Source of the DNA: a virus | IMG/VR virus record: IMGVR_UViG_3300042197_001058 | Span: 1-64,000 of that record | Direction: 5' to 3' (one strand) | Length of the DNA: 64,000 nt | Part shown: positions 1-64,000 of the stretch, piece after piece | How positions within the stretch are numbered: the stretch's first letter is position 1 | How the letters are laid out: the number at the start of each line of letters is the position of its first letter | The notes under the pieces: model-generated | The model's input: only the letters and a program-made list of their open reading frames with translations | What the model was told of the DNA's origin: nothing | The model's database searches: none | Made by a program: the position numbers and the translations under genes

Positions 1-103
1 TTTGGAACTATTATTTCACGATTCGGTCTGGTTTAGTCTCCCGTAGGTAAGAATACGTCTTATCATCATGGAAAGTCCCATGCGACTCATTATAATCAAT
101 ATT
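1..103. other. Window edge, no assigned gene
   Basis: Only very short open frames are present on the minus strand here, none with a convincing ribosome binding site. It is downstream of the 104-571 gene and may be the start of the next leftward gene, which the window edge would cut. Confidence 0.4.
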
Positions 104-571
104 TTATCCGTACTGCGTCCATCGTCGTTCAGTTATAATGTCCTTATACTTTTCGCCCGCAGGAGTTAGTTGCACCATACCATCCACACAGAATATGCAA
201 CCGTCCTTATCATTAGGATTATCATACCTATCTCCACTATCTTCATCATAATGGTCGAAATACAGAGTTAGGCCGGTTTTCTGATTAAAAACATTCTTCA
301 ACTCTGAGATATGCTTATCATAAACTTGAGAGACTTCTTCTGCTATCTTTTGGTTATGGTCATCGTCTTTTTCTTCATCAAAACAATAATCTAATATAGC
401 ATCCTCAACAACAGATAAGTCATCCCAACTCAACCACTGACTAATAGTTGCCCACCCAATCTCTTTAAAGAATTTTTCATTCTCAATGGCCGATATTTCG
501 TCTGGAACAATCTTTTTAAGATCATCATATCCAATAACAAAACTGTTAACCGCAAAACTACCCATACCCAT
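104..571 (-). CDS. hypothetical acidic protein, 155 aa
   Basis: Not recognised. The protein is acidic, with a central run of Asp/Glu/Lys and a C-terminal CxxC-like pair (GCIFCVDG). A good promoter (TTGACA-16-TATAGT) sits about 40 bp upstream, so the gene is probably the first of a leftward unit. The start at 571 and the in-frame ATG at 565 are both possible. No membrane segment or signal peptide is seen. Confidence 0.75.
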   Translation of the reverse strand: MGMGSFAVNSFVIGYDDLKKIVPDEISAIENEKFFKEIGWATISQWLSWDDLSVVEDAILDYCFDEEKDDDHNQKIAEEVSQVYDKHISELKNVFNQKTGLTLYFDHYDEDSGDRYDNPNDKDGCIFCVDGMVQLTPAGEKYKDIITERRWTQYG

Positions 572-609
572 TTTATTTAGTCTCCAGAATGGTTGAAGTC
601 CACGCCAAC

Positions 610-637
610 ACTATATCACAGTATCGGGGTTTGTCAA
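610..637 (-). promoter_or_regulatory. sigma70-like promoter
   Basis: TTGACA, 16-bp spacer containing CCCGATA, TATAGT, facing the 104-571 gene. Confidence 0.75.
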
Positions 638-695
638 GACTGTTCTTTAGCAAAAGGTCATTTTGTTAGTAAGTCCATGATAACGGTAAAAATCA

Positions 696-881
696 TTAGG
701 CCAATATTTTTTTTGGCACAGCTTTTTCTGGGTGATAATATACTTGCGTATGTAAACTTTCTACTCTATCTATTAGTTCTTTTACTCTTTGCTCAAGATG
801 AACCAATGATTCTATTACAACATCAATCTTTTGTTTACGCCCAATTGGTTTTTGCTTTTTAGTAACTTTTTTCTTTTTCAT
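696..881 (-). CDS. small basic coiled-coil protein, 61 aa
   Basis: Not recognised. The N-terminus is very Lys-rich (MKKKKVTKKQK). It is followed by a heptad-like helix (VIESLVHLEQRVKELIDRV, about residues 22-40) that should form a short coiled coil. AGGGAG lies about 10 bp before the ATG. It directly follows the zinc-ribbon gene (4 bp gap) and is likely translated from the same message. Confidence 0.7.
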   Translation of the reverse strand: MKKKKVTKKQKPIGRKQKIDVVIESLVHLEQRVKELIDRVESLHTQVYYHPEKAVPKKILA

Positions 882-884
882 TAA

Positions 885-1034
885 TTATTCTCCCTTTTGT
901 TCTATGCTATCAGAGCCACAATCCATACATTGACAAGTATCAAATGGGCCAGCCAATAATTCGCCGTTTTCATCTACCCAAGCATCCCATCCAATATTAT
1001 CGCCGTCACAATCTATACAATAATAATTGCTCAT
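885..1034 (-). CDS. small zinc-ribbon protein, 49 aa
   Basis: Too short for ordinary ORF calling. It has two CxxC knuckles (CIDC near residue 6 and CMDC near residue 37), the layout of a minimal zinc ribbon. Its start overlaps the stop of the upstream 1031-1201 gene (ATGA overlap), which supports translation. Function unknown; small zinc ribbons in phages often bind nucleic acid or host proteins. Confidence 0.75.
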   Translation of the reverse strand: MSNYYCIDCDGDNIGWDAWVDENGELLAGPFDTCQCMDCGSDSIEQKGE

Positions 1035-1201
1035 GATTTAGTCTCTACAAATGTAGTTAATCTATCTACTAAATTCATTACTTGATCTTCAGTCCAAGAG
1101 TATTCAAACCCATTATCATTTCCATGTTCAATATCTAATTGGTAACTATACAAAGAGTCAATCAAGAGAAAAATATCATCTTTTTTAAGGTCAATTTTCA
1201 T
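1031..1201 (-). CDS. hypothetical protein, 56 aa
   Basis: An unrecognised small acidic protein. The ATG at 1201 follows a GGAG ribosome binding site, and its TGA overlaps the ATG of the zinc-ribbon gene. It belongs to the tightly coupled operon that spans roughly 885-2430. Confidence 0.7.
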   Translation of the reverse strand: MKIDLKKDDIFLLIDSLYSYQLDIEHGNDNGFEYSWTEDQVMNLVDRLTTFVETKS

Positions 1202-1350
1202 TATTTATTCTCCTTGATAGTCTGTTCCAAAAGTTCAAGAGCGCCCCATTAGAAATCCCATAGATCAATATCTTTTTCGGTAGTATTTTTCCACTTAACA
1301 AGAAACTCTTGAATTTCGCTTTTTATATTCTCGTCAATAATAATTTCCAT
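1201..1350 (-). pseudogene. small gene interrupted by an in-frame TAA
   Basis: From ATG 1350 the frame runs 33 codons to TAA at 1249-1251, then continues open for 15 codons in the same frame to a second TAA at 1201-1203. The second part (WGALELLEQTIKENK) looks like normal protein and ends exactly at the next gene's start, as the neighbouring genes do. This suggests a 49-aa gene broken by one point mutation, or a sequencing error. TAA is used as a normal stop in many genes here, so genome-wide recoding is unlikely. Confidence 0.6.
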
Positions 1351-1604
1351 TAGTTATTCTCCAAATTTTGGTCTATAATATGACTTTCAATTTCCATATC
1401 ATAATATCCACCGCGATAGTATGATGTATCTCCGTAACCTTTTCTTGTTGGTTTGGCTAATTTTGAGGTAGCCACAAACTGCCTAGCGTGTTCTCCGCTA
1501 GAAAATACTCGTATAATTTGCTTGTCTGGATGAGGCAAAAATTCCCCACCTACAGTCTCTTGATAAACATTTTCTTTAGTGCCTATAACAATATAAACTT
1601 GCAT
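1350..1604 (-). CDS. hypothetical protein, 84 aa
   Basis: Not recognised. It begins MQVYIVIGT, a beta-strand-like start also seen in the 7959-8108 gene (MQVFVVFDF). The stop lies against the ATG of the next gene, and the start abuts the stop of the 1604-1807 gene, so it belongs to a translationally coupled operon. Confidence 0.75.
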   Translation of the reverse strand: MQVYIVIGTKENVYQETVGGEFLPHPDKQIIRVFSSGEHARQFVATSKLAKPTRKGYGDTSYYRGGYYDMEIESHIIDQNLENN

Positions 1605-1807
1605 TAGTTATTCTCCAAATACTTATAGATAAAATCGGCCAACCCTTTCAAATCTTCCCTAGACAATGGAGGTTCCTCAAAAAATCCATTTCTAGGATGA
1701 AAAGCAACAACGTATTCTTTACTCTTTTGATTAATGATTGGCTTTGTTCTTTTCTCAATAAAGAAATTAAGATAATCACAAAGATAAGGTGGATCAGTAT
1801 ATTTCAT
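1604..1807 (-). CDS. hypothetical protein, 67 aa, paralogue of its upstream neighbour
   Basis: Not recognised. The C-terminus (LKGLADFIYKYLENN) aligns with that of the gene at 1804-2013 (LKEVAEFILKYLDNE), so the two look like a tandem duplication. Its start overlaps its neighbour's stop by 4 bp. Confidence 0.75.
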   Translation of the reverse strand: MKYTDPPYLCDYLNFFIEKRTKPIINQKSKEYVVAFHPRNGFFEEPPLSREDLKGLADFIYKYLENN

Positions 1808-2013
1808 TCGTTATCCAAATATTTCAAAATAAATTCGGCCACTTCTTTCAATTTAGACCTATCCATTATCATGAGAAAATCATTATAGTTAGAATAGTTA
1901 ACAAAATCTACTCTTGAATAATTTCCACAACTATCACCAGCATCATACAAATACATTACCAGACCATCACTGATAGGCAAAGATGTTGTTTCAGATTTGA
2001 CCAATTTCCCCAT
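1804..2013 (-). CDS. hypothetical protein, 69 aa, paralogue of its downstream neighbour
   Basis: Not recognised. It shares a C-terminal amphipathic helix with the 1604-1807 product. The start abuts the stop of the 2013-2258 gene and the stop overlaps the next start, in keeping with coupled translation. Confidence 0.75.
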   Translation of the reverse strand: MGKLVKSETTSLPISDGLVMYLYDAGDSCGNYSRVDFVNYSNYNDFLMIMDRSKLKEVAEFILKYLDNE

Positions 2014-2258
2014 TAGTTATTCTCCTTCCAAACTTTATTCTTCCTTAGATAAGTCATAACACTATTAGCCGCATTATTTATACTATCATTAGTTTCGTGA
2101 TATGCTGTTAGAATATTTCGCACAGTATATTTTTCATCATCGGTCATAACAGTATCACTATCAAAACCCCCATATTCCATCTCTATATAATCGGCCACTT
2201 TGATAGCATATTGCTGGAAACTATTAGAATCTGATTTGGTATTCATTTGTGGGTTCAT
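2013..2258 (-). CDS. hypothetical protein, 81 aa
   Basis: Not recognised; mostly helical and acidic. It lies 4 bp from the stop of the 2263-2430 gene, in the same operon. Confidence 0.7.
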   Translation of the reverse strand: MNPQMNTKSDSNSFQQYAIKVADYIEMEYGGFDSDTVMTDDEKYTVRNILTAYHETNDSINNAANSVMTYLRKNKVWKENN

Positions 2259-2262
2259 TTCC

Positions 2263-2430
2263 CTAATCTATACTTTGATTATAACTTTTAGTGGGTTTAA
2301 TACCACGCAAACGGTTAAGAATAATGGTCAAATTATTACGTTCTGGAGTAAGTTTTTCATGCAAATAATCGCCTACAACACGCTTGAGTAGAGCAATTTC
2401 TTTATCGGTCAATAATACATTTTTATACAT
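2263..2430 (-). CDS. hypothetical protein, 55 aa
   Basis: A small unrecognised protein with a basic C-terminal half (LNRLRGIKPTKSYNQS). It is the first gene after a good promoter at 2476-2504, so it probably leads the operon that runs down to about 696. Confidence 0.65.
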   Translation of the reverse strand: MYKNVLLTDKEIALLKRVVGDYLHEKLTPERNNLTIILNRLRGIKPTKSYNQSID

Positions 2431-2475
2431 TTTTTCCTATACCTATTAGTAAAACTACCATTACCAGTAGTATCC

Positions 2476-2504
2476 AGCATACCATAGAAACTGATGGTTG
2501 TCAA
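2476..2504 (-). promoter_or_regulatory. sigma70-like promoter
   Basis: TTGACA, 17-bp spacer, TATGCT, 46 bp before the ATG at 2430. A CCGATAAT block lies just upstream of the -35 here rather than in the spacer. Confidence 0.65.
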
Positions 2505-2777
2505 ACTGGATTATCGGCCATTCCTAATAGCCATCTTTAATGCGTTTTTCACCACGGGCATAATCAATAAGTAAAAATTGAATACTTTTAATAGAAAATA
2601 GAAACTATTAGCTATTATTTCCCTGATTCGGCGTTAGGCTAAGATTGATGAGAGGTATAAACGGGGGTATTTGAGGAAACAAAAAATAGATTTGTAAGAA
2701 AAAATCGCATAGAAACCATAGAAACTACTGTCACTAGCATTATAAAAGCTAGATTTTTAATAAAACAAATATGAAAT
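2505..2777. other. AT-rich spacer without a clear gene
   Basis: A 26-codon open frame without a start codon ends at about 2526 on the minus strand and may be the remnant of a lost gene. A small inverted repeat (CTAGC/GCTAG) near 2737 is followed by T-rich sequence on the plus strand. Nothing else is supported. Confidence 0.4.
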
Positions 2778-2882
2778 TCAGTCTTTTTCATTTTCTGCCC
2801 TTACAATAAATATTGTGCCTATTATACATACTAGGTAAACGAATCCTAAAATTATCCAGGCTTTTATTTCTGACTCACTCAT
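2778..2882 (-). CDS. micro-membrane protein, 34 aa
   Basis: Fourth of four tiny overlapping membrane-protein genes. One strongly hydrophobic segment (about residues 8-27, WIILGFVYLVCIIGTIFIV) is followed by a charged C-terminus. The ATG at 2882 overlaps the end of the preceding gene by 8 bp. A holin- or spanin-like role is possible but not shown. Confidence 0.65.
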   Translation of the reverse strand: MSESEIKAWIILGFVYLVCIIGTIFIVRAENEKD

Positions 2883-2988
2883 CTATGGCCCCGTACTCTC
2901 TGCTTAAATATGAATATAATCCTAGATAAATTATGATGCAGAGTGGAATAATAATGTGGCCATATTGTCCTAGATCATTATATCTCAT
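2875..2988 (-). CDS. micro-membrane protein, 37 aa
   Basis: One predicted membrane helix (IIIPLCIIIYLGLYSYL) with a short acidic tail. It overlaps both neighbours by 8-11 bp in different frames, so the four genes must be translated by re-initiation. Confidence 0.65.
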   Translation of the reverse strand: MRYNDLGQYGHIIIPLCIIIYLGLYSYLSREYGAIDE

Positions 2989-3136
2989 TAAAATATTTCC
3001 ATACTCTATACAAGATGGTGACTGATACTACTAGTAGGGATAGTATTACTATTATTCTGGTTGTTGGATCATGAATAAGAGTAGGAACTAGTGGTTTTTT
3101 ATTTATGGTCTGAGCTATCAGTTGGAGATGAAACAT
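2978..3136 (-). CDS. micro-membrane protein, 52 aa
   Basis: A soluble N-terminal third is followed by a single membrane helix (IIVILSLLVVSVTILY) and the tail RVWKYFNEI. The start at 3136 lies 38 bp inside the preceding gene in another frame. Part of the four-gene membrane cluster. Confidence 0.6.
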   Translation of the reverse strand: MFHLQLIAQTINKKPLVPTLIHDPTTRIIVILSLLVVSVTILYRVWKYFNEI

Positions 3137-3230
3137 AATACATAAACCATTTGGCCATAAAATATACTATGGTTTCTACAACCATGATACTAGCAACCAT
3201 AGATATTAGAAACCTAAGAATCTCTTCCAT
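3099..3230 (-). CDS. micro-membrane protein, 43 aa
   Basis: First of the four small membrane proteins: an N-terminal hydrophobic stretch (LRFLISMVASIMVV) continues into an aromatic membrane segment, then a polar tail. The ATG lies 17 bp inside the end of the Lys-rich gene at 3214-3501, implying coupled translation. Confidence 0.6.
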   Translation of the reverse strand: MEEILRFLISMVASIMVVETIVYFMAKWFMYYVSSPTDSSDHK

Positions 3231-3501
3231 AACGACTAAACCTAGAAAATACATTTTTAATTTTGCCTAAAATTCCGTTGCCGGATGGAATAGGAATAGT
3301 TACAGGAATAGCAATAGGAATCGGGGCCGGAATAGGAACTACAACATTAATATCTTTTGATTTGGATGTTGTCTTTTTACCTTTAGACTTTATCTTAGCT
3401 TTAGGTTTTTTGATAGGACAAACTCCATCAGGACAATCTTGACCCGATCTTTTTGGTAATGTCTTTTTGCTCTTCTTCTGGTTGGTTTTCTTTTTTGTCA
3501 T
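3214..3501 (-). CDS. Lys-rich and Pro-Ile-repeat protein, 95 aa
   Basis: Residues 1-48 are extremely Lys-rich, like a histone H1 tail, interrupted by CPDGVCP. Residues 50-70 are an alternating proline/hydrophobic stretch (PIPAPIPIAIPVTIPIP), then a basic C-terminus. The composition suggests nucleic-acid or membrane-surface binding. A 46-bp repeat element (3509-3554) lies directly before the start, in place of a normal leader. Function unknown. Confidence 0.65.
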   Translation of the reverse strand: MTKKKTNQKKSKKTLPKRSGQDCPDGVCPIKKPKAKIKSKGKKTTSKSKDINVVVPIPAPIPIAIPVTIPIPSGNGILGKIKNVFSRFSRYGRDS

Positions 3502-3508
3502 AATGTCT

Positions 3509-3554
3509 CGCTGACTGTTTCCATAAATTCCAAAGTTGAATGATTAGCTAAGAC
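3509..3554 (-). repeat. 46-bp intergenic element, copy 1
   Basis: One of ten copies, all 46 bp and all oriented alike. On the minus strand: GTC, a CTAAT stem arm, variable centre, then AGTCAGC at the end. It sits between the stop of 3581-3772 and the start of 3214-3501. Confidence 0.8.
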
Positions 3555-3580
3555 TATAGTAAGTTTGAAGTGGCCCAGTG

Positions 3581-3772
3581 TCAATCGGGACTATTGTTAT
3601 AGGTCAACTTAGGAACATCAGTAACTATATTAGTATCTATGATAGGTTTTATATCTATAACCAATAAACTATCATTAGTATTCATAGAAGCTTGAGCTTG
3701 ATTAATTAATAGTTGAATCTGCATACATATATTTTCACATGATATATTTTTATCTAACTTAATAGCAATCAT
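3581..3772 (-). CDS. hypothetical protein, 63 aa
   Basis: Not recognised. Mixed helix and strand; residues 40-58 have an IDIKPIIDTNIV pattern. It is flanked on both sides by 46-bp elements and lacks a clear Shine-Dalgarno sequence, so the call rests on an open frame in the right orientation. Confidence 0.55.
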   Translation of the reverse strand: MIAIKLDKNISCENICMQIQLLINQAQASMNTNDSLLVIDIKPIIDTNIVTDVPKLTYNNSPD

Positions 3773-3785
3773 AAAATATAAGTTT

Positions 3786-3831
3786 GGCTGACTGTACCCA
3801 TAATACCCAAATCCAGAATATTAGCTGTGAC
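3786..3831 (-). repeat. 46-bp intergenic element, copy 2
   Basis: Shares the terminal GTC and AGTCAGC and the CTAAT/ATTTG hairpin arms with the other copies. Lies between tRNA-Gly and the 3581-3772 gene. Confidence 0.8.
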
Positions 3832-3848
3832 AAAATCAACATATTAAA

Positions 3849-3921
3849 AGCAAGAGAAGGGAATCGAACCCTCAACATTCAGGTTGGAAACCTGACGCTC
3901 TGCCAATTGAGCTACTCTTGC
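3849..3921 (-). tRNA. tRNA-Gly (anticodon TCC)
   Basis: Complete cloverleaf: acceptor GCAAGAG/CTCTTGC, D-arm GCTC-GAGC, anticodon stem TCAGG/CCTGA with loop TTTCCAA, T-arm with loop TTCGATT. Reads GGA codons. CCA is not encoded. Confidence 0.93.
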
Positions 3922-3931
3922 TTAGAGACTT

Positions 3932-4276
3932 TTATCTCCACGACCTAACTCTATACCATTTACCATTCCTACCTTGAGCCGAAGCATCTCCTGTTGGAGT
4001 CATTCTGCTACTAGGAACACAGGTATTACAATTAGGACTACCCCCATAACCCACGCCTTCAAATCGTCCTATAGTTCCCCATACATGACCAGTAATATTA
4101 TTAGCTGCCATATAATTAGCTTCTGCTTGACAACGATCCTGATCTGATCCTATATTTTGACTATTAGTATAACTATAGACCCTATTAGTGGTCGGACTAT
4201 AATAGTTTGGTCTTGCTGCTTCTGCGGTAAAACTAATGCAAAAAATAAGTGCTAATGCGATCATAAAATTTTTCAT
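3932..4276 (-). CDS. exported protein, about 114 aa
   Basis: It begins with a clear signal peptide (MKNFMIALALIFCISFTAEA, cleavage probably after AEA or AEAA). The mature part has four Cys, including CNTC, and Gly-rich stretches, and fits a small secreted disulphide-bonded domain. Phage genes for exported proteins are unusual; composition resembles small planctomycete secreted proteins, which is a family-level impression only. A terminator-like hairpin (4318-4337) separates it from the next exported-protein gene upstream. Confidence 0.75.
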   Translation of the reverse strand: MKNFMIALALIFCISFTAEAARPNYYSPTTNRVYSYTNSQNIGSDQDRCQAEANYMAANNITGHVWGTIGRFEGVGYGGSPNCNTCVPSSRMTPTGDASAQGRNGKWYRVRSWR

Positions 4277-4308
4277 AATATTCCTCCTTGAAGTAAATAA
4301 GTCTATTT

Positions 4309-4340
4309 AAGAAAAGACCCCCGAGTTTATTCGAGGGAAT
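4309..4340 (-). terminator. rho-independent terminator
   Basis: Minus-strand hairpin CCCTCGA/CTCGGGGG followed by TCTTTTCTT, after the stop of the 4403-4618 gene. Confidence 0.65.
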
Positions 4341-4402
4341 TTTCTAGTGATCTATAGTCTGACAAGTTATTATAACCCTTCAGATTATCTATCAAATATT
4401 GT

Positions 4403-4618
4403 TCATCGCACAACGCTACGAACGCGGGCCACAGACTTGCGACCAACATTACGAGTAGCCTCAACCGTTCGGCGGGTTACTGTTACTGGAACAGAAATTA
4501 CTTCCCTAGTAACATTGACAACTCGACTTCGTAGAGTACAATTGCCACTAACACACTCACCAGCAAATGCTGACGAACCGAATACCATGAGAACCACTAC
4601 TAGTGCAAACTTCATCAT
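4403..4618 (-). CDS. small exported basic protein, 71 aa
   Basis: The start at 4618 (or ATG 4615) follows AGGAGA and gives a signal peptide MMKFALVVVLMVFGSSAFA. The mature part starts GECVSGNC and then becomes very Arg/Val-rich (TVTRRTVEATRNVGRKSVA). This layout is common among small planctomycete exported proteins. A longer frame to 4708 would run through the leader hairpin and promoter, so it is rejected. Confidence 0.75.
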   Translation of the reverse strand: MMKFALVVVLMVFGSSAFAGECVSGNCTLRSRVVNVTREVISVPVTVTRRTVEATRNVGRKSVARVRSVVR

Positions 4619-4636
4619 AAAAATTTTCTCCTGTTG

Positions 4637-4660
4637 AAAAAAATGTCGCATCCGTGCGAC
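4637..4660 (-). terminator. leader hairpin with T-tract (possible attenuator)
   Basis: GTCGCA-CGGA-TGCGAC followed by ATTTTTTT, lying between the promoter at 4674-4701 and the start of the 4403-4618 gene. It has all the parts of an intrinsic terminator but lies about 10 bp into the transcript, so it may attenuate or only protect the 5' end. Confidence 0.55.
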
Positions 4661-4673
4661 GGTTAGGTTGTCT

Positions 4674-4701
4674 ATGATAACTTTGTGGAGCATAGGGTCA
4701 A
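4674..4701 (-). promoter_or_regulatory. sigma70-like promoter
   Basis: TTGACC, 16-bp spacer, TATCAT, upstream of the exported-protein gene. Confidence 0.55.
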
Positions 4702-4732
4702 GAATCAATTCTTTATTCAGATCATCTAGTTT

Positions 4733-4778
4733 GGCTGACTATTACCACTAAAACCAAATCTAGAACATTAGGTGGGAC
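4733..4778 (-). repeat. 46-bp intergenic element, copy 3
   Basis: Same 46-bp length and ends as the other copies; lies upstream of the 4674-4701 promoter. Confidence 0.8.
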
Positions 4779-4807
4779 TATGTGACGGATTATTAATAAC
4801 AGATTTT

Positions 4808-4853
4808 GACTGACTACTATCAAAAAAATCAAACCGTTAATATTAGATGAGAC
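4808..4853 (-). repeat. 46-bp intergenic element, copy 4
   Basis: A more diverged copy (ends in AGTCAGT), 29 bp from copy 3 as a tandem pair, just after the stop of the 4894-5130 gene. Confidence 0.7.
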
Positions 4854-4893
4854 AAGTTGGGGCGTTTATGCCACTCAACTTTATCTCTTTACT

Positions 4894-5130
4894 TTATATA
4901 ATAAAATATTCAGTATCAGGCTTTCTCCATTTTTGGATTTTATTTAGTCTAGTCATATTTGTGATACGACCACGATTATCGTCATATGATGCTGAGCAGA
5001 ATATAGAGTTGCCTCCGTCATGTTTAAAAGACCAGTCATAACTTTTTATAATCTGTTCCGGAGTAGTATCAGTATCATATATTTCGCCCTCTACTCTAAA
5101 ACTAATAACTCTGTTAAATAGTCTTGGCAT
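4894..5130 (-). CDS. hypothetical protein, 78 aa
   Basis: Not recognised; beta-rich with conserved-looking polar motifs (SYDDNRGRI). It overlaps the end of the upstream 5114-5362 gene by 17 bp and is the last gene of that operon. Confidence 0.7.
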   Translation of the reverse strand: MPRLFNRVISFRVEGEIYDTDTTPEQIIKSYDWSFKHDGGNSIFCSASYDDNRGRITNMTRLNKIQKWRKPDTEYFII

Positions 5131-5362
5131 ATTCGTGTCCCTTTCCTATTACTTCTTCAGCAATATGGTCTTCTAGAATTGAAGGACAATATCTATTAAT
5201 CTCTTGCTCCAAAGTATCATTAGGATACGATAGCTTCTCCTTATAAAAGTATTCTTTGAATCCTTCCCAAACTTCAAGATTATCCATACGAGATAAGAGA
5301 TAATCAGTATATCTCTTAACTATGTATTCTTTATTCTCACTATTAACTTTAAAATGTCTCAT
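5114..5362 (-). CDS. VN-x-NRxEI family small protein, 82 aa
   Basis: One of three paralogues in the window (with 5359-5610 and 7478-7681). Shared pattern: VNxxNRxEI near residue 6, Y, then SRMD near residue 24, and a C-terminal EINRYCPSILEDH. Similar short proteins are frequent in phage genomes; no function is known to me. Confidence 0.8.
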   Translation of the reverse strand: MRHFKVNSENKEYIVKRYTDYLLSRMDNLEVWEGFKEYFYKEKLSYPNDTLEQEINRYCPSILEDHIAEEVIGKGHEYAKTI

Positions 5363-5610
5363 AGTAACACCTCCTCATTTACAGTAAGATTACTAGAACG
5401 ATTAAATACTTCACTAATAGCCTCTGGCCCTCTTGCTTTTATCTCATCTAACAAATCATCATGAGAGTAAAAGATCTTGTCAGTATTAATATAGTCCTTT
5501 AAAACATTACGTATTTCTATGAAATCCATTCTTGATATCAAATAATTTACATATCTAGATTGAATCTCATCTCTGTTGTTACCATTAACTTCTAAGTTCC
5601 AAGACATCAT
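5359..5610 (-). CDS. VN-x-NRxEI family small protein, 83 aa
   Basis: Paralogue of 5114-5362, which it overlaps by 4 bp (ATGA type). VNGNNRDEI and SRMDF are conserved. AGGTGA precedes the start. It is the first gene after the promoter at 5710-5737, with an approximately 90-nt leader that holds a 17-codon open frame ending at the ribosome binding site. Confidence 0.8.
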   Translation of the reverse strand: MMSWNLEVNGNNRDEIQSRYVNYLISRMDFIEIRNVLKDYINTDKIFYSHDDLLDEIKARGPEAISEVFNRSSNLTVNEEVLL

Positions 5611-5709
5611 ATATCACCTCATAGAACAAGTTGTAAAAACACCATGCCTATGACTCCAATGATCCACCATAGTTATCTACGACTGATCAATGGCTCCGTG
5701 GACTATTGC

Positions 5710-5737
5710 ATTATACAATAGACCCATGAAGGGTCAA
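5710..5737 (-). promoter_or_regulatory. sigma70-like promoter
   Basis: TTGACC, 16-bp spacer, perfect TATAAT. Confidence 0.75.
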
Positions 5738-5777
5738 TAGATATCATAATACAACTTTTACCACGGCCCCTATTATT

Positions 5778-5823
5778 GGCTGACTGTCACCATTACCACC
5801 AATCTTGGAGCATTAGATAAGAC
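5778..5823 (-). repeat. 46-bp intergenic element, copy 5
   Basis: Upstream of the 5710-5737 promoter, downstream of the terminator at 5868-5915. Same length and ends as the other copies. Confidence 0.8.
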
Positions 5824-5867
5824 AGTAAGTGGCCTATACAAATGCTAGACTACTATTCTTAGTATCA

Positions 5868-5915
5868 ATAAAAAACCCTCTGGAAGTACGCATTATAAAG
5901 AGGCGCCAGAGGGTT
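5868..5915 (-). terminator. rho-independent terminator
   Basis: A 10-bp stem AACCCTCTGG/CCAGAGGGTT with a 22-nt loop, followed on the minus strand by a T-run. It ends whatever is transcribed from about 6.4 kb. Confidence 0.75.
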
Positions 5916-6259
5916 ATGTGTTATATTTACTATTATGAGTAGCAAATATATTTAACGAACATGTGTTCGTATTTCATGTGTCTATTTACTATTAGTGGTT
6001 CTATTGAGATTAATGATTCATAAGCTGCTTTAGAATCAAAAGATATTCTGTTACATGCAGCAATGACACTCCTTTTTTATAGTACTAGAATCATCGGTAA
6101 TATTAGCAATAATAGTAAACAATCGTATTATAATCATCGGCTTTCATTTTATCAAACTTATATCATCTGAGATATCACTGAAATGGATCATTGATTATTA
6201 TCTTATAAATATTTATTCTTCTAAAAGAAGATGAATAACAATGAATATTATTTGGTATC

Positions 6260-6334
6260 TTAGTTGTAAGTGACTTGCATATATCCGTTCAACATTCCGA
6301 AACAAATACCGAAGCACAAACACATACCAAGCAT
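6260..6334 (-). CDS. candidate hydrophobic Cys-rich micropeptide, 24 aa
   Basis: A short frame with a plausible TTGGAG ribosome binding site 6 bp before ATG 6334, starting about 30 bp after a promoter -10. It begins MLGMCLCFGICFGML, a short membrane-like segment. The call is weak because the frame is very short. Confidence 0.35.
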   Translation of the reverse strand: MLGMCLCFGICFGMLNGYMQVTYN

Positions 6335-6370
6335 AAAAGACTCCAAAAGGTGAAAGTGACCACACTGTAC

Positions 6371-6399
6371 ATTCTACCACACACGACTCTTTGACGCAA
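6371..6399 (-). promoter_or_regulatory. promoter, TTGCGT variant
   Basis: TTGCGT, 17-bp spacer ending GTGTGG, TAGAAT. The same -35 and spacer end occur at 8633-8661. Confidence 0.5.
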
Positions 6400-6510
6400 C
6401 CTCTTGTGTATCAACAACTTACGTTCTATGATAGATTTATAAAAATTTTCTTGCTTGACAACCCACATGAAAGAGATTATATATTATGCAGCGGGTGAGG
6501 ATATAATATA

Positions 6511-6792
6511 TTACTTCTTAGAGAACTCAGGCTCATCACTATTATCATCACAAGAGATTCTTATCTTACCTTCCAGAAAATTCTTCATAAGAAGAGAGCC
6601 TATTCTTACACTGGTACACCAGTTCATAACCTTCATCATACTCTTTTCATCATGAATATCATTGTCTATACAGGACTTAATAATACTATTAATTTCATCC
6701 GTACTTAGAGCAATATATTTATTTTCATAAGCATCCCAATAAAGATCATCACCAGCAATAATAGTATTTATAATTTCCTTTGGATTTCGCAT
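6511..6792 (-). CDS. hypothetical protein, 93 aa
   Basis: Not recognised; mainly helical, with an acidic tail. The start at 6792 is chosen because AAGGAG lies 9 bp upstream; a longer frame to 6810 has no such site. Confidence 0.7.
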   Translation of the reverse strand: MRNPKEIINTIIAGDDLYWDAYENKYIALSTDEINSIIKSCIDNDIHDEKSMMKVMNWCTSVRIGSLLMKNFLEGKIRISCDDNSDEPEFSKK

Positions 6793-6859
6793 AAGATAAC
6801 TCCTTGACAATGGTATCTATTTGGATATAATGACTCTGATGCTCCAGTTTTTGTTTTGT

Positions 6860-7252
6860 TTAAACCATGTAGCCATGATCCACGAGAGTTTTAATAGTTG
6901 TCATCAGACCGGGGACTATGGGTATTGTGAGCGAATCAGCATACGATGCCCACAGGTATTTTGAGTGTTCCCAGTTGAGTTTTACTATATGACTTGTATT
7001 ATCACAACAAACAAATATGGTTTTGGAATATTTAGGATAGTTAATAACTATAGGTTTTAATTGATTAGAAGATAAGTCAATGTCTGTTTCCTCTTTAAGT
7101 TCTCTGATAGCACAAGATATTAATGATTCATTGTTATCTAATTTTCCGCCCGGTAAACAATATTTATTAGGATTCCATGGAGCAGTATGACCTCTCTCTA
7201 AAAGAAGAAGCTTATTATTGGATACTAAAGCTACCGTGGCTGATTTTTGCAT
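6860..7252 (-). CDS. NUDIX hydrolase, 130 aa
   Basis: NUDIX enzymes hydrolyse nucleoside diphosphates linked to other groups, for example (d)NTPs or nucleotide sugars. The box is clear: Gly-5x-Glu (GGKLDNNE, about residues 35-42), then RELKEETD near 50-57, keeping the metal-binding RExxEE core. The usual Gly near the end of the box is Asp here. It abuts the 7252-7485 gene (shared base), so it is in an operon. Substrate cannot be told; house-cleaning of damaged nucleotides or tuning of host metabolites are the usual phage roles. Confidence 0.88.
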   Translation of the reverse strand: MQKSATVALVSNNKLLLLERGHTAPWNPNKYCLPGGKLDNNESLISCAIRELKEETDIDLSSNQLKPIVINYPKYSKTIFVCCDNTSHIVKLNWEHSKYLWASYADSLTIPIVPGLMTTIKTLVDHGYMV

Positions 7253-7485
7253 TATGATTGATTAGGTATTTTATTGTAATAGTTATGATATATATCCTGC
7301 CATGATGGCAGACTATAGAATGGATCGCCTTCGTTTACGCAAATCCCTTTCTTGTTAAATACATCATAGTAAGATACTTTCCTATTATCTCTATCAGACC
7401 AACTATCATATATAGCATATATCTCATAAACACCATCATCATGATTAACATCATAAAGATATGTAGCAATATGTTCATCATTCAT
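7252..7485 (-). CDS. hypothetical protein, 77 aa
   Basis: Not recognised; rich in Tyr, Asp and Trp (YEIYAIYDSWSDRDNR). Starts inside the end of the 7478-7681 gene and abuts the NUDIX gene. Confidence 0.7.
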   Translation of the reverse strand: MNDEHIATYLYDVNHDDGVYEIYAIYDSWSDRDNRKVSYYDVFNKKGICVNEGDPFYSLPSWQDIYHNYYNKIPNQS

Positions 7486-7681
7486 GACTATGCTCCTCTA
7501 AAATTTCAGGACAACAATCAAGAATCTCAGATTCTAAAGCCTCATTTTCCATAAGGTCTTTACTATCCCTTATACTATTATAGGCCAATTCCCATAGTCT
7601 CTGAAAGTCCATACCATCCATAACACTCTCAGCATATTTATCAAGAATTTCTTCACGATTTTTATCATTCACTTGGATCAT
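7478..7681 (-). CDS. VN-x-NRxEI family small protein, 67 aa
   Basis: Third member of the family at 5114-5610: VNDKNREEI, MDGMDF and EILDCCPEILEEH are conserved. Start 7681 is chosen by alignment with the paralogues; the longer frame adds unrelated sequence. Overlaps neighbours on both sides. Confidence 0.8.
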   Translation of the reverse strand: MIQVNDKNREEILDKYAESVMDGMDFQRLWELAYNSIRDSKDLMENEALESEILDCCPEILEEHSHE

Positions 7682-7874
7682 TAGCCCACCCATATTTTTG
7701 GTCATAAATAGGAGTTCCGTCCTCGTTATCAATAGACTCTATATTCTCAGGCCCAAAATCTCCAAAAAATTCTGGATCAGTATATAGTTTATTATTCAGA
7801 TAATCTGCGATCTTATCCAGATTAGTAATATCGTCATCAATAACTAATTCCATAGTAATATTAATAACCTTCAT
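7665..7874 (-). CDS. hypothetical protein, 69 aa
   Basis: Not recognised. Start 7874 follows AAGGAG. It begins MKVINITMELVID and ends in an acidic segment. First gene of the 6860-7874 operon, after the promoter at 7909-7936. Confidence 0.7.
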   Translation of the reverse strand: MKVINITMELVIDDDITNLDKIADYLNNKLYTDPEFFGDFGPENIESIDNEDGTPIYDQKYGWANDPSE

Positions 7875-7908
7875 TCGTGTACTCCTTGACCTCCTTTGCA
7901 ATAGAGCC

Positions 7909-7936
7909 AGTATACCATACATATCGACATCCACAA
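7909..7936 (-). promoter_or_regulatory. promoter (weak -35)
   Basis: TTGTGG, 16-bp spacer, TATACT, 35 bp before ATG 7874. Confidence 0.5.
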
Positions 7937-7958
7937 TGACCGTACTATAACAATTTAA

Positions 7959-8108
7959 CTAATCGGCCATAGCATCATCAATATACCAAGAGTGTCCAGT
8001 TTCTTCAGCAAAATGTTCAAGATCAATTTCAAGACATTCTACAATATTGTCTGCTTCTTCACTGTCAGGATCAACACCGGGAAAATCAAATACTACAAAT
8101 ACTTGCAT
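7959..8108 (-). CDS. hypothetical acidic protein, 49 aa
   Basis: A short acidic protein beginning MQVFVVFDFPG. Its start lies right after the stop of 8110-8325 and it has a GGAG site, so it is the last gene of the 7959-8510 operon. Not recognised. Confidence 0.65.
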   Translation of the reverse strand: MQVFVVFDFPGVDPDSEEADNIVECLEIDLEHFAEETGHSWYIDDAMAD

Positions 8109-8109
8109 A

Positions 8110-8325
8110 TTAAATCTCCATAAAATCGCTAGACAAATCTAATTCGTCCCAATCATTTTCAGTAACATTTCCCCTAATACAATAACTATCATCCTTACCA
8201 TAATCCTTATTTCTATCATATTGTATATAGAACGGATCACTCTGGATACTTTTCATTCCATTAAGATCAACAACTATTTCTTGAGCATTTTTATGCCCGT
8301 GAACAAAACTAAAACATTTTATCAT
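8110..8325 (-). CDS. hypothetical protein, 71 aa
   Basis: Not recognised. AGGAAG lies 6 bp before the ATG, which overlaps the stop of the 8322-8510 gene. Confidence 0.65.
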   Translation of the reverse strand: MIKCFSFVHGHKNAQEIVVDLNGMKSIQSDPFYIQYDRNKDYGKDDSYCIRGNVTENDWDELDLSSDFMEI

Positions 8326-8510
8326 TTTTCTTCCTGCATAAATGCTTTTTCTATAATCTTATTTACATCATACATATCAGAATTAGTAATGATATGAGTA
8401 GTAGTATATGAATTATAAGAAATGATACTAGGTTTATGAATATCATATGATACTAGCAATATTGAAAGATAAGCCGTTATATCTATTGGACTAAACATAA
8501 TAGGTCCCAT
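8322..8510 (-). CDS. hypothetical protein, 62 aa
   Basis: Not recognised; hydrophobic near the N-terminus (ITAYLSILLVSYDI). The 46-bp element copy 6 lies 7 bp before the start, so it forms the leader of this message. ATG 8498 is an alternative start. Confidence 0.6.
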   Translation of the reverse strand: MGPIMFSPIDITAYLSILLVSYDIHKPSIISYNSYTTTHIITNSDMYDVNKIIEKAFMQEEK

Positions 8511-8516
8511 AAAACT

Positions 8517-8562
8517 CGCTGACTATCACTAAGACCGCCAAATCCGTAGGATTAGATGAGAC
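8517..8562 (-). repeat. 46-bp intergenic element, copy 6
   Basis: Carries the well-conserved centre CTAATCCTACGGATTTG shared with copies 8 and 9 and predicted to fold as a 7-nt-loop hairpin. Lies in the leader of the 8322-8510 gene. Confidence 0.85.
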
Positions 8563-8632
8563 AGAGTTATTGATAATCAATCTCAAATATATAAGAGATT
8601 ATTAGTATACCTAATACCTCCCCTACTCCTAC

Positions 8633-8661
8633 AGTATACCACACATTGGAACTTTACGCAA
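8633..8661 (-). promoter_or_regulatory. promoter, TTGCGT variant
   Basis: TTGCGT, 17-bp spacer ending GTGTGG, TATACT; reads through element copy 6 into 8510. Confidence 0.6.
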
Positions 8662-8717
8662 GTGATTGGTATTACTATACTTAGAATCATTACCAAACAT
8701 AATACTACCATACTTTT

Positions 8718-8763
8718 GGCTGACTGTTGGCATATTCGGCAATTCCGTAGGATTAGATACGAC
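8718..8763 (-). repeat. 46-bp intergenic element, copy 7
   Basis: Lies upstream of the 8633-8661 promoter. Conserved ends and CCTACGG loop. Confidence 0.85.
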
Positions 8764-8861
8764 AAAGATAAATCTAAACAATATATTGTTCCTAACTCCT
8801 TGTCTCTAAGACACTTACATCTATTGTATCGTCATTTCGTCAGATAGTCTATAGGAAATCT

Positions 8862-8947
8862 CCTAAGTCCTTGTGGTATTTAAAGTTACGACAAATTTTG
8901 CGGGCCCGACCCGTCGTAAGTGCTTATTTATCAATATCTTATGTCGA
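8862..8947 (-). repeat. twin-hairpin element A, copy 1
   Basis: Two approximately 29-bp hairpins of the form TAAGTNNTT...AAG-ACTTA flank a GC-rich core, here the palindrome CGGGCCCG. It follows the terminator of the DUF932 gene. Confidence 0.8.
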
Positions 8948-8961
8948 TACGCTTTTTTAAA

Positions 8962-9007
8962 TAAAAACGGAGAGAGCCGCCGCCAGTTGCCCAGCAGCGG
9001 CCCTCTC
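8962..9007 (-). terminator. strong rho-independent terminator
   Basis: A GC-rich stem (GAGAG...GGCCGC with GCGGC...CTCTC) followed by CGTTTTTATTT on the minus strand, downstream of the DUF932 gene. Confidence 0.85.
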
Positions 9008-9031
9008 GCATTGAACCGCACCACGAAAGGA

Positions 9032-9979
9032 TTAGACGGCGTTCGCAAACTCCATAGCCGTGTCGAGAGCCTTGCGGTTCTCAACTCCATTCTGGCCGAA
9101 CCAGAGTGAATCGAGACGGTTGCTCACCGAACGACCCTTAGTGTAGTTAAGATATTCATTGAAACCGTTGTAGGCAGCCCACCATGTTCCACGAACCCCG
9201 GTAGCACTCTGCTTCGGGCCTTCGACGAGTGTAAGAATCTCGTCCATGATGTTGCGGGTACGAGTCTTAATATCCTCGTCCGGGGTCTTGTCGATCCCGA
9301 GCAGCACCTTGACGTACTTACGAACGTCATTCTGGTTGAAATCCTTAGACGCGAGGAACCGATACTGTTCCGCAGTCGCCTCAAATTGTGCGTTGATATT
9401 GTCCATAATATCTCGCACGTTCTCCAGATTGGTCTTGCTGGAGCGTGTGTGACGAATCCGAATCAGAGAACTTTCCTTGCTAGTATGAGCAGCGGCGAGG
9501 GTATTAACACAGACCACGCGAATCGGAGTATATCCGACGCGGATCGACGTTGTACCGTCGTGGCTGTTAGACAGCAGAATAAACTTGCTCACCTCATCAC
9601 CCTTGACAATCTCACAATTGTCACGGTTGAGTTGAGCCAGCACCCAAACCTTCTCGCCCTCACTGAGCGAACCGGCGGTATGCAGTTGACACTCGCCAGC
9701 GTCAAGAAAAGGCTGGAACCAATCGAAAGCATCCTGATTCTGGAGCGGCGTATAACGTGGCCCCACGACTCCGAGAACACGGTTGTCGGTCTTGCGGAAA
9801 GTCGCCTTAGCGTTGACCTCCTCGCCTTCCGACGTAAACAGCGGCTTAGTGCCGACTTCCCAATCCAGACCAGCGGCAACAATAGCCTCGCTGATAGACG
9901 GGTTCTCTTCCAACTGCGTACCCTCACCGTGCCACGGGGTAGCACCGACAAACATCATCTTTTCAACCATAGCAGGCAT
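9032..9979 (-). CDS. DUF932 / phage-plasmid-like protein, 315 aa
   Basis: Matches the DUF932 (TIGR03299, phage/plasmid-like) family. Family-like signals are the N-terminal PAMVEKM...GATPWHGEG, WxVGTKPLF, the central GPRYTPLQNQDAF and the later RVVCVNTLA. Members are common on phages and plasmids; their biochemical role is not established. Start 9979 is chosen by AAAGGG 7 bp upstream and by family start. Codon use is much richer in GC than most neighbours, and the gene has its own strong promoter and terminator, which suggests high expression. Confidence 0.85.
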   Translation of the reverse strand: MPAMVEKMMFVGATPWHGEGTQLEENPSISEAIVAAGLDWEVGTKPLFTSEGEEVNAKATFRKTDNRVLGVVGPRYTPLQNQDAFDWFQPFLDAGECQLHTAGSLSEGEKVWVLAQLNRDNCEIVKGDEVSKFILLSNSHDGTTSIRVGYTPIRVVCVNTLAAAHTSKESSLIRIRHTRSSKTNLENVRDIMDNINAQFEATAEQYRFLASKDFNQNDVRKYVKVLLGIDKTPDEDIKTRTRNIMDEILTLVEGPKQSATGVRGTWWAAYNGFNEYLNYTKGRSVSNRLDSLWFGQNGVENRKALDTAMEFANAV

Positions 9980-10022
9980 AATCAACCCTTTCGTGTTACT
10001 GATTCTTCGTTCCGATACGCTG

Positions 10023-10050
10023 ATTCTATCATCTATTATCGGCGTGTCAA
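10023..10050 (-). promoter_or_regulatory. GCCGATAAT-type promoter
   Basis: TTGACA, 16-bp spacer with GCCGATAAT, TAGAAT; drives the DUF932 gene. Confidence 0.85.
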
Positions 10051-10078
10051 TAGCCAAACTTGCGGAAAAATTTTTTGT

Positions 10079-10161
10079 TCGCAAGTCTTTTACTGGCAAG
10101 TACTTATGGCTAGCCCGGCCCACGCAAAATGCTCTAAGTCTATTATGGAGCAGGGTTTAGG
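10079..10161 (-). repeat. twin-hairpin element A, copy 2
   Basis: Overlaps the last codons and stop of the phosphoribosyltransferase gene, between it and the DUF932 promoter. Confidence 0.8.
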
Positions 10162-10640
10162 AGATTTATTTTGTATCTTTGATAAAATAGTTTAGCGGTG
10201 TCTTTAGTATAAGAGCATTCTTCTGGCAAATAACAATACAATCCTACACATCTGGCTTTAGGATTATCTTCGTAAATAGCATTTTGTATCCACTTAACGG
10301 TATTACCAGAACAAATCAGATCATCAACAATAACATATCTAAAAGGAGAAACTCCTTCGATATAAAAATCGCTATATCTTTTTTCATTTTGTTTTCTAAT
10401 AATAACTATGTTCTTATTAAGAATTTCTGCTATCTGCGGTACTACCATCAAACCGCTTACGCCGCAGCAAGCAATACTATCAAAATCATCATATATTTTT
10501 CTTAGATCGCATACTGCCTTAATAATAATCTTATTACGATTCTTATGGTTCAATACTCTACAGGTATGAGACGCTCCTTGAATAACCCCTGTGTCTGTTT
10601 TACGACAATCTTCGATATTACTATTGAGTATATCTGACAT
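10143..10640 (-). CDS. type I phosphoribosyltransferase, 165 aa
   Basis: Phosphoribosyltransferases transfer phosphoribose from PRPP to or from a base. The PRPP-binding loop is clear: YVIVDDLICSGNT near residues 110-122. A second part, CCGVSGLMVVPQIA near 58-71, matches the loop found in orotate-type enzymes. Start 10640 is chosen because the longer frame would run through a tRNA-like gene. Substrate is uncertain; a pyrimidine- or purine-salvage role would be usual. The 3' end is overlapped by a twin-hairpin element. Confidence 0.8.
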   Translation of the reverse strand: MSDILNSNIEDCRKTDTGVIQGASHTCRVLNHKNRNKIIIKAVCDLRKIYDDFDSIACCGVSGLMVVPQIAEILNKNIVIIRKQNEKRYSDFYIEGVSPFRYVIVDDLICSGNTVKWIQNAIYEDNPKARCVGLYCYLPEECSYTKDTAKLFYQRYKINLLNPAP

Positions 10641-10647
10641 GATTAAT

Positions 10648-10728
10648 AACGGATGGTACGATTCGAACGTACTTAGAGAAAAGAAAGAAAGGAGTGAATA
10701 GATACTTGTCCCACCAAGTTGCATCCGT
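10648..10728 (-). tRNA. tRNA-like gene with no anticodon stem
   Basis: Acceptor (ACGGATG/CATCCGT), D-arm (ACTT/AAGT) and T-arm (GTACG TTCGAAT CGTAC) are intact. In place of the anticodon arm is an approximately 30-nt nearly pure pyrimidine tract that cannot pair with itself, so no anticodon can be assigned. It may be a decayed tRNA or a tRNA-like structure. Confidence 0.6.
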
Positions 10729-10738
10729 TGAGGAGAGA

Positions 10739-10939
10739 TCAATCGTCTATGATTTCATCTGTTAGATTATGATAGTAATTATCCCAACCATTATCATCTG
10801 TGGTTTCTTTTTCATCGTCATCTAAAACCATCCAAGACTCGTCTACACCATCGTCATAGTAGCACTCGTCTTCATACAAGTCTTCAGAGTTTTGTGCCAG
10901 ATCGTGATAATCGTATTCATACTCATTATCATTCATCAT
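10739..10939 (-). CDS. highly acidic protein, 66 aa
   Basis: More than a third of residues are Asp or Glu, with many Tyr. Such proteins can mimic nucleic acid, as some anti-restriction proteins do, but there is no specific match here. Driven by the promoter at 10960-10988 with a GGGAGA site. Confidence 0.7.
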   Translation of the reverse strand: MMNDNEYEYDYHDLAQNSEDLYEDECYYDDGVDESWMVLDDDEKETTDDNGWDNYYHNLTDEIIDD

Positions 10940-10959
10940 AATCTCTCCCGAGTAAAACT

Positions 10960-10988
10960 ATTATACACCAATCGGCTAAACTTGTCAA
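10960..10988 (-). promoter_or_regulatory. sigma70-like promoter
   Basis: TTGACA, 17-bp spacer with GCCGATT, TATAAT. The -35 lies 1 bp from the tRNA-Lys 3' end. Confidence 0.8.
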
Positions 10989-10989
10989 G

Positions 10990-11062
10990 TGGGCCCCCAG
11001 GGACTCGAACCCTGAACCTAAGAGTTAAAAGCTCCTTGCTCTGCCAATTGAGCTAGAGGCCC
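10990..11062 (-). tRNA. tRNA-Lys (anticodon TTT)
   Basis: Acceptor GGGCCTC/GGGGCCC, anticodon stem AGGAG/CTCTT with loop CTTTTAA, normal T-loop. Reads AAA/AAG. Confidence 0.93.
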
Positions 11063-11101
11063 ATTTTTATATAGTATATCGTACTTTTTCTATTTGTCAA
11101 A

Positions 11102-11174
11102 TGACCCTACGGGGATTCGAACCCCGATATTCGGAACGAAAATCCGAAGTCCTGAACCGTTAGACGATAGGGCC
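11102..11174 (-). tRNA. tRNA-Glu (anticodon TTC)
   Basis: Anticodon stem TCGGA/TCCGA with loop TTTTCGT; T-arm GGGGTTCGAATCCCC. Reads GAA/GAG. Confidence 0.93.
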
Positions 11175-11207
11175 ACTTCGTAACTCAAAAAAACGTCAGC
11201 CTCCGAG

Positions 11208-11283
11208 TAGGGCGTGTACGAGTCGAACGTACCTATGAACACCTTATAAGAGTGTCGGATGCAACCGGCTTACCTTACGCCCC
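11208..11283 (-). tRNA. tRNA-Ile (anticodon TAT)
   Basis: Acceptor GGGGCGT/ACGCCCT, anticodon stem ACACT/GGTGT with loop CTTATAA, T-loop TTCGACT. Reads the rare AUA codon directly, rather than by the usual bacterial lysidine-modified CAT tRNA. A CCGAGTAG direct repeat flanks the gene. Confidence 0.85.
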
Positions 11284-11295
11284 GAGTAGACCACC

Positions 11296-11323
11296 ATCAT
11301 ACCACGCTGGATCATCTTTGCAA
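11296..11323 (-). promoter_or_regulatory. promoter (second, weak) for the tRNA group
   Basis: TTGCAA, 16-bp spacer, TATGAT, just before tRNA-Ile. Confidence 0.45.
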
Positions 11324-11371
11324 GCAAAGCGTCCCTTTTTCTTTACGATTATGCTTGATGGTCAGTTTTGT

Positions 11372-11400
11372 ATTATACAGTGTATATCGGCATCTGTCAA
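11372..11400 (-). promoter_or_regulatory. sigma70-like promoter
   Basis: TTGACA, 17-bp spacer with GCCGATA, TATAAT; transcribes tRNA-Ile, -Glu and -Lys. Confidence 0.8.
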
Positions 11401-11416
11401 CTGGTTCTTTAGGATT

Positions 11417-11782
11417 TCACCACCAACTATCGTAAAAAACATGCAGACCGGCATCAAGTGCTTCACGAGCCTTGCCTACAAACTCCAAATCCTGATTCTT
11501 GTAATATTCGTCACTATCGCTACCAAAAAAGAATCCGCCGGTTTCCGGTAATCCTTTAGATGATACCGCCTTCTCCAGACTATCCAAATCTTCATAAGTC
11601 AATTCTACTGGGATACAATTAAAATCTCCCAGCATATTATGTTCATCACGATCACCGGGACGACCCTTGCTTTCCCAGAGACGTTCCATAAAACCTTGGA
11701 GATTAGGATGCTTACGCCAATACGCCAATTCTTCCTTTTCTCCATTGTTATCAACGCAATATGCATACTGATCCAAACCCAT
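11417..11782 (-). CDS. MGLD-type conserved phage protein, 121 aa
   Basis: Begins MGLDQYAYCV and contains ELAYWRKHPNLQGFME, the signature of a widespread phage protein family whose members start MGLD(M/Q)Y. Function is not known. Start 11782 matches the family start. It has its own GCCGATAAT promoter. Confidence 0.78.
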   Translation of the reverse strand: MGLDQYAYCVDNNGEKEELAYWRKHPNLQGFMERLWESKGRPGDRDEHNMLGDFNCIPVELTYEDLDSLEKAVSSKGLPETGGFFFGSDSDEYYKNQDLEFVGKAREALDAGLHVFYDSWW

Positions 11783-11808
11783 GATTCTTCTCCTCTTGTG
11801 TTGCTCGT

Positions 11809-11836
11809 ATTCTACACTATTATCGGCTACTGTCAA
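11809..11836 (-). promoter_or_regulatory. GCCGATAAT-type promoter
   Basis: TTGACA, 16-bp spacer with GCCGATAAT, TAGAAT; drives 11417-11782. Confidence 0.85.
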
Positions 11837-11853
11837 GAGAAGTCTTTAGAAAA

Positions 11854-11934
11854 TCTAAGTTGTTGAAGAATAAGTACTTAGGTATGATTCGGCCGATCAA
11901 ATTGCTCTAAGTCTTTTGTTATCAATATTTTATG
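11854..11934 (-). repeat. twin-hairpin element A, copy 3
   Basis: Follows directly the 3' end of tRNA-Tyr, so it lies at the end of the long tRNA cluster. Confidence 0.8.
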
Positions 11935-12012
11935 GTGAGTGAGGGACTCGAACCCCCGAAGCCGAAGCACCTGATCTACAGTCAGGCCCATTTGCCGCTC
12001 TGGAAACTCACC
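11933..12012 (-). tRNA. tRNA-Tyr (anticodon GTA)
   Basis: Acceptor GGTGAGT/ACTCACC, anticodon stem CCTGA/TCAGG with loop CTGTAGA, and the long variable arm expected of bacterial tRNA-Tyr. Reads UAU/UAC. Confidence 0.93.
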
Positions 12013-12014
12013 AG

Positions 12015-12085
12015 CAAAGGCGGAGGGAATCGAACCCTCATCTACGGTTTTGGAGACCGTCATTCTACCGTTGAACTACGCCAAT
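12015..12085 (-). tRNA. tRNA-Trp (anticodon CCA)
   Basis: Anticodon stem ACGGT/ACCGT with loop CTCCAAA; discriminator G. The outer acceptor stem is weak: four good pairs (GGCG/CGCC), then T-T mismatches. May be partly decayed. Confidence 0.78.
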
Positions 12086-12086
12086 A

Positions 12087-12173
12087 CGGAATCTGAGGGA
12101 TTCGAACCCACGGAGGATTTTAACCCTCGGCGGTTTAGTAAACCGCTGCCTTAAACCACTCGGCCAAGATTCC
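12087..12173 (-). tRNA. tRNA-Ser (anticodon ACT)
   Basis: Class II tRNA with a long variable arm, discriminator G as in Ser tRNAs, anticodon stem GCGGT/ACCGC with loop TTACTAA. The anticodon ACT (A at position 34) is unusual; bacteria normally use GCT for AGU/AGC. Confidence 0.82.
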
Positions 12174-12179
12174 AAAAAC

Positions 12180-12250
12180 TGCCCAGGTAGGACTCGAACC
12201 TACAACCCAGCGGTTAACAGCCGCTTGCAACTACCATTGTGCTACTGGGC
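12180..12250 (-). tRNA. tRNA-Asn (anticodon GTT)
   Basis: Acceptor GCCCAG(T)/CTGGGC, anticodon stem AGCGG/CCGCT with loop CTGTTAA, T-loop TTCGAGT. Confidence 0.92.
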
Positions 12251-12255
12251 AATAA

Positions 12256-12341
12256 CGGAAACTGTAGGATTCGAACCCACGGAGGTTATTAGCCTCATCT
12301 GATTTCTAGTCAGACGCATTCGACCACTCTGCCAAGTTTCC
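12256..12341 (-). tRNA. tRNA-Ser (anticodon AGA)
   Basis: Class II with long variable arm and discriminator G; anticodon stem TCTGA/TCAGA with loop CTAGAAA. A34 again, reading UCU; bacteria normally use GGA or TGA. Confidence 0.85.
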
Positions 12342-12344
12342 TAA

Positions 12345-12417
12345 ATGCCCGAGTAGGACTCGAACCTACAACCAGCTGATCCAAAGTCAGCCGCTCTACC
12401 AATTAAGCTATCGGGCA
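12345..12417 (-). tRNA. tRNA-Gln (anticodon TTG)
   Basis: Acceptor TGCCCGA/TCGGGCA, anticodon stem GCTGA/TCAGC with loop CTTTGGA. Confidence 0.93.
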
Positions 12418-12420
12418 ATA

Positions 12421-12630
12421 TTATCTATCTCTATGACTTCCGCTCTCCTTTTTGCTTTCTCTAAGATATTGTGCAGCTTGTATTAACCAATGACCCATAG
12501 CTTCTAATTTATCGCACTCTTTATTAGCTAAATAAGAAGCAGTATGAATAAAAACATACTCTATCTTGCCCTTAGATAAAATATCTAGGGTTCCAACAGT
12601 AGAATCAATAAACTTTTTAGGTTTTTCCAT
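12421..12630 (-). CDS. hypothetical protein, 69 aa, inside the tRNA cluster
   Basis: Not recognised; a central helix (YVFIHTASYLANKECDKLEA) and a basic C-terminus. It lies between tRNA-Thr and tRNA-Gln with only a few bp on each side, so tRNA processing would cut it out of a common transcript. Confidence 0.7.
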   Translation of the reverse strand: MEKPKKFIDSTVGTLDILSKGKIEYVFIHTASYLANKECDKLEAMGHWLIQAAQYLRESKKESGSHRDR

Positions 12631-12643
12631 ATAATTTCCAATA

Positions 12644-12715
12644 AGCCGACGAAAGGATTTGAACCTTCAACCTATTGATTACAAATCAATTGCACTACCG
12701 TTGTGCTACATCGGC
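12644..12715 (-). tRNA. tRNA-Thr (anticodon TGT)
   Basis: Acceptor GCCGATG/CGTCGGC, anticodon stem ATTGA/TCAAT with loop TTTGTAA, T-loop TTCAAAT. Reads ACA and others by wobble. Confidence 0.92.
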
Positions 12716-12778
12716 CCGCAAGACTCGCCATTTCTGACGAGTCAAGATCGCTCTATCCACATGGGTAGACACGACAAG

Positions 12779-12854
12779 TAGGGGAAGTGGGATTCGCACC
12801 CACGATCTTCGGCTTATGAGACCGACGAGAACGGCTAGGCTTCTCTATTCCCCG
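12779..12854 (-). tRNA. initiator-like tRNA-fMet (anticodon CAT)
   Basis: Loop CTCATAA gives CAT. Position 1-72 is unpaired (C/T), and the D-stem is GAGA/TCTC with A11:T24 and AGCCT in the D-loop; both are initiator features. The anticodon stem keeps two of the three G:C pairs of initiators. T-loop TGCGAAT has G at position 55. Confidence 0.82.
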
Positions 12855-12859
12855 TCATA

Positions 12860-13027
12860 TTACATATCATACTCGTTTCGCCAAGTTTTGTCAATGTCTC
12901 GACGGGTACGCATACGTTTCGGACGATTATCAAATAACGTATTACGTTCCTCTCTGTGTCCTGTAGCCAACTCCCAAGGCTTTTTAGTCTTTATTTTAAT
13001 TTTATTGTGATTGCGTTTGGGTCGCAT
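12860..13027 (-). CDS. small basic DNRPKR family protein, 55 aa
   Basis: Rich in Lys/Arg with a GH motif followed by DNRPKRMRTRR. The 23695-23850 product has the same order (KP-W, GH, DNRPKRLRTR), so the two are paralogues. Basic small phage proteins of this type may bind RNA or ribosomes; not shown. Start 13027 is a choice between several Met codons. Confidence 0.7.
   Translation of the reverse strand: MRPKRNHNKIKIKTKKPWELATGHREERNTLFDNRPKRMRTRRDIDKTWRNEYDM
12866..12894 (-). promoter_or_regulatory. promoter of the tRNA cluster
   Basis: TTGACA, 17-bp spacer, TATGAT, inside the end of the 12860-13027 gene and just before tRNA-fMet. It can transcribe fMet, Thr, Gln, Ser, Asn, Ser, Trp and Tyr. 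Confidence 0.7.
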
Positions 13028-13259
13028 ATCGTCGTTGAGGTGGTGCATAATCAAACCATTGACCGTTTTCGTGAAGATAAAAAACCTTGTCTAAATTAGG
13101 ATCATAAGCCATTAAACAGTATTGTATAGGATAAACCGGTTTTGTCAATACTTGTTTTTGTGGCAGTTGCGGTATTTTTATATCGCCTTTCTGATAATCT
13201 TTTACACCATTATAGGCCAATCCCAATAATGCAATTATCACACCAATCCACTGGATCAT
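13002..13259 (-). CDS. membrane-anchored small protein, 85 aa
   Basis: Start 13259 follows AGGAGAG. The N-terminus is a single membrane helix (MIQWIGVIIALLGLAYNGV), then a periplasm- or cytoplasm-facing Gln/Pro-rich domain with one Cys. Not recognised. Confidence 0.72.
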   Translation of the reverse strand: MIQWIGVIIALLGLAYNGVKDYQKGDIKIPQLPQKQVLTKPVYPIQYCLMAYDPNLDKVFYLHENGQWFDYAPPQRRYATQTQSQ

Positions 13260-13281
13260 CCGCTCTCCTTTTCTTCTAACA

Positions 13282-13310
13282 AGCATATCATAATTATCGG
13301 CATCTGTCAA
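13282..13310 (-). promoter_or_regulatory. GCCGATAAT-type promoter
   Basis: TTGACA, 17-bp spacer with GCCGATAAT, TATGCT; drives 13002-13259. Confidence 0.82.
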
Positions 13311-13327
13311 TTGTTTCTTTAGTTTTT

Positions 13328-13403
13328 CCTAAGTACTTGAAAAACAAAGACTTAGAACCGAATAACGCGGAGGGACCAGCCGTAAGTGCTGTAGTCCCTT
13401 AGA
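13328..13403 (-). repeat. twin-hairpin element A, copy 4
   Basis: Starts 2 bp after the stop of the 13405-13650 gene and ends before the 13282-13310 promoter. The core is CGCGGAGGGACC. Confidence 0.78.
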
Positions 13404-13404
13404 T

Positions 13405-13650
13405 TTACAACTCGTCTTCTTTATTAATTTCCCAACCAGCTTTTCTACATATTTTATTCAGTTTAATTACTTGAGTATTTTTATCTGCTGTTACATAGTC
13501 TTTAAATCCTCTTTCATCTATATAAAAATATTCATCTAGAATATCAAATTGATTACATTCTCCTAATGTTGTAATAGCAGCATCTAAAGGATTTTTATTA
13601 GTAGAATAAATTAATTCTAGAGTACCACATTTAATATAATATTTAGACAT
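13405..13650 (-). CDS. hypothetical protein, 81 aa
   Basis: Not recognised; the sequence has strand-helix-strand character and ends in an acidic tail. It overlaps the end of the kinase-like gene by 8 bp. Confidence 0.7.
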   Translation of the reverse strand: MSKYYIKCGTLELIYSTNKNPLDAAITTLGECNQFDILDEYFYIDERGFKDYVTADKNTQVIKLNKICRKAGWEINKEDEL

Positions 13651-14218
13651 AGCTATATCTTTCTACACAGTTTGTACAATAACAAGAATAATCCTCGGCA
13701 CCATCCCAACAAACCTTTGGATACCTTTCATCTTCGTCATCAATACTTATTCCTTCAGCACCCAAATCAATTACTACCAACTTCTTTTTACCCAAACGTT
13801 TTACATAACCAAAATTGCCTTCATGACTATCACTATAGTCAATGCCATAGTATTTATACAACATCTCTAAAAGATCATTAACTTCATCGTCATACTCACA
13901 CATTCCATCATCAGAGATATAAGGACTGGCAATTTCAGTCAGATACCCCCAATTACTTAAGACCATATGAGTAACAGTACGGATACCACCACGCCCATTA
14001 GATTCTGCAAAATAATTAGGTACCCTAATTTTGCATACTGGACTATAGACTCTAGGGGCTAAATCTGAACTAGACAAATCTTTCTGCACAGCATGAGAAA
14101 AATCAGCCAAACTCTGATTTGGAAAACTTTTAAATCCGTATTTTCTGCCTTTAAGTTTATAAAATCCATTCAGACTTCCACCATCAGTAAATTGTCCTAC
14201 ATAATCAAACTTAGGCAT
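13643..14218 (-). CDS. protein-kinase-fold (phosphotransferase-like) protein, 191 aa
   Basis: Near residues 130-155 it has DSHEGNFGYVKR followed by LVVIDLG. This matches the catalytic loop (D-x-H-x-x-N) and the metal-binding D-x-G of kinase/aminoglycoside-phosphotransferase folds. No obvious Gly-rich loop is seen at the N-terminus, so it may be minimal or inactive. The C-terminus has CYCTNCVE, a possible zinc site. Phage kinases of this kind can modify host proteins. Confidence 0.6.
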   Translation of the reverse strand: MPKFDYVGQFTDGGSLNGFYKLKGRKYGFKSFPNQSLADFSHAVQKDLSSSDLAPRVYSPVCKIRVPNYFAESNGRGGIRTVTHMVLSNWGYLTEIASPYISDDGMCEYDDEVNDLLEMLYKYYGIDYSDSHEGNFGYVKRLGKKKLVVIDLGAEGISIDDEDERYPKVCWDGAEDYSCYCTNCVERYSYV

Positions 14219-14384
14219 TTCTCATCTCCGTACCAAGATACAACATATCTTCATCACAATCTACACAAACTGGAGTACCATTATCTTGATACCACCACGG
14301 AACAATATTTATTTCATCTTCACATTCAGCACAACGCCATACATGACGCACTTTAGTATCATCGACAATTTGCCAGAGTTCCAT
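14211..14384 (-). CDS. small zinc-ribbon protein, 57 aa
   Basis: Two CxxC knuckles (CAEC near residue 18 and CVDC near 40). Overlaps the start of the kinase-like gene by 8 bp. First gene after the 14409-14437 promoter. Confidence 0.75.
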   Translation of the reverse strand: MELWQIVDDTKVRHVWRCAECEDEINIVPWWYQDNGTPVCVDCDEDMLYLGTEMRNA

Positions 14385-14408
14385 AGTTTTCTCCCTTCGA
14401 TTGCTTCT

Positions 14409-14437
14409 ATTCTACAGAGTATTATCGGCTTTGTCAA
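14409..14437 (-). promoter_or_regulatory. GCCGATAAT-type promoter
   Basis: TTGACA, 17-bp spacer with GCCGATAAT, TAGAAT. Confidence 0.85.
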
Positions 14438-14455
14438 CTAAAAATCTTGAATAAA

Positions 14456-14537
14456 TCTAAATCGTTTGACGTCAAGTACTTAGAACAAATTCTCGCGGCT
14501 CGCCTTGTCCTAAGTTCTTTAGGTACAAGGCTTTATG
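14456..14537 (-). repeat. twin-hairpin element A, copy 5
   Basis: Directly after the stop of the 14539-15243 gene, before the 14409-14437 promoter. Confidence 0.8.
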
Positions 14538-14538
14538 T

Positions 14539-15243
14539 TTAGTGAGAAGGAAAAAGCACGTTAGCCAAACCACGAACACAAAGGTCACACGACACACTAC
14601 CCTTTGTGGGGGTACAAGTCACAACTCCGCGACCACGACGGATTTCGGGGCAAGTAACATATTTGGCATCGTCAATCACAACAAGTTTCGGCAACGCTGC
14701 TCGCCAAGCATCGGCCTTAGCCTTGTTACGCGGACGCTTGCTAACAATTTTCTCGTCGCTATCGCACCATGCAAAGAGTTTGAAACCAGCGGCAACCGCT
14801 TCGGCCTTATCATTAGCATCATGGATACTAGCATAGACCGCCATATACTTTTCCATAGATGATAGCCTATTATCATAGATATGAGTATAAAACCACATAT
14901 CGGGCAGAGCCTTACCTTCGGCAAGAATACTCTCACATGCCCAGACTACGTTATCAACATAGTTGGTGTCGAGTTCGCCATTGAGAAACCAATCGCCACG
15001 TTCATGCCAGCGGATACTTTTACCTTGACGCAAGGCGTCGAGAATCATAGCACGAATACGATTTTTCTCCGTGATAAGATTTTGCATACCGGCGGGACGA
15101 ACATTGGGATAAATCTTCTCAGTATTTTCGGCATAGCAACCGTTACCGAGAAAATCACAATCCGAGGGACAAGTATCACCAACCGGACGAGAAACGACCA
15201 AACAACCCTTGCCCAACTTATCGTTACCGTTTGCAACTTTCAT
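14539..15243 (-). CDS. conserved Cys-rich phage protein, 234 aa
   Basis: The N-terminus GNDKLGKGCLVVSRPVGDTC, then PSDCDFLGNGCYAE, is characteristic of a conserved phage family with a conserved Cys cluster (about residues 14, 25, 29, 36). A second cluster near the end has CPEIRRGRG and CDLCVRG. The arrangement suggests metal binding. Function unknown. Higher GC than average; own promoter. Confidence 0.75.
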   Translation of the reverse strand: MKVANGNDKLGKGCLVVSRPVGDTCPSDCDFLGNGCYAENTEKIYPNVRPAGMQNLITEKNRIRAMILDALRQGKSIRWHERGDWFLNGELDTNYVDNVVWACESILAEGKALPDMWFYTHIYDNRLSSMEKYMAVYASIHDANDKAEAVAAGFKLFAWCDSDEKIVSKRPRNKAKADAWRAALPKLVVIDDAKYVTCPEIRRGRGVVTCTPTKGSVSCDLCVRGLANVLFPSH

Positions 15244-15264
15244 GATTATCTCCTGTGTCTCGTG

Positions 15265-15293
15265 ATTCTACACTAGATTATCGGCACTGTCAA
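15265..15293 (-). promoter_or_regulatory. GCCGATAAT-type promoter
   Basis: TTGACA, 17-bp spacer with GCCGATAAT, TAGAAT; drives 14539-15243. Confidence 0.85.
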
Positions 15294-15320
15294 GAGAAAA
15301 ATTGTGGAAAAATTATTTTG

Positions 15321-15403
15321 GCGTAAGTTGTTGAAGCTAAAGGAGTTACGTCGAACCCGGCCCCTCTGATTTGTCCTAAGTCCTTACCAGCAAAAGAGTT
15401 AGA
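15321..15403 (-). repeat. twin-hairpin element A, copy 6
   Basis: Here the next upstream feature is not a stop codon but the oppositely oriented HNH gene, which seems to have been inserted between this element and tRNA-Arg. Confidence 0.78.
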
Positions 15404-15459
15404 ATCGAATATGCTTTGGTGTATATAGAAGTAGTAGCAACTTCAGATAGGAGATTATT

Positions 15460-15945
15460 ATGGCTAATTGTGTTTGTTGTGGAAAATCTACTAATAATCC
15501 TAAATTTTGCTCTAGATCTTGTTCAGTAAAAACTACTAATAAGATACCAAAAAGAAAAAAGCAAATTAGTTATTGTAAATCTTGTGGTAAAGAAACTGGA
15601 TTTTTCAGACGTAAATTTTGTACCGGATGCAATCCCATGAACAAAGACTGGAATACTATAACATATGGTGAAGCAACCAATAAGCGTAAATATCAAAAAA
15701 ATTCCAGAATAAGAAATCTAGCTAGGAATATATATAGATCTTCAGATAAGCCACAATGCTGCATTGTTTGTGGCTATGATAATCACTTCGAAGTTTGTCA
15801 TATTCGCTCTATATCATCCTTCCCCGATACTGCAACAATATCAGAAATTAATAACATAGATAATCTTATAGCGTTATGTCCTAATCATCACTGGGAACTC
15901 GATCATATTAATTTAATACTGCCGGAAGGATTTGCACCCTCGTGA
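15460..15945 (+). CDS. HNH endonuclease with zinc knuckles, 161 aa
   Basis: Only plus-strand gene of the left arm. CVCCGK, CKSCGKE and CCIVCGY give several zinc sites; the HNH core is EVCHIRSISSF near residues 118-128, followed by NLIALCPNHHWELDH. AGGAG precedes the ATG. The layout (lone reversed nuclease next to a tRNA) fits a mobile homing-type endonuclease. The last codons overlap the antisense of the tRNA-Arg 3' end. Confidence 0.85.
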   Translation: MANCVCCGKSTNNPKFCSRSCSVKTTNKIPKRKKQISYCKSCGKETGFFRRKFCTGCNPMNKDWNTITYGEATNKRKYQKNSRIRNLARNIYRSSDKPQCCIVCGYDNHFEVCHIRSISSFPDTATISEINNIDNLIALCPNHHWELDHINLILPEGFAPS

Positions 15946-15989
15946 GTCAACTTAGAAGGTTGATGCCTAATCTACTCGGCCACGGCAGC
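15917..15989 (-). tRNA. tRNA-Arg (anticodon TCT)
   Basis: Acceptor GCTGCCG/CGGCAGT, anticodon stem TCAAC/GTTGA with loop CTTCTAA. T-loop TGCAAAT has G at position 55, as in the fMet gene. Reads AGA/AGG. The 3' end overlaps the HNH gene on the other strand. Confidence 0.85.
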
Positions 15990-16188
15990 GTATTCAATGC
16001 CGCAAGCCCACACGGCGTCCCGTGAGGGCTGTACGGTTTGATGGTGGGATCACTTTACCATCGTTATATTACTAGCAGCAGACCCCTTCCCAGCAACCAC
16101 GCTGGTTATTAGTTGGTTAGACTCTGCTAGGCTGGTATTGCCAGCGTCATACGCGGGACGAATCCCGCCGCACTATGCCTAAATACTA
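15990..16188 (-). ncRNA. structured non-coding leader RNA upstream of tRNA-Arg
   Basis: About 200 bp with no open frame, GC-richer than surroundings and full of hairpins: GCGGGA/TCCCGC with a TTCG loop, CCAGC/GCTGG inside AGCAGA/TCTGCT, GATGGT/ACCATC and CACGG/CCGTG. It starts at a good promoter (16189-16216) and reads into tRNA-Arg, so it is probably a processed small RNA. No known family was recognised. Confidence 0.6.
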
Positions 16189-16216
16189 TTTATACTGGCA
16201 TAGTCCAGTTTGTCAA
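16189..16216 (-). promoter_or_regulatory. sigma70-like promoter for structured RNA and tRNA-Arg
   Basis: TTGACA, 16-bp spacer, TATAAATA. Confidence 0.78.
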
Positions 16217-16218
16217 GG

Positions 16219-16470
16219 TCAGGCCTCGACGGTTTCCTTCTCAACCTTTGCGTTGTGAGCATCACCGGCCTGTTCCGCAGTCACACCAGTCACACGGGCA
16301 CGCCACACCTTATAGCCTTGCTCCGAGAACACCTTGATCTCGCCAGCCTTGACATTCGCATGAACATCACCTGGCAGAGCATCGGCCAGACACGAACGGA
16401 TCGAATCGACCACAACCTCACGATCAAGGTCATCAGCGACAATATCGACAGCAAACGTAAACTTCTTCAT
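16219..16470 (-). CDS. hypothetical protein, 83 aa
   Basis: Not recognised; begins MKKFTFAVDIVADDLDREVV, consistent with a ferredoxin-like beta-alpha-beta start. GC-rich codon use. Own promoter at 16516-16544. Confidence 0.72.
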   Translation of the reverse strand: MKKFTFAVDIVADDLDREVVVDSIRSCLADALPGDVHANVKAGEIKVFSEQGYKVWRARVTGVTAEQAGDAHNAKVEKETVEA

Positions 16471-16515
16471 AGTAATAAACCCTTTCCAAAAAGTGTAATC
16501 TAACCAAGTAAAGTA

Positions 16516-16544
16516 ATCATACCATATACATCATCACTTGTCAA
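16516..16544 (-). promoter_or_regulatory. sigma70-like promoter
   Basis: TTGACA, 17-bp spacer, TATGAT. Confidence 0.75.
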
Positions 16545-16606
16545 GGGCCAATCCGAACTTTTGTTGTTTTCGGGATCGTTTGGCACTCTTGTCGTGTGAT
16601 GCTATC

Positions 16607-16634
16607 AGTATACCTTAGTTATCGTCATTGTCAA
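16607..16634 (-). promoter_or_regulatory. sigma70-like promoter
   Basis: TTGACA, 16-bp spacer with ACGATAA, TATACT. It has no convincing gene of its own and may be a second start site for 16219-16470. Confidence 0.65.
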
Positions 16635-16674
16635 GACGGTTCGTGAATCAAAATTCCAGATTATTTGAATTGTT

Positions 16675-16756
16675 CCTAAGTTGTTTTGCTATAAGGAGTT
16701 ATGTCAAATCGGGCCGCGCCGCCTCACCCTAAGTTCTTTAGGGACAAGGCTTTAGA
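16675..16756 (-). repeat. twin-hairpin element A, copy 7
   Basis: Ends immediately at the stop codon of the bL12-like gene. The core is GGGCCGCGCC. Confidence 0.82.
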
Positions 16757-17125
16757 TCAAGATAAATATCCCTCACAACCCAAACCGACCAGATCACGCA
16801 AGAGAGCCTCGGCGGCAGCCGGAGTAGGCAACTTGATAGTATTCTTAATACCACCAGTCACCCAGCGTCCGATATTTGTATCATAACGCCCAACCAACAT
16901 ATCCGTCCACTCTTTAGCCTCTCTCAATCCCCATCCAGAGTGCAGGCGAATAGCCTTGATGCAAGGAATACGATTGTCTCCCGGCATCTTAGTAATAGTA
17001 ACGTCACGACTCTGGTTAATACCAAGAGCCACCTCGATATTCTTCACGATACGATCATGCAGATCGTTACCCGCAGTGTTGGCAATAGCAATAGCCTCTG
17101 CAATCGTCACTTGAATACTAATCAT
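16757..17125 (-). CDS. ribosomal protein bL12 C-terminal-domain-like protein, 122 aa
   Basis: The second half matches the bL12 C-terminal fold: IPCIKAIRLHSGWGLREAK (residues about 53-71) corresponds to the conserved IKxVRxxTGLGLKEAK helix-loop, and PAAAEALLRDLVGLGC to the last helix. In bacteria this domain recruits translation GTPases. Phage copies are known from metagenomes and could bind elongation factors or ribosomes. The N-terminal 50 residues are not bL12-like. Confidence 0.72.
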   Translation of the reverse strand: MISIQVTIAEAIAIANTAGNDLHDRIVKNIEVALGINQSRDVTITKMPGDNRIPCIKAIRLHSGWGLREAKEWTDMLVGRYDTNIGRWVTGGIKNTIKLPTPAAAEALLRDLVGLGCEGYLS

Positions 17126-17604
17126 ACCTTAAAATCTCCTAAATACTTTGAATCAATTTCTCTAAGATCGTCAAATGCACAATCGCGTTCTTCCAAAATA
17201 TAAACTTGTTTACCGTGAGTAATCAGTGTGGCATACTCAGTTTCGTCCCAAATAAACTCATTATTATCACTTTCTCGTCGCCAGTGCGGATCACGAAGTG
17301 GATTATAAAACACACGCTCAAGGTTGTCAACAGGTAAAATGGGATAAAAACTTTTCCTAAGCATGGTTTCTTCACACCGAATCCACCCACTCACATCATG
17401 CACACCAGCCTCAAAAACTTGCTTGGCTTTATTAGGACGATTGCGAAGTTTACAACCACGTAATTCTAACTGATATTCATTAGGATCGTAATAATATACA
17501 TCAACAGTCTGCCCACCCTGCTTGACGCGCACTTGCCAATGCATATAATTTTTTCCACTGCCAAGATGGAATCGAACTTCGCCATATAGTGGTTTCTGTT
17601 TCAT
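17122..17604 (-). CDS. hypothetical protein, 160 aa
   Basis: Not recognised; beta-rich, with Trp and Tyr. Overlaps the bL12-like start by 4 bp, so the two are co-translated. Confidence 0.75.
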   Translation of the reverse strand: MKQKPLYGEVRFHLGSGKNYMHWQVRVKQGGQTVDVYYYDPNEYQLELRGCKLRNRPNKAKQVFEAGVHDVSGWIRCEETMLRKSFYPILPVDNLERVFYNPLRDPHWRRESDNNEFIWDETEYATLITHGKQVYILEERDCAFDDLREIDSKYLGDFKV

Positions 17605-17610
17605 GTTACC

Positions 17611-17639
17611 AGTATACCTTATCGGCTAAATCTTGTCAA
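17611..17639 (-). promoter_or_regulatory. GCCGATAAT-type promoter
   Basis: TTGACA, 17-bp spacer with GCCGATAAG, TATACT; drives 16757-17604. Confidence 0.8.
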
Positions 17640-17653
17640 GACCTTTAAACTTT

Positions 17654-17699
17654 CGCTGACTACAGCCACTCTAGCCAAATCCGTAGGATTAGCAGAGAC
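17654..17699 (-). repeat. 46-bp intergenic element, copy 8
   Basis: Upstream of the 17611-17639 promoter; carries the consensus CTAATCCTACGGATTTG hairpin. Confidence 0.85.
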
Positions 17700-17788
17700 A
17701 GACCGGGTTATGCCATACTCGGCCTTGCATTTAACCGTGGCTTCTTTAACGTTATTCTGCCAGCGGCCCGTTTCTGTCCTGCCGTATT
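17700..17788 (-). other. short transcribed stretch, possible gene remnant
   Basis: A frame without a start codon (includes WQNNVKEATVKCKAEYG) resembles the 20980-21123 product (WQNN..., A...KYG). It may be a decayed paralogue whose start is lost; the promoter at 17789-17816 still faces it. Confidence 0.4.
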
Positions 17789-17816
17789 AGTATACTCTAT
17801 TATCGGCAAACGTCAA
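17789..17816 (-). promoter_or_regulatory. GCCGATAAT-type promoter
   Basis: TTGACG, 16-bp spacer with GCCGATAAT, TATACT. Confidence 0.78.
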
Positions 17817-17834
17817 GAGCAATCTTTAATATAT

Positions 17835-17918
17835 CCTAAGTCGTTGTTGGATAAGAACTTAGGTCAAATTTCCGCCGCCGGGTTGGTCGTAAGTCCTTAT
17901 CTACCAATCATTTCCGAC
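17835..17918 (-). repeat. twin-hairpin element A, copy 8
   Basis: Overlaps the last six codons of the 17901-18035 gene. The core is CCGCCGCCGG. Confidence 0.8.
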
Positions 17919-18035
17919 ATACCACCAATGGCATCTCTGGCAAAAGTTCCAGATAAGTCCATTATTATCATACTTCCACACCAAAACTTCACACGCCCCA
18001 CACGGACAAATATCGCTAAGTGTTTTAAGTTCCAT
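17901..18035 (-). CDS. small zinc-ribbon protein, 44 aa
   Basis: CPCGAC near residue 10 and CQRCHWW near 32 form a zinc ribbon. Start 18035 is chosen because it falls just after the stop of the upstream gene. The end is overlapped by a twin-hairpin element. Confidence 0.7.
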   Translation of the reverse strand: MELKTLSDICPCGACEVLVWKYDNNGLIWNFCQRCHWWYVGNDW

Positions 18036-18037
18036 AT

Positions 18038-18364
18038 TCAATCGTACAAATCTTTCGTATATTTCTCTGGAATAATCGGACACCAACTCTTGGCTCGTTC
18101 CTCATCGTAAGGAAGCCAGTAAGGAGCATCACAAGCGTCCACGATCCCCCAGTAAGTATTGTCAGTATTCTTGAAAACATGTGGACATAGTTCTATTACT
18201 TTATCCTCATATACCTTCACACCATTGTCATCATAATAGTATGGAGTAAATGAACTATTCTCGTTAAAAGAATAATAACCAATTCCTATACCGATTTGTG
18301 GCCCAAAGTAATAAACTTTCTGGCCTTCGGTTGGAGGATTCTTATGAGAGTTATTCCATTCCAT
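18038..18364 (-). CDS. DUF551-like small protein, 108 aa
   Basis: Residues WNNSHKNPPTEGQKVYYFG at the start and YWLPYDEE towards the end resemble DUF551-type phage proteins (W-x-PxxPPxxG ... HWxPLPxxP). Function unknown. It abuts the next gene upstream (shared base). Confidence 0.65.
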   Translation of the reverse strand: MEWNNSHKNPPTEGQKVYYFGPQIGIGIGYYSFNENSSFTPYYYDDNGVKVYEDKVIELCPHVFKNTDNTYWGIVDACDAPYWLPYDEERAKSWCPIIPEKYTKDLYD

Positions 18365-18489
18365 TAGTTAGTAACCTCAATAATCCACTTAGTACCCTTG
18401 AGTTCAGCCACCACGCCCATCTTCAACTTTGTCAACTCGGCCACAATCTCACACAATCTTTCAATTTCATTCAGATTAAGATAGATCAT
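18364..18489 (-). CDS. hypothetical protein, 41 aa
   Basis: A short helix-rich protein (MIYLNLNEIERLCEIVAELT). It overlaps its upstream neighbour by 4 bp and adjoins the next gene, supporting real translation. Confidence 0.65.
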   Translation of the reverse strand: MIYLNLNEIERLCEIVAELTKLKMGVVAELKGTKWIIEVTN

Positions 18490-18713
18490 TTACCTCTCCC
18501 AACAATCAAACACAGAGTACCAACCTTCTCATCGGTAAACTTCACACATTCGTGAGGCCCATAATACCAAGCCCCATCACCACGCTTAACATCGAACACA
18601 ATATCGTCATTATCCAACCTAATATCATGATACCCACCCTCATAACCAAGAGTAAGAACCCTCATATCGCCCGGATAACTTTTCAACTGCTCAACCAGTT
18701 CGTTAACGGTCAT
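18486..18713 (-). CDS. MTVxEL-type phage protein, 75 aa
   Basis: Begins MTVNELVEQLKSYPGDMRVL, typical of a small family common in phages whose members start MTVxELxxxLxxxPxD. Function unknown. Overlaps both neighbours by 4 bp. Confidence 0.72.
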   Translation of the reverse strand: MTVNELVEQLKSYPGDMRVLTLGYEGGYHDIRLDNDDIVFDVKRGDGAWYYGPHECVKFTDEKVGTLCLIVGRGK

Positions 18714-18928
18714 TTCTTAACCTTTTTTCTTTTGATACTTTTCAAGTAGATAGGAGACTTCTGATATGGTTTGGTCACAATCTCTATTTCACGAATATCA
18801 ACCGGCCTACCATAAAACTCAGCATCATTATAATATGATCGTGCAATCTTTTCAGTCTTACAAATCATCTCAATAGATTCATGAATACTAGCGGCCCCGT
18901 ACTCACAAACAATAGCATAGGCTTTCAT
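18710..18928 (-). CDS. hypothetical protein, 72 aa
   Basis: Not recognised; basic C-terminal tail (KSIKRKKVKK). Start 18928 overlaps the preceding stop (TAATG). Confidence 0.7.
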   Translation of the reverse strand: MKAYAIVCEYGAASIHESIEMICKTEKIARSYYNDAEFYGRPVDIREIEIVTKPYQKSPIYLKSIKRKKVKK

Positions 18929-19122
18929 TACCAACCCTCCGGCATAGGAATATCACCAAGATACATATAATAGGCTACTTCATTATTATCAAGAGTTTCC
19001 CAATCGGTATTTTGATAACTCCAAACAGAACCATCCCAATATAATTCAGTAGGCTTATTATTACCAACAATAGCACAAAGATAATAACCCATATCAATAG
19101 GTTTTCCGGTTCGCCAAGTCAT
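18928..19122 (-). CDS. DUF551-like small protein, 64 aa
   Basis: TWRTGKPIDMGYYLCAIVGN at the start resembles DUF551-type proteins and the 18038-18364 product in layout. Start 19122 is preferred over 19152. Confidence 0.65.
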   Translation of the reverse strand: MTWRTGKPIDMGYYLCAIVGNNKPTELYWDGSVWSYQNTDWETLDNNEVAYYMYLGDIPMPEGW

Positions 19123-19124
19123 CG

Positions 19125-19289
19125 TTATACCCTCATTGCTAAATCGGCCCACACCTCAATCAACTCTTTAGCCGTTATACCATATTCTTCTGCTAAAGTC
19201 AAGGCTTCATCCCGATTATAAACACTCATAACCATCATAGGATTCTTTAAAACTTTCAATATCTTAACTATCGCTTGTTCTTTAGTCAT
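19125..19289 (-). CDS. hypothetical protein, 54 aa
   Basis: A short helical protein (MTKEQAIVKILKVLKN...). It lies 2 bp from the next start. First gene after the tRNA-like gene at 19314-19397. Confidence 0.68.
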   Translation of the reverse strand: MTKEQAIVKILKVLKNPMMVMSVYNRDEALTLAEEYGITAKELIEVWADLAMRV

Positions 19290-19313
19290 GCTTTACACAT
19301 TCTAGTATTAAGG

Positions 19314-19397
19314 GGCAAATGGATGGACTCGAACCATCAAGTCTTAATCATATAATATATTGTATGAAGAGTGTTTTTCCAGTTAAACTACATTCGC
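19314..19397 (-). tRNA. tRNA-like gene with enlarged anticodon loop
   Basis: Acceptor (GCGAATG/CATTTGC), D-arm (GTTT/AAAC) and T-arm (GATGG TTCGAGT CCATC) are intact. The anticodon stem TCTT/AAGA closes a 21-nt AT-rich loop in place of 7 nt, which can itself pair (CATA/TATG). This looks like an intron-like or other 14-nt insertion; no anticodon can be given with confidence. Confidence 0.6.
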
Positions 19398-19406
19398 CAT
19401 ACCTGT

Positions 19407-19434
19407 ATTCTACCATCTATTATCGGCTTGTCAA
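19407..19434 (-). promoter_or_regulatory. GCCGATAAT-type promoter
   Basis: TTGACA, 16-bp spacer with GCCGATAAT, TAGAAT; 10 bp before the tRNA-like gene. Confidence 0.85.
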
Positions 19435-19910
19435 TATAAAAAACCAGCGAATCTTTTACGCCCCGATTCTATTGCCCAACAGTCTACCCTTTGACGGAAC
19501 TGTGGAAACCGCCCACGGAAATCCTTCCTAGGCATAGTTCATGACTCATGCCGTCTGGCTCTTGGGAACGATTACTGGTTGTATTGGTCGTGGTGAGGAC
19601 GCCATCCCCCATAGATTAATCGACTCTCTAGTTCCTATGGCTGAACCCACGAAGTAATTATATGAATCGTAGTGGGGACGCTATCCCCCATAGATAAGCA
19701 CTACTATACAGCGTTTAAGCCCGCTGTCAACCCCACCTCGCATAACGAACGGTAGGTTTATCGTAATGGCTTAACCCTATCTAGTCCCGAGCATGGACCT
19801 ACGAATGTTTGTATTGTTAGGACCGATTGTAGAAAACGTTTCCTAGGACATCAACTACCGTTTTTACCGGCTACTCGGCCCGACATAACCAACAAGCGTT
19901 TGCTTGTTCT
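19435..19910 (-). ncRNA. large structured non-coding RNA candidate
   Basis: About 475 bp without a real gene, GC-richer than the neighbours, transcribed from the 19917-19944 promoter toward the tRNA-like gene. It contains a tandem 29-bp motif (near 19592-19620 and 19669-19697), each folding as GGGGA/TCCCC or GGGGA/TCCTC with a 5-nt loop, and other hairpins such as ACAAGC/GCTTGT near 19891-19905. Size and position next to a tRNA recall the large ornate phage RNAs (GOLLD, ROOL), but similarity was not tested. Confidence 0.6.
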
Positions 19911-19916
19911 TCAGTC

Positions 19917-19944
19917 ATTCTACACTCTATTATCGGCTTGTCAA
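19917..19944 (-). promoter_or_regulatory. GCCGATAAT-type promoter
   Basis: TTGACA, 16-bp spacer with GCCGATAAT, TAGAAT; drives the structured RNA. Confidence 0.85.
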
Positions 19945-19972
19945 TAGGATTTGCTTGAAAAAATATTTTTTG

Positions 19973-20058
19973 ATGCAAAGCGTTGTGGGGTAAGCAATTA
20001 CGACGCAGCGGGCCGCGGCCACTCGCCCTAAGTGCCCTTGGGCTAAGCACTTAGAGCG
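19973..20058 (-). repeat. twin-hairpin element A, copy 9
   Basis: Lies 9 bp from the stop of the 20068-20547 gene. The core is GCGGGCCGCGGCC. Confidence 0.8.
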
Positions 20059-20067
20059 AGGAAGCGT

Positions 20068-20547
20068 TTAGGCTTCTACCGTTTCGTCAAAGAAAGACCC
20101 ACAATCAAAATCATTCCAAATACCCACAGGAATCATATCCTTAGTCTTATATTCGATATAGTTATCATATCCATCAGTCCATATACCACAAAAGCACATT
20201 CCTGGCTCAAAATAACTAGCATGAACCTTATAGCCCAACTCATCCAGTTTTTCATATAATCCGATGGGAGGAGCCCAAGCACTGTCAAATGAACAACAAG
20301 CCTCATTGTCCACCACAGTGGCCTTTAGACCATGAAACTCTTCTCTCTCTGTTCCTAAGTCCGCACCAATATCCCACTTTGTTCCCCAGTTATTTACGCA
20401 CCAATCGTACCATCCATCGCCAATATCGCTTGGTATAGGTAGAAACTCATTACAAACAGTTCCTTTATTGTAAGACTCCACAAACCTATCCATAGCAGTC
20501 TTATCTGCATGGGAAACGGTCAACTTATTCAGGCACCAGTTAGGCAT
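20068..20547 (-). CDS. Api92-like (DUF1281) ferredoxin-fold protein, 159 aa
   Basis: MPNWCLNKLTVSH at the start, FLPIP, W...WGTKWD near residue 55 and ...WAPPIGLYEKL are the conserved points of the ferredoxin-like Api92/DUF1281 family, found in many phages and plasmids. Function is unknown. Confidence 0.82.
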   Translation of the reverse strand: MPNWCLNKLTVSHADKTAMDRFVESYNKGTVCNEFLPIPSDIGDGWYDWCVNNWGTKWDIGADLGTEREEFHGLKATVVDNEACCSFDSAWAPPIGLYEKLDELGYKVHASYFEPGMCFCGIWTDGYDNYIEYKTKDMIPVGIWNDFDCGSFFDETVEA

Positions 20548-20713
20548 TTTTATAGTTCCTCAAAAACTTTAGAATATCGTGCAAGTAGTACGACCAGTAT
20601 ACCACCTCATCGCCATTATGCAACTCGTAGTGATAATGACAAACCAGAGCAAGTCCCTTGCCGTTAGCAATCATCTCCACAATGCTAAACGTATCGTCAG
20701 AGTAGTCTACCAT
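20540..20713 (-). CDS. hypothetical protein, 57 aa
   Basis: A short acidic/aromatic protein (WSYYLHDILKFLRNY near the end). Overlaps the Api92-like start by 8 bp. First gene after the promoter at 20723-20751. Confidence 0.7.
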   Translation of the reverse strand: MVDYSDDTFSIVEMIANGKGLALVCHYHYELHNGDEVVYWSYYLHDILKFLRNYKNA

Positions 20714-20722
20714 AGATTTTAG

Positions 20723-20751
20723 ATTCTAGCATAGCCATTATCGGCTGTCAA
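20723..20751 (-). promoter_or_regulatory. GCCGATAAT-type promoter
   Basis: TTGACA, 17-bp spacer with GCCGATAAT, TAGAAT. The TGA stop of the upstream gene is inside the TTGACA box. Confidence 0.85.
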
Positions 20752-20927
20752 GTGTCCTCAACTTTAGAAACTTTTTCGATTAGATTGTGAATCATTCCTT
20801 TATAGAATTCTTCTTGTTTATCCTTCAAAAGATATAGACCAGCAATAAGCATACATATTTCAAACTGAGAAAATTCTACATTTTTAGTTTTGAATAAAGA
20901 TTCAACAGCATTCGATATTGCACTCAT
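20748..20927 (-). CDS. hypothetical protein, 59 aa
   Basis: A mainly helical small protein. AGAGGA lies 7 bp before the ATG. Element copy 9 forms its leader, and its stop codon lies inside the next promoter. Confidence 0.7.
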   Translation of the reverse strand: MSAISNAVESLFKTKNVEFSQFEICMLIAGLYLLKDKQEEFYKGMIHNLIEKVSKVEDT

Positions 20928-20944
20928 TATAGTCCTCTAAGTTT

Positions 20945-20990
20945 CGCTGACTACACCCACACAACCCAAATCCGTAGGATTAGGCAGGAC
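20945..20990 (-). repeat. 46-bp intergenic element, copy 9
   Basis: Overlaps the stop codon of the 20980-21123 gene (its TAA is the conserved CTAAT) and ends just before the leader of the 20748-20927 gene. Confidence 0.85.
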
Positions 20991-21123
20991 AGTTATCTAG
21001 TATTCGTTCAACCCAAAGATACCGTCCGTATTTATCAGTGGCTTTTGCGTATGCTTCGTATTCGGATACTGCGGTTATATAACCAACAATCCGATTATTT
21101 TGCCAAACTCGCCAAGTGTGCAT
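20980..21123 (-). CDS. hypothetical protein, 47 aa
   Basis: Begins MHTWRVWQNNRIVGYITAVS. WQNN and A...KYG recur in the remnant at 17700-17788. Its stop lies in a 46-bp element. Function unknown. Confidence 0.7.
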   Translation of the reverse strand: MHTWRVWQNNRIVGYITAVSEYEAYAKATDKYGRYLWVERILDNCPA

Positions 21124-21141
21124 CACTTTCTCCTTAGCCTG

Positions 21142-21169
21142 ATTATATCTATTATCGGCAATTTGTCAA
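21142..21169 (-). promoter_or_regulatory. GCCGATAAT-type promoter
   Basis: TTGACA, 16-bp spacer with GCCGATAAT, TATAAT. Confidence 0.87.
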
Positions 21170-21184
21170 GAAAAATTTAGTTAT

Positions 21185-21277
21185 CGTAACCCTATATTAG
21201 ATAAGCACTTATGGAAAATTTAGCGGCGCCGCCCCGTCCTAAGTTCTGCCATAGCAACAACTTAGGATTAGGGGTTT
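21185..21277 (-). repeat. twin-hairpin element A, copy 10
   Basis: The second hairpin is longer than usual. Core GCGGCGCCGCCCC; after the stop of 21295-21702. Confidence 0.75.
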
Positions 21278-21294
21278 TTATGGACGCTCAATTT

Positions 21295-21702
21295 TTAGAG
21301 AACCATCGCGGCTACCTTACGAAACAAGGGATGAGAGATAGGCAACCTACGCACGTTCTTAGTACGCTCTGCATAAAAATTGCGAATCTTACCATCATTC
21401 GTCTGGCAAGTAACCAGATGCTTAGTACGTTTGAAATTAGGGTCATTAGCCCGATACCGACTGCGAGCATTGAGCCTGCGAATCTGGAGATCGTCCAGCG
21501 TATAAACCGGCTCGATAACCTTGGCAAGAACACGCTCGGGATCACCATGATGTGGTTGCTCATATTCAAAGTTGAAAATATCTCCAACCTTGGCATTAGC
21601 AAGAGAACCATGCACACCACGAATCGCACTAAACAGAAAGAAACCCACAGCAAACACCACGCCAACACCAACCGCAACAAGAGTAATCGTCGTATCGTTC
21701 AT
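21295..21702 (-). CDS. membrane-anchored protein, 135 aa
   Basis: An N-terminal membrane helix (TLVAVGVGVVFAVGFFLF, residues about 7-24) is followed by a basic cytoplasmic-type domain. The longer plus-strand frame over this region is rejected as a shadow: this strand has AAAGG before the ATG and a promoter. Function unknown. Confidence 0.75.
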   Translation of the reverse strand: MNDTTITLVAVGVGVVFAVGFFLFSAIRGVHGSLANAKVGDIFNFEYEQPHHGDPERVLAKVIEPVYTLDDLQIRRLNARSRYRANDPNFKRTKHLVTCQTNDGKIRNFYAERTKNVRRLPISHPLFRKVAAMVL

Positions 21703-21744
21703 ATCAAACCTTTCTTAGAGAAATCTAACCATGACGTTTCCAAC

Positions 21745-21772
21745 ATTCTACACTATTATCATCAATTGTCAA
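21745..21772 (-). promoter_or_regulatory. sigma70-like promoter
   Basis: TTGACA, 16-bp spacer with GATGATAAT, TAGAAT. The stop of 21769-21990 lies inside TTGACA. Confidence 0.82.
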
Positions 21773-21990
21773 GAGCAAACTTGAGCAAAATTTTCCACAA
21801 TCTCGCTGCGGAAAGAGCATACAGCAAGTCCGCTTGTCGCAACCAGCGTATCCATCATAATCCCCAGATATTCTGCACGTTCCATAGCATTACTAGTGTC
21901 ATGCTCAGGAATATCCAGTGTAAACTCCTTATCCACCCCAACCTCACCACTTTCAGTTTCGACCACAATATCAAAGAAACGGTGTTGCAT
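21769..21990 (-). CDS. hypothetical acidic protein, 73 aa
   Basis: Not recognised; strand-rich start (MQHRFFDIVVETESGEV), then helical. The terminal TGA overlaps the next -35 box. Confidence 0.7.
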   Translation of the reverse strand: MQHRFFDIVVETESGEVGVDKEFTLDIPEHDTSNAMERAEYLGIMMDTLVATSGLAVCSFRSEIVENFAQVCS

Positions 21991-22014
21991 ACTGTCCTCT
22001 CTTTCTTGCGTTCT

Positions 22015-22043
22015 ATCCTACAATACTATTATCGGCTTGTCAA
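22015..22043 (-). promoter_or_regulatory. GCCGATAAT-type promoter
   Basis: TTGACA, 17-bp spacer with GCCGATAAT, TAGGAT. Confidence 0.8.
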
Positions 22044-22071
22044 GCGAAAAATCTTAAAAAAATTTTTTTGA

Positions 22072-22155
22072 TCGTAAAGCATTAAGGAGTAAGAACTTAC
22101 GTCAAATCCGGCGGTGTCGCTTGCTTCTAAGTCTTTTAATTGCAAGACTTTAGAG
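22072..22155 (-). repeat. twin-hairpin element A, copy 11
   Basis: Ends 1 bp before the stop codon of 22157-22450. Confidence 0.82.
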
Positions 22156-22156
22156 A

Positions 22157-22450
22157 TTAATCCTCTTTCCAAGGATAAGGCTGCACATAAGGTCCGTAAA
22201 AATCATATAAATATTTAAAATTTTGATCATTGTGATACTGGTAATTTTTTATAAGCTCCTGCACAGCACACTGATACAATATAATAGGACCCATCTTATT
22301 CCAACAATAATTACGATAACCATCTTTCGTAATCATGGTAACGAAGCCATTACCAAATCTCATAATAGTACCCCAAACATTCTTACCATGGTAGGTAAAG
22401 TTTAGAGTATTACTCAACCAATAAGGCCAATACGGATTATTACCGTTCAT
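22157..22450 (-). CDS. Tyr/Trp-rich protein, 97 aa
   Basis: Not recognised; unusually rich in Tyr, Trp and Asn (NGNNPYWPYWLSNTLNF). TGATG overlap with the upstream gene. Confidence 0.7.
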   Translation of the reverse strand: MNGNNPYWPYWLSNTLNFTYHGKNVWGTIMRFGNGFVTMITKDGYRNYCWNKMGPIILYQCAVQELIKNYQYHNDQNFKYLYDFYGPYVQPYPWKED

Positions 22451-22713
22451 CACAGCCCCTTCCGTAGATAGGATATTTCCCGCCCATTATGCATCATCTC
22501 ACGATACAACTCAACACGACGAGCCTTTTCCCTCTTCTCTTCTTCGTGGTCAGTTTCACTACGTTCCATACTATCGCACTTGTCTTCCAGATCGGCCAAA
22601 CTCACACTATCAGTTCTATGATCTTGAAAGTTTTCAGGAAGCAAACTATTAGGAACCAGTACTATATCCTTCACAATCTCATTCAGTTGAGCAATCAGTT
22701 CATAACCGTTCAT
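22450..22713 (-). CDS. hypothetical protein, 87 aa, coiled-coil C-terminus
   Basis: Start 22713 follows AGGAG. Highly charged C-terminal half (SETDHEEEKREKARRVELYR) likely forms a coiled coil. Not recognised. Confidence 0.7.
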   Translation of the reverse strand: MNGYELIAQLNEIVKDIVLVPNSLLPENFQDHRTDSVSLADLEDKCDSMERSETDHEEEKREKARRVELYREMMHNGREISYLRKGL

Positions 22714-22714
22714 T

Positions 22715-22924
22715 TCAAACTCCTGCTGGTACATAGTGCTGTTGCATATCCATACGCACATCGTTCAAAGTTCTATAGTGACCAACATAAGTCAACTGTG
22801 GCATAAGATGATACAACACAAAATGATTCCAGTCAAGAGGCTTTTCCAGGTACACAACTCTAAAACCCATCAACTGAGCATCGAACTGCAAGTCATCCAG
22901 ATCCATATTACTCAACTTTTTCAT
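22715..22924 (-). CDS. hypothetical protein, 69 aa
   Basis: Not recognised. Stop lies 1 bp before the next ATG; co-transcribed with 22930-23118. Confidence 0.7.
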   Translation of the reverse strand: MKKLSNMDLDDLQFDAQLMGFRVVYLEKPLDWNHFVLYHLMPQLTYVGHYRTLNDVRMDMQQHYVPAGV

Positions 22925-22929
22925 ACTAA

Positions 22930-23118
22930 CTATTCCTCAATCTCACTTACATAGCACTCACAACCATATTCGTCATAAGCCTTACGTTTGGCTTCGCTAG
23001 CAGTATGACAATCCACTACCGTTCCTAGGTGCTTATTGTCACTCTTACGATAGACAACATACATACCCGTATCATGACGATTATACGGATTCCAACGATC
23101 CTCATAATATCTACTCAT
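22930..23118 (-). CDS. hypothetical protein, 62 aa
   Basis: Not recognised; YVVYRKSDNKHLGTVVDCHT and a C-terminal YGCECYVSEIEE. First gene of a four-gene operon. Confidence 0.7.
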   Translation of the reverse strand: MSRYYEDRWNPYNRHDTGMYVVYRKSDNKHLGTVVDCHTASEAKRKAYDEYGCECYVSEIEE

Positions 23119-23143
23119 TTTTCACTCTCTCTTTCATCTTTGG

Positions 23144-23171
23144 ATTCTACCATATATTATCGGCTTGTCAA
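23144..23171 (-). promoter_or_regulatory. GCCGATAAT-type promoter
   Basis: TTGACA, 16-bp spacer with GCCGATAAT, TAGAAT; drives 22157-23118. Confidence 0.87.
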
Positions 23172-23198
23172 GAGAAAAAACTTAAAAAAAATATTTTA

Positions 23199-23284
23199 GC
23201 TATAAAGTGTTGAGAAATAAGAACTTACGACCAGCTCGGCCGCACCCGCCACCCTAAGTGCCGAAGCACCAAGGGTTTAGGGTG
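23199..23284 (-). repeat. twin-hairpin element A, copy 12
   Basis: The second hairpin is capped by GTGC-TTCG-GCAC on the minus strand, an especially stable loop. Lies 4 bp after the stop of 23289-23585. Confidence 0.82.
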
Positions 23285-23288
23285 ATGT

Positions 23289-23585
23289 TCACTCAAAATC
23301 CACAAAAATAACCTGATGATAGCCTCTAGGCTTTACGGTATAACTATCTCCGTAATCATAAGTATCGGCCTTAACCCCCGTCATTCCAGCCAGAGCCTTA
23401 GCCTTGCGAACGATATTACGTTGCGAAGCATGTTTATGAATGGTAAACTCATGACGCTTTACCCAACCATAGTTAGGTTCACCACCAAAAGTATCTGTGT
23501 GAGTAACATTAACCTTCACCATATTCTTCTCATTCTCCTTGGGAATATAAGCATTAATCCAATCTTGCAGAGTCATACCAGCCAT
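23289..23585 (-). CDS. hypothetical protein, 98 aa
   Basis: Start 23585 follows AAAGGATTGGTT. Not recognised; basic centre (KHASQRNIVRKAKAL), strand-rich ends. Confidence 0.72.
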   Translation of the reverse strand: MAGMTLQDWINAYIPKENEKNMVKVNVTHTDTFGGEPNYGWVKRHEFTIHKHASQRNIVRKAKALAGMTGVKADTYDYGDSYTVKPRGYHQVIFVDFE

Positions 23586-23607
23586 AACCAATCCTTTCTT
23601 TTTATAG

Positions 23608-23635
23608 ATTCTACACTGTAATTTTTGATTGTCAA
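23608..23635 (-). promoter_or_regulatory. sigma70-like promoter without the CCGATAAT block
   Basis: TTGACA, 16-bp AT-rich spacer, TAGAAT. Confidence 0.75.
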
Positions 23636-23649
23636 GACCGCTATATTTT

Positions 23650-23695
23650 CGCTGACTACAGCCACACCAGCCGATTCCATAAGATTAGCAGAGAC
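23650..23695 (-). repeat. 46-bp intergenic element, copy 10
   Basis: Starts at the TAG stop of 23695-23850 and ends before the 23608-23635 promoter. Confidence 0.82.
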
Positions 23696-23850
23696 TACCA
23701 GTCATTTATAGCCTGATTATTCCTTGATTGACGGGTACGGAGTCTCTTGGGTCTATTGTCGTGCTGACCCGAGCCGCTATTGTGGACGTTATGACCCTTG
23801 CCAATTGCCCAGATTGGCTTAACTTCCAGTTTGATTTTTTGCTTTTTCAT
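23695..23850 (-). CDS. small basic DNRPKR family protein, 51 aa
   Basis: KKQKIKLEVKPIWAIGKGH, then SGSGQHDNRPKRLRTR. Paralogue of 12860-13027. A start at 23853 is also possible (tandem ATG). Confidence 0.72.
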   Translation of the reverse strand: MKKQKIKLEVKPIWAIGKGHNVHNSGSGQHDNRPKRLRTRQSRNNQAINDW

Positions 23851-23859
23851 CATACGCTT

Positions 23860-23887
23860 ATCTTACTCTATTATCGGTCAGAGTCAA
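23860..23887 (-). promoter_or_regulatory. GCCGATAAT-type promoter
   Basis: TTGACT, 16-bp spacer with ACCGATAAT, TAAGAT. Confidence 0.72.
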
Positions 23888-23913
23888 GAGAAAACTTCAG
23901 AAAAAATATTTTG

Positions 23914-23997
23914 TCTCTAAAGTCTTGTCATATAAAGACTTATGGCTTGTTTTTGCGGCCCGCCGCGACGTAAGTGCTTACGCCACAACGGTTTAGA
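23914..23997 (-). repeat. twin-hairpin element A, copy 13
   Basis: Touches the stop of 23998-24201. Core GCGGCCCGCCGCG. Confidence 0.82.
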
Positions 23998-24201
23998 TCA
24001 CACCATTTCTTCCAGAGGAAAGCCTTCCTCATAGAGCAAATCATGTGCCGCTTCCACTGCAATATCATTGGCTTCTTGCGGATTCAGTTCTGGATCATAG
24101 TAATTGTACAGATCAAAATCTGGCAGATCACCAAGAGAGAGACCACACTGTTTATTCAGTTCAGCATTTACCAACTGTCGAAACTCTTTTATCGTCAACA
24201 T
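23998..24201 (-). CDS. hypothetical acidic protein, 67 aa
   Basis: Not recognised; helical ends with a DLPDFDLYNYYDPELNP centre. Abuts its upstream neighbour (shared base). Confidence 0.7.
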   Translation of the reverse strand: MLTIKEFRQLVNAELNKQCGLSLGDLPDFDLYNYYDPELNPQEANDIAVEAAHDLLYEEGFPLEEMV

Positions 24202-24479
24202 TAGAAATCTTCTCCATAATAGCCATAATCCTCGTCTGTCCCAAATCCAGCATCTCGCATGGCACTGTCGAAATCTCCATCCATACTATCATCGACATCA
24301 TCATTCCAAACATCTTCTTCCTCGTTCTCATAATCATCATCAGTATGAGTAGAAATCTCATGATCCGCATCCGGATGATAGTTACTACTATCCTCGTCAA
24401 AGTAATCGTTATAATAGTCGTAATTCATATCATCCTCATAAGAGTTATCAGGATCAAAAAGGGGATCTGGGTGACTCAT
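24201..24479 (-). CDS. very acidic protein, 92 aa
   Basis: About 40 percent Asp/Glu with many Tyr and Asn; almost no Lys or Arg. It resembles DNA-mimic type acidic phage proteins in composition only. Own promoter at 24522-24549. Confidence 0.68.
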   Translation of the reverse strand: MSHPDPLFDPDNSYEDDMNYDYYNDYFDEDSSNYHPDADHEISTHTDDDYENEEEDVWNDDVDDSMDGDFDSAMRDAGFGTDEDYGYYGEDF

Positions 24480-24521
24480 ATTAGTTCCTTTCCAGAGTGA
24501 GGTTCAAATAAAGGAATCCGA

Positions 24522-24549
24522 AGTATAGCACGACTCCGCATACCGTCAA
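24522..24549 (-). promoter_or_regulatory. sigma70-like promoter
   Basis: TTGACG, 16-bp spacer without the CCGATAAT block, TATACT. Confidence 0.68.
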
Positions 24550-24563
24550 GAGCAAATCCAACA

Positions 24564-24722
24564 TCAAAACGCCTCCTCGGGGACAAAATCTTCTACACAC
24601 CCCACCACATCTGCCCAATCCCAAAAGTTAATTTCGACATTGGGATCATCAATAGGCTCAATCATACCATCGTCGGCCATCTCTGCAAGAATCCGATTCA
24701 CATCATCAAAATCGTTGAGCAT
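24564..24722 (-). CDS. acidic small protein, 52 aa
   Basis: Helix plus an acidic, Trp-containing tail (NFWDWADVVGCVEDF). GGAGGAAG lies before the ATG. Not recognised. Confidence 0.7.
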   Translation of the reverse strand: MLNDFDDVNRILAEMADDGMIEPIDDPNVEINFWDWADVVGCVEDFVPEEAF

Positions 24723-24747
24723 GATTCTTCCTCCTCTTGATGCTCTG

Positions 24748-24776
24748 AGTCTACACTAATTATCGACCAAATGCAA
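24748..24776 (-). promoter_or_regulatory. promoter with TCGATAAT spacer
   Basis: TTGCAT, 17-bp spacer with GTCGATAAT, TAGACT. Nearly the same sequence as the one at 29617-29645. Confidence 0.7.
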
Positions 24777-24837
24777 GTTCAAACTTTGGAGAAAAACAAA
24801 AATTTTATGGCACAGTATTTGCGTGTGTAAAGATTGA

Positions 24838-24920
24838 TCCTAAGTCTTTATGCTGCAACGACTTAGGTATCGCGGGGCGGGCCCTTTATGACGTAAGTCT
24901 TTACGCCACAAGGGTTTAGA
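24838..24920 (-). repeat. twin-hairpin element A, copy 14
   Basis: Core CGCGGGGCGGGCCC; 6 bp after the stop of the 24927-24998 gene. Confidence 0.82.
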
Positions 24921-24926
24921 GCTAGT

Positions 24927-24998
24927 TTAGATATTAGCGAATAAAGCTACTACAGAACCGAGAATAAAAGAAACAGCCCAAAGAATTTCTTTACTCAT
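24927..24998 (-). CDS. micro-membrane protein, 23 aa
   Basis: A single hydrophobic helix: residues 5-21 (ILWAVSFILGSVVALF). It is the last of four tiny membrane proteins in a row. Function unknown. Confidence 0.6.
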   Translation of the reverse strand: MSKEILWAVSFILGSVVALFANI

Positions 24999-25013
24999 TT
25001 TTATTTCTATTTT

Positions 25014-25109
25014 TTAGTGGAAAACCAAGTCAGAAACAAGCCAAGCACTACCAATGCCAACAACAAATCCCACACCCATCCACATCCAATCTATTTGTAT
25101 ATCGACCAT
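25014..25109 (-). CDS. micro-membrane protein, 31 aa
   Basis: Hydrophobic helix (WMGVGFVVGIGSAWLVSDLV) after a short acidic start. Confidence 0.6.
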   Translation of the reverse strand: MVDIQIDWMWMGVGFVVGIGSAWLVSDLVFH

Positions 25110-25124
25110 CCGTGATCCTTTATA

Positions 25125-25223
25125 TTAATAATTTTCGGCTGAAATATCCATGATAGCCAAAACAACTCCGCCAACCGTAGCCAATACAAGCAAACCTAAT
25201 AGCACTAGTATAACCCCTATCAT
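25125..25223 (-). CDS. micro-membrane protein, 32 aa
   Basis: The N-terminal helix MIGVILVLLGLLVLATVGGV is followed by a polar tail. Confidence 0.6.
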   Translation of the reverse strand: MIGVILVLLGLLVLATVGGVVLAIMDISAENY

Positions 25224-25237
25224 ATTTTTAACCTTTT

Positions 25238-25348
25238 TTAATCGTTCAGATAGGACGCTATAGCATTTCCAATTTCATGCACAGTATAGCTGATAAAAGC
25301 ACACGGAGCAAGCAAACCAAAAAGAAAAATATAATCCATAGCGTTCAT
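25238..25348 (-). CDS. micro-membrane protein, 36 aa, paralogue of 28965-29075
   Basis: GLLAPCAFISYTVHEIGNAI matches GLLAACAFVSYLVHEIGNAI of the 28965-29075 product. This paralogy is strong evidence that such tiny frames are real genes. Follows GGAG and the promoter at 25370-25397. Confidence 0.72.
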   Translation of the reverse strand: MNAMDYIFLFGLLAPCAFISYTVHEIGNAIASYLND

Positions 25349-25369
25349 TGCAAACTCCTCTCAAGGTGC

Positions 25370-25397
25370 ATTGTATCCTAAAAATCTAACTTGTCAA
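25370..25397 (-). promoter_or_regulatory. sigma70-like promoter
   Basis: TTGACA, 16-bp spacer, TACAAT; drives the four membrane proteins. Confidence 0.75.
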
Positions 25398-25400
25398 GTC

Positions 25401-25688
25401 TCAGCCTTGTCGGTTTACGGTATTCTCCATAGCCTTTCCGGCCTTGAACTTTACTACCTTACGCTCACCGATCATCACAGTCTCACCCGTTCGTGGGTTG
25501 CGAGCCTTACGCGGAGCGGACACCTTGACCGTAAACACGCCAAAGTTACGCAATTCGATGCGACCTTCCGCCGCGAGCGTTGCGACCAGATCATCCAACG
25601 TGGCCTGCACGATTTCTCTGGCCTGCAAACCCGTCACCCCCACCTTCTCCGCGATCCGCTCAACCATATTTCGCTTCGTGGCATTCAT
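25401..25688 (-). CDS. HU/IHF-family DNA-binding protein, 95 aa
   Basis: HU-family dimers bend and compact DNA. The sequence fits along its length: N-terminal helices (KRNMVERIAEKVGV...AREIVQATLDDLV), then GRIELRNFGVFTV near residues 43-55 and the beta-arm PRKARNPRTGETV with the conserved RNPxT near 65-70. GC-rich codon use suggests strong expression or recent acquisition. It could organise phage DNA or aid recombination and packaging. Confidence 0.93.
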   Translation of the reverse strand: MNATKRNMVERIAEKVGVTGLQAREIVQATLDDLVATLAAEGRIELRNFGVFTVKVSAPRKARNPRTGETVMIGERKVVKFKAGKAMENTVNRQG

Positions 25689-25712
25689 TCTCTTTTCTCC
25701 TTGGATACTGCT

Positions 25713-25740
25713 AATCTACCATAGATTATCGTCCTGTCAA
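25713..25740 (-). promoter_or_regulatory. promoter with ACGATAAT spacer
   Basis: TTGACA, 16-bp spacer with GACGATAAT, TAGATT; drives the HU gene. Confidence 0.82.
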
Positions 25741-25778
25741 TAGGGTATTCTTAAAAAAAATCCAAAAATATTTTTCTC

Positions 25779-25862
25779 GTCATAAAGTGTTGCTGCATAA
25801 GCACTTACGACGCTGCGGGGGGCGCGGCCTCACCCTAAGTCGTTTAGGGATAAGGCTTTACG
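25779..25862 (-). repeat. twin-hairpin element A, copy 15
   Basis: Core GCGGGGGGCGCGGCC; between 25864-26175 and the HU promoter. Confidence 0.82.
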
Positions 25863-25863
25863 A

Positions 25864-26175
25864 TCAGTTTCCCACCACCATACCATCCATAAATGGATAG
25901 GATTTGTCGTTGATCTTTACAAACCATTCGAAATTCTTTTGATAGACATAACGCGGGCTATACTGGTTGATTCTATCCTTTGTGGTCAGAGTTTGCCAGC
26001 CTCCACTATTTAGAGTGTAGGTATTATCCTCATGAATCTTTACCACATAGGTACTATGCAGCATGATACCCACGCTCCCGTCATGCAGGATTTCCGCATA
26101 GGTGTTGTTGCCAACCTTGCGACGAGTTGCGTTACGCTTGCCACGAACCATAGAAACTGCTTCAGCATGTGTCAT
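25864..26175 (-). CDS. conserved phage protein (THAEA...RGKR...RKVGNNTYAEI), 103 aa
   Basis: MTHAEAVSMVRGKRNATRRK, then NNTYAEILHDGSVGIMLH and SGGWQTLTTKDRIN form a pattern seen in a small conserved protein of many actinobacterial phages. Function is unknown. Start 26175 follows AAAGGG. Confidence 0.78.
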   Translation of the reverse strand: MTHAEAVSMVRGKRNATRRKVGNNTYAEILHDGSVGIMLHSTYVVKIHEDNTYTLNSGGWQTLTTKDRINQYSPRYVYQKNFEWFVKINDKSYPFMDGMVVGN

Positions 26176-26198
26176 ATTTATCCCTTTCTTATTGTTGT

Positions 26199-26226
26199 AT
26201 CTTATCAAAAAGTGTTTTTGTGTCAA
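26199..26226 (-). promoter_or_regulatory. sigma70-like promoter
   Basis: TTGACA, 16-bp spacer without the block, TAAGAT. Confidence 0.7.
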
Positions 26227-26231
26227 CCCCT

Positions 26232-26438
26232 TTATCGTAGGGTTGCTCCGTTGGCTTTGGCATAACGATACATAGCCCGCTCATCTACCATAAATCGCTC
26301 AACCCCCTTCAAGTCCTTGAAGTCCCAATGGTAGGTCAGCACATCCGAGCGAACCATCCATCGGGCTTCAACGTCAGAAGTCCGCTTGAGCGTGTAACCC
26401 AGTTTCTGCAACTCTTTTGCAATCGTCTTGCTATTCAT
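26232..26438 (-). CDS. hypothetical protein, 68 aa
   Basis: Not recognised. MNSKTIAKELQKLGYTLKR suggests an HTH-like or toxin-HicA-like start, but the rest does not match clearly. Own promoter. Confidence 0.65.
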   Translation of the reverse strand: MNSKTIAKELQKLGYTLKRTSDVEARWMVRSDVLTYHWDFKDLKGVERFMVDERAMYRYAKANGATLR

Positions 26439-26472
26439 CGTTTCCTCTTTCTTTCTTACTTCTTATATCGAC

Positions 26473-26501
26473 ATTATATCGTCTCAATCTTGAATTTTCA
26501 A
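26473..26501 (-). promoter_or_regulatory. promoter
   Basis: TTGAAA, 17-bp spacer, TATAAT. Confidence 0.65.
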
Positions 26502-26587
26502 GAGAAAAATCGAAAAAATATTGTCAAGAAATTTTGACAGAAAAATCTTAGAAATTTTATAGTTTGGCATATGATTTGCAATTATGT

Positions 26588-26670
26588 ATCTAAGTTGTTG
26601 TAGGATAAGTACTTAGAGCTAGTCGGGCCCAGCAACTTGACGCAAGTCCTGTGATAGTAAGGATTTACGT
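26588..26670 (-). repeat. twin-hairpin element A, copy 16
   Basis: Core CGGGCCC; lies between 26696-27037 and 26232-26438. Confidence 0.78.
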
Positions 26671-26695
26671 CAAGCTTTTGTTCAGTAGTGAACAA

Positions 26696-27037
26696 TCATT
26701 CATCACTTGCTTTGAATGCGAATGGAGAAACTTCCTCACCACACGCCAAAATCGCACCATATTGGTGAGCCAGTGCTTCAACCCTTTCCCATGAACCCGG
26801 CTTTCCAGCCTTCACGATCATGGTATCCTCACCCCCAATAAGACGGGGATTCGTCTTTTCTTTCTGTACTTTGCCCAAATTGCGAAGTGCCTTTCGATTG
26901 AACTTCAGAACCTTTTCCGAGCGAATAGGGCCGTAAACCCCTTCGGCAAGAGAGGGTTGGTGAGGAATGGCAATCCCCAGAAAGCACATACGGGCTTGAC
27001 GCTTAGCATTTTCGATGATCTCAAACTTCTGCTTCAT
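26696..27037 (-). CDS. hypothetical basic protein, 113 aa
   Basis: Not recognised. Basic middle (FNRKALRNLGKVQKEKTNPR) and a C-terminal beta-rich part. AAAGGAAC site before ATG. Confidence 0.72.
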   Translation of the reverse strand: MKQKFEIIENAKRQARMCFLGIAIPHQPSLAEGVYGPIRSEKVLKFNRKALRNLGKVQKEKTNPRLIGGEDTMIVKAGKPGSWERVEALAHQYGAILACGEEVSPFAFKASDE

Positions 27038-27061
27038 AACTGTTCCTTTCGTGTTGGTCGT

Positions 27062-27091
27062 ATTCTAGCAAAAACTTTCTATTGGTGTCAA
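27062..27091 (-). promoter_or_regulatory. sigma70-like promoter
   Basis: TTGACA, 18-bp spacer, TAGAAT. The stop codon of 27088-27282 is inside the TTGACA. Confidence 0.68.
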
Positions 27092-27282
27092 CCCCTATCG
27101 TGAGGGGTATAGCAATCCAAACCCAGTTTGCGACGGATTACGCGAAGAGCCTGCAAATCCTCGATCAGCATTTTGGTAAGAGATTCACTCACACCGCTTT
27201 CGATCAGGGAACTCATGTTGTCCTCACTGGTTTTCAACAGGGCAGACACGACAATTTCTTCGGTCACAGTCAACTTTTCCAT
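27088..27282 (-). CDS. hypothetical helical protein, 64 aa
   Basis: Not recognised; helical throughout. Its TGA lies in the -35 box of the next promoter. Confidence 0.7.
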   Translation of the reverse strand: MEKLTVTEEIVVSALLKTSEDNMSSLIESGVSESLTKMLIEDLQALRVIRRKLGLDCYTPHDRG

Positions 27283-27308
27283 CTTTCACTCTCTCTTTCT
27301 TATGCTAG

Positions 27309-27338
27309 ATTATACGATAAATTATCGTCAAAAGTCAA
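27309..27338 (-). promoter_or_regulatory. promoter with ACGATAAT spacer
   Basis: TTGACT, 18-bp spacer with GACGATAAT, TATAAT. Confidence 0.68.
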
Positions 27339-27367
27339 ATGCAATCTTTAGAAAAATTCCAGATTGT

Positions 27368-27396
27368 TCTTAAGTCCTTATGAGATATAGGTTTAG
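27368..27396 (-). repeat. half copy of twin-hairpin element A
   Basis: A single hairpin of the family (TTAAGTCCTTATGAGATATA...TTTAG) without its partner or core; an evolutionary remnant or minimal unit. Confidence 0.7.
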
Positions 27397-27451
27397 AGAG
27401 AGTCTTTTTTTTGAGGCTTCTGATAGGACATCTAGTATGATGAGAAATGTG

Positions 27452-27533
27452 TCGTAAACCTAGTCTCCACAAGTACTTACGTCAAATTTTCGCGGCCCGC
27501 CGCGACGTAAGTCTTTACTCCGCAACGCTTTAG
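27452..27533 (-). repeat. twin-hairpin element A, copy 17
   Basis: Contains the stop codon of 27530-27682 at its edge. Core CGCGGCCCGCCGCG matches copy 13. Confidence 0.82.
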
Positions 27534-27682
27534 GCAAAGTCTTCTTCACCCTGGAAATCGTCCAGCCACTCATCATCCGTTTCCACCCAGTCTTCCGCAT
27601 CTCCCATAATCGGATCCCAACCCTCATCTTCAAAAAAGCCCATCATCCACTCTTCTCCGTTTTCGTCGATCATCTTTTCCAT
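27530..27682 (-). CDS. acidic protein, 50 aa
   Basis: Very acidic with Trp and Met (EEWMMGFFEDEGWDP). Stop falls within the twin-hairpin element. Not recognised. Confidence 0.68.
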   Translation of the reverse strand: MEKMIDENGEEWMMGFFEDEGWDPIMGDAEDWVETDDEWLDDFQGEEDFA

Positions 27683-27699
27683 TTTTATTTTCCTTATTT

Positions 27700-27849
27700 T
27701 CAGGAGATCAATTCCATGTCCTCATCATAGCACTCATACTCTTCCCCGTCAATCTCAACATGCCAAACATTCCCTTCATCAAAATGCCAGAGAATGATTC
27801 GGCCAAACTTCCCATCAACCTTCACCTTATCGCCAAGAGCAAACTGCAT
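27700..27849 (-). CDS. SH3-like small protein, 49 aa
   Basis: MQFALGDKVKVDGKFGRII followed by strand pairs and VEIDGEEYEC fits a small SH3-like barrel. AGGAGA lies before the ATG. Function unknown. Confidence 0.65.
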   Translation of the reverse strand: MQFALGDKVKVDGKFGRIILWHFDEGNVWHVEIDGEEYECYDEDMELIS

Positions 27850-27878
27850 TTTCTTTCTCCTTACTTTCTTATATCGGC

Positions 27879-27906
27879 ATTATACAGAAAAATCTTTAAG
27901 CGTCAA
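27879..27906 (-). promoter_or_regulatory. sigma70-like promoter
   Basis: TTGACG, 16-bp spacer, TATAAT. The stop of 27903-28079 is inside TTGACG. Confidence 0.78.
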
Positions 27907-28079
27907 TACTGAACATTTGTTTTTTCTAGAATCGTATCCAAATAAACTTCCTTATCCGTTACAACCCAACCATATTCCCTATTTGGCGTATACGTCCCAA
28001 AATACATCTTTCCCTCATCGCACCCCTCAAATCCTATACCGAATCCCATGAAGGTAATCAAAAAAACCACATCGTACAT
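27903..28079 (-). CDS. small membrane or hydrophobic protein, 58 aa
   Basis: The N-terminal hydrophobic run MYDVVFLITFMGFGIGF is followed by a polar domain. Start 28079 chosen; TGA overlaps the next promoter. Confidence 0.65.
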   Translation of the reverse strand: MYDVVFLITFMGFGIGFEGCDEGKMYFGTYTPNREYGWVVTDKEVYLDTILEKTNVQY

Positions 28080-28094
28080 TTTGGCCTCTCTTTC

Positions 28095-28122
28095 TATATA
28101 TAGATTATCGGCCAATCCCCAA
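28095..28122 (-). promoter_or_regulatory. GCCGATAAT-type promoter, weak -35
   Basis: TTGGGG, 16-bp spacer with GCCGATAAT, TATATA. The spacer motif is kept although the -35 is poor. Confidence 0.6.
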
Positions 28123-28147
28123 TCATTAGTTTAGAAAAAATACAGAG

Positions 28148-28229
28148 CGTAAACTCTTACTGCATAAGTACTTACGTCAAAACTGGCCGCACCGCCTTGC
28201 TCTAAGTCCTTTAGCAGCAAGGACTTATG
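28148..28229 (-). repeat. twin-hairpin element A, copy 18
   Basis: Near-consensus copy with core GGCCGCACCGCC, 5 bp after the stop of 28235-28423. Confidence 0.85.
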
Positions 28230-28234
28230 TTCGA

Positions 28235-28423
28235 TTATTTGGCGTGAATGAACACCCGTTCGCTTACTGTACGGTTGGTCACCGTAACGATCCAGTTCTT
28301 CCCACTACCATCCTCACGCATGATGCAGTTGATTAGGCCAACATGCACATTACCCTTTGGGTCAATAACGCTACCATACTTACCGGTACGCATAGCAGAA
28401 AGAATCTTATCAAGGCTATTCAT
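28235..28423 (-). CDS. hypothetical protein, 62 aa
   Basis: Not recognised; helix then strands (KNWIVTVTNRTVSERVFI). Lies 3 bp from the stop of the upstream gene. Confidence 0.7.
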   Translation of the reverse strand: MNSLDKILSAMRTGKYGSVIDPKGNVHVGLINCIMREDGSGKNWIVTVTNRTVSERVFIHAK

Positions 28424-28426
28424 ATT

Positions 28427-28576
28427 TCACCCAAAATAAACAAGAGGAATATAAACAAAAAAGTAGAAAACAGACGAAAGAAGAAAGGCTATAATTGCAC
28501 ATCCGCTAATCATTCCGAAAGTGCCAACATCATCAGCCTTTTCACCAAAAAGGTTATAGCAAATCCAATTCTTCAT
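28427..28576 (-). CDS. small membrane protein, 49 aa
   Basis: A long hydrophobic segment in the second half (IIAFLLSSVFYFFVYIPLVY) after a Cys-containing soluble start. Not recognised. Confidence 0.68.
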   Translation of the reverse strand: MKNWICYNLFGEKADDVGTFGMISGCAIIAFLLSSVFYFFVYIPLVYFG

Positions 28577-28609
28577 TTTCTTATCCTTTGCTTTCTTTCT
28601 TATGCCATT

Positions 28610-28637
28610 ATTATACAGAGATTATCGGCCAAGTCAA
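28610..28637 (-). promoter_or_regulatory. GCCGATAAT-type promoter
   Basis: TTGACT, 16-bp spacer with GCCGATAAT, TATAAT. Confidence 0.85.
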
Positions 28638-28700
28638 TAGGCTTTCTTGAAAAAAACCGAAAAATAATCGTGTGCCAAATGAGAAGAAAAATAGAGTTGT

Positions 28701-28781
28701 CGTAAGTCTATATATGCCAACCACTTACGTCGAATTCGGCCCCGCGATTTGCCCTAAGTCCTTATGCAGTAAGGGTTTACG
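28701..28781 (-). repeat. twin-hairpin element A, copy 19
   Basis: Second hairpin is a nearly perfect CCTAAGTCCTTA...TAAGGGTTTACG. 1 bp from the stop of 28783-28953. Confidence 0.85.
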
Positions 28782-28782
28782 T

Positions 28783-28953
28783 TCACCAAACCACTAATCC
28801 GCCTTCCTCTGGCAATGGGGCTGTACATGCGAACACTTCGCCAAACTTATACCCCCACTTTTGGGTAGCTAGTGTGCGGGCTTCCACCCAATCAATAGCA
28901 TATACTGTACCTAAGCGTTTAGCGTCAACAGCACGATACATATAGAAAACCAT
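28783..28953 (-). CDS. hypothetical protein, 56 aa
   Basis: MVFYMYRAVDAKRLGTVYAI then ARTLATQKWG; the layout is like small phage proteins that carry a WARTLAxxKY-type helix. Not recognised further. Confidence 0.7.
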   Translation of the reverse strand: MVFYMYRAVDAKRLGTVYAIDWVEARTLATQKWGYKFGEVFACTAPLPEEGGLVVW

Positions 28954-28964
28954 GATTATAGCCT

Positions 28965-29075
28965 TTAGCTGTTCAGATAAGAATTGATAGCGTTGCCGAT
29001 TTCATGCACAAGATACGAAACAAATGCACAGGCAGCAAGCAAACCGGTCAAGAGAACATAATCACTGAAAATCAT
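28965..29075 (-). CDS. micro-membrane protein, 36 aa, paralogue of 25238-25348
   Basis: GLLAACAFVSYLVHEIGNAI; same length and pattern as its paralogue 3.7 kb away. One membrane helix. Confidence 0.72.
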   Translation of the reverse strand: MIFSDYVLLTGLLAACAFVSYLVHEIGNAINSYLNS

Positions 29076-29090
29076 TTTCTTACCCTTTAT

Positions 29091-29303
29091 TCAAGACCAA
29101 CCAAACTCGGAAGCATTCTCACAAGCAACATCATAGTAGAGATCGTTAATCTTGTCAAACGCATTCTTTTCGTTAACCCTAACCGAATGGCAACCATCTT
29201 CCCATTCGATACGGTAGCAATCACCGCTCATGTTGACGCGAACACGGTTAGCATCATCACCGAAAATCTTTTCCACAATCATCATCACTTCATTCTTGCT
29301 CAT
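29091..29303 (-). CDS. hypothetical protein, 70 aa
   Basis: Not recognised; helix, strands (RVRVNMSGDCYRIEWEDGC), helix. First gene after the promoter at 29330-29357. Confidence 0.7.
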   Translation of the reverse strand: MSKNEVMMIVEKIFGDDANRVRVNMSGDCYRIEWEDGCHSVRVNEKNAFDKINDLYYDVACENASEFGWS

Positions 29304-29329
29304 AATCTTTCTCTCTTTCTCTTTCCAGT

Positions 29330-29357
29330 ATTATACCAAACTTTTCCCGCCCGTCAA
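29330..29357 (-). promoter_or_regulatory. sigma70-like promoter
   Basis: TTGACG, 16-bp GC-rich spacer without the block, TATAAT. Confidence 0.75.
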
Positions 29358-29363
29358 CCCCTC

Positions 29364-29588
29364 TTATCGGGGGATAGCAATCATTCCGTTGAAGTGAGAA
29401 AACGTAAGGGTCAAGTTTTGACCGGGATACTTGCTGTTGATGTACACCTGAGCAGTACTTTTCCGATTATCGGTAGAGCCTACATACTGTACAACCGTAC
29501 CAGTGGAATCCGTAACCTTCCACACTTTCTTTTGCACAATCTTAGGAAGCGTAGCAAGGAAACCATTCACACTCATACTCTTTTCCAT
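29364..29588 (-). CDS. hypothetical protein, 74 aa
   Basis: Start 29588 is preferred over 29645 because the longer frame would cross the promoter. Beta-rich; not recognised. Confidence 0.7.
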   Translation of the reverse strand: MEKSMSVNGFLATLPKIVQKKVWKVTDSTGTVVQYVGSTDNRKSTAQVYINSKYPGQNLTLTFSHFNGMIAIPR

Positions 29589-29616
29589 CTCTATCACTCT
29601 CTTTCTTTGATACTTG

Positions 29617-29645
29617 ATTCTACCAATATTATCGACCAAATGCAA
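29617..29645 (-). promoter_or_regulatory. promoter with TCGATAAT spacer
   Basis: TTGCAT, 17-bp spacer with GTCGATAAT, TAGAAT; near twin of 24748-24776. Confidence 0.75.
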
Positions 29646-29707
29646 GAGAAAACTTTTAGAAAAATAAAAATAATTTCATGCCAAATCTATAAAAAATTTT
29701 TAGTATA

Positions 29708-29789
29708 CCTAAGTCATTACGGGCTAAGTACTTACGTCAAGTTTTGCCGCAATACCTTTCTCTAAGTGCTTTAGTAGCAAGGGTTTACG
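29708..29789 (-). repeat. twin-hairpin element A, copy 20
   Basis: Weak GC core (TTGCCGCAAT) but both hairpins conserved; 1 bp from the stop of 29791-29940. Confidence 0.83.
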
Positions 29790-29790
29790 A

Positions 29791-29940
29791 TCAATATTCT
29801 CCTCGATCTTCGATAACCTCTTCACCAATTACTTCGCAATGATCTAGGCAAGATGGGCAAATCTCATAATCTGCCTGTGCAAAAGTCATATGAGCCCCAC
29901 AACAATCAGAAGAAAAAATTACGGTAATTACGCTGTCCAT
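29791..29940 (-). CDS. small zinc-ribbon protein, 49 aa
   Basis: DCCGAH near residue 12 and CPSCLDHC near 28 form a probable zinc site. Not recognised further. Confidence 0.7.
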   Translation of the reverse strand: MDSVITVIFSSDCCGAHMTFAQADYEICPSCLDHCEVIGEEVIEDRGEY

Positions 29941-29963
29941 ATTCGTCCTTTCGTGTTGAGCCT

Positions 29964-29992
29964 ATTTTAGCAACTAATTTTTAGGTTGTCAA
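29964..29992 (-). promoter_or_regulatory. sigma70-like promoter
   Basis: TTGACA, 17-bp spacer without the block, TAAAAT. Confidence 0.7.
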
Positions 29993-29996
29993 TACC

Positions 29997-30221
29997 TTAC
30001 GGAATATACATATCGCTAACAACATTCCCGTTATCGTCGATAACGATTTCTCCACCATCATCACAGAAACCGATCTCCTCGTCGATGTTGATCACGTTAC
30101 CGTTAGCCCGAACATGGTCGAGCAGATCACCAGAGAAAACCACTTCGCCCACAAGGGTCGAAAGAGTAGAGTTGTTGTTCAGAAACCCGGTCAACTCAGC
30201 CACAGTGTTCAGCGCAATCAT
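29997..30221 (-). CDS. hypothetical protein, 74 aa
   Basis: Start 30221 has AGGAG at suitable distance; the ATG at 30230 is too close to it. Acidic, strand-rich C-terminus. Not recognised. Confidence 0.68.
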   Translation of the reverse strand: MIALNTVAELTGFLNNNSTLSTLVGEVVFSGDLLDHVRANGNVINIDEEIGFCDDGGEIVIDDNGNVVSDMYIP

Positions 30222-30249
30222 TTTCGTCATCTCCTCTTGTGTTGAGCAT

Positions 30250-30278
30250 ATTATACATATCGGCCAAACCCGTGTCAA
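30250..30278 (-). promoter_or_regulatory. GCCGATA-type promoter
   Basis: TTGACA, 17-bp spacer with GGCCGATA, TATAAT. Confidence 0.8.
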
Positions 30279-30335
30279 TACCTTAGAAAAATTTTTTTGA
30301 GAATTTTTTCTGACAGCAAATATCGTGCCATTTAT

Positions 30336-30416
30336 TCTAAGTCATTATCTCACAAGTACTTACGTCAAGTTTCGCGATACAATAGCACCTAAGTACTTAT
30401 GCCACAACATCTTAGG
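30336..30416 (-). repeat. twin-hairpin element A, copy 21
   Basis: The last copy; marks the right end of the element-rich arm. Weak GC core. Confidence 0.8.
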
Positions 30417-30520
30417 GGGTTTTTTCATTTTACGTGATACTGGGCTGAAATGTCGAAAAACCTCCCGGTGGTATAAACATAGTAAGCGACCCCTATATAA
30501 ATTGGCCAGTTTATTAGCCA

Positions 30521-31786
30521 TTATATTATTCTTCTGATTCTTTTGGTAGCTATCATTTTTAGTTCACCAGTATCTTTATTTTCCGCAAATATCTTTACTT
30601 CATTCCATCCTCGATTAAACATTTTACGACTTAATCGAATATCGAACCCATGACGCCTATCTCCGTAGTTAACTAGGTTACTACGATACTGATTAGCATC
30701 GACAACCACAACGCTACGATTATTTATAACTACTTTAACTCTTACTCTGTCATTAACATGATCAGTATCAACCGCCCATCCTCTAACTCTATTAATATTG
30801 AATATATCCGTTCGCCCCACAATCCTTTCATCCCAGCTCTTCACCACAATCGGAGGAGCAGGAGGACTAGGAAGAGTTGGAGGATTTACTACAACAGTAA
30901 CATTTGAAGATAAAGCTCCTGTAATATTAAGCGATCCACCAGTATACACTTTATCAGTTAGGTATATACTTTTCGTAACAGTAGAAAAGATTCTTTCTTT
31001 TATTTCTGCTACACTCAAATTTCCATACTTATTACATATGGCCGCTACCGCACCAGCAACTTGAGGAGCTGCCATACTCGTACCACTCAAGTATCCATAC
31101 TGGTTACCTGGTAATGTAGAATATATAGCAGTTCCTTTAGCCCCCAAATCTACACTATTTTTCCCATAATTAGAAAATCCCGCCAAAGTCTGATTGTCAT
31201 ATCCTACAGCAGCAACTGCTATAATATTAGGCACATCATAACCGCTAGGATATCTTGGAGTTAGATCATTATCAGAAGCATTATTGCCAGCAGCGGATAC
31301 AAATACTATATTAGCATCATTAGCTAGTTGAATAGCTCTTTCTAACATAAATGAAGTTCCCGTAGTTCCTCCCCAACTAGCATTGATAGCTACTATATCT
31401 AATCCAAATGTTTTTTTCATCATTATAACATAATTTATAGCAGAGATAGCAGCCCCTGTAAATCCTAATCCACTATCATCTTGAAATTTTAAAGCCATCA
31501 AAGAGACTGGACCATAACTTGCCACTATTCCGGCCACATGAGTACCATGACCGTACCCATCCTGCACAATATTAGTATTATTGGCAAAATTCCATCCATG
31601 AATATCATCTATATAACCATTATTATCATCATCAATATTATTATTTGCTAATTCATTAGGATTATTCCAAATATATTGCTGTAGTGCTTGATGATTAAGA
31701 TCTATGCCACTGTCAATAATAGCCACAATAGGAGTTAATAAAGATCTAGTCTCTAACGATTCTACACACAATCCATGCTTTTTCAT
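30521..31786 (-). CDS. subtilisin-like serine protease (S8), 421 aa
   Basis: Complete catalytic triad: Asp in IIDSGID near residue 26, His in GHGTHVAG near 82, Ser in SGTSMAAP near 233, plus an Asn-containing SAAGNN oxyanion region. Residues 290-315 are a Pro/Val linker, and the last 100 form a beta-rich domain that may bind a target. The N-terminus CVESLETRSLLTP matches the planctomycete-type LExRxLL leader motif. No cleavable propeptide is seen. Could act on the host surface or during lysis. Confidence 0.9.
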   Translation of the reverse strand: MKKHGLCVESLETRSLLTPIVAIIDSGIDLNHQALQQYIWNNPNELANNNIDDDNNGYIDDIHGWNFANNTNIVQDGYGHGTHVAGIVASYGPVSLMALKFQDDSGLGFTGAAISAINYVIMMKKTFGLDIVAINASWGGTTGTSFMLERAIQLANDANIVFVSAAGNNASDNDLTPRYPSGYDVPNIIAVAAVGYDNQTLAGFSNYGKNSVDLGAKGTAIYSTLPGNQYGYLSGTSMAAPQVAGAVAAICNKYGNLSVAEIKERIFSTVTKSIYLTDKVYTGGSLNITGALSSNVTVVVNPPTLPSPPAPPIVVKSWDERIVGRTDIFNINRVRGWAVDTDHVNDRVRVKVVINNRSVVVVDANQYRSNLVNYGDRRHGFDIRLSRKMFNRGWNEVKIFAENKDTGELKMIATKRIRRII

Positions 31787-31827
31787 ATCGAGTCCTTTCG
31801 GGTGAGAATTTATCTACCTAGGACTCG

Positions 31828-31855
31828 AATTTAGCAGACAAATTTACAAAGTCAA
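31828..31855 (-). promoter_or_regulatory. promoter of the subtilisin gene
   Basis: TTGACT, 16-bp spacer, TAAATT. Confidence 0.6.
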
Positions 31856-31870
31856 CACCCTGTTTTAGGA

Positions 31871-32200
31871 TTAGTATTTAAAAAGTCTGCACCTTGGTTG
31901 TGCCTGAATATAAACAGGAACACCAGGAGCATATAAATAAGGACTAGAGTACGGAGATACCATAGGACCATATGGGTAAACATAATAATAATTATAATAT
32001 GTAGTATTATACTGAATAGGTTGAACATAATATACTAACATTGGCCTATTTTCCCCATATACTGTAGGAGCCACAGGCACCGCAACAGCAGGAACAAAAT
32101 TGTATCTTTCATAGGATGCCACCCATCCCTGACCATAGCTTTCTTGCATCATAAAAGATAAACAAAGTATTACTATTATACTATTCATTATTGTTTTCAT
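31871..32200 (-). CDS. exported Tyr/Pro/Val-rich protein, about 109 aa
   Basis: Signal peptide (MNSIIVILCLSFMMQESYGQ) then a mature part rich in Tyr, Pro and Val (YYNYYYVYPYGPMVSPYSSP). Likely low-complexity and surface-exposed. It overlaps the end of the GDP-fucose synthase frame by 20 bp. Confidence 0.7.
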   Translation of the reverse strand: MKTIMNSIIVILCLSFMMQESYGQGWVASYERYNFVPAVAVPVAPTVYGENRPMLVYYVQPIQYNTTYYNYYYVYPYGPMVSPYSSPYLYAPGVPVYIQAQPRCRLFKY

Positions 32201-33129
32201 ATTTTTCTTCCTTTGATTGTTGATTGATCCACCAGTTTATAGTATCGGTCAGTCCCGTCGTAAACTCTACTTTAGGTTCCCATCCCAATATTTTTTTGGC
32301 TTTGGTAGTATCCAACAATCTCCTAGGCTGACCATTAGGCATAGATTTATCCCAAATTATTTCACCACCAAATCCAACTATAGACTTAATCATTTCGGCT
32401 AATTCCCGTATGCTAATTTCCCCAGAAGACCCCAGGTTAACGATCTCTGCATCACCACAGTTGTTTATAGACATAGCTATAGCTCGTGCAGCATCATTTA
32501 CATACAAGAACTCTCTAGTAGCACTACCATCGCCCCAACAATGCACAGACTTTAAATTGTTTTGCTTAGCATGAACAAACTTTTTAATTAACGCTGGAAT
32601 AACATGACTAGACTTATCATCAAAATTATCGCCAGGCCCGTATAAATTACAAGGCATTAGTATTATACTTTTTAAATTATACTGATTATAATATGCTTTT
32701 AACATAACCCCCAATGTTTTTTTAGCTATTCCATAAGGAGCATTAGTTTCTTCTGGAAAACCATTCCATAAATCTTCTTCATTAAAAGGCACACTACAAA
32801 ATTTAGGATAAGAACATACCGTACCCACCATTACAAATTTATCCACCCCCCACAACACTGCTAGCCTGAATAAGATTACATCCCATCGTCAAATTACTAT
32901 ATATAAAGTCGGCAGGATTGGCCATATTCGCCCCTATTCCTCCCACCTTTGCAGCACAATGTATCACAACATCAGGTTTATAAGAAGCTACCAAAGCTAT
33001 AGTTTGGTCATATTTAATCAAATCAGTCTCTACTGACCTAAAGGTTTTGATCTTATGATTATCTTTTTTTAATTGGTCAACTACTCTACTACCTAAGAAT
33101 CCACTCGCTCCTGAAATTAAAACTTTCAT
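32181..33129 (-). pseudogene. fcl: GDP-L-fucose synthase (fcl), split by a frameshift
   Basis: SDR-family epimerase/reductase that makes GDP-L-fucose from GDP-4-keto-6-deoxymannose. The first part (from ATG 33129) has the NAD(P) loop ISGASGFLGS and VIHCAAKVGGIGAN. The second (to 32181) has VGTVCSYP, the YGIAKK catalytic pair and GDGSATREFLYV. The frames separate at a run of six G near 32845-32850; deleting one G restores QASSVVGVDKF. Mutation, sequence error and slippage at the G-run are all possible. Partner enzyme Gmd lies at 35120. Confidence 0.82.
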
Positions 33130-33161
33130 GGGATATTTCCTGGGGTTGGCCATTTAAATAC

Positions 33162-33195
33162 AAAAAGAAGCAGGCTATACGCTAACCAGCTTCTT
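33162..33195 (-). terminator. rho-independent terminator
   Basis: AAGAAGC/GCTTCTT stem followed by TTTTTG on the minus strand, after the stop of 33224-33457. Confidence 0.7.
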
Positions 33196-33223
33196 TCTGC
33201 ATAAAGATTGAGTCATTAAAGGT

Positions 33224-33457
33224 TCAAGAAACAGCTTCACTAGACTGTACTGGTGATTGAACATTAGGAGTCTTCTTAGGGCGACCTCTGCTCTTTTTTA
33301 GCGACAGTTTGCGTCTTTGACGTCTTACCATAGCGGTACTAACAGGACTACCAGTAATTTTGCTTAGCGAAGCGGCTAGACTCTCATCACACAATAACGA
33401 GTGATTATCCTGAATATATGATAGTTCCACATCGGTCCATTTCTTATAATTAGCCAT
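33224..33457 (-). CDS. Myb/SANT-like protein with AT-hook, 77 aa
   Basis: Helix-turn-helix-like N-terminus starting KKWTDVELSYIQDNH, ending in VRRQRRKLSLKK, then an AT-hook SRGRPKKTP. DNA binding is likely. It sits at the divergence point between the two arms, a position suited to a regulator of the switch. Confidence 0.75.
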   Translation of the reverse strand: MANYKKWTDVELSYIQDNHSLLCDESLAASLSKITGSPVSTAMVRRQRRKLSLKKSRGRPKKTPNVQSPVQSSEAVS

Positions 33458-33485
33458 AAATTAATTTCCCTTCCTACAATTTAAG

Positions 33486-33516
33486 TTGACAATATCCACA
33501 CAAAACATACTATAAT
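33486..33516 (+). promoter_or_regulatory. possible rightward promoter
   Basis: TTGACA and TATAAT are perfect but 19 bp apart, longer than optimal. It is the only candidate in front of the right arm. Confidence 0.4.
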
Positions 33517-33549
33517 AACAGTTGGCAAGTTTGAAGCAAGGAATAAAAA

Positions 33550-33720
33550 ATGAACAATCTAGATTTTTCTCAATTAAATATGGCCAATTCCACATTAAAG
33601 GTTTGTGCATCAGGCTCAATATGTGATGTATCATCCGATATGAATTGTCCAGAAACTAAAACCATAGCGCAATTACTACATGAAGAAAAAGAAACTACAA
33701 ATACCAAACCAACTACCTAA
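33550..33720 (+). CDS. hypothetical protein, 56 aa
   Basis: First gene of the rightward arm. Two spaced Cys pairs (CASGSIC and CPETK). It overlaps the sigma-factor gene by 41 bp, so translation is probably coupled. Not recognised. Confidence 0.6.
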   Translation: MNNLDFSQLNMANSTLKVCASGSICDVSSDMNCPETKTIAQLLHEEKETTNTKPTT

Positions 33721-34345
33721 TGGAGTATCCACAGAAGAGTTTTTATTAGTTTTAGATAATATCAGCAAAAGATTAGCTAATAAGTTTAGATTCGCATATC
33801 ACAGCACAGAGGATATGAAACAGCAAGCTGCTATTTTTGCTTTGGAAGGCCTTCAAAATTACGACAAAAAAAGACCGTTGGAAAACTTTTTATGGACACA
33901 CGTTAGGAATAGGTTATTTAACTATAAACGTAACAACTATCAAAGGCCCGATAAGCCTTGTCATACTTGTCCTTTTTATGATAAATTATGCAAAAATTCT
34001 ACTAATCAATGTTCACAATTTACCAATAAGCAAGATTGTGTACCATATGCAGCATGGGCTAAGCGTAATGAAATTAAAAAGAATATTATACAACCATCAT
34101 ATATAGAAAATAATTTTAATTCCGCAGAAAGTCACACAAACTTAGATTCTTTAGTAGCCAATAATGAACTAATACAATTTTTAGACGCTAATATTCAATC
34201 AGAATACAGAGAAACATATTTAAAATTAAAGCATGGAGCTAAAGTACCCAAAGCGGACCTAACAAAATTACAAGCTCACATTTTTAAGCTAATGGAGGAC
34301 AACAATTGGAAAAAAGAATCATTCCAAAAAAACGAGGACAACTAA
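33680..34345 (+). CDS. phage sigma factor, sigma70 region 2-like (gp55-type), 221 aa
   Basis: Residues 40-83 match sigma region 2, which binds core RNA polymerase and the -10 element: HSTEDMKQQAAIFALEGLQN, then YDKKRPLENFLWTHVRNRLF. It is followed by an unusual Cys-rich insert (C94, C97, C104, C111, C120) that could bind zinc. T4 gp55 is the precedent for a reduced phage sigma used for late genes. Its place at the head of the virion module fits that role. Confidence 0.8.
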   Translation: MKKKKLQIPNQLPNGVSTEEFLLVLDNISKRLANKFRFAYHSTEDMKQQAAIFALEGLQNYDKKRPLENFLWTHVRNRLFNYKRNNYQRPDKPCHTCPFYDKLCKNSTNQCSQFTNKQDCVPYAAWAKRNEIKKNIIQPSYIENNFNSAESHTNLDSLVANNELIQFLDANIQSEYRETYLKLKHGAKVPKADLTKLQAHIFKLMEDNNWKKESFQKNEDN

Positions 34346-35127
34346 GCTTAGATGAAGAGAAATATATTCGTGAGAATTTTCAGTCCTTAACTTTGCAGCA
34401 AATAGCAGATAACATTAATCGTAATGTTGATCCTGTACGACGATATGCAGAAGAAAATAATCTAGCAATTATAGCAGATCATAGTGAAAATGATATCTTA
34501 AAACAAAAACTGCATACCAAAACCTTTTGGCTAGAAATCAAGCGTCAGTTTGATGCTGATAGCGGAGAACTTCAATATTTTGAGGATACATGGGTAGGTT
34601 TAATAAAACAGTTCCGAGAAGACGTTTTACCAGCAGAAGAATTACAGATTAAACAATTTATAACCATAGATATTCTTATTAATCGTTCTATGAAAGAACG
34701 CAAAAGACATATTAGCGAAACTGAAAAATTACAAAAGCTTGTAGATGCCGAATACCTTAAGCCCGAAGACCAAAGAGATATTCCCAAACTAGCAAATATG
34801 GAAACTCAATTAAGCTTTGCTAGAAATAGCATAGCGAACTATACTAATGAGTATACCAAGCTTCTTAACGAACAGCAAAAAATAAGTAAAGACCTCAAAG
34901 CTACCAGAGAGCAACGTATCAAAAGAATCGAGGACGGCAAAAGCTCTTGGGTCGGTCTTATACGAATGTTGGAAGACGAAGAAACTAGAGAACGTGAAGG
35001 ACGAGAAATGGAAATTTTAGCTATGGCCACAGATAAGGTTAGGGCTAAATTAAGTGAATATCATACTTATCAGGACGGAGTAGTAGACCAACCCCTATTA
35101 ACACCAGAAAGCGTACATAATGACTAA
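34306..35127 (+). CDS. HTH and coiled-coil protein; possible small terminase subunit, 273 aa
   Basis: Starts at TTG 34306, 7 bp after GGAGG; the start overlaps the sigma-factor gene. The N-terminus has an HTH-like pattern (TLQQIADNINRNVDPVRRYAEE) for DNA binding, and the rest is long charged helices. Small terminases combine these features, but it is separated from TerL by four genes, so the call is tentative. Confidence 0.6.
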   Translation: MEKRIIPKKRGQLSLDEEKYIRENFQSLTLQQIADNINRNVDPVRRYAEENNLAIIADHSENDILKQKLHTKTFWLEIKRQFDADSGELQYFEDTWVGLIKQFREDVLPAEELQIKQFITIDILINRSMKERKRHISETEKLQKLVDAEYLKPEDQRDIPKLANMETQLSFARNSIANYTNEYTKLLNEQQKISKDLKATREQRIKRIEDGKSSWVGLIRMLEDEETREREGREMEILAMATDKVRAKLSEYHTYQDGVVDQPLLTPESVHND

Positions 35128-36106
35128 AACAGCACTTATTACCGGAGTCACAGGACAGGACGGATCTTATCTAGCAGAGTTATTACTATCTAGAAATTAT
35201 AATGTAGTCGGATTATATAGACGCAGTAGTTCATTGAATTTTGATAGAATTTCTCATATTTCATCTCCTCAATTTTCTGTTGACGAATTTGATTTAACAG
35301 ACCCTAGTGATATAGCATCTATTATTGATAAATATAGGCCGGACGAACTTTATAATCTTGCGGCTCAAAGTCATGTAGGAACTAGTTTTAAACAGCCTAC
35401 TACCACATTCGAAATAGATACTGTTGGAGTTATTAATCTATTAGAAAATATTCGTAGATTTTCTCCTGGTACTAGATTCTATCAAGCCAGCACCAGCGAA
35501 ATGTTTGGAGCTAATTATACCTTAAAAAATAATGATAAATATCAGAATGAAGACACAATGTTTTTGCCTCAAAGTCCTTATGCGGTAGCCAAAATGGCTA
35601 GTCATCGTATGGTACAAATTTATAGAGAAGCCTATAACTTATATGCTTGTTCGGGCATTTTGTTTAATCATGAAAGTCCACGACGAGGCGAAAATTTTGT
35701 TACTAGAAAAATTACATGCTATATTGGTAAACTGATCAATAAAGTTATCAGTCCAGACACTAAGCTTAAATTAGGCAATTTAGAAGCTAGTAGAGACTGG
35801 GGTCATGCCAAAGATTATGTTTATGGTATGTATTTAATGCTACAACAAAATGTTGCAGATGATTTTGTACTAAGTACTGGAGAGACCTATACCGTACAAA
35901 ATTTCCTAGAAAAAGCTTTCGATCTCGTTGGTTTAGATTGGACAAATCATGTGATGATAGATCCAGAATTATATAGACCATGCGAGGTTAATTATCTCAA
36001 AGGAGATAGTTCTAAAGCTCGATCACATCTAGGATGGGTACCAACAGTTTCTTTTGAGAGTTTAGTTAGAGATATGGTTAATAGTGATATTAATAAATAT
36101 GCGTAA
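35120..36106 (+). CDS. gmd: GDP-mannose 4,6-dehydratase, 328 aa
   Basis: Extended SDR enzyme converting GDP-mannose to GDP-4-keto-6-deoxymannose. The NAD(P) loop ITGVTGQDGSYLAELL, the catalytic STSEMFG and SPYAVAK (Tyr-x-x-x-Lys), and NHESPRRGENFVTRK are all present. Length is near that of family members. With Fcl at 32181 it would give GDP-L-fucose, useful for glycan decoration of virion or host surface. Oddly the two lie on opposite strands and Fcl is frameshifted. Confidence 0.95.
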   Translation: MTKTALITGVTGQDGSYLAELLLSRNYNVVGLYRRSSSLNFDRISHISSPQFSVDEFDLTDPSDIASIIDKYRPDELYNLAAQSHVGTSFKQPTTTFEIDTVGVINLLENIRRFSPGTRFYQASTSEMFGANYTLKNNDKYQNEDTMFLPQSPYAVAKMASHRMVQIYREAYNLYACSGILFNHESPRRGENFVTRKITCYIGKLINKVISPDTKLKLGNLEASRDWGHAKDYVYGMYLMLQQNVADDFVLSTGETYTVQNFLEKAFDLVGLDWTNHVMIDPELYRPCEVNYLKGDSSKARSHLGWVPTVSFESLVRDMVNSDINKYA

Positions 36107-36374
36107 TTTTAATGACCCTCAATATAAAAAATGGAGAAAAGCAGTATATACTAGAGACAAACATCAATGTCAGTGGCCTGGATGTTCTGTTAATAAACGT
36201 TTAAATGCTCATCATATTAAAACATGGGCTCATTATCCTAGTTTAAGATTCGAAGTTAGTAACGGAATTACACTATGTTATTATCATCATAAATTTATTC
36301 GAGGACTAGAAGATATCTATGAGGCAGTATTTTTAAAAATAGTTAGTACTAAAAAGAATAATCATGACAAATAA
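36099..36374 (+). CDS. HNH endonuclease, 91 aa
   Basis: A minimal HNH protein: CQWPGC, then NAHHIKTWAHYPSL and NGITLCYYHHKFIRG. HNH genes beside the terminase are typical of HK97-like packaging modules, where they assist DNA cutting. Start 36099 overlaps the gmd stop by 8 bp. Confidence 0.85.
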   Translation: MRNFNDPQYKKWRKAVYTRDKHQCQWPGCSVNKRLNAHHIKTWAHYPSLRFEVSNGITLCYYHHKFIRGLEDIYEAVFLKIVSTKKNNHDK

Positions 36375-36852
36375 TTATAACAATTTTACAGTCATTATTG
36401 ACACAAGAGAGCAGCAACCCTGGTCTTTTGTTAATCACACTACGGCTCATAGAAAACTAGATACTGGGGATTATAGTATAGAAGGACTAGAAGACATTGT
36501 TTGCATAGAAAGAAAAAAAAGCTCTAGTGAATTTGCTACAAATATTGTTGAGTCTAGATTTAGTGATGTAATTATGCGATTGAGTCAGCTTAAATATTCA
36601 TTTTTACTATTAGAATTTGACTTAGAAGATTTACTAGTTTATCCAATAGGCTCTACAGTACCCAAAAAAATGTGGGATAAAGTTAAAATTAGTCCAGCCT
36701 TTTTAATTAAAAACATATTAGATTTACAATTACAACATAATATACATGTTGTATTTTGTGGTAATGCTAGTAATGCTCAAAAATTAGCAGAGTATATTTT
36801 TAAAAAGATACATTATATAGAAACAGTAAAAAAAGAAAAAGAGTCTGATTGA
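36364..36852 (+). CDS. ERCC4-type nuclease, 162 aa
   Basis: ERCC4 (XPF/MUS81) nucleases cut branched DNA. The first 70 residues contain VIIDTREQQPW, GDYS and CIERKKSSSEF, the metal-binding D...GD...ERK core. The usual Asp after ERK is replaced by Glu. It may resolve replication or recombination intermediates before packaging. Confidence 0.85.
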   Translation: MTNNYNNFTVIIDTREQQPWSFVNHTTAHRKLDTGDYSIEGLEDIVCIERKKSSSEFATNIVESRFSDVIMRLSQLKYSFLLLEFDLEDLLVYPIGSTVPKKMWDKVKISPAFLIKNILDLQLQHNIHVVFCGNASNAQKLAEYIFKKIHYIETVKKEKESD

Positions 36853-36854
36853 TT

Positions 36855-38867
36855 ATGGGTAAAACTAATTTCGATGATGCTTGGCTAGGACTAGGAGAGC
36901 TAAGTGCATTAAATCTAAGTAATAATCCTATGATACATAGGACAGAACAAGACATAGAAAATCCAGATTTACATCTCATAAAACTATTACGAGATCCTAG
37001 ATACTTAGGATCAACATGTAAACTGCTTTTTAATCTAGAATTACATCCTATTCAGATAGCAGTACTCCAAGAAATTTGGAATAGACCTTTTCCTATGTTA
37101 ATTGGTAGTCGAGGATTCTCTAAAAGTTTTACGCTAGCCTTATACGCTATATTAAAATGTATTTTTTATCCTGGTACCAAAATAGTTATTGTTGGTGCAG
37201 CCTTTCGTCAGAGCAAGATTATTTTCGAGTATATGGAAAATATGTGGAAAGGCAGCCCTATTCTACGAAGTATATTTTCTGGTAATGACGACGGTCCTAG
37301 AAGAGATGTTGATAGATGCACTATAAGATTAGGAGATAGTTGGGCAATAGCTATTCCTATGGGTACAGGAGATAAGATTAGAGGTTTAAGAGCACATATT
37401 ATTCTTGCTGACGAGTTTAGTTCTATATCTCCAGACATATACGAAACCGTCGTTTCTGGATTCGCAGCCGTATCCGCTAGTCCCATTCAAAATGTAAAAG
37501 AAGAAGCTAAGAGACAAGCTATGATAGATGCTGGAGTATGGAATGACGAATTAGATACAATAAATAAAAGAATGGGTAATCAAGCCGTAATATCTGGTAC
37601 AGCAGACTATGACTTTAAGCATTTCGCTCAGTATTGGAAAAGATATAAGGGTATTATCGAAAGTAAAGGAGATGAACGTAAACTTAGAGAACTATTTAAA
37701 GGTGAAGTTCCTGCAAATTTTAATTGGAAAGACTATTCTATTATTCGTATTCCTTATGAATTAATACCTAAAGGATTCATGGATGATAAACAAGTATCTA
37801 GAGCCAAAGCCACTATTCATGCGGGAATATACAATATGGAGTATGCCGCATGTTTCGTTAAAGATAGTGAAGGATTTTTTAGACGTAGTTTAATAGAGAG
37901 TTGTGTAGTTTCAAATAACACTATTACTATAGATGGACATATTATTAAGTTTGACGCTACAATAAAAGGAGATACTAATAAGCAATATATTTATGGTATT
38001 GATCCGGCGTCAGAGCAAGATAATTTCAGTATAGTAATACTAGAGGCTCATCCGAATCATTCCAGAATCGTATATTGTTGGACTACTAACAGAGCTAATT
38101 TTAAAGAGAGACAAAGAACCGGATTAGTCAATGAACATGATTTCTATGGATTCTGTGTTCGTAAAATTAGAAATTTGATGAAAAGTTTTCCTCCGATGAG
38201 GATAGGAATAGACGCTCAGGGAGGTGGTATTGCTATCGAAGAAGCTTTACACGATCCAGATAAATTAGAAAATGGAGAGCAATTAATATGGCCTATTATT
38301 GATGCTAATAAATTTAAAGATACAGATAGTCAACAAGGCTTACATATTCTAGAATTAATACAATTTGCTAAAGCGGAATGGACCAGTCAAGCTAATCACG
38401 GATTACGAAAAGACCTAGAGGATAAAGCTCTGCTATTTCCTGCTTTTGATAATCTAACACTAGGACTAGCCATGGAATCAGAAGGCAAAGAAATATTAGA
38501 TGAAATTAACCCTTTATATGATAGCTTAAGTGAATGTATCCTAGAGATAGAAGAATTAAAAAATGAATTAACCACTATTGTTATGACTCAAACTAGTCAA
38601 TCATCAAATTCCAGAGACAGATGGGATACTCCGGAAACTAAAGCAGGACACAACAAAAAAGGAAGACTGCGTAAAGATAGATATAGTGCGCTATTAATAG
38701 CTAATATGATAGCTAGACAAATTAACAGAACGTTAGGACCAGTAGAGTATGATGTAATAGGTGCGGATGCTAGGAATTCGGTCAAAACAGACGGACAAAT
38801 GTATAAAGGACCAGACTGGTTTACAGGAGGAGCTAATGATGATATTTATACAGGAATTTATAGATAA
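36855..38867 (+). CDS. terL: terminase large subunit (TerL), 670 aa
   Basis: ATP-driven DNA-packaging motor plus nuclease. Walker A is LIGSRGFSKSF, Walker B IILADEF. The nuclease domain has YGIDPASEQDNFS and GIDAQGGGIAIEE with conserved Asp residues. Start 36855 (ATG) is used rather than the TTG two codons earlier. It is longer than most TerL proteins, in line with large phages. Confidence 0.93.
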   Translation: MGKTNFDDAWLGLGELSALNLSNNPMIHRTEQDIENPDLHLIKLLRDPRYLGSTCKLLFNLELHPIQIAVLQEIWNRPFPMLIGSRGFSKSFTLALYAILKCIFYPGTKIVIVGAAFRQSKIIFEYMENMWKGSPILRSIFSGNDDGPRRDVDRCTIRLGDSWAIAIPMGTGDKIRGLRAHIILADEFSSISPDIYETVVSGFAAVSASPIQNVKEEAKRQAMIDAGVWNDELDTINKRMGNQAVISGTADYDFKHFAQYWKRYKGIIESKGDERKLRELFKGEVPANFNWKDYSIIRIPYELIPKGFMDDKQVSRAKATIHAGIYNMEYAACFVKDSEGFFRRSLIESCVVSNNTITIDGHIIKFDATIKGDTNKQYIYGIDPASEQDNFSIVILEAHPNHSRIVYCWTTNRANFKERQRTGLVNEHDFYGFCVRKIRNLMKSFPPMRIGIDAQGGGIAIEEALHDPDKLENGEQLIWPIIDANKFKDTDSQQGLHILELIQFAKAEWTSQANHGLRKDLEDKALLFPAFDNLTLGLAMESEGKEILDEINPLYDSLSECILEIEELKNELTTIVMTQTSQSSNSRDRWDTPETKAGHNKKGRLRKDRYSALLIANMIARQINRTLGPVEYDVIGADARNSVKTDGQMYKGPDWFTGGANDDIYTGIYR

Positions 38868-38921
38868 AGTGTATACTAAAGGATAGTTGCATTATAATTC
38901 GATTACATTACTATTAATAAT

Positions 38922-41114
38922 ATGAGCAAAAAAAGAACCAAAAACGACGTCATAAATAACGCCAATATCGTTCCCGAAGAAGCTTACGTAACATGGGGAG
39001 ACGATCTTCAGAGCAAGCAAGAAGCGCTCAAAACATCTTCTGCATCACTAGATGAATTTACATTAATAGACAAGACTACTGCTGCTTTTGGCGCTAGAAG
39101 ATATTCTTTAGACTATTCTTCTCTAGATGGTAATACTGGTAGTCGCCCCGGACTAACTAAAAGTGATTACTATCAATTTAGACCGCAAGAAGCCCCTCCT
39201 GTTCATATCAAAGCCATATTGAGACGAGCAGAAGATATATATCAAAGAGTGGGTTTAGTTAAGAATGTTGTAGATCTTATGGGTGATTTTGCTAGTCAGG
39301 GAATTAGATTAGTACATCGTAATAAGAGAATAGAAAGATTTTATAGAAGATGGTTCAAAAAAATTAATGGCAAAGACCGTAGTGAAAGATTCTTAAATAA
39401 TTTATATAAAAGCGGTAATATTATTATAGATCGTAGAACAGCTAAGATAAGTTTAAAAGGAACAGATAAATTATATAGATCTTTAGGGGCGGCTGATATG
39501 CAGCTAGCGGATTTACCAGAACCAGAATTAGAAAAAAGAGAGATTCCCTGGAAATATACTTTTATAGATCCTGTATTTGTAGAAGTCACAGCTGGTTCCT
39601 TAGCTTCTTTTATAACGAATAAAACTTATGAGATCCAACTTCCCGCTGGACTTCGTAAAACTATTAACAATCCTAAAACACCAGCAGAAAAACAAGTAGT
39701 AGATGGTCTACCAGCTCAAATAATAGAAGCTGCAAAAACTAAGAAAGGTTATCCTTTAGATCCTAATAAAACACTAGTATTCCATTATAAAAAAGATGAT
39801 TGGCAGTCATGGGCGTATCCTATGATATATGCTATTATGGATGATATTGCTGTAATAGAAAAATTAAAACTAGCTGATATGGCAGCATTAGACGGAGCTA
39901 TCTCAAACATTAGAATTTTTAAATTGGGAAGTCTAGAACATAAAATAGCACCTACTAAAGCCGCTACAGCTAAATTAGCTTCTATACTTGGTAATAATGT
40001 TGGTGGTGGTACTATGGATTTAATTTGGGGTCCGGACATAGAACTATTGGAGTCTAATACTAATGTACATAACTTTCTAGGAGAAGGCAAGTATACTCCG
40101 CATCTTAATTCTGTATATGCTGGTCTTGGTATTCCTCCCACTCTTACCGGAACATTTGGAGCATCTGGTACTACTAATAATTTTATCTCATTAAAAACTT
40201 TAACTCAAAGACTTCAATATGGCAGAGATATATTAGTAGAGTTTTGGGAACAAGAGATAGCTTTAGTACAGAAGGCTATGGGATTCAATCATCCGGCTAA
40301 AATAGAATTTGATAGAATGGACTTATCTAACGAAGACTCAGAGAAGGCATTATTAGTTCAATTAGCTGATCGTAATTTAATTAGTGATGAATTATTACAA
40401 ACCAAATTTGGTATTGATCCAGATATGGAGAAGTCTAGATTAAATAGGGAGTATAGGGAAAGAGATAGTAATCGTATGGTACAAAAATCAGGCCCTTGGT
40501 TTGATCCTCAAATAGATAATGCTTTAAAGAAAATAGCACTACAATCAGGAATTGTTACTCCTAGTGAGGTTGGTTTAGATTTAGAAAAAAAGAAAAAAGG
40601 AGAAAAAACAGCCATAGAGCTTAAGACTCCAGCTGCTCCTACTAATACTCGGCCGGTTACTAATGATGGATTATCAGGTCAGCCAGGAGAAGGCAGACCC
40701 AAACTATCAAAAGATACCGGTCCTAGAAAACAAAGAACTTTTAGTCCAAGAACTGGTGCCAAGCTTAATATATGGGCAAACGGTGCTCAAGAAAAAATTA
40801 GTAATATTATAAATCCTATTATTCTAGATTTTTATAATAAGAAAAATTTACGCAGTTTATCTAGTGCAGAATATAGCTATTTAGAAGATGTAAAGAGTAA
40901 AATTTTATTTGATTTAAAACCATTTAGTGATATTACAGAAGATTATATCAAAGCAAATATTAGTGGTATGCATACCAATACAAATCATATTGATCACTTT
41001 TATTTATGGTTAAAAGATTTAAGATCGGATCTAGGAAGAGATTTAACTACTGATGAAGTAAAACAAGCTAAATCTTCTTTCTATTCTATGGTGTATAATG
41101 AATCTGATCAATAA
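38922..41114 (+). CDS. portal protein, 730 aa
   Basis: Position directly after TerL, size and helix-rich sequence fit a portal, the dodecameric ring through which DNA enters. The middle has GAISNIRIFKLGS and IPPTLTGTFGASGTTNN, segments typical of large-phage portals. The C-terminus (about 120 residues) is an added domain of unknown role. Confidence 0.82.
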   Translation: MSKKRTKNDVINNANIVPEEAYVTWGDDLQSKQEALKTSSASLDEFTLIDKTTAAFGARRYSLDYSSLDGNTGSRPGLTKSDYYQFRPQEAPPVHIKAILRRAEDIYQRVGLVKNVVDLMGDFASQGIRLVHRNKRIERFYRRWFKKINGKDRSERFLNNLYKSGNIIIDRRTAKISLKGTDKLYRSLGAADMQLADLPEPELEKREIPWKYTFIDPVFVEVTAGSLASFITNKTYEIQLPAGLRKTINNPKTPAEKQVVDGLPAQIIEAAKTKKGYPLDPNKTLVFHYKKDDWQSWAYPMIYAIMDDIAVIEKLKLADMAALDGAISNIRIFKLGSLEHKIAPTKAATAKLASILGNNVGGGTMDLIWGPDIELLESNTNVHNFLGEGKYTPHLNSVYAGLGIPPTLTGTFGASGTTNNFISLKTLTQRLQYGRDILVEFWEQEIALVQKAMGFNHPAKIEFDRMDLSNEDSEKALLVQLADRNLISDELLQTKFGIDPDMEKSRLNREYRERDSNRMVQKSGPWFDPQIDNALKKIALQSGIVTPSEVGLDLEKKKKGEKTAIELKTPAAPTNTRPVTNDGLSGQPGEGRPKLSKDTGPRKQRTFSPRTGAKLNIWANGAQEKISNIINPIILDFYNKKNLRSLSSAEYSYLEDVKSKILFDLKPFSDITEDYIKANISGMHTNTNHIDHFYLWLKDLRSDLGRDLTTDEVKQAKSSFYSMVYNESDQ

Positions 41115-41137
41115 TTTAATACGAAAGGCCATATAAA

Positions 41138-42688
41138 ATGCTTATTTACGAATCAGAAAAACAAGACGGATTAGAAGAGGTTATTAAAACCAAAGCCTCT
41201 GTATCCTATGCTAGTTTTGTAGAGCCTTGTGTACAAGAAAACAAACAAATCAAATATCTAAAAAGTATTGCTTCTTTTGATGATGAAGACCTATACTATG
41301 TACAGTCTATTTTGGTCTCATCTTCTTGGAATAAAAATGATGATATTTTTGATAAAGCTGAAGTATGGCAAGCTAAAAATACTCCAGAACACAAGCCTAC
41401 AAATTTAGAGCATGATGAAAATACTATTATAGGACATATTATATCTAATTGGCCAATTACAGAAGAAGGAATTTTAATAGACGAAAATACTCCAGTAGAG
41501 AATTTACCTGAAAAGTACCATATTCTAACGGGTTCTGTTATATATAAGGGCTTCAGTAATCCTGCTTTAAGAGAAAGATCTTCTAAGCTTATAGCAGAAA
41601 TAGAGAATCAAACTAAGTATGTTAGTATGGAATGTTTTTTCAAAGGATTTGATTATGGTGTACTCAATAAACAGACTGGTGAGTATAAAATTTTAAATAG
41701 AAATAATGAAACCGCATATTTAACTAAATATCTTAGAGCATACGGCGGAATTGGCGAACATCAAGACTATAAAATAGGTAGAGTTTTAAGACACATTACT
41801 TTTACTGGTAAAGGTTTTGTTGACAAACCAGCTAATGAAGATAGTATAATCTTTAGTAAAAAAGATATAAAATCTTTCAGTAATCAATCAGATCAAATAT
41901 TGGTACCAGAAAAAAATCAAAAAAATATCGAATCAGGTGTATTAAATTTTCAATCCAGCATTAATTCGGAGAATTTAAATATGAGTTTAGCCAAAGAAGA
42001 AAACGCTGTAGCAAATACAGAGAATGCCGAAATGACAACAGTCACAACAGAAAATACTGAAGTAGTCGCTCAAGCTGAAGTTGATGTTCAATCTCTTCAG
42101 TCATTAAACGATAAACTTCAAGCAGATATTGTTGCTCTTACTGAGGCTAGTCAAAATGAGATTAATGCCATTAAAGAAGAAGCAGCTAAGAAAGATACAG
42201 AGCTAAAACACAAAGAAGAAGAAGTTAAGAAAATGAAGGCTGCTATTGAGTCTATGGAAACAGAACTTAGCTCTCTTAATGAAGTATTAGCTGGATACAA
42301 AACCAAAGAAGAAGAAATGCTCAAAAAAGAAAAAATGCTAAAGAGAAAAGCCGCCCTAGTTGAGAAGGGCTTAGATAATGACACTGCTGATAGTGTTGTT
42401 AGTAAATTTGAATCAATGTCGGACGATGCTTTCGATACTATGGCTTCTGTTTTTGCGACTCTAACATCAAAAAAAGAAGCAGTAGCTAGCGAAGAAGTAG
42501 AGACCGAAACTAACACAGCAACCGAGTCTGCATCTCAAAATGCTGATCCTGCTGTTCTAGATTCTGTTGAGGTACAGGAAGATGTAAATCTTTCAATTGG
42601 TGGCGAAGCAGAGTCCGAAATGGATTCTACTAGAGCAGCTTTGGTTGAATTTGTGTATAGCAAACTAGGCAAAAAAACTAATAAGTAA
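41138..42688 (+). CDS. prohead protease fused to scaffold, 516 aa
   Basis: N-terminal about 250 residues: protease-like domain with NLEHDENTIIGHI (putative His) and TKYVSMECFFKG (putative Ser), as in U35/S78-type prohead proteases. Residues about 300-420 form a long coiled coil (KEEAAKKDTELKHKEEEVK) typical of scaffolds. An internal ATG at 41981 with GGAG 8 bp upstream would yield the scaffold part alone. Confidence 0.75.
   Translation: MLIYESEKQDGLEEVIKTKASVSYASFVEPCVQENKQIKYLKSIASFDDEDLYYVQSILVSSSWNKNDDIFDKAEVWQAKNTPEHKPTNLEHDENTIIGHIISNWPITEEGILIDENTPVENLPEKYHILTGSVIYKGFSNPALRERSSKLIAEIENQTKYVSMECFFKGFDYGVLNKQTGEYKILNRNNETAYLTKYLRAYGGIGEHQDYKIGRVLRHITFTGKGFVDKPANEDSIIFSKKDIKSFSNQSDQILVPEKNQKNIESGVLNFQSSINSENLNMSLAKEENAVANTENAEMTTVTTENTEVVAQAEVDVQSLQSLNDKLQADIVALTEASQNEINAIKEEAAKKDTELKHKEEEVKKMKAAIESMETELSSLNEVLAGYKTKEEEMLKKEKMLKRKAALVEKGLDNDTADSVVSKFESMSDDAFDTMASVFATLTSKKEAVASEEVETETNTATESASQNADPAVLDSVEVQEDVNLSIGGEAESEMDSTRAALVEFVYSKLGKKTNK
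41981..42688 (+). CDS. nested scaffold protein (internal start), 235 aa
   Basis: In-frame start within the protease-scaffold gene, preceded by GGAGAATTTAAAT. Its product would be the coiled-coil scaffold and C-terminus only, like lambda Nu3 inside gene C. Confidence 0.55.
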   Translation: MSLAKEENAVANTENAEMTTVTTENTEVVAQAEVDVQSLQSLNDKLQADIVALTEASQNEINAIKEEAAKKDTELKHKEEEVKKMKAAIESMETELSSLNEVLAGYKTKEEEMLKKEKMLKRKAALVEKGLDNDTADSVVSKFESMSDDAFDTMASVFATLTSKKEAVASEEVETETNTATESASQNADPAVLDSVEVQEDVNLSIGGEAESEMDSTRAALVEFVYSKLGKKTNK

Positions 42689-42714
42689 ATAACCCATTAT
42701 AATGGAGAAATAAA

Positions 42715-43173
42715 ATGGCTCTAAAACCAGATCGCGTAGAACTTTTAACTGATATCTCTTTTTTCATGAACACAACAGCTGAGCGTGGTGGTGTTGCTAG
42801 TGTGGTTACCGCTACCAGTGGTGTTGGCGTATCTATGGATGATGCCAATGCTGTGGTCGCTTATGCCGCAGTTGCTTCCGGAGCTAAGCCTGTTGGTGTG
42901 CTATTAAATGATGTTGTTAATCTTGATCTTACAAGACAACACATCAACTGGCATAAAGACGAAGTACAGGTTGGTGGTAAAGTGACTCTCTTACGTCAAG
43001 GTCAAGTCACAACCAATCAACTTGTAGCAGGCACAACGCCCTCGGCAGGTGCTGATGCTTATGTTGGCGCCAGCGGCCTCATTGGAACTAGCTCAACAAA
43101 CGCTGTCAAGATTGGTCAATTCTTGAGTGCTAAAGATAGCGACGGCTACGCAAAAGTATCAGTTAACCTATAA
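42715..43173 (+). CDS. probable capsid decoration protein, 152 aa
   Basis: Small Ala/Val/Gly-rich beta protein directly before the capsid gene, with VLLNDVVNLDLTRQHINWHKDE and repeated beta segments; this is the size and position of decoration (head-stabilising) proteins. GGAG before the ATG. Family identity not certain. Confidence 0.65.
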   Translation: MALKPDRVELLTDISFFMNTTAERGGVASVVTATSGVGVSMDDANAVVAYAAVASGAKPVGVLLNDVVNLDLTRQHINWHKDEVQVGGKVTLLRQGQVTTNQLVAGTTPSAGADAYVGASGLIGTSSTNAVKIGQFLSAKDSDGYAKVSVNL

Positions 43174-43201
43174 ATCACTTATATAACAGGGAGATAAACA
43201 C

Positions 43202-44212
43202 ATGTCAGCCAAAACCGAAAGATTTCAACCAACACCAGAATTAACAGATCTTCTAGTTCGTTCTGGTTCACCCAACAGAGAGGTGGCCCTAGCTGCTAAT
43301 GCAGAATTTGCTAAGGCTCTAGAGCTTCCCCTACGTCAGGGTGTTTTAAGTGGCGATATTCTAGATGGTATCTTCGAGCCAATCCAATTAGCTCAAAGTG
43401 CTACTCCAGAATTTCCTCTTGATTTTCTAGCTCCTGGCACAGAGAAAGACTTTGTTGCCTATACTATTCCAAACCATGGCTATATTCCAGAGCGCCATGT
43501 TGAGGGTGACTATGTGATGGTTCCAACATATGATGTTGGAGCATCCATCGACTATCTCCTCAAGTATGCTCGCGATGCCCGTTGGGACGTTGTTGGTCGT
43601 GCTATGGAAGTTCTAGAAGCTTCATTCGTTAAGAAGATGAACGATGATGGCTGGCACACAATCCTTGCTGCTGGTGTTGATCGCAACATCGTAGTTTATG
43701 ATAGTGATGCTGGTTCTAATCAGTTCACAAAGAGACTCGTTAGTCTCATGAAGACCGTTATGCGTCGTAACGGAGGCGGTAACAGTACTAGTGCTAATCG
43801 TGGTATGTTAACCGACCTTTATATCTCTCCAGAAGCTATGGAAGATATTCGTCAGTGGGGTCTTGAGCAAGTTGATGAAGTTACTCGTAGAGAGATCTAT
43901 ACTGCCGCTGATGGCACTCTCAACAGAGTATTCGGCATCAATCTACATGATCTTGACGAACTAGGTGTTGGTCAACAGTATCAACTATTCTATAGTTCTA
44001 CACTAGGCGGATCATTACCTGCTGGTGATACTGAGATCGTGGTTGGTCTAGATCTTCGCAAGAGCGACAGCTTTATTATGCCTGTTCGCCAAGAAGTTCA
44101 GATCTTTGAAGATGATACTCTTCATCGTCAAAAGAGAGCTGGATTTTATGGATGGGCCGAACTCGGCTTTGCTGTTCTAGACAACCGTAGAGTGCTCGTC
44201 GGTTCTCTATAA
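43202..44212 (+). CDS. major capsid protein, 336 aa
   Basis: Length, position and the sequence (FVAYTIPNHGYIPERHVEGD, then NRGMLTDLYISPEAMEDI and the C-terminal GFYGWAELGFAVLDNRRV) fit an HK97-fold capsid. GC-rich codon use and GGGAG ribosome site indicate very high expression. Terminator follows at once. Confidence 0.88.
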   Translation: MSAKTERFQPTPELTDLLVRSGSPNREVALAANAEFAKALELPLRQGVLSGDILDGIFEPIQLAQSATPEFPLDFLAPGTEKDFVAYTIPNHGYIPERHVEGDYVMVPTYDVGASIDYLLKYARDARWDVVGRAMEVLEASFVKKMNDDGWHTILAAGVDRNIVVYDSDAGSNQFTKRLVSLMKTVMRRNGGGNSTSANRGMLTDLYISPEAMEDIRQWGLEQVDEVTRREIYTAADGTLNRVFGINLHDLDELGVGQQYQLFYSSTLGGSLPAGDTEIVVGLDLRKSDSFIMPVRQEVQIFEDDTLHRQKRAGFYGWAELGFAVLDNRRVLVGSL

Positions 44213-44239
44213 TAATTAGATAGTTTATAACATCAATAA

Positions 44240-44274
44240 AGAAGGGCTGGGTTAAACCCCGGCCCTTTTTTTAT
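44240..44274 (+). terminator. strong rho-independent terminator
   Basis: AAGGGCTGGG/CCCCGGCCCTT stem then TTTTTTT, right after the capsid gene. Confidence 0.93.
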
Positions 44275-44368
44275 TATAATTGTGATTGTATAGCGATAAG
44301 CATATTGAAGTGTGAAGGTGTATAATTTATTGTATTAATACCATTATTCTATATCAGATAGGTCAAAA

Positions 44369-44878
44369 ATGAGCTGGACTATAGAAATACCAATTATTGT
44401 TAGAACTCTTATTAATGATCTTGGGGATCAGCCAGTTTATAGCGATTCTAGATTACTACAAGTAATCACAGTAGCAGCTAAATATGTTCAGTTTGACGTG
44501 TCTTTAGATAATACATATACAATTAATGTTGTCAATAGTAGCATATCTCCGGATCCAACAGCGAATGACGATAGTATTTTTATCAGCTTAGTTAGTCTCA
44601 AAGCTGCTTGTATAATAGATCAAAGCACCTTGAGAACCAGAGCAGCATTAGAAGGTATCAGAGCTGCGCTAGGACCGGCGCAATTAAGTGTTGCTGGTAG
44701 TTTAGCGGGTTGGAATTTAATTTTAGATAAAGGCCCTTGTGCAGCATATGACGAACTAGCTTCTCATTGGGATGTTAAGGAAGCTACGGCTGTTAGAGCA
44801 ATACTTAGTCCATTTGTTGGCAACAAGTTCGATCCAAGATCACTGTCTACATATATGCGGAATAGAGAAGTTTATTAA
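44369..44878 (+). CDS. probable head-tail connector protein, 169 aa
   Basis: First gene after the capsid terminator. The N-terminus IIVRTLINDLGDQPVYSDSR resembles neck/adaptor proteins (helical, LxDxxxxxYSDxxL). Likely a connector; not proven. Confidence 0.6.
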   Translation: MSWTIEIPIIVRTLINDLGDQPVYSDSRLLQVITVAAKYVQFDVSLDNTYTINVVNSSISPDPTANDDSIFISLVSLKAACIIDQSTLRTRAALEGIRAALGPAQLSVAGSLAGWNLILDKGPCAAYDELASHWDVKEATAVRAILSPFVGNKFDPRSLSTYMRNREVY

Positions 44879-44903
44879 TCTTTTTTAATATAAGAGTTTA
44901 TTT

Positions 44904-45908
44904 ATGCCAGCAGTTACATACAATTTTCTATTAGAGCAAGGATCAGATTTTGAAATTTTTTTTCAATACAATGATGCTAATAATAATCCTATAAATTTAA
45001 GTGATAAATGTGTTGTTTTGCAGTGGATTGATAGTGCAAAAACAAATAAACAAGTTTTTTCTACATCTGCTCTAGCCCAATATGATCTTCATGATTGGTC
45101 ATTAACAGCAGATAATAGAGGTAGAATTAGATTTAGAATATCCGCTAATTTAACACAAAACTATAATTTTGATACTGCCGTTTACGATTTAGATATTATT
45201 TCTCTAAATAATAAGCTTAGAAATGTTAGATTGTCTACTGGTACTATTACTTTAGTTAAAAGAAATCTGGCACTCGCATCCAGTTGTCCTGCTAGTTTAG
45301 ATCCTAATATAAATCTTGTCACTTTAACACCAACTCCTTCAGATAATCAAGTCACACCTACTGTATCAACTACTCCAGAAAACTCTGATTTATGTTTACC
45401 AGACGACTGTATAGATTTAGATGTATACTCGGTAGTTCACACAGGATCTTCTTTGGTATTACCAGACTTATGTTTGGTTAGTGGTAGTATAAATACCACA
45501 GACTCTAGGCCAATTGAAAATATAGAATTAGCTATAAATAAATTACAACATCAAAGTCCATCAGATTTAGTATTTGTTTTGGCTCCTCCATCAGGAGATA
45601 AAATACTGTTATCTGCTAATAGCAAAATTAAAAATTATAATAATAACTTTAGCTTTATGTTCTCAAATAAAGCAAATGATACAGACTATTTACATAATAC
45701 AACCAACGGAGGATTAATTAATATTTATGATAAAAAATCTGATATTAATTTTTCTAATGAAACATTATTGTCTAGCTTCGATCATTTATTTGGAGTGCCA
45801 GTAACAGGAACATGGAACTTGATTGTGAAAGATACTGATCCAATAGGATCTGGACTAATAGATTCTTGGAAATTAATTCTAACTCATTCACCAGCAGAAG
45901 ACTTATGA
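44904..45908 (+). CDS. virion protein with C-terminal P/Homo B domain, 334 aa
   Basis: N-terminal about 115 residues: beta-sandwich (LEQGSDFEIFFQYNDANNNP) like baseplate/upper-tail proteins. C-terminal about 150 residues: P-domain signature, LVFVLAPPSGDKILL, FGVPVTGTWNLIVKDTDP and GLIDSWKLILTH. P-domains normally accompany subtilisin-like proteases, and a protease of that class is at 30521; here the domain stands without one and may bind a partner or the cell surface. Confidence 0.72.
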   Translation: MPAVTYNFLLEQGSDFEIFFQYNDANNNPINLSDKCVVLQWIDSAKTNKQVFSTSALAQYDLHDWSLTADNRGRIRFRISANLTQNYNFDTAVYDLDIISLNNKLRNVRLSTGTITLVKRNLALASSCPASLDPNINLVTLTPTPSDNQVTPTVSTTPENSDLCLPDDCIDLDVYSVVHTGSSLVLPDLCLVSGSINTTDSRPIENIELAINKLQHQSPSDLVFVLAPPSGDKILLSANSKIKNYNNNFSFMFSNKANDTDYLHNTTNGGLINIYDKKSDINFSNETLLSSFDHLFGVPVTGTWNLIVKDTDPIGSGLIDSWKLILTHSPAEDL

Positions 45909-46099
45909 TTTTAACATCTATTATCAATCAGTATTTATTAGATATTAGACTACAAATGAAAGAGCTATTAGAGTACAATACTATATCTAATACAATTACA
46001 ATTAGAGATACACAATATGTTGATAATTATTCACTAACTTATACAGATAGTATCATGTCTCCCGAGCTTAACTCCGAAATAGTTACAATTAATGAGTAA
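45905..46099 (+). CDS. hypothetical virion-module protein, 64 aa
   Basis: ATGA overlap with the P-domain gene. Beta-rich tail (TITIRDTQYVDNYSLTYTD). Role unknown. Confidence 0.7.
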   Translation: MILTSIINQYLLDIRLQMKELLEYNTISNTITIRDTQYVDNYSLTYTDSIMSPELNSEIVTINE

Positions 46100-46628
46100 T
46101 ACATTTAACAACATTATCAGTCCTGAATTTAAACAATTATTTAACAATGCTATCGATGCATTGCTGCAAGATTCTGCTCTTACAAGAAGATGTAAATTAA
46201 GATATTCTAATCAGTTTAATACTACTTTATGTAATAATTGCGTATTTGACCCTATATCAAGATTGTCCGCCAACATATACAACGGTACCGGCCCCAATCC
46301 ATTCGCAGAAGGTTCTATATGTCCTGTATGTATGGGTATGGGATCATATAATATAGATCATGTAGAAGACGATGTTTATTTGGCTTGTATTTTTGATAGT
46401 AAATATTGGATAAATAAAGTAGCTAATATTAATCTTAACATACCTAACGGTATGGTGCAGACGCTATGTAAAATAGATTTATTATCTAAAATAAGAGCTG
46501 CTACCGATATAGTTATAGATACTTCTCTTGTAGACTCTGGAAACTATACCTATGAAAAAGCAGGAGATCCTGAACCAGTTGGTTTCGGAAATAATGGTTA
46601 TATTATTACTATGTGGAAAAGAAAATGA
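46092..46628 (+). CDS. virion-module protein with Cys motif, 178 aa
   Basis: CNNCVFD and CPVCMGMG (spaced by about 40 residues) form a likely zinc site. The position suggests a head-tail connector or stopper. No family match recognised. Confidence 0.65.
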   Translation: MSNTFNNIISPEFKQLFNNAIDALLQDSALTRRCKLRYSNQFNTTLCNNCVFDPISRLSANIYNGTGPNPFAEGSICPVCMGMGSYNIDHVEDDVYLACIFDSKYWINKVANINLNIPNGMVQTLCKIDLLSKIRAATDIVIDTSLVDSGNYTYEKAGDPEPVGFGNNGYIITMWKRK

Positions 46629-47266
46629 AATTCAGTCTTAATTTATTAGAGTCTGATGATCAAATAAAATCTATGATATTGAAATCTATCATAGACAAGC
46701 TTTCTATTGTTATTGATAAAAGTTTATCTCCTATTACCGAAGGTATAAAAAGCATAGTAAAAGAAGCTTTAAAACAAGAACCAGAATATGCCTCATTAAT
46801 TAGCGGTAAACTTAAAGCAGAATTAGGCATACCAGATTCTTCTGTAGTAGATCTTGTAGTTGATGCTTTAGTCAATACTATACAAGTAAGCAAGCAACCA
46901 TTGTCATCAAATAATAACGGGATTAAAGGAGGTTTTGTCATGACTATGATGAAATCTGATGATCTTGGAGGAGTAATATATGCTAATATCAGCTCAGTAG
47001 TTGATGCTAAAGGATATTCTTTACCTTGGTTAGAGTGGTTACTATTGCGTAGTAATACTCCTATAGTTAAGAATTATTCAGTAAAATACGGATCATCACC
47101 GTATTCTAGATCCGGAATGGCAATTATGGTACCGTCTAAAGATAGTTGGAGAGTACCTCCAGAGTTTGCAGGGTCGCAAAATGATAACTGGACTACTAGA
47201 GCAGTATCTACTATAGATAAGTCTATTTATAATCTCATACAAAATACTATAGAGAAATATTTATGA
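46625..47266 (+). CDS. probable tail-completion protein, 213 aa
   Basis: Helical N-terminus then a beta part with WLEWLLLRSNTPIV, SPYSRSGMAIMV and WRVPPEFAG. Similar proteins occupy the tail-completion slot in large phages. Start ATG 46625; GTG 46613 is an alternative. Confidence 0.6.
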   Translation: MKFSLNLLESDDQIKSMILKSIIDKLSIVIDKSLSPITEGIKSIVKEALKQEPEYASLISGKLKAELGIPDSSVVDLVVDALVNTIQVSKQPLSSNNNGIKGGFVMTMMKSDDLGGVIYANISSVVDAKGYSLPWLEWLLLRSNTPIVKNYSVKYGSSPYSRSGMAIMVPSKDSWRVPPEFAGSQNDNWTTRAVSTIDKSIYNLIQNTIEKYL

Positions 47267-48201
47267 GCAATCAATTTCAACATGTATCTAGTATAGGGTC
47301 TAAAGATAGAGTGTCTAGTCTGGAAGACAATATAAAAAGTTTTCTAGATTGGTCTTTCTTAAATATTGGAGGTTATGTTAATGTATCTATTCCTACTAGT
47401 GGTATTAATACCAGTAATAATTTTTCTGTGTTAAAACCCGTAAGCAATCCATCTGTACCATCTGGTAGAATATGGGAAGCTGTTAGAAAAGATTGGGTAT
47501 ACGAATCCGGCGTTAATTATAATGGTAGTTCACCAGCTATATTTTCCGGTGTCTATTTGAATAATACATTTTTACCAGCGCCTACCGGTAGTGGTAGTTA
47601 TGGCTATAGTATTAATTATCCATTAGGTAGAATTAATTTTAGCTTTAATGTAGCGCCATCTTCTACTGTAGTAGCTGCTTATTCTCATAAATATATTCAA
47701 ATATATAAATCTAGTGATGCTGCTTGGTGGAAAGAAGTACAGAAAGAAACCTACAATCCGGATAATTTTAAACAAACAAACGAATATAGTATTGCAGCCA
47801 ATCATAGGGTTCAATTACCAGCTATTGTAATAGAATTAATTCCTAGAACCATATTGTCTCCTTATGAGCTAGGAACTACAGAAAACATAGTAACTCAAGA
47901 TTTGTTATTACATATTTTTACGCAAAATGCTAATCAAAGAAATTCTATTATAGATACATTATTAGTACAAAAAGATAATACCTTTTGGCTATATGATACT
48001 AATCAAATAGTTAAAGCTAACAAAACAGAACTAAAAATTTCGGGAGAAATAAATCCTAGCGGAATTAATTATCCAGAAGCGGTTAGCTTATATAAAAATA
48101 ATTGGGTAATGATTAAAAATAGCACTATAGTAGAACTTAACACATTGAGTTCTTCTCTTTATAATGGTGTTGTAAGATGGTCCATGGAAATTTTACCCTA
48201 G
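47263..48201 (+). CDS. virion-module protein, 312 aa
   Basis: Beta-rich with YPLGRINFSFNVAPSSTVVAA, like neck or tail-connector beta sandwich proteins. Overlaps its neighbour by 4 bp. Not recognised. Confidence 0.65.
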   Translation: MSNQFQHVSSIGSKDRVSSLEDNIKSFLDWSFLNIGGYVNVSIPTSGINTSNNFSVLKPVSNPSVPSGRIWEAVRKDWVYESGVNYNGSSPAIFSGVYLNNTFLPAPTGSGSYGYSINYPLGRINFSFNVAPSSTVVAAYSHKYIQIYKSSDAAWWKEVQKETYNPDNFKQTNEYSIAANHRVQLPAIVIELIPRTILSPYELGTTENIVTQDLLLHIFTQNANQRNSIIDTLLVQKDNTFWLYDTNQIVKANKTELKISGEINPSGINYPEAVSLYKNNWVMIKNSTIVELNTLSSSLYNGVVRWSMEILP

Positions 48202-48210
48202 GAAATAATT

Positions 48211-48957
48211 ATGGTTAATACCAATTGTTCTCAATGTATGTTTGCTAATCAGGTTCTTGATGATAAAAAAATAGCAGGATGTCAAAGAGATATTATTAAA
48301 AAAATTATAGACCATAAAGATATTACTTTAGACTCTAGTAATTATAATACTATACATAATTATGCATGTAGATTTGGTTTCTCTAAAGAGATCTACGAAA
48401 AACATAAGGAAGAATTTGATAAAATTGACCTATTGTCTAAAATAGATAATAATGCTAAACTGCCCATCTATCTAATTATGGATTGTGTGCCAGAAGGACC
48501 GGATGTTGGCCTTATTATTGACCATTTGTCACAGTCTAATTTTCATCCCAAATTTATGTCTATGTTATTTAGAAATAAATCTAACCAAACGATAGACACT
48601 ATTTACGATAATATATCATCAAAAATACCAAATACAACCTGGAAAATACATAATTTCTTGGAAGATATGAGCCTAAATGATAGTATAGATCATGTATTGT
48701 CTACTAACTTATCTAAATCACAATGCTCATATCTTTTGGTGTATAAATCTTCAGATTACGAGCATTTAAATACAGACCTATTAAACATTAATGAATCAGT
48801 AGTACTACATCAAATGCCTCACATTGCTATGGTTAAAAATCTTGATAATTTATATGGTTTAACTATTAGTGTACAAAACTATATAGTAGCTAAATCTATA
48901 AACAATAATCTTTTAGATGCTATTCGCACAGAATCTGAGACACTACTAAGCTATTAA
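48211..48957 (+). CDS. unknown protein with GT-A-like pattern, 248 aa
   Basis: N-terminal CSQCMFANQ and CQRDI may bind metal. The second half (LPIYLIMDCVPEGPDVGLII, then LVYKSSDY) has an alternating pattern reminiscent of glycosyltransferase-like folds, without a visible DxD motif. Function unknown. Confidence 0.5.
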   Translation: MVNTNCSQCMFANQVLDDKKIAGCQRDIIKKIIDHKDITLDSSNYNTIHNYACRFGFSKEIYEKHKEEFDKIDLLSKIDNNAKLPIYLIMDCVPEGPDVGLIIDHLSQSNFHPKFMSMLFRNKSNQTIDTIYDNISSKIPNTTWKIHNFLEDMSLNDSIDHVLSTNLSKSQCSYLLVYKSSDYEHLNTDLLNINESVVLHQMPHIAMVKNLDNLYGLTISVQNYIVAKSINNNLLDAIRTESETLLSY

Positions 48958-49008
48958 ACAATTTTTGGTGTAGTATACTCTATACAATCCATAATATGGG
49001 AGCTAAAT

Positions 49009-50202
49009 ATGCCTAACAGTAGAATTTATTACGCCTCACAAACAGCACAACTAAGACCACAAACTGCCACGCCAACATCTTCGTCTGATATTTATAGTGG
49101 TTGGTATCAGCCTCTCGGTCTACAAAGCGTGTCTATGACAACAAACTTTGCTTTGGAGCCAGCATTCCAATTAGGCACCGTTGAACTGTATGATAATGTT
49201 GAGTCTATCCCAGAAGTAGAAGTAACTCTTAACAGAGTTATAGATACAACAGCACCCCTATATCTTATGTGTATGGGAGGCAAGGACGGAGTTGACGGAG
49301 CCGAAAATAAACAGTTAGTATCATTAGCAAATAATAGAGTAAATTTTAGACTTGGTATTTATGAAAGTGCTAATCAATTTATTTCTAATACTGCATCTCA
49401 GTATGTTGTTTGTAGTGGTATGTATTTATCTAGTTTTAACTATACTATTCCTATCGAAGGTAATGCTACAGAAGAAGTTACTCTTGTTGGTAACCATAAA
49501 ATATGGAATACTGGAGCTTTCTTAGGAGATTCCTCTTTTAATGTCGGGAATATTTTTAATCCAAGTACAACAGTAGGAGCAATTACTCCCACAACAGCTA
49601 GCGGAATTCTCAGAAAACAATACGTTGATATTGTAAATTCTACTTTACCTATTGGTCCGAGCGGCATTAGACAACCCGGCGGAGATAAAATGCCACACTT
49701 CCAGAACATTACTATTAGCGCATCTCTAGGAAGAGAAAGTATTAATCAACTAGGGCGTTTTGCTCCTTATTGTCGTTATACTAACTTTCCTATCGAAGTA
49801 ACATCAGAATTTGAAGTAATGTCAACAGATGGAGATGGTGTGGATGCTGATGACTTTCTTGGTCAATCATTCTGCAATGGTTCAAAAAGTAATCTAAAAC
49901 AGCATCCTATTAGGGTTGTAATTTGTGATGGAGATTCTACTACAGCATCTAATACTATGGCATTTGATCTTGGCTACAAAAATACTTTAACTTCTATCAA
50001 TCAGACAGGTGGGGATACTGGTGGTGGAAATGTTATGGTCACATATAGCTTTAGAAATTTCAATAATTTTACTATTCAAGCTAGCGGAACATACAAAGAC
50101 GGTCTCAATATTGCTAGTAATACTCTAAGTATGCAAAGCTTGCCCGAGTCTGCCCCAGTTGCACCAGCAGTATCTTATAACTATTTCAACACAGATCAAT
50201 AA
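49009..50202 (+). CDS. tail protein paralogue 1, 397 aa
   Basis: First of three homologous genes. Shared landmarks: NSRIYYASQ at the start, W(Y/V)QPxGxQS, TTNF, EVEVTLxRxIDxxAPLYxMC, GNATEEVTLVGN and TGGDTGGGNxxxTYSFRN at the end. They most likely form the tail tube or sheath; three diverged copies could build a mixed ring. Preceded by a GTAGTATACT-type sequence. Confidence 0.75.
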   Translation: MPNSRIYYASQTAQLRPQTATPTSSSDIYSGWYQPLGLQSVSMTTNFALEPAFQLGTVELYDNVESIPEVEVTLNRVIDTTAPLYLMCMGGKDGVDGAENKQLVSLANNRVNFRLGIYESANQFISNTASQYVVCSGMYLSSFNYTIPIEGNATEEVTLVGNHKIWNTGAFLGDSSFNVGNIFNPSTTVGAITPTTASGILRKQYVDIVNSTLPIGPSGIRQPGGDKMPHFQNITISASLGRESINQLGRFAPYCRYTNFPIEVTSEFEVMSTDGDGVDADDFLGQSFCNGSKSNLKQHPIRVVICDGDSTTASNTMAFDLGYKNTLTSINQTGGDTGGGNVMVTYSFRNFNNFTIQASGTYKDGLNIASNTLSMQSLPESAPVAPAVSYNYFNTDQ

Positions 50203-50217
50203 TTCTGGAGATTAATA

Positions 50218-51447
50218 ATGTCAGACAACAAAAGAATTTTTTATGCATCTCAGGGCATTCATTTACAACCAGTAACAACTGGTAACGCTCACGACTATAG
50301 ACAGCCAAGCGACTATATTGCATATGGTTCTTGGGTACAGCCAAGAGGATTACAAAGCGCTGGTATTACTACTAATTTTAATACAGAGCCTGTGTCTCAA
50401 TTAGGAACACTAAAAATTTATTCTCAAACAGAAACAGCTCCTGAAGTAGAAGTAACATTATCTAAACTTATTGATGGCACCGCTCCTTTATACTCTATTT
50501 GTACTGCTACTCCGGACGGATCAAATCTTAAAACTGTTAATAAAGATCTTATTGAAGCTGCAAATAGTATGGTTAATGTAAGATTTGCAGTATTCTCTGA
50601 TACAGAACCTTATGCTACCGGTGTTGCTGTTTATCATACGATGTGCAGCGGCATGTATCTATCTAGTATCGGATATAATTTTACAGTAGACGGTAATGCC
50701 ACAGAAGAGGTAACTCTTGTAGGTACTAATAAAACATGGCTTAAGGGAGGAAATGTTCCCGGTCAAGCATCAGATTTATTAACTGATGACAATGCTACTC
50801 CTTATGGTAGTGGTACTAGTTTCTTAGCTCGCAGACAGTATGTTGCTATAACAGGAGGAGATGTTGCAGCTCCGTCCAGAGATGCTGATGGTAAATTAGA
50901 TTCTCCTGCATCTATCAATTTCTGTGTTTTGCCAACAGGCACAAGAGGAGGTATTCCTATTGTGGGCGCTAGTGCTGCTGAGAAAAAACCTATTATTCAA
51001 AGTATTAGTATTAATGCTAGTTTGAATAGAGAAAATATTAACGAATTAGGATTTTTTGGACCATATTATAAATATACGGCACTTCCTGTTGAAGTTACGT
51101 CCGAATTCGAGATTATTTCAGTTAGTGGAGATCTAGTCGATGCTGATAGTTTCGACGAAGCCTCTGGTTGCACAACATCTTTTTCTAATTTAGATTACAA
51201 AGAAATTGTTATTAAAGTATGTGGAAGCACTGATTCTGATTCGCTAGTTATTGACCTTGGCAAAAAGAATAAGCTAACGTCAGTGAATTATACCGGAGGA
51301 GATACTGGTGGTGGTAATGTTACTACTACGTTCAGCTTCCAGACATTTAATAAACTTAATGTTATACCTCTTGGTTCATATGCAGACTTTACAGAGTTCT
51401 CTGATGCTAGTTCCATAGACTTGTCTTCACAAGCTACATTTACCTAA
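50218..51447 (+). CDS. tail protein paralogue 2, 409 aa
   Basis: Second tandem copy; KRIFYASQ, WVQPRGLQSAG and the YTGGDTGGGNVTTTFSFQ end are conserved. The centre carries an approximately 20-residue insertion (GDVAAPSRDADGK) relative to the others. Confidence 0.75.
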   Translation: MSDNKRIFYASQGIHLQPVTTGNAHDYRQPSDYIAYGSWVQPRGLQSAGITTNFNTEPVSQLGTLKIYSQTETAPEVEVTLSKLIDGTAPLYSICTATPDGSNLKTVNKDLIEAANSMVNVRFAVFSDTEPYATGVAVYHTMCSGMYLSSIGYNFTVDGNATEEVTLVGTNKTWLKGGNVPGQASDLLTDDNATPYGSGTSFLARRQYVAITGGDVAAPSRDADGKLDSPASINFCVLPTGTRGGIPIVGASAAEKKPIIQSISINASLNRENINELGFFGPYYKYTALPVEVTSEFEIISVSGDLVDADSFDEASGCTTSFSNLDYKEIVIKVCGSTDSDSLVIDLGKKNKLTSVNYTGGDTGGGNVTTTFSFQTFNKLNVIPLGSYADFTEFSDASSIDLSSQATFT

Positions 51448-51468
51448 TTAATTAACGGAGAAGTTTAC

Positions 51469-52569
51469 ATGGCTAATAATAATAGAATTTTTTACGGATC
51501 ACAGGTAGCACAAGTTAAGCCAGGAACTCCTGCTAGTAATGGTTCCATTTCTTATTATACTACTTGGTATCAGCCTCCAGGCGTACAAAGCGTTGGTATG
51601 ACTACTAACTTTGACACAGAACAAGCTTTTCAATTAGGAGCTATCGATCTATATAATATTTCAGAAAACTTACCAAACGTAGAAGTTACAATTAGTAAAC
51701 TAGTAGATGGCAGGGCTCCATTATATCTTATGTGCATGGGTGGAGTTTCTGGTGTTGCCGGAGCTAATCTTAGTAATGTATATTCTACAGCCGAACAACA
51801 GACTAAAGGTTTTGGCGGATTAGCTAACAATGTAGTGGATTTTAGACTAGGTATTTATGATGATACCAAAAGTACAACAGACGGCACTACTGATTCGTAT
51901 GTTTTGTGCGAAAGAATGTATGTATCTAATTTAAATTTTACATTCCCGATAGACGGCACAGCAACGGAAGAATTAACTCTTGTTGGTAACAGTAAAAAAT
52001 GGAGCATGAATGATAGCGGCATGGGTGCTATGACAGCATTCACCCAGACTGAATCATCAAAAACAGCACAAAAGTTAGCTCGTAGACAATTTGTAAATAT
52101 AGAGGGATCGGTTTTACCAACTGGTGTAGGAGGTATATATCCTAAAGCTAGTGGTGGTTTATATTTTCAAAATATTACAGTTAGTGCAAGTCTTGGTCGT
52201 GAAAGCATCAATGAACTAGGATCTTTTGCTCCTAGAACTCGCTATGTAACATTTCCAGTAGAAGTTACATCGGAGTTTGAGGTTATGGGCACCGTAGGAG
52301 ATCTAGTCACCGCCAAAGACTTTTTAGCAGAAAGCGGTTGTAATGTTAATTATAGTAACCTACGACCCTTGCCAATTAATATTAATGTATGTGGTAGTGG
52401 AAATGGTAGTCTCAATCTATACTTAGGTTCTGGTAACCAGCTAACTTCTGTTAATTATACAGGAGGAGATACGGGCGGAGGTAATGCTACTATTACTTAT
52501 AGTTTTAGAAACTATAATGATTTTTACATTAATGCTTCTGGTTCGTATGCTAACACATCGGCTCTGTAA
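51469..52569 (+). CDS. tail protein paralogue 3, 366 aa
   Basis: Third tandem copy; NRIFYGSQ, WYQPPGVQSVGMTTNF and TGGDTGGGNATITYSFRN are conserved. Each copy has its own ribosome site. Confidence 0.75.
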   Translation: MANNNRIFYGSQVAQVKPGTPASNGSISYYTTWYQPPGVQSVGMTTNFDTEQAFQLGAIDLYNISENLPNVEVTISKLVDGRAPLYLMCMGGVSGVAGANLSNVYSTAEQQTKGFGGLANNVVDFRLGIYDDTKSTTDGTTDSYVLCERMYVSNLNFTFPIDGTATEELTLVGNSKKWSMNDSGMGAMTAFTQTESSKTAQKLARRQFVNIEGSVLPTGVGGIYPKASGGLYFQNITVSASLGRESINELGSFAPRTRYVTFPVEVTSEFEVMGTVGDLVTAKDFLAESGCNVNYSNLRPLPININVCGSGNGSLNLYLGSGNQLTSVNYTGGDTGGGNATITYSFRNYNDFYINASGSYANTSAL

Positions 52570-52618
52570 TTAGATTAAGTACAAGATTATAAGATTTTAA
52601 TATAGGATTAGGACTAAT

Positions 52619-52795
52619 ATGGACGAATTATTTAGTGTTATAGGAAGACTGTATGTAGATATGTACAATACTCAAAAATACATAGAGTCTCTACAAAAAC
52701 AGGTTAAGGACAAGGATAACGAAATATCTTTACTAAAAACAAAGATAGTATCAGCCTCTAAGGATAATCAAATAGTTAATGAGCCACGAAATTGA
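52619..52795 (+). CDS. small coiled-coil protein, 58 aa
   Basis: Residues 20-42 form a coiled coil (KYIESLQKQVKDKDNEISLL). Overlaps the next gene by 17 bp in another frame. In the tail-chaperone region it may be a small assembly factor. Confidence 0.65.
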   Translation: MDELFSVIGRLYVDMYNTQKYIESLQKQVKDKDNEISLLKTKIVSASKDNQIVNEPRN

Positions 52796-53777
52796 ATCTA
52801 CTTTATATAGAATATTAACTGGTCGTTTGATTTTTTCATATGATGGTAAAGAATATTGTTTGACACAACCATCCAATCAAATCAAATATCAGTCAAGTAT
52901 ACTTTATAATAATATTATTAATGATGAAAAATATAATGAATGGATTAGAGAAGAAAATTTAGAAAGATATATGATATTTTTAGGAGTATGGGATAGGGAA
53001 ATGTCTAATTATCTTAATAAATCTAATAAACAAATAGAAGATCTTAAGGTTGCTCTTTATACTAATAGATATAATAGTAATCAGTCTAAACGTATCAGGA
53101 ATCAACTATCGAATATTAGAGATAGAGTTAATAATATTTATATGACACAACAAACATATAAAGCTCAAACTTTAGAAGGTTATGCTGATAGCGTAAGGAA
53201 TGAATTTATAGTATCTAATACTCTTTACTATAAAAAACGCAAAGTGTTTAAGTCTATAACTAATTCTTATACATTATTTAGCGCATTACTATTAGAAATT
53301 AATCAACAAACAATTAGCCCAATGTCATATAGGCAACTTGCTAGATCAGATCTATGGAGATCATATTGGACTATTAGTAAAGGAGATATATTCGAGGGAC
53401 CTGTTTCTGAATGGACAGATGAACAAAGATCGTTAGCTGGCTTTAGTAGTATGTATGACAGTGTTTTTAGTCATCCAGAAAAACCAGCAGATTCTGTTAT
53501 AGCAGATGATGATATGCTGGACGGATGGATGATTACTCAATCTAGAGCCAATGAGAAGAATAAGCAACAAGAAGAACTATTAAAATCTAATCCTAAGCTA
53601 GGTAAGGCTCAAGAAGTGTTCGTATTCACAGATAATGCGCAGTCAGCTTCTGAAATTATTGATATGAATTCTGGAGAAGCCATGGCCGCTATTAGAGAAA
53701 GATTTAGTAGTTTAGATAAACATAAAGAATTAAAACATAGTCAATTACCAGATATACATGAATCTTTACAGAAATAA
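52779..53777 (+). CDS. probable tail-assembly protein, 332 aa
   Basis: Mostly helical. The first 60 residues (RILTGRLIFSYDGKEYCL) resemble tail-assembly chaperones of large phages, and it lies between the tail and tape-measure genes where these occur. No clear slippery site seen. Confidence 0.6.
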   Translation: MSHEIESTLYRILTGRLIFSYDGKEYCLTQPSNQIKYQSSILYNNIINDEKYNEWIREENLERYMIFLGVWDREMSNYLNKSNKQIEDLKVALYTNRYNSNQSKRIRNQLSNIRDRVNNIYMTQQTYKAQTLEGYADSVRNEFIVSNTLYYKKRKVFKSITNSYTLFSALLLEINQQTISPMSYRQLARSDLWRSYWTISKGDIFEGPVSEWTDEQRSLAGFSSMYDSVFSHPEKPADSVIADDDMLDGWMITQSRANEKNKQQEELLKSNPKLGKAQEVFVFTDNAQSASEIIDMNSGEAMAAIRERFSSLDKHKELKHSQLPDIHESLQK

Positions 53778-53814
53778 ATTATTATCTATTATATAGAAAA
53801 GGCATGGGATCATA

Positions 53815-54099
53815 ATGCACTACAATAATCAACTTCTAGCTGAAATAGAAACAAAATTTAAAACAACTATGATTGGGGCATTAGCCAGATTTGAAGAGTC
53901 TTTTGGCCACTTATGGGAAGAGGAAGGTCCAGATCAACAAGAATATATTGATCTATGGGAATACACCCGTAACTCTATACTTAATAATGGCAATAGACAA
54001 ATGAGATCAGCATTGGATGAGTTATCTAAGATATTATTTAACCAATATAAAACCAAGTATACTTATAAGTTTAACAATAAGGACCAAGGAGAGAACTAA
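53815..54099 (+). CDS. helical protein of the tail-assembly region, 94 aa
   Basis: Helical, aromatic (FGHLWEEEGPDQQEYIDLWE). Abuts the next gene (shared base). Probable assembly factor. Confidence 0.65.
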   Translation: MHYNNQLLAEIETKFKTTMIGALARFEESFGHLWEEEGPDQQEYIDLWEYTRNSILNNGNRQMRSALDELSKILFNQYKTKYTYKFNNKDQGEN

Positions 54100-54998
54100 T
54101 GAAAACCAAAACGTTTAAGGCCACAGTTGATAATGTAGAAAGAGAATTTTTAGTTAAGACCCCATCACTAAACGATCAAAGAGAGGCCCAAAAGATCTAT
54201 AATCAGGCCTTTACGGATGCCGTAAAGAGTAAAAGCGTTGTTAGGGCTAAACTAGACGATCTACTACAAGATCAGGGGCTATGGAACGATGAAAAGCAAG
54301 CCAGATTCACCTCTCTGCAAAAGGATTTATTGGACGGCGAAAAAAGGCTCGCTAAGGGTGGTTTTAGTCTTAATGAAGCCAAAGACCTTGCTGTTAAAAT
54401 GAAGAGCATTCGAGACGAAATTCGAGATCTCATTAGTGTCAGAACTAGTTTAGATAATCATAGTGCAGAAGGTCAAGCTGATAATGCTAGATTTAATTAT
54501 TTAGTTAGTGTATGTGTGGTGTATAATGATACTAAACAGCCGTATTTTAATAATATGGAAGACTACCTAAACAGGTCATCTGATACGGTAGCTATATTGG
54601 GTGCTCAAAATTTGGCCAACATGCTATATGGATTGGATAATGACTATGAGTCGAATTTGCCAGAAAACAGATTTTTAAAGAAATATAAATTTGTTGATGA
54701 TAAACTGCGATTCGTAGATAAGAAGGGAAGATTAATTGACGTAGAGGGTAGACTTATAGATGAAAGCGGACGATTTATCGATGAGCATGGCAATTTTGTG
54801 GATAAGTATGGTAACAGAGTTAATGCCGAAGGGGATTATGTTGTTGAGCCAGAGCCCTTTTTAGATGAAAATGGAAATCCCGTTATCTTAGAAGAAGACA
54901 AAACCAATGACGTTAAACCACAAGAAAGTAAACCAGAGCCAGAAGATAAGCCAGTGGTCGCAGACGCTCCCGCTTCGCCTAATCCCTCAGTCTCTTAA
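54099..54998 (+). CDS. tail-assembly protein with C-terminal D-x-x-G repeats, 299 aa
   Basis: N-terminal about 200 residues helical. Residues about 207-250 are at least six tandem units of the type R-(F/L)-(V/I)-D-x-x-G (RLIDVEG, RLIDESG, RFIDEHG, NFVDKYG...). A Pro/Glu-rich tail follows. The repeats may form a short beta-solenoid or spacer. GC-richer codons than its neighbours. Confidence 0.7.
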   Translation: MKTKTFKATVDNVEREFLVKTPSLNDQREAQKIYNQAFTDAVKSKSVVRAKLDDLLQDQGLWNDEKQARFTSLQKDLLDGEKRLAKGGFSLNEAKDLAVKMKSIRDEIRDLISVRTSLDNHSAEGQADNARFNYLVSVCVVYNDTKQPYFNNMEDYLNRSSDTVAILGAQNLANMLYGLDNDYESNLPENRFLKKYKFVDDKLRFVDKKGRLIDVEGRLIDESGRFIDEHGNFVDKYGNRVNAEGDYVVEPEPFLDENGNPVILEEDKTNDVKPQESKPEPEDKPVVADAPASPNPSVS

Positions 54999-55031
54999 TA
55001 ACTTTTACTTGGTTGGATTATATAACAATAT

Positions 55032-55074
55032 TCCCAGTATAGATATAAGTTCTATGCTGGGAGTATTTTTTTTA
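55032..55074 (+). terminator. rho-independent terminator
   Basis: TCCCAGTATAGA/TTCTATGCTGGGA stem then TTTTTTTT, between the tail-assembly genes and the tape measure. Confidence 0.88.
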
Positions 55075-55080
55075 TAAATA
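55073..55080 (+). promoter_or_regulatory. possible late promoter
   Basis: TATAAATA just after the terminator and 24 bp before the tape-measure ATG; this is the T4 late consensus, and a gp55-like sigma is encoded at 33680. One match of 8 bp is weak evidence. Confidence 0.35.
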
Positions 55081-55103
55081 GCTTAAAGGACATATAAAAT
55101 ATT

Positions 55104-58100
55104 ATGGCACAGGCTTTTAACTTAACAGCACAACTTAATCTTAGAGGACCATCTAATGTTAAGAAGATTGTTGCTGATATTAGACGAGATCTTGGAACGA
55201 TTAATGCTAATGTGCAGTTTCGTCTAGATCCAACAGCTGTTAGAAATACATCAGCACTTAATTCTGCTTTACGTAATCTTAATACTACATTAGGATCCAC
55301 TACAACTAATGCTACCAATGCTGCTAGAGCCATTAGATCATTTGGTTCCGCTATTAATAGCGTAAATATCAAAAATGTGCCTCAACAAATTAACGCTACA
55401 GTTGCTAGTATCAATAAATTAAATAGTACAGCGGCAAATAGCGGCAATAGTCTAGCTGGCGCTACAACAGAGATGCAAGAATTCGGTAAACAGGCTTATC
55501 TGGCTGTTCGTAGATTTGCTGCATTTACCGGTGTCACTAGTGTTATTTTCGGTGTTACTAATGCCATTACATCAGGTATTCAAGCTTTTATTGAATATGA
55601 CAAACAATTTGTAAAACTACAACAAGTCACAGGTCAATCTGCCGCAGGACTAAAAGGATTGTCTGATACTATAACTGGTCTGTCTACAGGACTAGGTGTT
55701 GCTTCATCTGATATTACAGAGGTAGCTTCAACATTAGCACAGGCTGGTTTAAGTGCTAGAGATACAGAAAAAGCACTTAAGGCTCTGGCACTAAGTTCTT
55801 TGACTCCATCTTTCGATGATATGAATCAAACTGTAGAAGGCAGTATTGCATTAATGAGACAGTTTGGTATTAGCGCAGGAGATTTAGAAAAAGCCCTAGG
55901 CTCAGTTAATTCAGTAGCAGCTCAGTTTGCAGTAGAGTCTAGTGATATTATTACTGCTATTCAGCGTACTGGTGGTGTGTTTGCCGCTGCCAGTAAAGGA
56001 GTGTCTGAAGGAACAGATGCGCTAAATGAATTTATTTCTGTATTTACTAGTGTACGAGCTACTACTCGTGAAAGCGCAGAGACTATTGCTACAGGCTTAA
56101 GAACCATTTTTACTCGTTTACAACGAGGAGCTACAATAAATGCTCTTAAGCAATTCGGAGTAGATCTTACAGATGCAGAGGGTAAATTCGTAGGAGCCTA
56201 TAAGGCTGTAGAACTATTGTCTAGTGGACTTAGTAAGCTAGATCCTAGAGATTTGAAATTCTCACAAATTGTAGAAGAATTAGGTGGTTTTAGACAGATT
56301 GGTAAGGTTATTCCTCTTATTCAACAATTCACAACTGCACAAGAAGCCTTAAAAGTAGCACAAAGAGGCCAAGGATCGTTAGCCTTGGATGCTGCTAAAG
56401 CACAAGAATCTTTAGCTAATAAAATTACTAAAGTAAAAGAAGAATTTTTTGCTTTGTTTAGAGAGATTGGTAATTCAAAAGGTTTTCAAACTATGATACG
56501 AGGAGCACTAGATTTAACTAGTGCTATGATTAAAGTTGCAGATAGTATTAAAGGTATTATTCCGGTTTTAGGAGTTTTAGGAGCATTTAAAGGAGCGTCC
56601 GCTCTGACACAATTTACTGCTGGATTTATTGGAGGGTTCGGCAAAAAACAAAAAGTAAATTCTGGTGGATATATCAAGAAATTTGCTCGCGGTGGTGTGG
56701 TACCAGGAGTAGGAGATGGCGATACTGTTCCAGCTATGTTAGAACCCGGAGAGTTTGTGATTAGAAAAAAAGCTGTTCAAGCTATAGGAATGAATAGATT
56801 GCATAGAATGAACAAATATGCTGGAGGAGGAAAAGTTTCTATTAAAAAACTATCTGAATCTAGTAAAGGCGGATCATTTATAAAGAAAGCACAAAGAGAT
56901 AATTCAGATATTATTCAGTATGCTGACGAGGTATTTGCTACCGAAAAAAGACAAAAAATTTCACTATCAGAAGCCGACAAAAAATACTTATTTAAGCAAA
57001 GTCTTAATCCCAATCGATTCAAGCCTGGAGAAAAAAGATTTAAAGGAAGCATAGAGAATCTAAATAAAAATGTTTGGGGAACAGCTTTTGAAAATTTAAT
57101 GACTAAAAGATTAGGTAAACAATGGAAAACTACTAGTTCCAATAAAGATTATGGAGGTAGTTATCCTTTAGATTTATATAGTAGTGATGGAGATTTTGCA
57201 GAAGTTAAGTTTACAGATAGACCAGTTAGTTATCAACATATATTAAGTAAAAAATTAAGACATAAATTATTACAACCTAAAAATACATGGAAATTTACTC
57301 AGAAAAGAGATGCTGGCCCTAGAGCTATTGACTTAGGAGAAGCATTAGTTTATGAGACTGATGAGGTAGAGAAACGAAAATTTATAGAACAATTTAAAGC
57401 AGGACAATTAGAGGCTAAAAGATCTCGACAGAAATTTGCTGTAGGAGGCTCGGTACAGAGACGGGTTGGGTATATAGATTATGATGTTATAGCTAATGAA
57501 GCTAATAAAAATATTGTTGAAGCCGGGATGAAATCTTCTGGTACTACTGGCCCTAGATTATATGCTGATTATTTAACTCAATTAGCTGTTAGATCGCGTA
57601 AAGCTAATAGTTTAAACAAACTAAGCGCAGTTTATGGGGTAGCTGGTTCTGGAAAAACTACATTAGCTCGCGGACAAGGTACAGACAAAGGGAAATTAAG
57701 ACAAACAGAAAGATTTCCTATCTTAAGTCCTGAAGATGTTTCAAAAGCTACCGAAGTTTTGATATTGAGTAGCAGTGTTTCTAAGTCTAAAATGGATGAC
57801 TACTTATCTAGCGTAGATAGAGCATATACGTTGAGTAGTACTACTTCAGCAGAAAGAGAACGAGTAAGATCTCAGAGAAGTGCTAGAGATACTACTGGAG
57901 TTGGATTAGAAGGACGTAAGCCTGGAACTACTACAGGGGTATCAGCAGACACTGCTGTAGGAGAGGCTTTACTAGGAGATGCATTAGGTAAAAAATCTGT
58001 AGTTCTTGGTAGATCAACTTCTGGTAGACTAAGACGTAAAAAAGGAAATGAATTAGTAGAAACCATAAAGAAAAAAATAGGTTTCACTTGGGGTAGTTTT

Positions 58101-61100
58101 TCTCCAATGACAGCTGGCCATGAAAGTATTATGGATGCCGCGGCTGCTATGGGTATTCCGCCAGAAGATTTTCTATATTTAGTCGGATCTAATGAAGGTA
58201 TTAAAAGTGGTGATCCATCTAGTTATAGAACAGCAGTATTTGATCAAGACTTTAGAGTTATGTTGGCTAAAGCTGGTGCTGGTACTAGGGGAGCTAGAGT
58301 ATTGCCTAAGCCTAGAGATTTTGAAGTACCACAAGCGTTTGATATTACAGATCCTGGTAGTGGCCGTCGTAAAGTACTATTGCCCCAAAAGGGAAGCAAA
58401 GCTTTCGTAGCAGATAAGACAGCAGAACAAACAGAAAAATATAAAGCCGCAGGATACGGAGTAGCCAATATAGAAAGAACTGGTGGTATTAGTGGTACTA
58501 TGGTCAGAGATCTTATTCTTTCTGGTCAAACAGGAAAATTAAAAGAAGTCTTGTCTCCTGGTGTTTATGGTATTATACTTAAAAATTTAAGTAAATTACA
58601 AAATAGATCTAATGTATTACCAGAAATTATATCAGAATCACAAAAAACAGAAGCTGTATCTTTACAAGATATTGATAAAGAAATAGATAAGTTAGGAATT
58701 AAGAGAATAGATACTAAACGAGCACAGACAGATCCGGAATATGCCACCCAAGTAGAAGCACTACAAGAACTAAGAGCAAAAAAACAAAAGATTAAAAGCA
58801 TAGGATCATTTAGGCCGTATGAGATATTAGCTAGATTAGCACAAGCAGAACCAGACAAATATGCATTAGATTTTACTGATGTTCAACGTAAAAATTTAGG
58901 CGGCTTTATTCAAAAATTATCTGTTGGAGGTTTCGCCGAAGTAGCGTCCAAAGGCAGATCCGAACTATTGGGATTAGCTTCTAAGTATGGTATCGCTAAG
59001 CCAGTTAATATATATGATATATTAGGTAAAAGAGCAAGTAGTAAAACCCCATTATCCTCTTTAGAGTCAGCTACTAAACAGTCTTTTATACAGTCTATTG
59101 TTGATGCTATGTCTAGTGAGCAACAGTCAGCGGCAGTAGATAGTGCTATCGCACAAAATAGAAAAATAGCAGTTGTTGGAATATCAGGAGAACGATCATC
59201 TTCAGAAGTTAAGACTGTTGGCGCTACAGATAAAGAAACCGGAGCTTCTGTAAGAGCGGTTCCTGCCACACTACAAACAGGATCACTGCCTCCTGGAGTA
59301 GCTAAAAGAGTACAAGCACTAATTCGTAATAATGTAGAAAGATTAGTGAATGATGTTGGCAGACAGATAGCAAAAGCCGCAGGCACCTCTATACAACCTA
59401 ATCGTAAAACTTTGCGTAATATAGCCGGTAAAGATTTAGAAGATATAGCCGGATCTATTTTTGAAAAAGGCTTAGGACTAGCTAGTGGCAATTACGATCC
59501 TTCATCAAGTTCTATAGACTTTTTAGGAGGTCTTAGTAGTCCAGTTGCTTCATTACTAGGTGTTGATCCTGGTGTTATGACAGACGTAACTAATATGGCT
59601 TCTATGGATAATGCTAAAAGGAAAGTAACAAAAGGTCAATTTGATAGAGGCCGATTAGAAGCACGAAAAAAACTTGGTCGTTCACAATTTGCAGAAGGAG
59701 GCTTAGTACAAAGATTTAAATTAGGCGGATCAGTCTATGATCTGCAAAAAGGAAGTGGATTATCCAACCCAGAATTTAATGAGTTGGTAAAATTTGCTAA
59801 TACTAATGATTTTAGTATGGATGAGTTTAAAACTTATTTAGCACAAAGCATTCAGAGAAAGAAAAATAAAGCAGGACTAAGAATGAATCCTGCTAGTCTA
59901 TTAAGCGCTATTACTCCTGAAACTCCTAGAGCTACTGCTAATCAATTAGCACTAGCTAATATGCTCAAAGGACCAGTAGATGCTAAATTTAATCCAAAAT
60001 ATGACAATTCTATCAAGTATGCTGTAGGAGGAAGTGTTGAGGATACTGTACCAGCATTATTAACTCCTGGCGAATTTGTTATAAATAAAAAAGCAGCACA
60101 ACGAATAGGATCTGCTAGACTACATACATTAAATAGAGCAGATAAAATTCAAGGATTTAATAAAGGAGGTGTTGTTCAGCGTTTTGCTAAGGGTGGAACA
60201 CCAGAAAAAATGGCTGAGGCTGTTGGATCTTTTGATCCGGTATCGGCAAAAACGGAGAAAGCATTAGAGGCTGCTGTAGAACAGTTGATGGATAAAATAA
60301 TTAAAGATATTATAGCTATCAATCCTTCGGTAGGTTTTGATACCGCATATGCTCAGGCAAAAGATCAAGTTACGCAAGCAGACTTTACAACTATGAGAGC
60401 TGCTGAAACAGGAGATCAAAAAGCAGCTAATTCTGTTGCTGACGCTCAAAGGAAACAAGCATTAGCTATAGCTAAACAAATTCGATCCATAGATAATAGT
60501 ATATCTATGCAAGAAGCACTATCTGCGGCGGAAAGACAGGTTGCAGATGCTTGGGGTGGTTTATATAGACGAACAAAAACAGCTGAACAAAGCTCATCTT
60601 TATTATCTAGAGCTATGGACAATACCAGAGCAGCTATGAATAAAGCTCAAATGGCTATGTCTAAGCTTGATCAATCAGGTTTTAGTAGGGGAATGAGAGG
60701 TGTGGTTGGTGGTAACGTTGGCTTTTACGGTAGTATGGCAGTTGGTATGTTAGCTGGTCAAGGTGAAAGCTTTTTTGGTAAGAAAGATGCTAATATTAAT
60801 AATGCATCAAGAGTTGCAGCATTCGAGGCCGGAACATCTACCGTTGCCACAGGATTAGCAACGGCCAGCTCTTTAACGGCTATACCAGGGGTTGGTCCAT
60901 TCATAGCAGCGATGGTACTAGGTGTTACTGCTATAAAAGCATGGACCGATGGAGTCAAAGCTGCTACAGAAGCCGCTTTGGAATTTGCATTAAGAGAGTC
61001 TAATAGAAAAGCAGAAAATTCTGCTGAAGCATTAGGGAAGGCTTTGGATAATTTATCTAAAGATGTAAATAATGTTGATTTACAAAATTTGGTTAAGACT

Positions 61101-64000
61101 AGATTACAAGAAAATATTAAAGATAATAGTGAAGTATTTAATGATCAATTTGCTGATACTCGCAATAAAGTTATAGAGCGTACAAAATCAGAAAGAACTT
61201 TGATGGAGTGGGCTGGAGAATCTAGTTTTATTGCCCCTTTGTTAGGATATGGAGATACTACATTTAAGCCAGAGTCAATTAACAGTTTTTCTTTAACTGG
61301 TAAAGATTATGAGACTATGGCCAAAGATATGGCTCCAAAATATCAAGAAGCCAATAGAGCAGCAATGATGAGTATTGAACGTGCTCTTCGTTCTGGGGTT
61401 GCTTTAAGCGGTCAAGAAGGAAAAGATTTAGCAACAGCACCAGAATATGCTAATGAAAGAATGGCTATAATAGGATCTGATAGACAAGCATTAGAAAAAA
61501 TACTACCTTTAATGGCCAGAGAGGAAGAATTACGAAAATCAGGCAATGAAGCAGCCGCTGACGAAGTTAAAGCAAATAGAGAAGCTATTATTTCTGAGAT
61601 GATTAAAAACAATGCTTCTATCCAAGCCGCTAAAAAATCTATAGAATTAGCTAAAGCAATGGAAGAGGCTAATAGGGCTGGTAGACAACTAGCTCTTAGC
61701 TTTAATCAATTATATGATACTATTGGTCAATCTATTAATAGAATACAATTTGAGTCCAAAGCTAGACAACAAGCTGCTCAATCTAGTGTGAATGCTCTTA
61801 GAGGAAATGCTAGTATTGAACAGCTTGATTCAAAAGCTATTAATGTATTAGAAAATCCACTAGCCTATAAAAATGATCCTAAAGCGTTTAGAGAAGCAGC
61901 TGATAGTGCTGCGAATATGCTAGGTGGCAAACAAGGTCAAATGCTACGAGGAGCCGCTATAGCTTCTGTGGAACTTCCTGATAAAATGACCAATGCTATT
62001 GCTCAAGAACTTAAGGGTAATGCTGGATTAAGTCCAGAAGAGGCTGCTAAGATCGCTATCACAAAAGGTACAGAAGAGATAAAAAGTCTTAATTTACCAC
62101 CAGAAATTACTAATCAATTAATAAAACAATTAGAAGGCAATATTAAGTCTAGTCAACAGCAACTTAGTAAGGATATGGAAGAGTCAGGAGGTAATCCTCA
62201 AGAAGCCTTAGATAAGTTTATAGAATCTATTAGAGATACAAGCAAGTCTTTAGGAGAAATTGGAGCGCGAGCAGTATCAGAATCAGCAGCTCTACTAAAA
62301 GAAAGACAAAGAGCATTTAATCAATTCATCGAAAATGTTCAAGAAGCAGCAAAAGCAGCTAAATTAGCTGAAAATTATTTTAAGAGCGCTGATAAGATTA
62401 GATATCGCGGAAAGATGGATCTTAGAGAAGCACAAACTGGTGTGGGAGAAAGCTTTGAAGAAGCCAAGGCTAGATTTGATCAAGAAGTAGGAGATCTAAC
62501 AGGTGGTATTACCGATCCAACAGCTATTCGTCAAAATATACAAAATCTAGAACAACAAAGACAACAACAGCAAGAGGATCTTAAAAAAGCTAATGATGCC
62601 GGAGATGTTGACGAAGCCAAAAAACTAACGACAAATTTAACTGCTACTAATACTGCTCTTAATAATAATAGAGAAGCATTAGATAAATTAGCAGATAGTG
62701 CTGAGTTGGCACAAAAAGCTTTAGATGAAGTTAAGAATATCAAAGGATTACAACAAGGTCGTGAAGACTTTGTGAATAAGTTATTAACTGGTACGCCTGA
62801 AGAGATGGAAAATCTTAATAAGGCAATGATTAGATTACAAAGAAATCTATCTGGTGGATTAAATAATCCGGATAACCAGAGAGATGCGCGTAAAGCATTT
62901 AATGAAACATTACGACGCACAGGTAGTGTCAGAGAAGCTTCCAAAGCAGGTAATACTGTATTAGCCAACCAGCGTAAAGAAACATTAGGACTAATGCAAG
63001 ATCCTGGTTTTAGAGCTATGCTCACATTAAATATGAAGAATCAGGGCATGTCTGATCAGCAAATTGATCAAAGATTTAGACAGCAAGAAGCTACTCTTAT
63101 GAGGCAAATGGCCGTAGAGAGTGGAATGAGTCGCAATCCTATGGTTCAACAAGCAATAGCAGCCAAATTAGATCCTAATGCCGATCCTGCTATGAAAAGA
63201 GCTGCTGAGCAGTTTTTACAAACTGTTGGCTTACAAGCTAAAGCCACAGAAGAACAAGGCCGTTTAGAACTAGCTAATGCTCAAAGATTGCTAACTACTG
63301 CTACTGATGATTTAAATTTAAGTATTAAAAACTTAACTGATACTATTAATGCTAATATGGGCTTAGATGGCAAAGTAGCTAATGCTAAACAAAATGCTGC
63401 TGGTCAAGAGATGGTAGCTTTAAACTTTGGATTGCCTAGACCATCTCAACCTATGAGAGCTTCTAAGGGAGCTTTAGTTGATTTTTCTCCTAGAGGATCA
63501 GATACTGTACCAGCAATGTTGACTCCTGGAGAATTTGTAGTTAATGCAAGATCTACAGCACAACATCTGCCATTATTAAAGTCTATTAATAGTGGATCTA
63601 ATATAGTGCCAACAATTATGAGAAAGGGAGGATTGGTTTACTTAAGTCGTGGAGGATGGTTAGCCAATTCGCTTAGAAAGGATAAAACTTTAGATCAAGA
63701 CCAAACCTTTTTTGATCAGAGAGTAACAGAAGCTAATCAAGCATACTTAACAGGAGGAGGTAAAGAAGCTCTTAAACAACAGTTAGATGCTGCTGAGAGC
63801 GCTGCCGGTAACGCTGATCGCGAATATTCGTTCCTGTCTTCTGATGCCACAACACCAGAACAAGCAGCTAATGATTATGTGATGAATCAAGATAGGATAG
63901 AATGGCTTAATATGTCTCCAGAAGAAAGACAAGCGAAGGTCGCACCATTTATGGATCAGGCTCGCTCTGCCTTTAATACTAAACAAACATGGAGATATGG
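55104..64000 (+). CDS. giant tape measure protein with enzyme domains, at least 2965 aa (truncated by window)
   Basis: The tape measure sets tail length and is often ejected with DNA. Seen here: classic N-terminal tape-measure helices (to about 500); DTVPAMLxPGEFVI at 540, 1647 and 2800; a PD-(D/E)XK-like segment (E663, D690, E700-x-K702); a P-loop GVAGSGKT (845-852); a nucleotidyltransferase segment with GSFSPMTAGH (997-1006) and ISGTMVR (1129-1135). Hydrophobic segments lie near 1870-1960 (AVGMLAGQ, then GVGPFIAAMVLGVTAI). Gly-rich linkers such as FAEGGLVQRFKLGG separate blocks. The stop lies beyond 64000. Confidence 0.9.
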   Translation, partial: MAQAFNLTAQLNLRGPSNVKKIVADIRRDLGTINANVQFRLDPTAVRNTSALNSALRNLNTTLGSTTTNATNAARAIRSFGSAINSVNIKNVPQQINATVASINKLNSTAANSGNSLAGATTEMQEFGKQAYLAVRRFAAFTGVTSVIFGVTNAITSGIQAFIEYDKQFVKLQQVTGQSAAGLKGLSDTITGLSTGLGVASSDITEVASTLAQAGLSARDTEKALKALALSSLTPSFDDMNQTVEGSIALMRQFGISAGDLEKALGSVNSVAAQFAVESSDIITAIQRTGGVFAAASKGVSEGTDALNEFISVFTSVRATTRESAETIATGLRTIFTRLQRGATINALKQFGVDLTDAEGKFVGAYKAVELLSSGLSKLDPRDLKFSQIVEELGGFRQIGKVIPLIQQFTTAQEALKVAQRGQGSLALDAAKAQESLANKITKVKEEFFALFREIGNSKGFQTMIRGALDLTSAMIKVADSIKGIIPVLGVLGAFKGASALTQFTAGFIGGFGKKQKVNSGGYIKKFARGGVVPGVGDGDTVPAMLEPGEFVIRKKAVQAIGMNRLHRMNKYAGGGKVSIKKLSESSKGGSFIKKAQRDNSDIIQYADEVFATEKRQKISLSEADKKYLFKQSLNPNRFKPGEKRFKGSIENLNKNVWGTAFENLMTKRLGKQWKTTSSNKDYGGSYPLDLYSSDGDFAEVKFTDRPVSYQHILSKKLRHKLLQPKNTWKFTQKRDAGPRAIDLGEALVYETDEVEKRKFIEQFKAGQLEAKRSRQKFAVGGSVQRRVGYIDYDVIANEANKNIVEAGMKSSGTTGPRLYADYLTQLAVRSRKANSLNKLSAVYGVAGSGKTTLARGQGTDKGKLRQTERFPILSPEDVSKATEVLILSSSVSKSKMDDYLSSVDRAYTLSSTTSAERERVRSQRSARDTTGVGLEGRKPGTTTGVSADTAVGEALLGDALGKKSVVLGRSTSGRLRRKKGNELVETIKKKIGFTWGSFSPMTAGHESIMDAAAAMGIPPEDFLYLVGSNEGIKSGDPSSYRTAVFDQDFRVMLAKAGAGTRGARVLPKPRDFEVPQAFDITDPGSGRRKVLLPQKGSKAFVADKTAEQTEKYKAAGYGVANIERTGGISGTMVRDLILSGQTGKLKEVLSPGVYGIILKNLSKLQNRSNVLPEIISESQKTEAVSLQDIDKEIDKLGIKRIDTKRAQTDPEYATQVEALQELRAKKQKIKSIGSFRPYEILARLAQAEPDKYALDFTDVQRKNLGGFIQKLSVGGFAEVASKGRSELLGLASKYGIAKPVNIYDILGKRASSKTPLSSLESATKQSFIQSIVDAMSSEQQSAAVDSAIAQNRKIAVVGISGERSSSEVKTVGATDKETGASVRAVPATLQTGSLPPGVAKRVQALIRNNVERLVNDVGRQIAKAAGTSIQPNRKTLRNIAGKDLEDIAGSIFEKGLGLASGNYDPSSSSIDFLGGLSSPVASLLGVDPGVMTDVTNMASMDNAKRKVTKGQFDRGRLEARKKLGRSQFAEGGLVQRFKLGGSVYDLQKGSGLSNPEFNELVKFANTNDFSMDEFKTYLAQSIQRKKNKAGLRMNPASLLSAITPETPRATANQLALANMLKGPVDAKFNPKYDNSIKYAVGGSVEDTVPALLTPGEFVINKKAAQRIGSARLHTLNRADKIQGFNKGGVVQRFAKGGTPEKMAEAVGSFDPVSAKTEKALEAAVEQLMDKIIKDIIAINPSVGFDTAYAQAKDQVTQADFTTMRAAETGDQKAANSVADAQRKQALAIAKQIRSIDNSISMQEALSAAERQVADAWGGLYRRTKTAEQSSSLLSRAMDNTRAAMNKAQMAMSKLDQSGFSRGMRGVVGGNVGFYGSMAVGMLAGQGESFFGKKDANINNASRVAAFEAGTSTVATGLATASSLTAIPGVGPFIAAMVLGVTAIKAWTDGVKAATEAALEFALRESNRKAENSAEALGKALDNLSKDVNNVDLQNLVKTRLQENIKDNSEVFNDQFADTRNKVIERTKSERTLMEWAGESSFIAPLLGYGDTTFKPESINSFSLTGKDYETMAKDMAPKYQEANRAAMMSIERALRSGVALSGQEGKDLATAPEYANERMAIIGSDRQALEKILPLMAREEELRKSGNEAAADEVKANREAIISEMIKNNASIQAAKKSIELAKAMEEANRAGRQLALSFNQLYDTIGQSINRIQFESKARQQAAQSSVNALRGNASIEQLDSKAINVLENPLAYKNDPKAFREAADSAANMLGGKQGQMLRGAAIASVELPDKMTNAIAQELKGNAGLSPEEAAKIAITKGTEEIKSLNLPPEITNQLIKQLEGNIKSSQQQLSKDMEESGGNPQEALDKFIESIRDTSKSLGEIGARAVSESAALLKERQRAFNQFIENVQEAAKAAKLAENYFKSADKIRYRGKMDLREAQTGVGESFEEAKARFDQEVGDLTGGITDPTAIRQNIQNLEQQRQQQQEDLKKANDAGDVDEAKKLTTNLTATNTALNNNREALDKLADSAELAQKALDEVKNIKGLQQGREDFVNKLLTGTPEEMENLNKAMIRLQRNLSGGLNNPDNQRDARKAFNETLRRTGSVREASKAGNTVLANQRKETLGLMQDPGFRAMLTLNMKNQGMSDQQIDQRFRQQEATLMRQMAVESGMSRNPMVQQAIAAKLDPNADPAMKRAAEQFLQTVGLQAKATEEQGRLELANAQRLLTTATDDLNLSIKNLTDTINANMGLDGKVANAKQNAAGQEMVALNFGLPRPSQPMRASKGALVDFSPRGSDTVPAMLTPGEFVVNARSTAQHLPLLKSINSGSNIVPTIMRKGGLVYLSRGGWLANSLRKDKTLDQDQTFFDQRVTEANQAYLTGGGKEALKQQLDAAESAAGNADREYSFLSSDATTPEQAANDYVMNQDRIEWLNMSPEERQAKVAPFMDQARSAFNTKQTWRY

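Follow-up and report, generated by a model that had tools for sequence, protein, structure and literature searches.

What are two tRNA-like genes with abnormal anticodon arms doing in a viral genome? In the window analysed here, a stretch of 64,000 nucleotides, a preliminary description had noticed two such elements and proposed that they are decayed tRNAs, tRNAs with an intron-like insertion, or tRNA-like structures used as decoys or processing signals. Both elements are present as described (Table 1): in element 1, intact acceptor, D and T arms surround a 31-nt tract that forms no anticodon stem, and in element 2 the anticodon loop, closed by UCUU/AAGA, has 21 rather than 7 nt. Both also lie just upstream of genes: element 1 is followed by a phosphoribosyltransferase (PRTase) gene, with the ATG 7 nt past the discriminator, and element 2 by a 54-codon ORF that begins 24 nt further on. 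Relatives carry element 1 as a conserved, structured RNA, whereas element 2 was found nowhere else. Grouping the two as a single kind is not supported. Elements 1 and 2 are different things.

Table 1. Features at the two tRNA-like loci, in coordinates of the window.
Feature	Position	Strand	Details
Element 1, tRNA-like RNA without anticodon arm	10648..10728	minus	model R1, 85.7 bits; 64-sequence alignment, strong covariation
Element 1 acceptor	10722-10728/10649-10655	minus	7 bp, ACGGAUG/CAUCCGU
Element 1 discriminator U	10648	minus	
Element 1 D arm	10704..10719	minus	5-bp stem ACUUG/CAAGU, loop GUGGGA
Element 1 T arm	10656..10672	minus	5-bp stem GUACG/CGUAC, loop UUCGAAU
Element 1 pyrimidine-rich tract replacing the anticodon arm	10673..10703	minus	carries UCCUUUCUU, common to most relatives
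PRTase gene, 165 aa	10143..10640	minus	PHROG 2068, 1.7e-12; no Shine-Dalgarno
Small acidic ORF	10739..10939	minus	stop 10 nt before element 1; strong Shine-Dalgarno
tRNA-Lys(UUU)	10989..11062	minus	ARAGORN; same array, upstream of element 1
Element 2, tRNA-like gene	19314..19397	minus	34 nt between D and T arms; UCUU/AAGA 4 bp, 21-nt loop
Promoter-like TTGACA-16-TAGAAT	19407..19434	minus	read by eye; predicted transcript start ~3 nt before element 2
54-aa ORF	19125..19289	minus	starts 24 nt after element 2

Element 1 has the acceptor, D and T arms of a tRNA, a T loop that conforms to UUCRANY and a G-G in the D loop, and it lacks the 5-bp stem with a 7-nt anticodon loop, both in its minimum free energy structure and in the RNAalifold consensus of its relatives. 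The minimum free energy structure is exactly the acceptor, D and T fold, with the anticodon stem absent (z -1.9 versus shuffles), and the tract between the D and T arms reads AUCUAUUCACUCCUUUCUUUCUUUUCUCUAA. A strict descriptor (7/7 acceptor pairs, 4/4 D-stem pairs with GG in the loop, 5/5 T-stem pairs and a TTCRANY loop) gave 7 matches in the window and none in 40 randomised windows of equal dinucleotide make-up. Element 1 does not appear in the ARAGORN tRNA list of the window, matches no Rfam family, and has no tRNA (RF00005) listing at its position even at E<=1.

Element 1 is strongly conserved as a folded RNA. Of 79 informative related contigs, 74 have it immediately before the same PRTase gene, and its alignment holds 64 distinct sequences from uncultivated large phages. 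In the acceptor, D and T helices of these sequences 99.5% of the cells are paired, as against 79.4% in shuffled controls and at most 41% with slid partners, and compensatory double changes occur in 15 of 17 pairs (217 double-change cells versus 63). The changes are recurrent, since single pairs switch state up to 17 times on the PRTase tree (acceptor pair 6, 14 times; T pair 3, 17; T pair 4, 10). Degraded, non-folding copies in relatives, named at the outset as grounds for abandoning the proposal, are thus the opposite of what we found for element 1. The closing G-C pair of the D arm and the loop core GUGGG are invariant across relatives, an invariance that for GTGGG, as for C8, is partly imposed by the way members were collected. 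Free variation of the acceptor sequence and the discriminator means that amino-acid identity is not retained, and a decoy for aminoacyl-tRNA synthetases was rejected on the same ground. The element is single-copy in each of ten genome records of 84-244 kb. Bacterial and archaeal genomes yielded 31 pattern matches, none above 22 bits with the model, and isolated phages yielded no convincing DNA match.

The surroundings of element 1 are equally constant. Every one of the 64 distinct sequences has PRTase downstream, also in contigs that only the RNA pattern had brought up, at a gap of 0-12 nt between discriminator and start codon (2-3 nt in 43 of them, 0 nt in one), and the upstream stop codon precedes the element by 4-17 nt, both flanking gaps being short in all relatives. 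An acidic ORF is found upstream in nearly all of them. Shine-Dalgarno duplex energy is -2.4 or weaker at the PRTase start (64/64), as against -5.6 to -12 at the best ATG of the upstream ORF (63/63). After the element, base 75 is U in 64/64 and base 74 in 46/64, with no encoded CCA; among the distinct tRNAs of these phages, only 10 of 432 encode one. A genuine tRNA-Lys occupies the slot before PRTase in L028/L042. The element is missing in L012 and L050/L054, where PRTase still has no Shine-Dalgarno and follows an AU-rich leader of 24-26 nt, which argues that the element is not indispensable. The PRTase itself scores 24.4 bits with Pfam PF00156, slightly below the family cut-off. Isolated phages hold only distant relatives of it (<=36% identity), in mycobacterio- and gordoniaphages; in the one examined, Astro, the related gene is longer and sits in a different neighbourhood. 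The portal-like protein of the window had no protein match among isolated phages, and an actinobacterial host, sought via WhiB, was set aside after no match in 12 records.

We propose, with a probability of about one half, that element 1 acts in cis as a conserved tRNA mimic, a tRNA-shaped processing signal that trims the mRNA. Of the classes initially offered, a tRNA-like structure acting as processing signal or decoy suits element 1 best, with processing preferred. Element 1 appears to retain only the parts read by tRNA end-processing enzymes, namely the acceptor stem, the T arm and the D arm, and its G-rich D loop could dock on the T loop to form an elbow; RNase P and RNase Z are described as reading this elbow through two D-loop Gs and the T loop (PMC11693755). 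Presumably the acidic ORF, element 1 and the PRTase ORF lie on one transcript. Host RNase P would then cut at the 5' end of the element, releasing the upstream message, and RNase Z would cut at its 3' end, past the discriminator, leaving a PRTase mRNA with its AUG 0-12 (mostly 2-3) nt from the new 5' end. Such a trimmed mRNA could be translated without a Shine-Dalgarno, which would amount to tRNA punctuation. Structure, covariation, position, spacing and the missing Shine-Dalgarno and CCA are observed here, whereas we infer the cutting, the enzymes acting and the leaderless translation. The lack of CCA and the U at bases 74 and 75 would suit maturation by RNase Z rather than the CCA-encoded kind, and a tRNA-like fold adjoining a coding region, with no CCA and a U-rich trailer, is what marks t-elements and tRNA punctuation. 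However, several observations count against processing. U is not strongly preferred at the base preceding the element (U 24, G 19, A 18, C 3) and pair 1 is more often A-U than G-C (35 versus 26 of the 64 sequences), both of which are poor for bacterial RNase P. The gaps of 6-12 nt seen in 14 of 64 sequences exceed classic leaderless starts. The element-less L012 and L050/L054 also weigh against it, as do the anticodon-less families of other phages that stand alone in tRNA arrays. Finally, the conserved UCCUUUCUU has no role in the processing model and counts against it: TCCTTTC is present in 43 of 59 distinct tracts versus about 1 in shuffles.

In animal mitochondria, excision of tRNAs leaves essentially leaderless mRNA. 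That punctuation uses real, charged tRNAs, whereas element 1 is a mimic unable to decode. Parallels are also seen in the plant mitochondrial t-elements, at which RNase P and RNase Z cuts define mRNA ends, as they would at element 1; they too are tRNA-like structures at mRNA ends, some upstream of a coding region (cox1), with no encoded CCA (PMC11658184). In contrast to element 1, which has no anticodon arm, t-elements are homologues of ordinary tRNA genes that retain a tRNA-like secondary structure; element 1 differs further in its bacterial or archaeal host and in its fixed position and spacing before one start codon. The mascRNA/menRNA family (RF01684; MALAT1, MEN-beta) likewise consists of tRNA mimics in longer transcripts, with acceptor, T arm and two-G D loop (PMC11693755), and mascRNA, like the t-elements, is cut and not aminoacylated (PMC11693755; PMC11658184). 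In mascRNA the D arm is reduced and the anticodon-equivalent stem is longer, whereas element 1 combines a full 5-bp D stem with the lack of any anticodon-equivalent stem; no RF01684 match was obtained in the window at E<=1. Host RNase P also cleaves the phage M3 RNA, the C4 antisense RNA and a phage mRNA, T4 gene 32 (PMC11143913), as we propose for element 1, although these are not described there as full acceptor-D-T mimics before a start codon and involve no RNase Z step. Finally, tmRNA (including the permuted form, RF04321) shares a tRNA-like domain without an anticodon arm. Unlike tmRNA, element 1 has no tag reading frame and lacks the G3-U70 pair of alanine identity, pair 3 being G-C in 60 of 64 sequences; its tract varies in sequence and in length, from 14 to 42 nt, and no Rfam tmRNA model matched in the window. 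Trimming of mRNA through tRNA mimics is known from mitochondria and human long RNAs, and we did not find it described for phage messengers; nor did the full-text literature searched, with subscription journals largely outside it, yield a phage tRNA-like family without an anticodon arm.

If the processing reading is correct, a phage messenger would, by means of a mimic incapable of decoding, co-opt tRNA-trimming enzymes that are essential to the host. Prokaryotes would then have their own equivalent of mitochondrial tRNA punctuation, and RNase P and RNase Z a minimal substrate of natural origin. The 64 sequences and a working covariance model define an RNA family that tRNA finders now miss or miscall, which affects phage tRNA counts and annotations. 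Should processing prove wrong, many large phages would still contain a single-copy, structured RNA fixed at a start codon, with its function yet to be found.

Alternatively, element 1 may stay in the mRNA as a cis-regulatory or bridging RNA that, by uniting its two ends, brings stop and start codons together for termination-reinitiation, or as a fold that switches PRTase translation when bound by a protein or metabolite. We consider this unlikely. The short gaps to the upstream stop and the downstream start in all relatives would suit bridging, as would the stop-to-start distance of 24-26 nt in the element-less L012 and L050, which approximates the summed gaps elsewhere; PRTase has no Shine-Dalgarno of its own, and the conserved tract could serve as a protein-binding or standby site. 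However, any stable hairpin would do for bridging, and the tRNA-specific elbow of D loop and T loop would be unneeded. The PRTase model (AlphaFold, pLDDT 89) is nearest to orotate/adenine PRTases among solved structures, and no RNA-binding PyrR is among its best 50 fold matches. Pairing of the tract with a Shine-Dalgarno sequence is what composition predicts (-6.2 versus -6.1 kcal/mol); anti-Shine-Dalgarno mimicry was therefore rejected as no better than composition-matched shuffles, even though the motif is conserved.

It is likewise doubtful that the product is the excised RNA, acting as a stable decoy or competitor (for tRNA-targeting defences, RNase P, CCA-adding or modifying enzymes) merely carried in the gene leader. 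An RNA without an anticodon loop would withstand anticodon nucleases, and mascRNA and t-elements survive cutting (PMC11693755, PMC11658184). Moreover, looser searches in other phages brought up elements of similar appearance, again without an anticodon arm, among them a 23-member 'GACAA' family; these families stand alone in tRNA arrays, some ending in CCA, a hint that the excised RNA may be the product. Yet a free RNA would need neither the single downstream gene nor the narrow spacing that all 64 distinct sequences show. Neither acceptor identity nor discriminator is conserved, and the GACAA family is not demonstrably homologous to element 1, its members reaching model R1 scores similar to or lower than those of ordinary tRNAs. 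Another phage element, L297, reached 18.6 bits with RF01684 against a cut-off of 42.5. In a broader reading that we suggest tentatively, anticodon-free tRNA mimics with a G-rich GUGGG D loop may form a superfamily among phages, of which one branch, fixed before a start codon, would let host tRNA-processing enzymes make a leaderless mRNA out of a polycistronic message, and others (GACAA, GC-rich) would be free RNAs.

That the elements are decayed tRNA genes (pseudo-tRNAs) is improbable, and this part of the preliminary description divides between them. For element 1 decay is rejected: the relatives' copies fold well, many independent compensatory changes have kept all three helices, and the position is fixed. 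For element 2 it is the likeliest of the proposals. RNA-pattern searches found no relative, the four pattern matches being other tRNAs, and the downstream 54-aa ORF is conserved in 18 relatives, all without the element. The 34 nt between its D and T arms fold no better than shuffles (p 0.33) and lack a 7-nt loop with a readable anticodon, and it is absent from the ARAGORN list of the window. Against decay stand its perfect acceptor (GCGAAUG/CAUUUGC, perhaps lengthened by a G-1:C73 pair), D stem (GUUU/AAAC) and T arm (GAUGG/CCAUC around loop UUCGAGU), and the promoter-like sequence directly before it; its Rfam tRNA score is 40.2 bits, above the 29-bit gathering score. Most likely, element 2 is a lone tRNA gene, not conserved, whose anticodon arm has expanded and which is decaying or divergent.

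The suggestion that these are functional tRNAs whose anticodon arm contains a small intron has in its favour that the extra bases sit at the expected site; it is very unlikely, and is already contradicted for element 1, where no relative has an uninterrupted arm, the 59 distinct tracts share no exon pair, anticodon or splice site, only 14 nt separate the D and T arms in L081, and canonical arms occur about as often as chance predicts (7 of 59 tracts versus a shuffled mean of 4.1, range 0-10). As a side observation, the PRTase frame is open through element 1 in the window; element lengths among relatives differ by non-multiples of three, which rules out a coding constraint.

The window comes from a virus record of IMG/VR, 83.6 kb long and with genes for portal and terminase, in which both tRNA-like features with abnormal anticodon arms named in the preliminary description were confirmed at their positions, on the minus strand (see table). 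A strict acceptor/D/T descriptor had seven matches in the window and none in 40 randomised windows, and the arms are therefore not due to chance. For element 1, the tRNA-like RNA before a phosphoribosyltransferase (PRTase) gene, the free-energy fold predicted is exactly acceptor plus D and T arms.

Features of the window and tRNA-like RNAs of related loci (L-numbers)
Feature	Position	Strand	Description
Element 1	10728 to 10648	-	acceptor ACGGAUG/CAUCCGU, C8, A9, discriminator U
Element 1 D arm	3' of A9	-	ACUUG-GUGGGA-CAAGU
Element 1 middle	10673-10703	-	31-nt tract, almost only U, C, A, between D and T arms
Element 1 T arm	3' of 31-nt tract	-	GUACG-UUCGAAU-CGUAC
Small acidic ORF	10739-10939		upstream neighbour, stop codon 10 nt before element 1
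PRTase gene	10143-10640		downstream neighbour, ATG 7 nt past element 1 end
tRNA genes (ARAGORN)	10989-15989	-	12 of the window's 13
Pistol self-cleaving ribozyme	16147-16209	-	RF02679, 55.4 bits (cut-off 34.5), about 160 nt upstream of tRNA-Arg
Element 2	19314-19397	-	perfect acceptor, D and T arms
54-aa ORF	19125-19289	-	downstream of element 2
Promoter-like stretches	10023-10052, 19917-19946, 22014-22051, 23141-23181	as element 2	30-41 bp, 84-93% alike
Shared non-coding stretches	about 19420-19960	-	common to L032, L218, L003, L384, L393, L386, L078
Different tRNA-like RNA, at the element 2 place or elsewhere	L005:2695, L038:1688, L041:3321, L053:2151, L058:673-748, L220 (-); also L381, L389-L392
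tRNA-likes of looser pattern	L290/L303/L329		before PRTase-like start, as element 1
GC-rich anticodon-less tRNA-likes	L278, L281, L282, L297, L298, L318		D arm GCGUG-GUGGGA-CACGC, near genes other than PRTase
GACAA family	L276, L279, L283, L291, L305, L313 and others		23 distinct sequences (alignment A3)

A PRTase protein query against viral contigs returned 80 loci, 79 of which include the upstream region, and element 1 occupies the same place at 74 of these. Two RNA-pattern scans without a protein query recovered these contigs again, plus about a dozen more, with the PRTase downstream in every contig long enough to show it; the lone apparent exception is a locus slice ending 98 nt past the element, and the gene is visible in another locus of that contig. 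The 64 distinct sequences, mostly from one phage group, preserve all three helices (pairing in 99.5% of cells), and 15 of 17 pairs show two-sided changes. Cells with such changes number 217 versus 63 +/- 9 in shuffles, pairing falls to 29-41% with slid partners, and RNAalifold independently returns the same 17 pairs and none in the middle. On a maximum-likelihood PRTase protein tree, individual pairs switch state as many as 17 times, and three separate lineages lack the element; thus, the covariation is not a single inherited event. Although C8 and the GTGGG loop are invariant in part because of how members were collected, this does not explain the helix covariation. The covariance model built from element 1 sequences gives members 68-96 bits versus at most 38 for ordinary tRNAs of the same phages; L081, from a distant relative of the PRTase and with 14 nt in the middle, reaches 41 bits. 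Each of ten records (84-244 kb) carries a single copy.

The acceptor and T stacks, the D loop (G-GUGGGA-C) and the T loop (UUCRAAU) are conserved, while the acceptor sequence (ACGGAUG, GUGUGUG, GUGGAUG, ACCGGGU, UUGAGUG and others), the discriminator (U 48, A 8, C 7, G 1) and the middle length (14-42 nt) vary. As judged from the aligned sequences, this pattern indicates that selection is on exactly the top half plus elbow, and on neither amino-acid identity nor the decoding part. A minority of middle tracts could form a small hairpin, e.g. AAGGA-UUA-UCCUU, and a short CCC/GGG closure occurs in one clade, neither of which amounts to an anticodon arm. UCCUUUC occurs in 43 of 59 distinct tracts versus about 1 in shuffles. 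The UCCUUUCUU motif of these tracts is similar to the 3' tail of 16S rRNA (anti-Shine-Dalgarno side) in many Gram-positive bacteria, and its pairing with Shine-Dalgarno sequences is no better than composition predicts.

In relatives, the upstream stop codon lies 4-17 nt before the element, and the PRTase ATG follows the discriminator by 0-12 nt (2-3 nt in 43 of 64). It is unlikely that element 1 stays uncut at this site, bringing stop and start codons together or being switched by a ligand. A strong Shine-Dalgarno precedes the best ATG of the upstream ORF in 63 of 63, and none was found at the PRTase start in 64 of 64. All 64 sequences have U at nucleotide 75 and lack a CCA after the discriminator; only 10 of 432 distinct tRNAs of these phage loci encode CCA, so that 3' ends in these phages arise by trimming, presumably by RNase Z, and CCA addition. 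Of the loci that lack the element, L012 and L050/L054 show just an AU-rich spacer of 24-26 nt before the PRTase, and L028/L042 a genuine tRNA-Lys about 20 nt 5' of its ATG. The PRTase is predicted to adopt a type I phosphoribosyltransferase fold nearest orotate and adenine enzymes (AlphaFold pLDDT 89, Foldseek), a comparison that gave no sign of RNA binding.

Recognition by RNase P and RNase Z depends on the elbow, built from two guanines of the D loop together with the T loop, and both enzymes use the acceptor/T stack as a ruler (PMC11693755). Two kinds of tRNA mimic that have these parts but no longer decode, mascRNA/menRNA (PMC11693755) and plant mitochondrial t-elements (PMC11658184), are cut from longer transcripts and stay uncharged, and bacterial RNase P also cleaves phage M3 and C4 RNAs and T4 gene 32 mRNA (PMC11143913). 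Element 1 likewise has the parts recognized by RNase P/Z and lacks the decoding part. The simplest account, to which we give a probability of about one half, is a putative punctuation signal of the mascRNA/t-element type, for which fold, conservation, placement and the missing Shine-Dalgarno and CCA are direct observations. The acidic ORF, element 1 and PRTase would share one transcript, from which RNase P and RNase Z would excise the element, leaving two separate messages; that of the PRTase would be nearly leaderless and probably initiate as such. There is a small chance, comparable to that of an uncut element, the other main rival, that the true product is instead the free RNA, acting as a decoy.

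A looser pattern (C8, GGUGGGAC, GUUCRAAUC) found more tRNA-likes without a normal anticodon arm. Some genes beside the GC-rich ones appear to have ordinary leaders. The GACAA family combines an invariant GGUGGGAC D loop with a T stem of 2 bp and, where an anticodon arm would be, a tiny hairpin with GACAA pentaloop, with covariation in 7/7 acceptor and 3/3 hairpin pairs (23 sequences). It occurs in large phage tRNA arrays, some members with CCA, and elsewhere just 5' of a tmRNA-like 3' piece; members tested had no Rfam match above threshold and scored no better than tRNAs with the element 1 model. Since the search itself demanded the shared loops, these are no evidence of common descent of this wider class with element 1. 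ARAGORN miscalls L297 as tRNA-Asp(atc) and the element 1 copy in L030 as tRNA-Ile(tat).

Element 2, the tRNA-like gene with a 21-nt anticodon loop, reaches 40.2 bits with the Rfam tRNA model and follows a promoter-like TTGACA-16-TAGAAT with a predicted start about 3 nt before it. Its 34-nt middle (4-bp UCUU/AAGA stem, 21-nt loop) folds no better than its own shuffles, RNA pattern search found no relatives, and the element is absent at 18 relatives of the downstream 54-aa ORF. It is most likely a single tRNA, divergent or decaying. The four promoter-like stretches in the table resemble its TTGACA...GCCGATAATAG...TAGAAT. Several relatives carry, before the same ORF, a different tRNA-like RNA (CCAC...GAGGAGUU), whose anticodon stem is too long or has a short loop; Rfam matches its tRNA part only, and its conserved flanks, GAUACCGGACAUUAUUCG...AAGUCGAUCCAUUAACANCCGGUAU, could pair outside that part. 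The shared non-coding stretches, GUUCCCAAGAGCCAGAC...UUUCCGUGGGCGGUUUCCAC and GAUAGCGUCCUCACCACG, are without Rfam match and possibly represent further phage structured RNAs.

Follow-up and report, generated by a model that had tools for sequence, protein, structure and literature searches.

The tape-measure gene and its cargo zone

The window, that is, the whole 64,000-nucleotide stretch analysed, belongs to a virus record of 83,596 bases and contains an open reading frame that starts at base 55104, extends past the window's end and runs for 5,017 amino acids without a stop. This frame is a tape measure by homology and by its place among virion genes, as a preliminary description of the DNA had proposed: it matches the PhageMin_Tail domain (E 5.7e-22) and seven tape-measure PHROGs (each E <=5.1e-14), and matches to terminase, portal and head proteins lie upstream. 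Its first 579 residues matched 158 phage records by tblastn, and among the 40 matches listed, 18 were annotated as tape measures; several matching records annotate the same gene as a (lytic) transglycosylase. The features at the locus are the following (aa, residues of the protein).

55104..63998, + strand: tape-measure gene, first 2,965 of 5,017 aa; the remainder reaches base 70157 in the source record
55665..56282, + strand: conserved tape-measure core, PhageMin_Tail domain (aa 188-393); 94% identical to sister phage L008 over the core segment
56655..56834, + strand: linker 1 (aa 518-577), GG...GDTVPAMLEPGEFVIRKKAV...MNKYAGGGK; marks the left edge of the cargo zone; DNA homology to L008 stops at aa 576
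56853..57428, + strand: NUC1 module, candidate PD-(D/E)XK-like nuclease; Glu663, Asp690, Glu700-x-Lys702, Lys716
57426..57458, + strand: linker 2 (aa 775-785), RQKFAVGGSVQ
57459..58058, + strand: P-loop half of the P-loop and nucleotidyltransferase module (aa 786-985); Walker A GVAGSGKTT at 845
58068..58622, + strand: nucleotidyltransferase half (aa 989-1173); GSFSPMTAGH at 997, ISGTMVR at 1129
58899..58943, + strand: linker 3 (aa 1266-1280), GGFIQKLSVGGF
58971..59663, + strand: NUC2 module (aa 1323-1518 by profile match, about 1290-1520 in all); another PD-(D/E)XK-like pattern, TDVTN variant
59682..59732, + strand: linker 4 (aa 1527-1543), SQFAEGGLVQRF...LGG
59733..59978, + strand: SVYDL small module (aa 1544-1625); present in 12 of 44 tape measures
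60009..60179, + strand: linker 5 (aa 1636-1692), the second of PGEFV type; marks the right edge of the cargo zone

The preliminary description had assigned three domains, a nuclease, a P-loop and a nucleotidyltransferase, to the segment 57069-58509, bounded by Gly-rich linkers. All of its motifs were found at the residues it had numbered, and Gly-rich linkers are present at residues 518-577, 775-786 and 1266-1280. What is new here is that this cargo stretch is a variable zone, internal to the protein (within residues 577-1766 of 5,017) and exchanged between related phages; the three domains represent a single draw from a large stock of exchangeable modules, beyond what one sequence could show.

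Enzyme-like modules of the window

The P-loop and nucleotidyltransferase (NTase) halves were modelled together with confidence (pLDDT 86, pTM 0.82), and in this model the NTase half is predicted to have the NadD/CoaD/NMNAT fold, with Z up to 13.3. The best 50 matches listed in the fold search were NadD, CoaD and NMN adenylyltransferases (Z 12.0-13.3), with an rmsd of 2.4-3.2 in 49 of them; this comparison bore almost wholly on the NTase half and hardly on the P-loop half. Profile matches included MJ0951 (E 8.9e-5) and an NMN adenylyltransferase (E 0.0013), and phage cytidyltransferase-like proteins matched with E values down to 1.5e-6; the Pfam CTP_transf_like score of 15.2 bits lies below the curated cut-off of 21, a threshold set for the model rather than a feature of the enzyme. 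All 33 of 33 module copies retain intact TxGH and ISxT motifs (V being allowed for I). The assignment as an HxGH nucleotidyltransferase, first made from the paired motifs, is strong, and substrate specificity is not readable from the fold.

The P-loop half is assigned by its Walker A motif, which was intact in 32 of the 33 copies and broken in one (L063). This part of the earlier claim stood, but the fold search agreed only weakly, with zeta toxin 6epg as a match (E 0.047, probability 0.92); PseT and a zeta toxin were also matched, both weakly. The fold search that gave 6epg also returned ParA, USP, ATP sulfurylase and others.

In relatives, the combined module is 29-72% identical over the best segment with its motifs kept, and pairwise dN/dS was 0.04-0.24 over nine pairs (dS >1 in four of the nine). 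Because the motifs are kept at such divergence under purifying selection, they lie beyond chance. The preliminary description had named two outcomes that would speak against it, a purely helical fold and loss of catalytic residues in all relatives; instead, the models of this module and of NUC1 are both alpha/beta, and almost every relative compared retains the catalytic residues.

NUC1 carries its motifs at WGTAFENL (residue 658, with Glu663), YPLDLY (687, with Asp690) and AEVKF (699, with EVK at 700-702). The Glu and Asp are invariant in nine of nine aligned sequences, the window included, and (D/E)xK is present in eight, L045 having ETR. The model (pLDDT 71.6) has a strand order that fits the alpha-beta-beta-beta-alpha-beta core of PD-(D/E)XK enzymes, and motif pattern and strand order together suggest a PD-(D/E)XK-like nuclease. 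Fold comparison added weak agreement to this nuclease claim: the 50 matches listed were all influenza entries, nearly all PA endonuclease, with Z <=5.2; the Foldseek E value was 0.12, and fold matches below the top two had E >=0.97 and mixed folds. The NUC1 alignment profile found no match among solved structures.

Among the 34 NUC2 copies caught by pattern, 25 have (E/D)xKR and nine have TDVTN or TDATN. The window's NUC2 is perhaps inactive, because TDVTN replaces the usual (E/D)xKR and lacks its lysine; together with the broken Walker A of L063, this suggests that some cargo modules may be dead.

Exchange of cassettes between related phages

Comparison of the window with the sister phage L008 demonstrated that whole cassettes are replaced between sister phages. 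The 10 kb upstream are collinear at 87% identity and both flanks of the cargo zone are 84% identical, whereas window residues 583-1262 (680 aa) have no protein match in L008. DNA homology ends at the Gly-Gly linker; long homology restarts at residue 1767, with short matches at 1356-1533 and 1683-1713. Likewise, the cores of L053 and of L034 and L017 are 0.91 and 0.90 identical, but their P-loop and NTase modules only 0.42 and 0.40. Part of this contrast could be a difference in rate because the core changes slowly (dN/dS of 0.047 between the window and L008), yet the module families themselves differ. L008 and a further contig, L009, show no difference across the loci and may represent a single virus.

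Alignment breaks are concentrated at linkers. In a seed-free test, 54.9% of 1,070 alignment ends fell within 12 residues of a linker motif, against a mean of 20.8% and a maximum of 29.3% in 1,000 circular shifts; these ends are not independent, conserved linkers themselves favour nearby breaks, and the automatically drawn cargo regions are overlong in some proteins and too short in others. Linker-like motifs occupied 95 of 108 inter-module gaps, and 72 of 321 motifs lay inside modules as against 222 expected, counts that are partly circular because the 25 module seeds were cut by eye between linkers. Break and gap counts cover 30 of the 44 tape measures, leaving out 10 near relatives and the left-truncated L036, L037, L052 and L059.

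Repertoire and distribution

Across the 44 tape measures, 22 module types in 32 orders were distinguished, several types being named by motif only; a zincin-like type (ZINC_A) occurs in 17. SNase and HAD modules have profile support (PHROG endonuclease, polynucleotide kinase and 5'-3' deoxyribonucleotidase), and the labels ART-, zincin-, GNAT- and kinase-like were given by motif; for ART a looser reading was used, the stricter pattern matching 5 of 14. A Pfam scan gave nothing above the curated cut-off in the cargo zones of 16 relatives or in the window's pieces. Against solved structures, the HAD and ART alignment profiles had no significant match (best E 0.15, to a HAD-family hydrolase, and 0.029, respectively) and the zincin profile had none. 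Modules beyond the fetched DNA were missed, because many of the reading frames run off it.

The same insertion is present in related phages, a check that the preliminary description had proposed: the P-loop and NTase module occurs in 13 of the 24 tape measures that the core query by itself retrieved. The 33 of 44 in the full set overstates the frequency because many contigs were found by that very module. All 24 contigs found by the core carry at least one cargo module. The searches recovered the module from 32 viral loci, always in reading frames of at least 1,726 aa, 30 of them with a tape-measure motif and two left-truncated. Two pattern scans of bacterial and archaeal genome contigs, which see only what the patterns catch, confirmed no relative. 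All relatives found are viral contigs of a metagenome collection.

Among phage records, the only match to the window's cargo zone spans 48 residues at linker 5 and comes from the two records of one cyanophage, in which the gene is annotated as lysozyme or endolysin. Cargo queries from relatives (zincin, HAD with NUC2, GNAT) had no match at E 1e-3 among 50,697 phage records. The NTase alone matched nine records (E >=0.08), several annotated as cytidyltransferase; one of the nine lies among DNA-metabolism genes.

The tail ruler as a probable carrier of enzymes

Module swapping among related phages suggests that the tail ruler also carries enzymes into the bacterium. We consider it probable (about 60%) that the tape measure is a polyvalent carrier, whose linker-bounded, exchangeable enzyme cassettes are delivered to the host. 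In such a carrier, the tape-measure core and the long C-terminal part would flank an internal zone in which Gly-Gly linkers connect enzyme-like modules, and related phages would exchange these modules as in-frame, linker-bounded cassettes. The modules would be folded and active, would travel with the tail, and would enter the host together with the tape measure as infection starts, ahead of phage gene expression. They may act on nucleic acids or nucleotides, through a nuclease and a kinase-like/nucleotidyltransferase pair in the window's phage, and their purpose may be to disarm host defences or to reshape a pool of nucleotides or cofactors. That the cargo set is frequently replaced suggests an arms race with hosts. 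Globular domains are physically difficult to place within the narrow tail tube, and this counts against the carrier.

It seems unlikely that the modules act instead on the virion or the envelope, as assembly or processing factors (for example zincin-like maturation proteases) or as tail-tip parts, rather than as host-directed effectors. Zincin-like modules are indeed common, and envelope-degrading tape measures are ordinary, the matches here including lytic transglycosylase annotations. However, NTase-, HAD-, SNase- and ART-like chemistry would have no evident use in tail assembly, and the cargo is replaced between sister phages although the 10 kb upstream remain collinear.

A more specific version of the carrier reading is quite doubtful: the tape measure would be a general exchangeable carrier of enzyme cassettes, its linker-bounded modules being swapped among phages in response to host defences, and the kinase-nucleotidyltransferase here would rebuild NAD or a related cofactor as the DNA enters, before expression, and so defeat NAD-depleting immunity. 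It is improbable, too, that the modules are derived from enzymes but catalytically idle, serving as spacers or decorations that drift and recombine. The residues lost in nine NUC2 copies, in L063 and in L045 speak for idleness; nevertheless, enzyme motifs are conserved, with TxGH/ISxT and Walker A intact in all or all but one of the 33 copies and low dN/dS in all nine pairs, and conserved active sites would be superfluous in spacers. That the variable zone reflects misassembly or separate genes fused by chance is highly improbable: although every sequence comes from metagenome contigs and two are identical over the loci, the frame is a single stop-free one of 5,017 aa, and 44 contigs share this kind of architecture, most of their module joins being marked by linkers.

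If the carrier reading is true, the tail ruler is a carrier of early effectors and the family a natural carrier set with cargo in linker-bounded slots; the contribution to tail length of tape-measure residues outside the rod becomes testable.

Comparison with known systems

No enzyme array on a phage tape measure was found among the papers listed in the literature searched, most subscription journals and bioRxiv lying outside its coverage. The closest parallels are partial. Polyvalent proteins are long virion-linked polypeptides with several unrelated enzyme domains (peptidases, ARTs, kinases and GNATs), for which injection with the DNA was proposed (Iyer et al. 2017, PMC5512222). The window's protein likewise joins several disparate enzyme domains, several of them by motif only, on one virion-linked polypeptide. 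In contrast, the accessible text of that paper does not use the words "tape measure" or "tape-measure", whereas in the window the tape measure itself is the carrier and the cassettes lie within it; the NTases described in that text are of Pol-beta, RelA/SpoT and GGDEF types, whereas the window's is of the HxGH type. A precedent for an enzyme on a tape-measure relative is Tme of the Streptomyces davawensis contractile injection system, a tapemeasure-related effector described in the accessible part of the report as loaded into the particle with an active endonuclease (PMC11126660). Tme, however, belongs to a cellular injection system and has one C-terminal EndA-like endonuclease, whereas the window's phage has many internal, exchanged modules. 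Polymorphic toxin systems also exchange enzyme cassettes on a conserved carrier, but with C-terminal toxin domains in the accessible descriptions, as opposed to internal arrays. The N-terminal region is related to SPbeta YomI (24.9% identity over query residues 80-492, E 4e-13); YomI-type tape measures carry a lytic domain, whereas the window's has predicted nucleotide and nucleic-acid enzymes.

NadR, an NMN adenylyltransferase with a ribosylnicotinamide kinase, likewise joins a P-loop domain to a nucleotidyltransferase of the HxGH type, as the preliminary description had pointed out. The likeness proved to be a superfamily resemblance only, and membership was not supported: NadR has the adenylyltransferase first and the kinase second, the window's module has the reverse order, its P-loop half has no kinase match, and the A3 profile matched a NadR chain weakly (E 0.19) and solely through the nucleotidyltransferase motif.

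A survey of mosaicism in phage proteins states in its accessible text that tape measures frequently appear mosaic by sequence, yet that no genuine recent case could be confirmed (PMC10684548). The pair of the window and L008 looks like a DNA-level case of recent tape-measure mosaicism.

A variable cargo zone in the tape measure

The preliminary description had placed nuclease, P-loop and nucleotidyltransferase motifs inside the tape measure, and every motif position held. These domains belong to a variable cargo zone rather than to one insertion. The gene that carries them lies in a source virus record of 83,596 bases:

55104 (start), + strand: tape-measure gene, one open frame of 5,017 codons

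Pfam identifies the N-terminal part of its product as a tape measure (PhageMin_Tail, E 5.7e-22), and this part also matches tape-measure PHROGs. Tblastn with this part matched 158 phage records, with SPbeta YomI (24.9% identity) among the matches listed (40 of the 158), and matches to terminase, portal and head protein lie upstream.

A query with the tape-measure core returned 24 contigs, and one with the P-loop and nucleotidyltransferase module returned 32 loci; both searches, counted once per contig and combined with the window and earlier matches, gave 44 tape measures. In each, a run of modules split by Gly-Gly and PGEFV-type linkers follows the conserved core. The 25 seed modules, cut between linkers by eye, became 22 types once close variants were merged, three of which occur in a single protein each. 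We found 32 distinct module orders in the 44 proteins, and 30 in 39 when four left-truncated proteins and one short one (L019) were excluded. Complete frames span 2,959 to 5,017 aa, which suggests either that tail length is highly variable or that the cargo adds nothing to it.

Motifs or profiles place in this repertoire PD-(D/E)XK-like nucleases, an SNase module (E 4.2e-4 to a PHROG endonuclease; E 0.0038 to Pfam SNase, under the Pfam cut-off) and HAD phosphatase-like modules (PHROG matches at E 4.5e-4 to 5'-3' deoxyribonucleotidase and at E 0.0019 to polynucleotide kinase). ADP-ribosyltransferase-like modules, assigned by motif, carry ExE in 14/14 and LSxS in 12/14, the other two having LLSTS in the alignment; zincin-like modules, likewise by motif, carry HE[LM]TH in 15 of 17 and HELGH in two. 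GNAT-like and kinase-like modules were named by eye only, and the KIN module of contigs L017 and L051 (WLDAHGSNMGYDKKGNPTVID in L017) resembles a kinase fold on the same basis. Near the C-terminus of the L003 tape measure, an HPD motif (WLHPDLP, residue 4710, source base 69231) marks a J-domain-like stretch, for which Pfam gave no match at E 0.05.

Exchange of modules at linkers

The window and contig L008 are sister phages, collinear at 86.6% nucleotide identity over the 10 kb that precede the tape measure. Within the gene, DNA homology (83.9% identity) continues until linker 1 ends at aa 576 and is missing over 577-1355; it returns at 70% over 1356-1533, with a short match at 1683-1713, and is 84.2% from 1767 on. 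The proteins match over 1-582 and again from 1263 (NUC2, the second nuclease-like module, 54.6% identity), leaving 583-1262 unmatched, and L008 has different module families there. In a global alignment by blocks of 100 residues, four of the first five blocks have 94-99 identical residues and one has 89, falling to 9-21 in blocks 601-1300 and reaching 72-97 over 1801-2700. Among other relatives, the cores of L053 and L034 or L017 are 0.91 or 0.90 identical, whereas their P-loop and nucleotidyltransferase modules are just 0.42 or 0.40 identical; between L017 and L034 both core (0.87) and module (0.90) are similar.

Alignment breaks were also located independently of the module seeds. Of 1,070 ends of local alignments, 54.9% lay no more than 12 residues from a linker motif; in 1,000 circular shifts the mean was 20.8% and the maximum 29.3%. 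The PGEFV-type linker (e.g., window 56718-56756 and 60036-60077) matches tape-measure PHROGs 6090, 25241, 37649 and 8010, as well as 35029 and 13338 (function not assigned), and linker 5 matches a Synechococcus phage S-SCSM1 gene annotated as lysozyme or endolysin; the linker is thus a wider feature.

The P-loop and nucleotidyltransferase module

All 32 loci of this module lie inside long ORFs, 30 with the tape-measure motif and two left-truncated, and pattern scans of bacterial and archaeal genome contigs confirmed none. In an alignment of 13 loci (window aa 786-1190), the Walker A, TxGH and ISxT positions do not vary, and the resulting profile matched the solved structures of MJ0951 (E 8.9e-5) and an NMN adenylyltransferase (E 0.0013). 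The AlphaFold2 model was confident (pLDDT 86.0, pTM 0.82), and among the matches listed its residues 989-1173 resembled NadD, CoaD and NMN adenylyltransferases at Z 12.0-13.3, where the tool's own yardstick for models without a clear match is Z 7-8. Foldseek values were modest against PDB (best 1.2e-3, NadM; no rows at or below 0.001), while among viral predictions a phage cytidyltransferase-like protein reached E 1.5e-6. Assignment of the P-loop half is less certain than that of the nucleotidyltransferase half: Foldseek matched it to a zeta toxin (E 0.047), and further down the viral list stood PseT and a zeta toxin.

Among 33 modules, Walker A is intact in 32 and TxGH and ISxT in all. Nine module pairs gave dN/dS of 0.04-0.24; the ratio was 0.19 for L017 with L018 (dS 0.34) and 0.16 for L010 with L013 (dS 0.52). 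The broken Walker A (GAAANRKS) at L063:10001-11266 stands beside intact TxGH and ISGT, so the two halves may be functionally separable.

Nuclease-like modules

NUC1, the first PD-(D/E)XK-like module, has Glu663, Asp690 and ExK 700-702 in the window; across nine aligned sequences, the window included, Glu and Asp are present in 9/9 and (D/E)xK in 8/9. In its model (pLDDT 71.6, pTM 0.65), the elements follow the order of the PD-(D/E)XK superfamily. Influenza entries made up the top two Foldseek matches and all 50 listed in the structure comparison; almost all of them bear the title PA endonuclease, a PD-(D/E)XK nuclease, but the scores are weak (Z 5.2, Foldseek E 0.12). The second module differs at its site:

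59451-59594: NUC2 site, second PD-(D/E)XK-like module, TDVTN replacing (E/D)xKR

Eight relatives have TDATN here and 25 other copies have (E/D)xKR, suggesting that one lineage may have lost or shifted the catalytic lysine. Together with the Walker A loss in L063, these copies count against uniform activity of the modules.

Possible delivery and relation to known systems

Most likely, on our analysis, the modules would ride in the tail as passengers of the tape measure and be set free when the phage infects; their targets would be nucleic acids and nucleotides, at a stage that precedes phage gene expression. We infer the delivery step because the carrier is a tape measure and because there are precedents in polyvalent proteins (PMC5512222) and in Tme, a tape-measure relative that bears an endonuclease and belongs to a contractile injection system (PMC11126660). 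Phages have been reported to restore NAD against NADase defences (NARP1; preprint PMC13232231). An NAD-related substrate is one of several options for the nucleotidyltransferase; CoaD-type and cytidylyltransferase-type chemistry would suit the modelled fold equally.

Polyvalent proteins and an enzyme-bearing relative of tape measures are already known; the literature matches listed contained no internal, linker-bounded array of exchangeable enzyme modules in phage tape measures. A mosaicism survey states that recent mosaicism in tape measures could not be confirmed (PMC10684548).

Neighbouring genes

Directly 3' of the tape measure in contig L004, the gene at 6158-9727 encodes a domain resembling FGE-sulfatase (PF03781, E 9.4e-9). 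Variable receptor-binding proteins also use this fold. In the window, a subtilase-family S8 peptidase (30521-31786, - strand, E 2e-41) lies upstream of the virion genes; a DUF932 protein (9032-10123, - strand, E 2.4e-50), a GDP-mannose 4,6-dehydratase (35120-36106, + strand, E 6e-114) and 13 tRNA genes (3848-15989) are also present.
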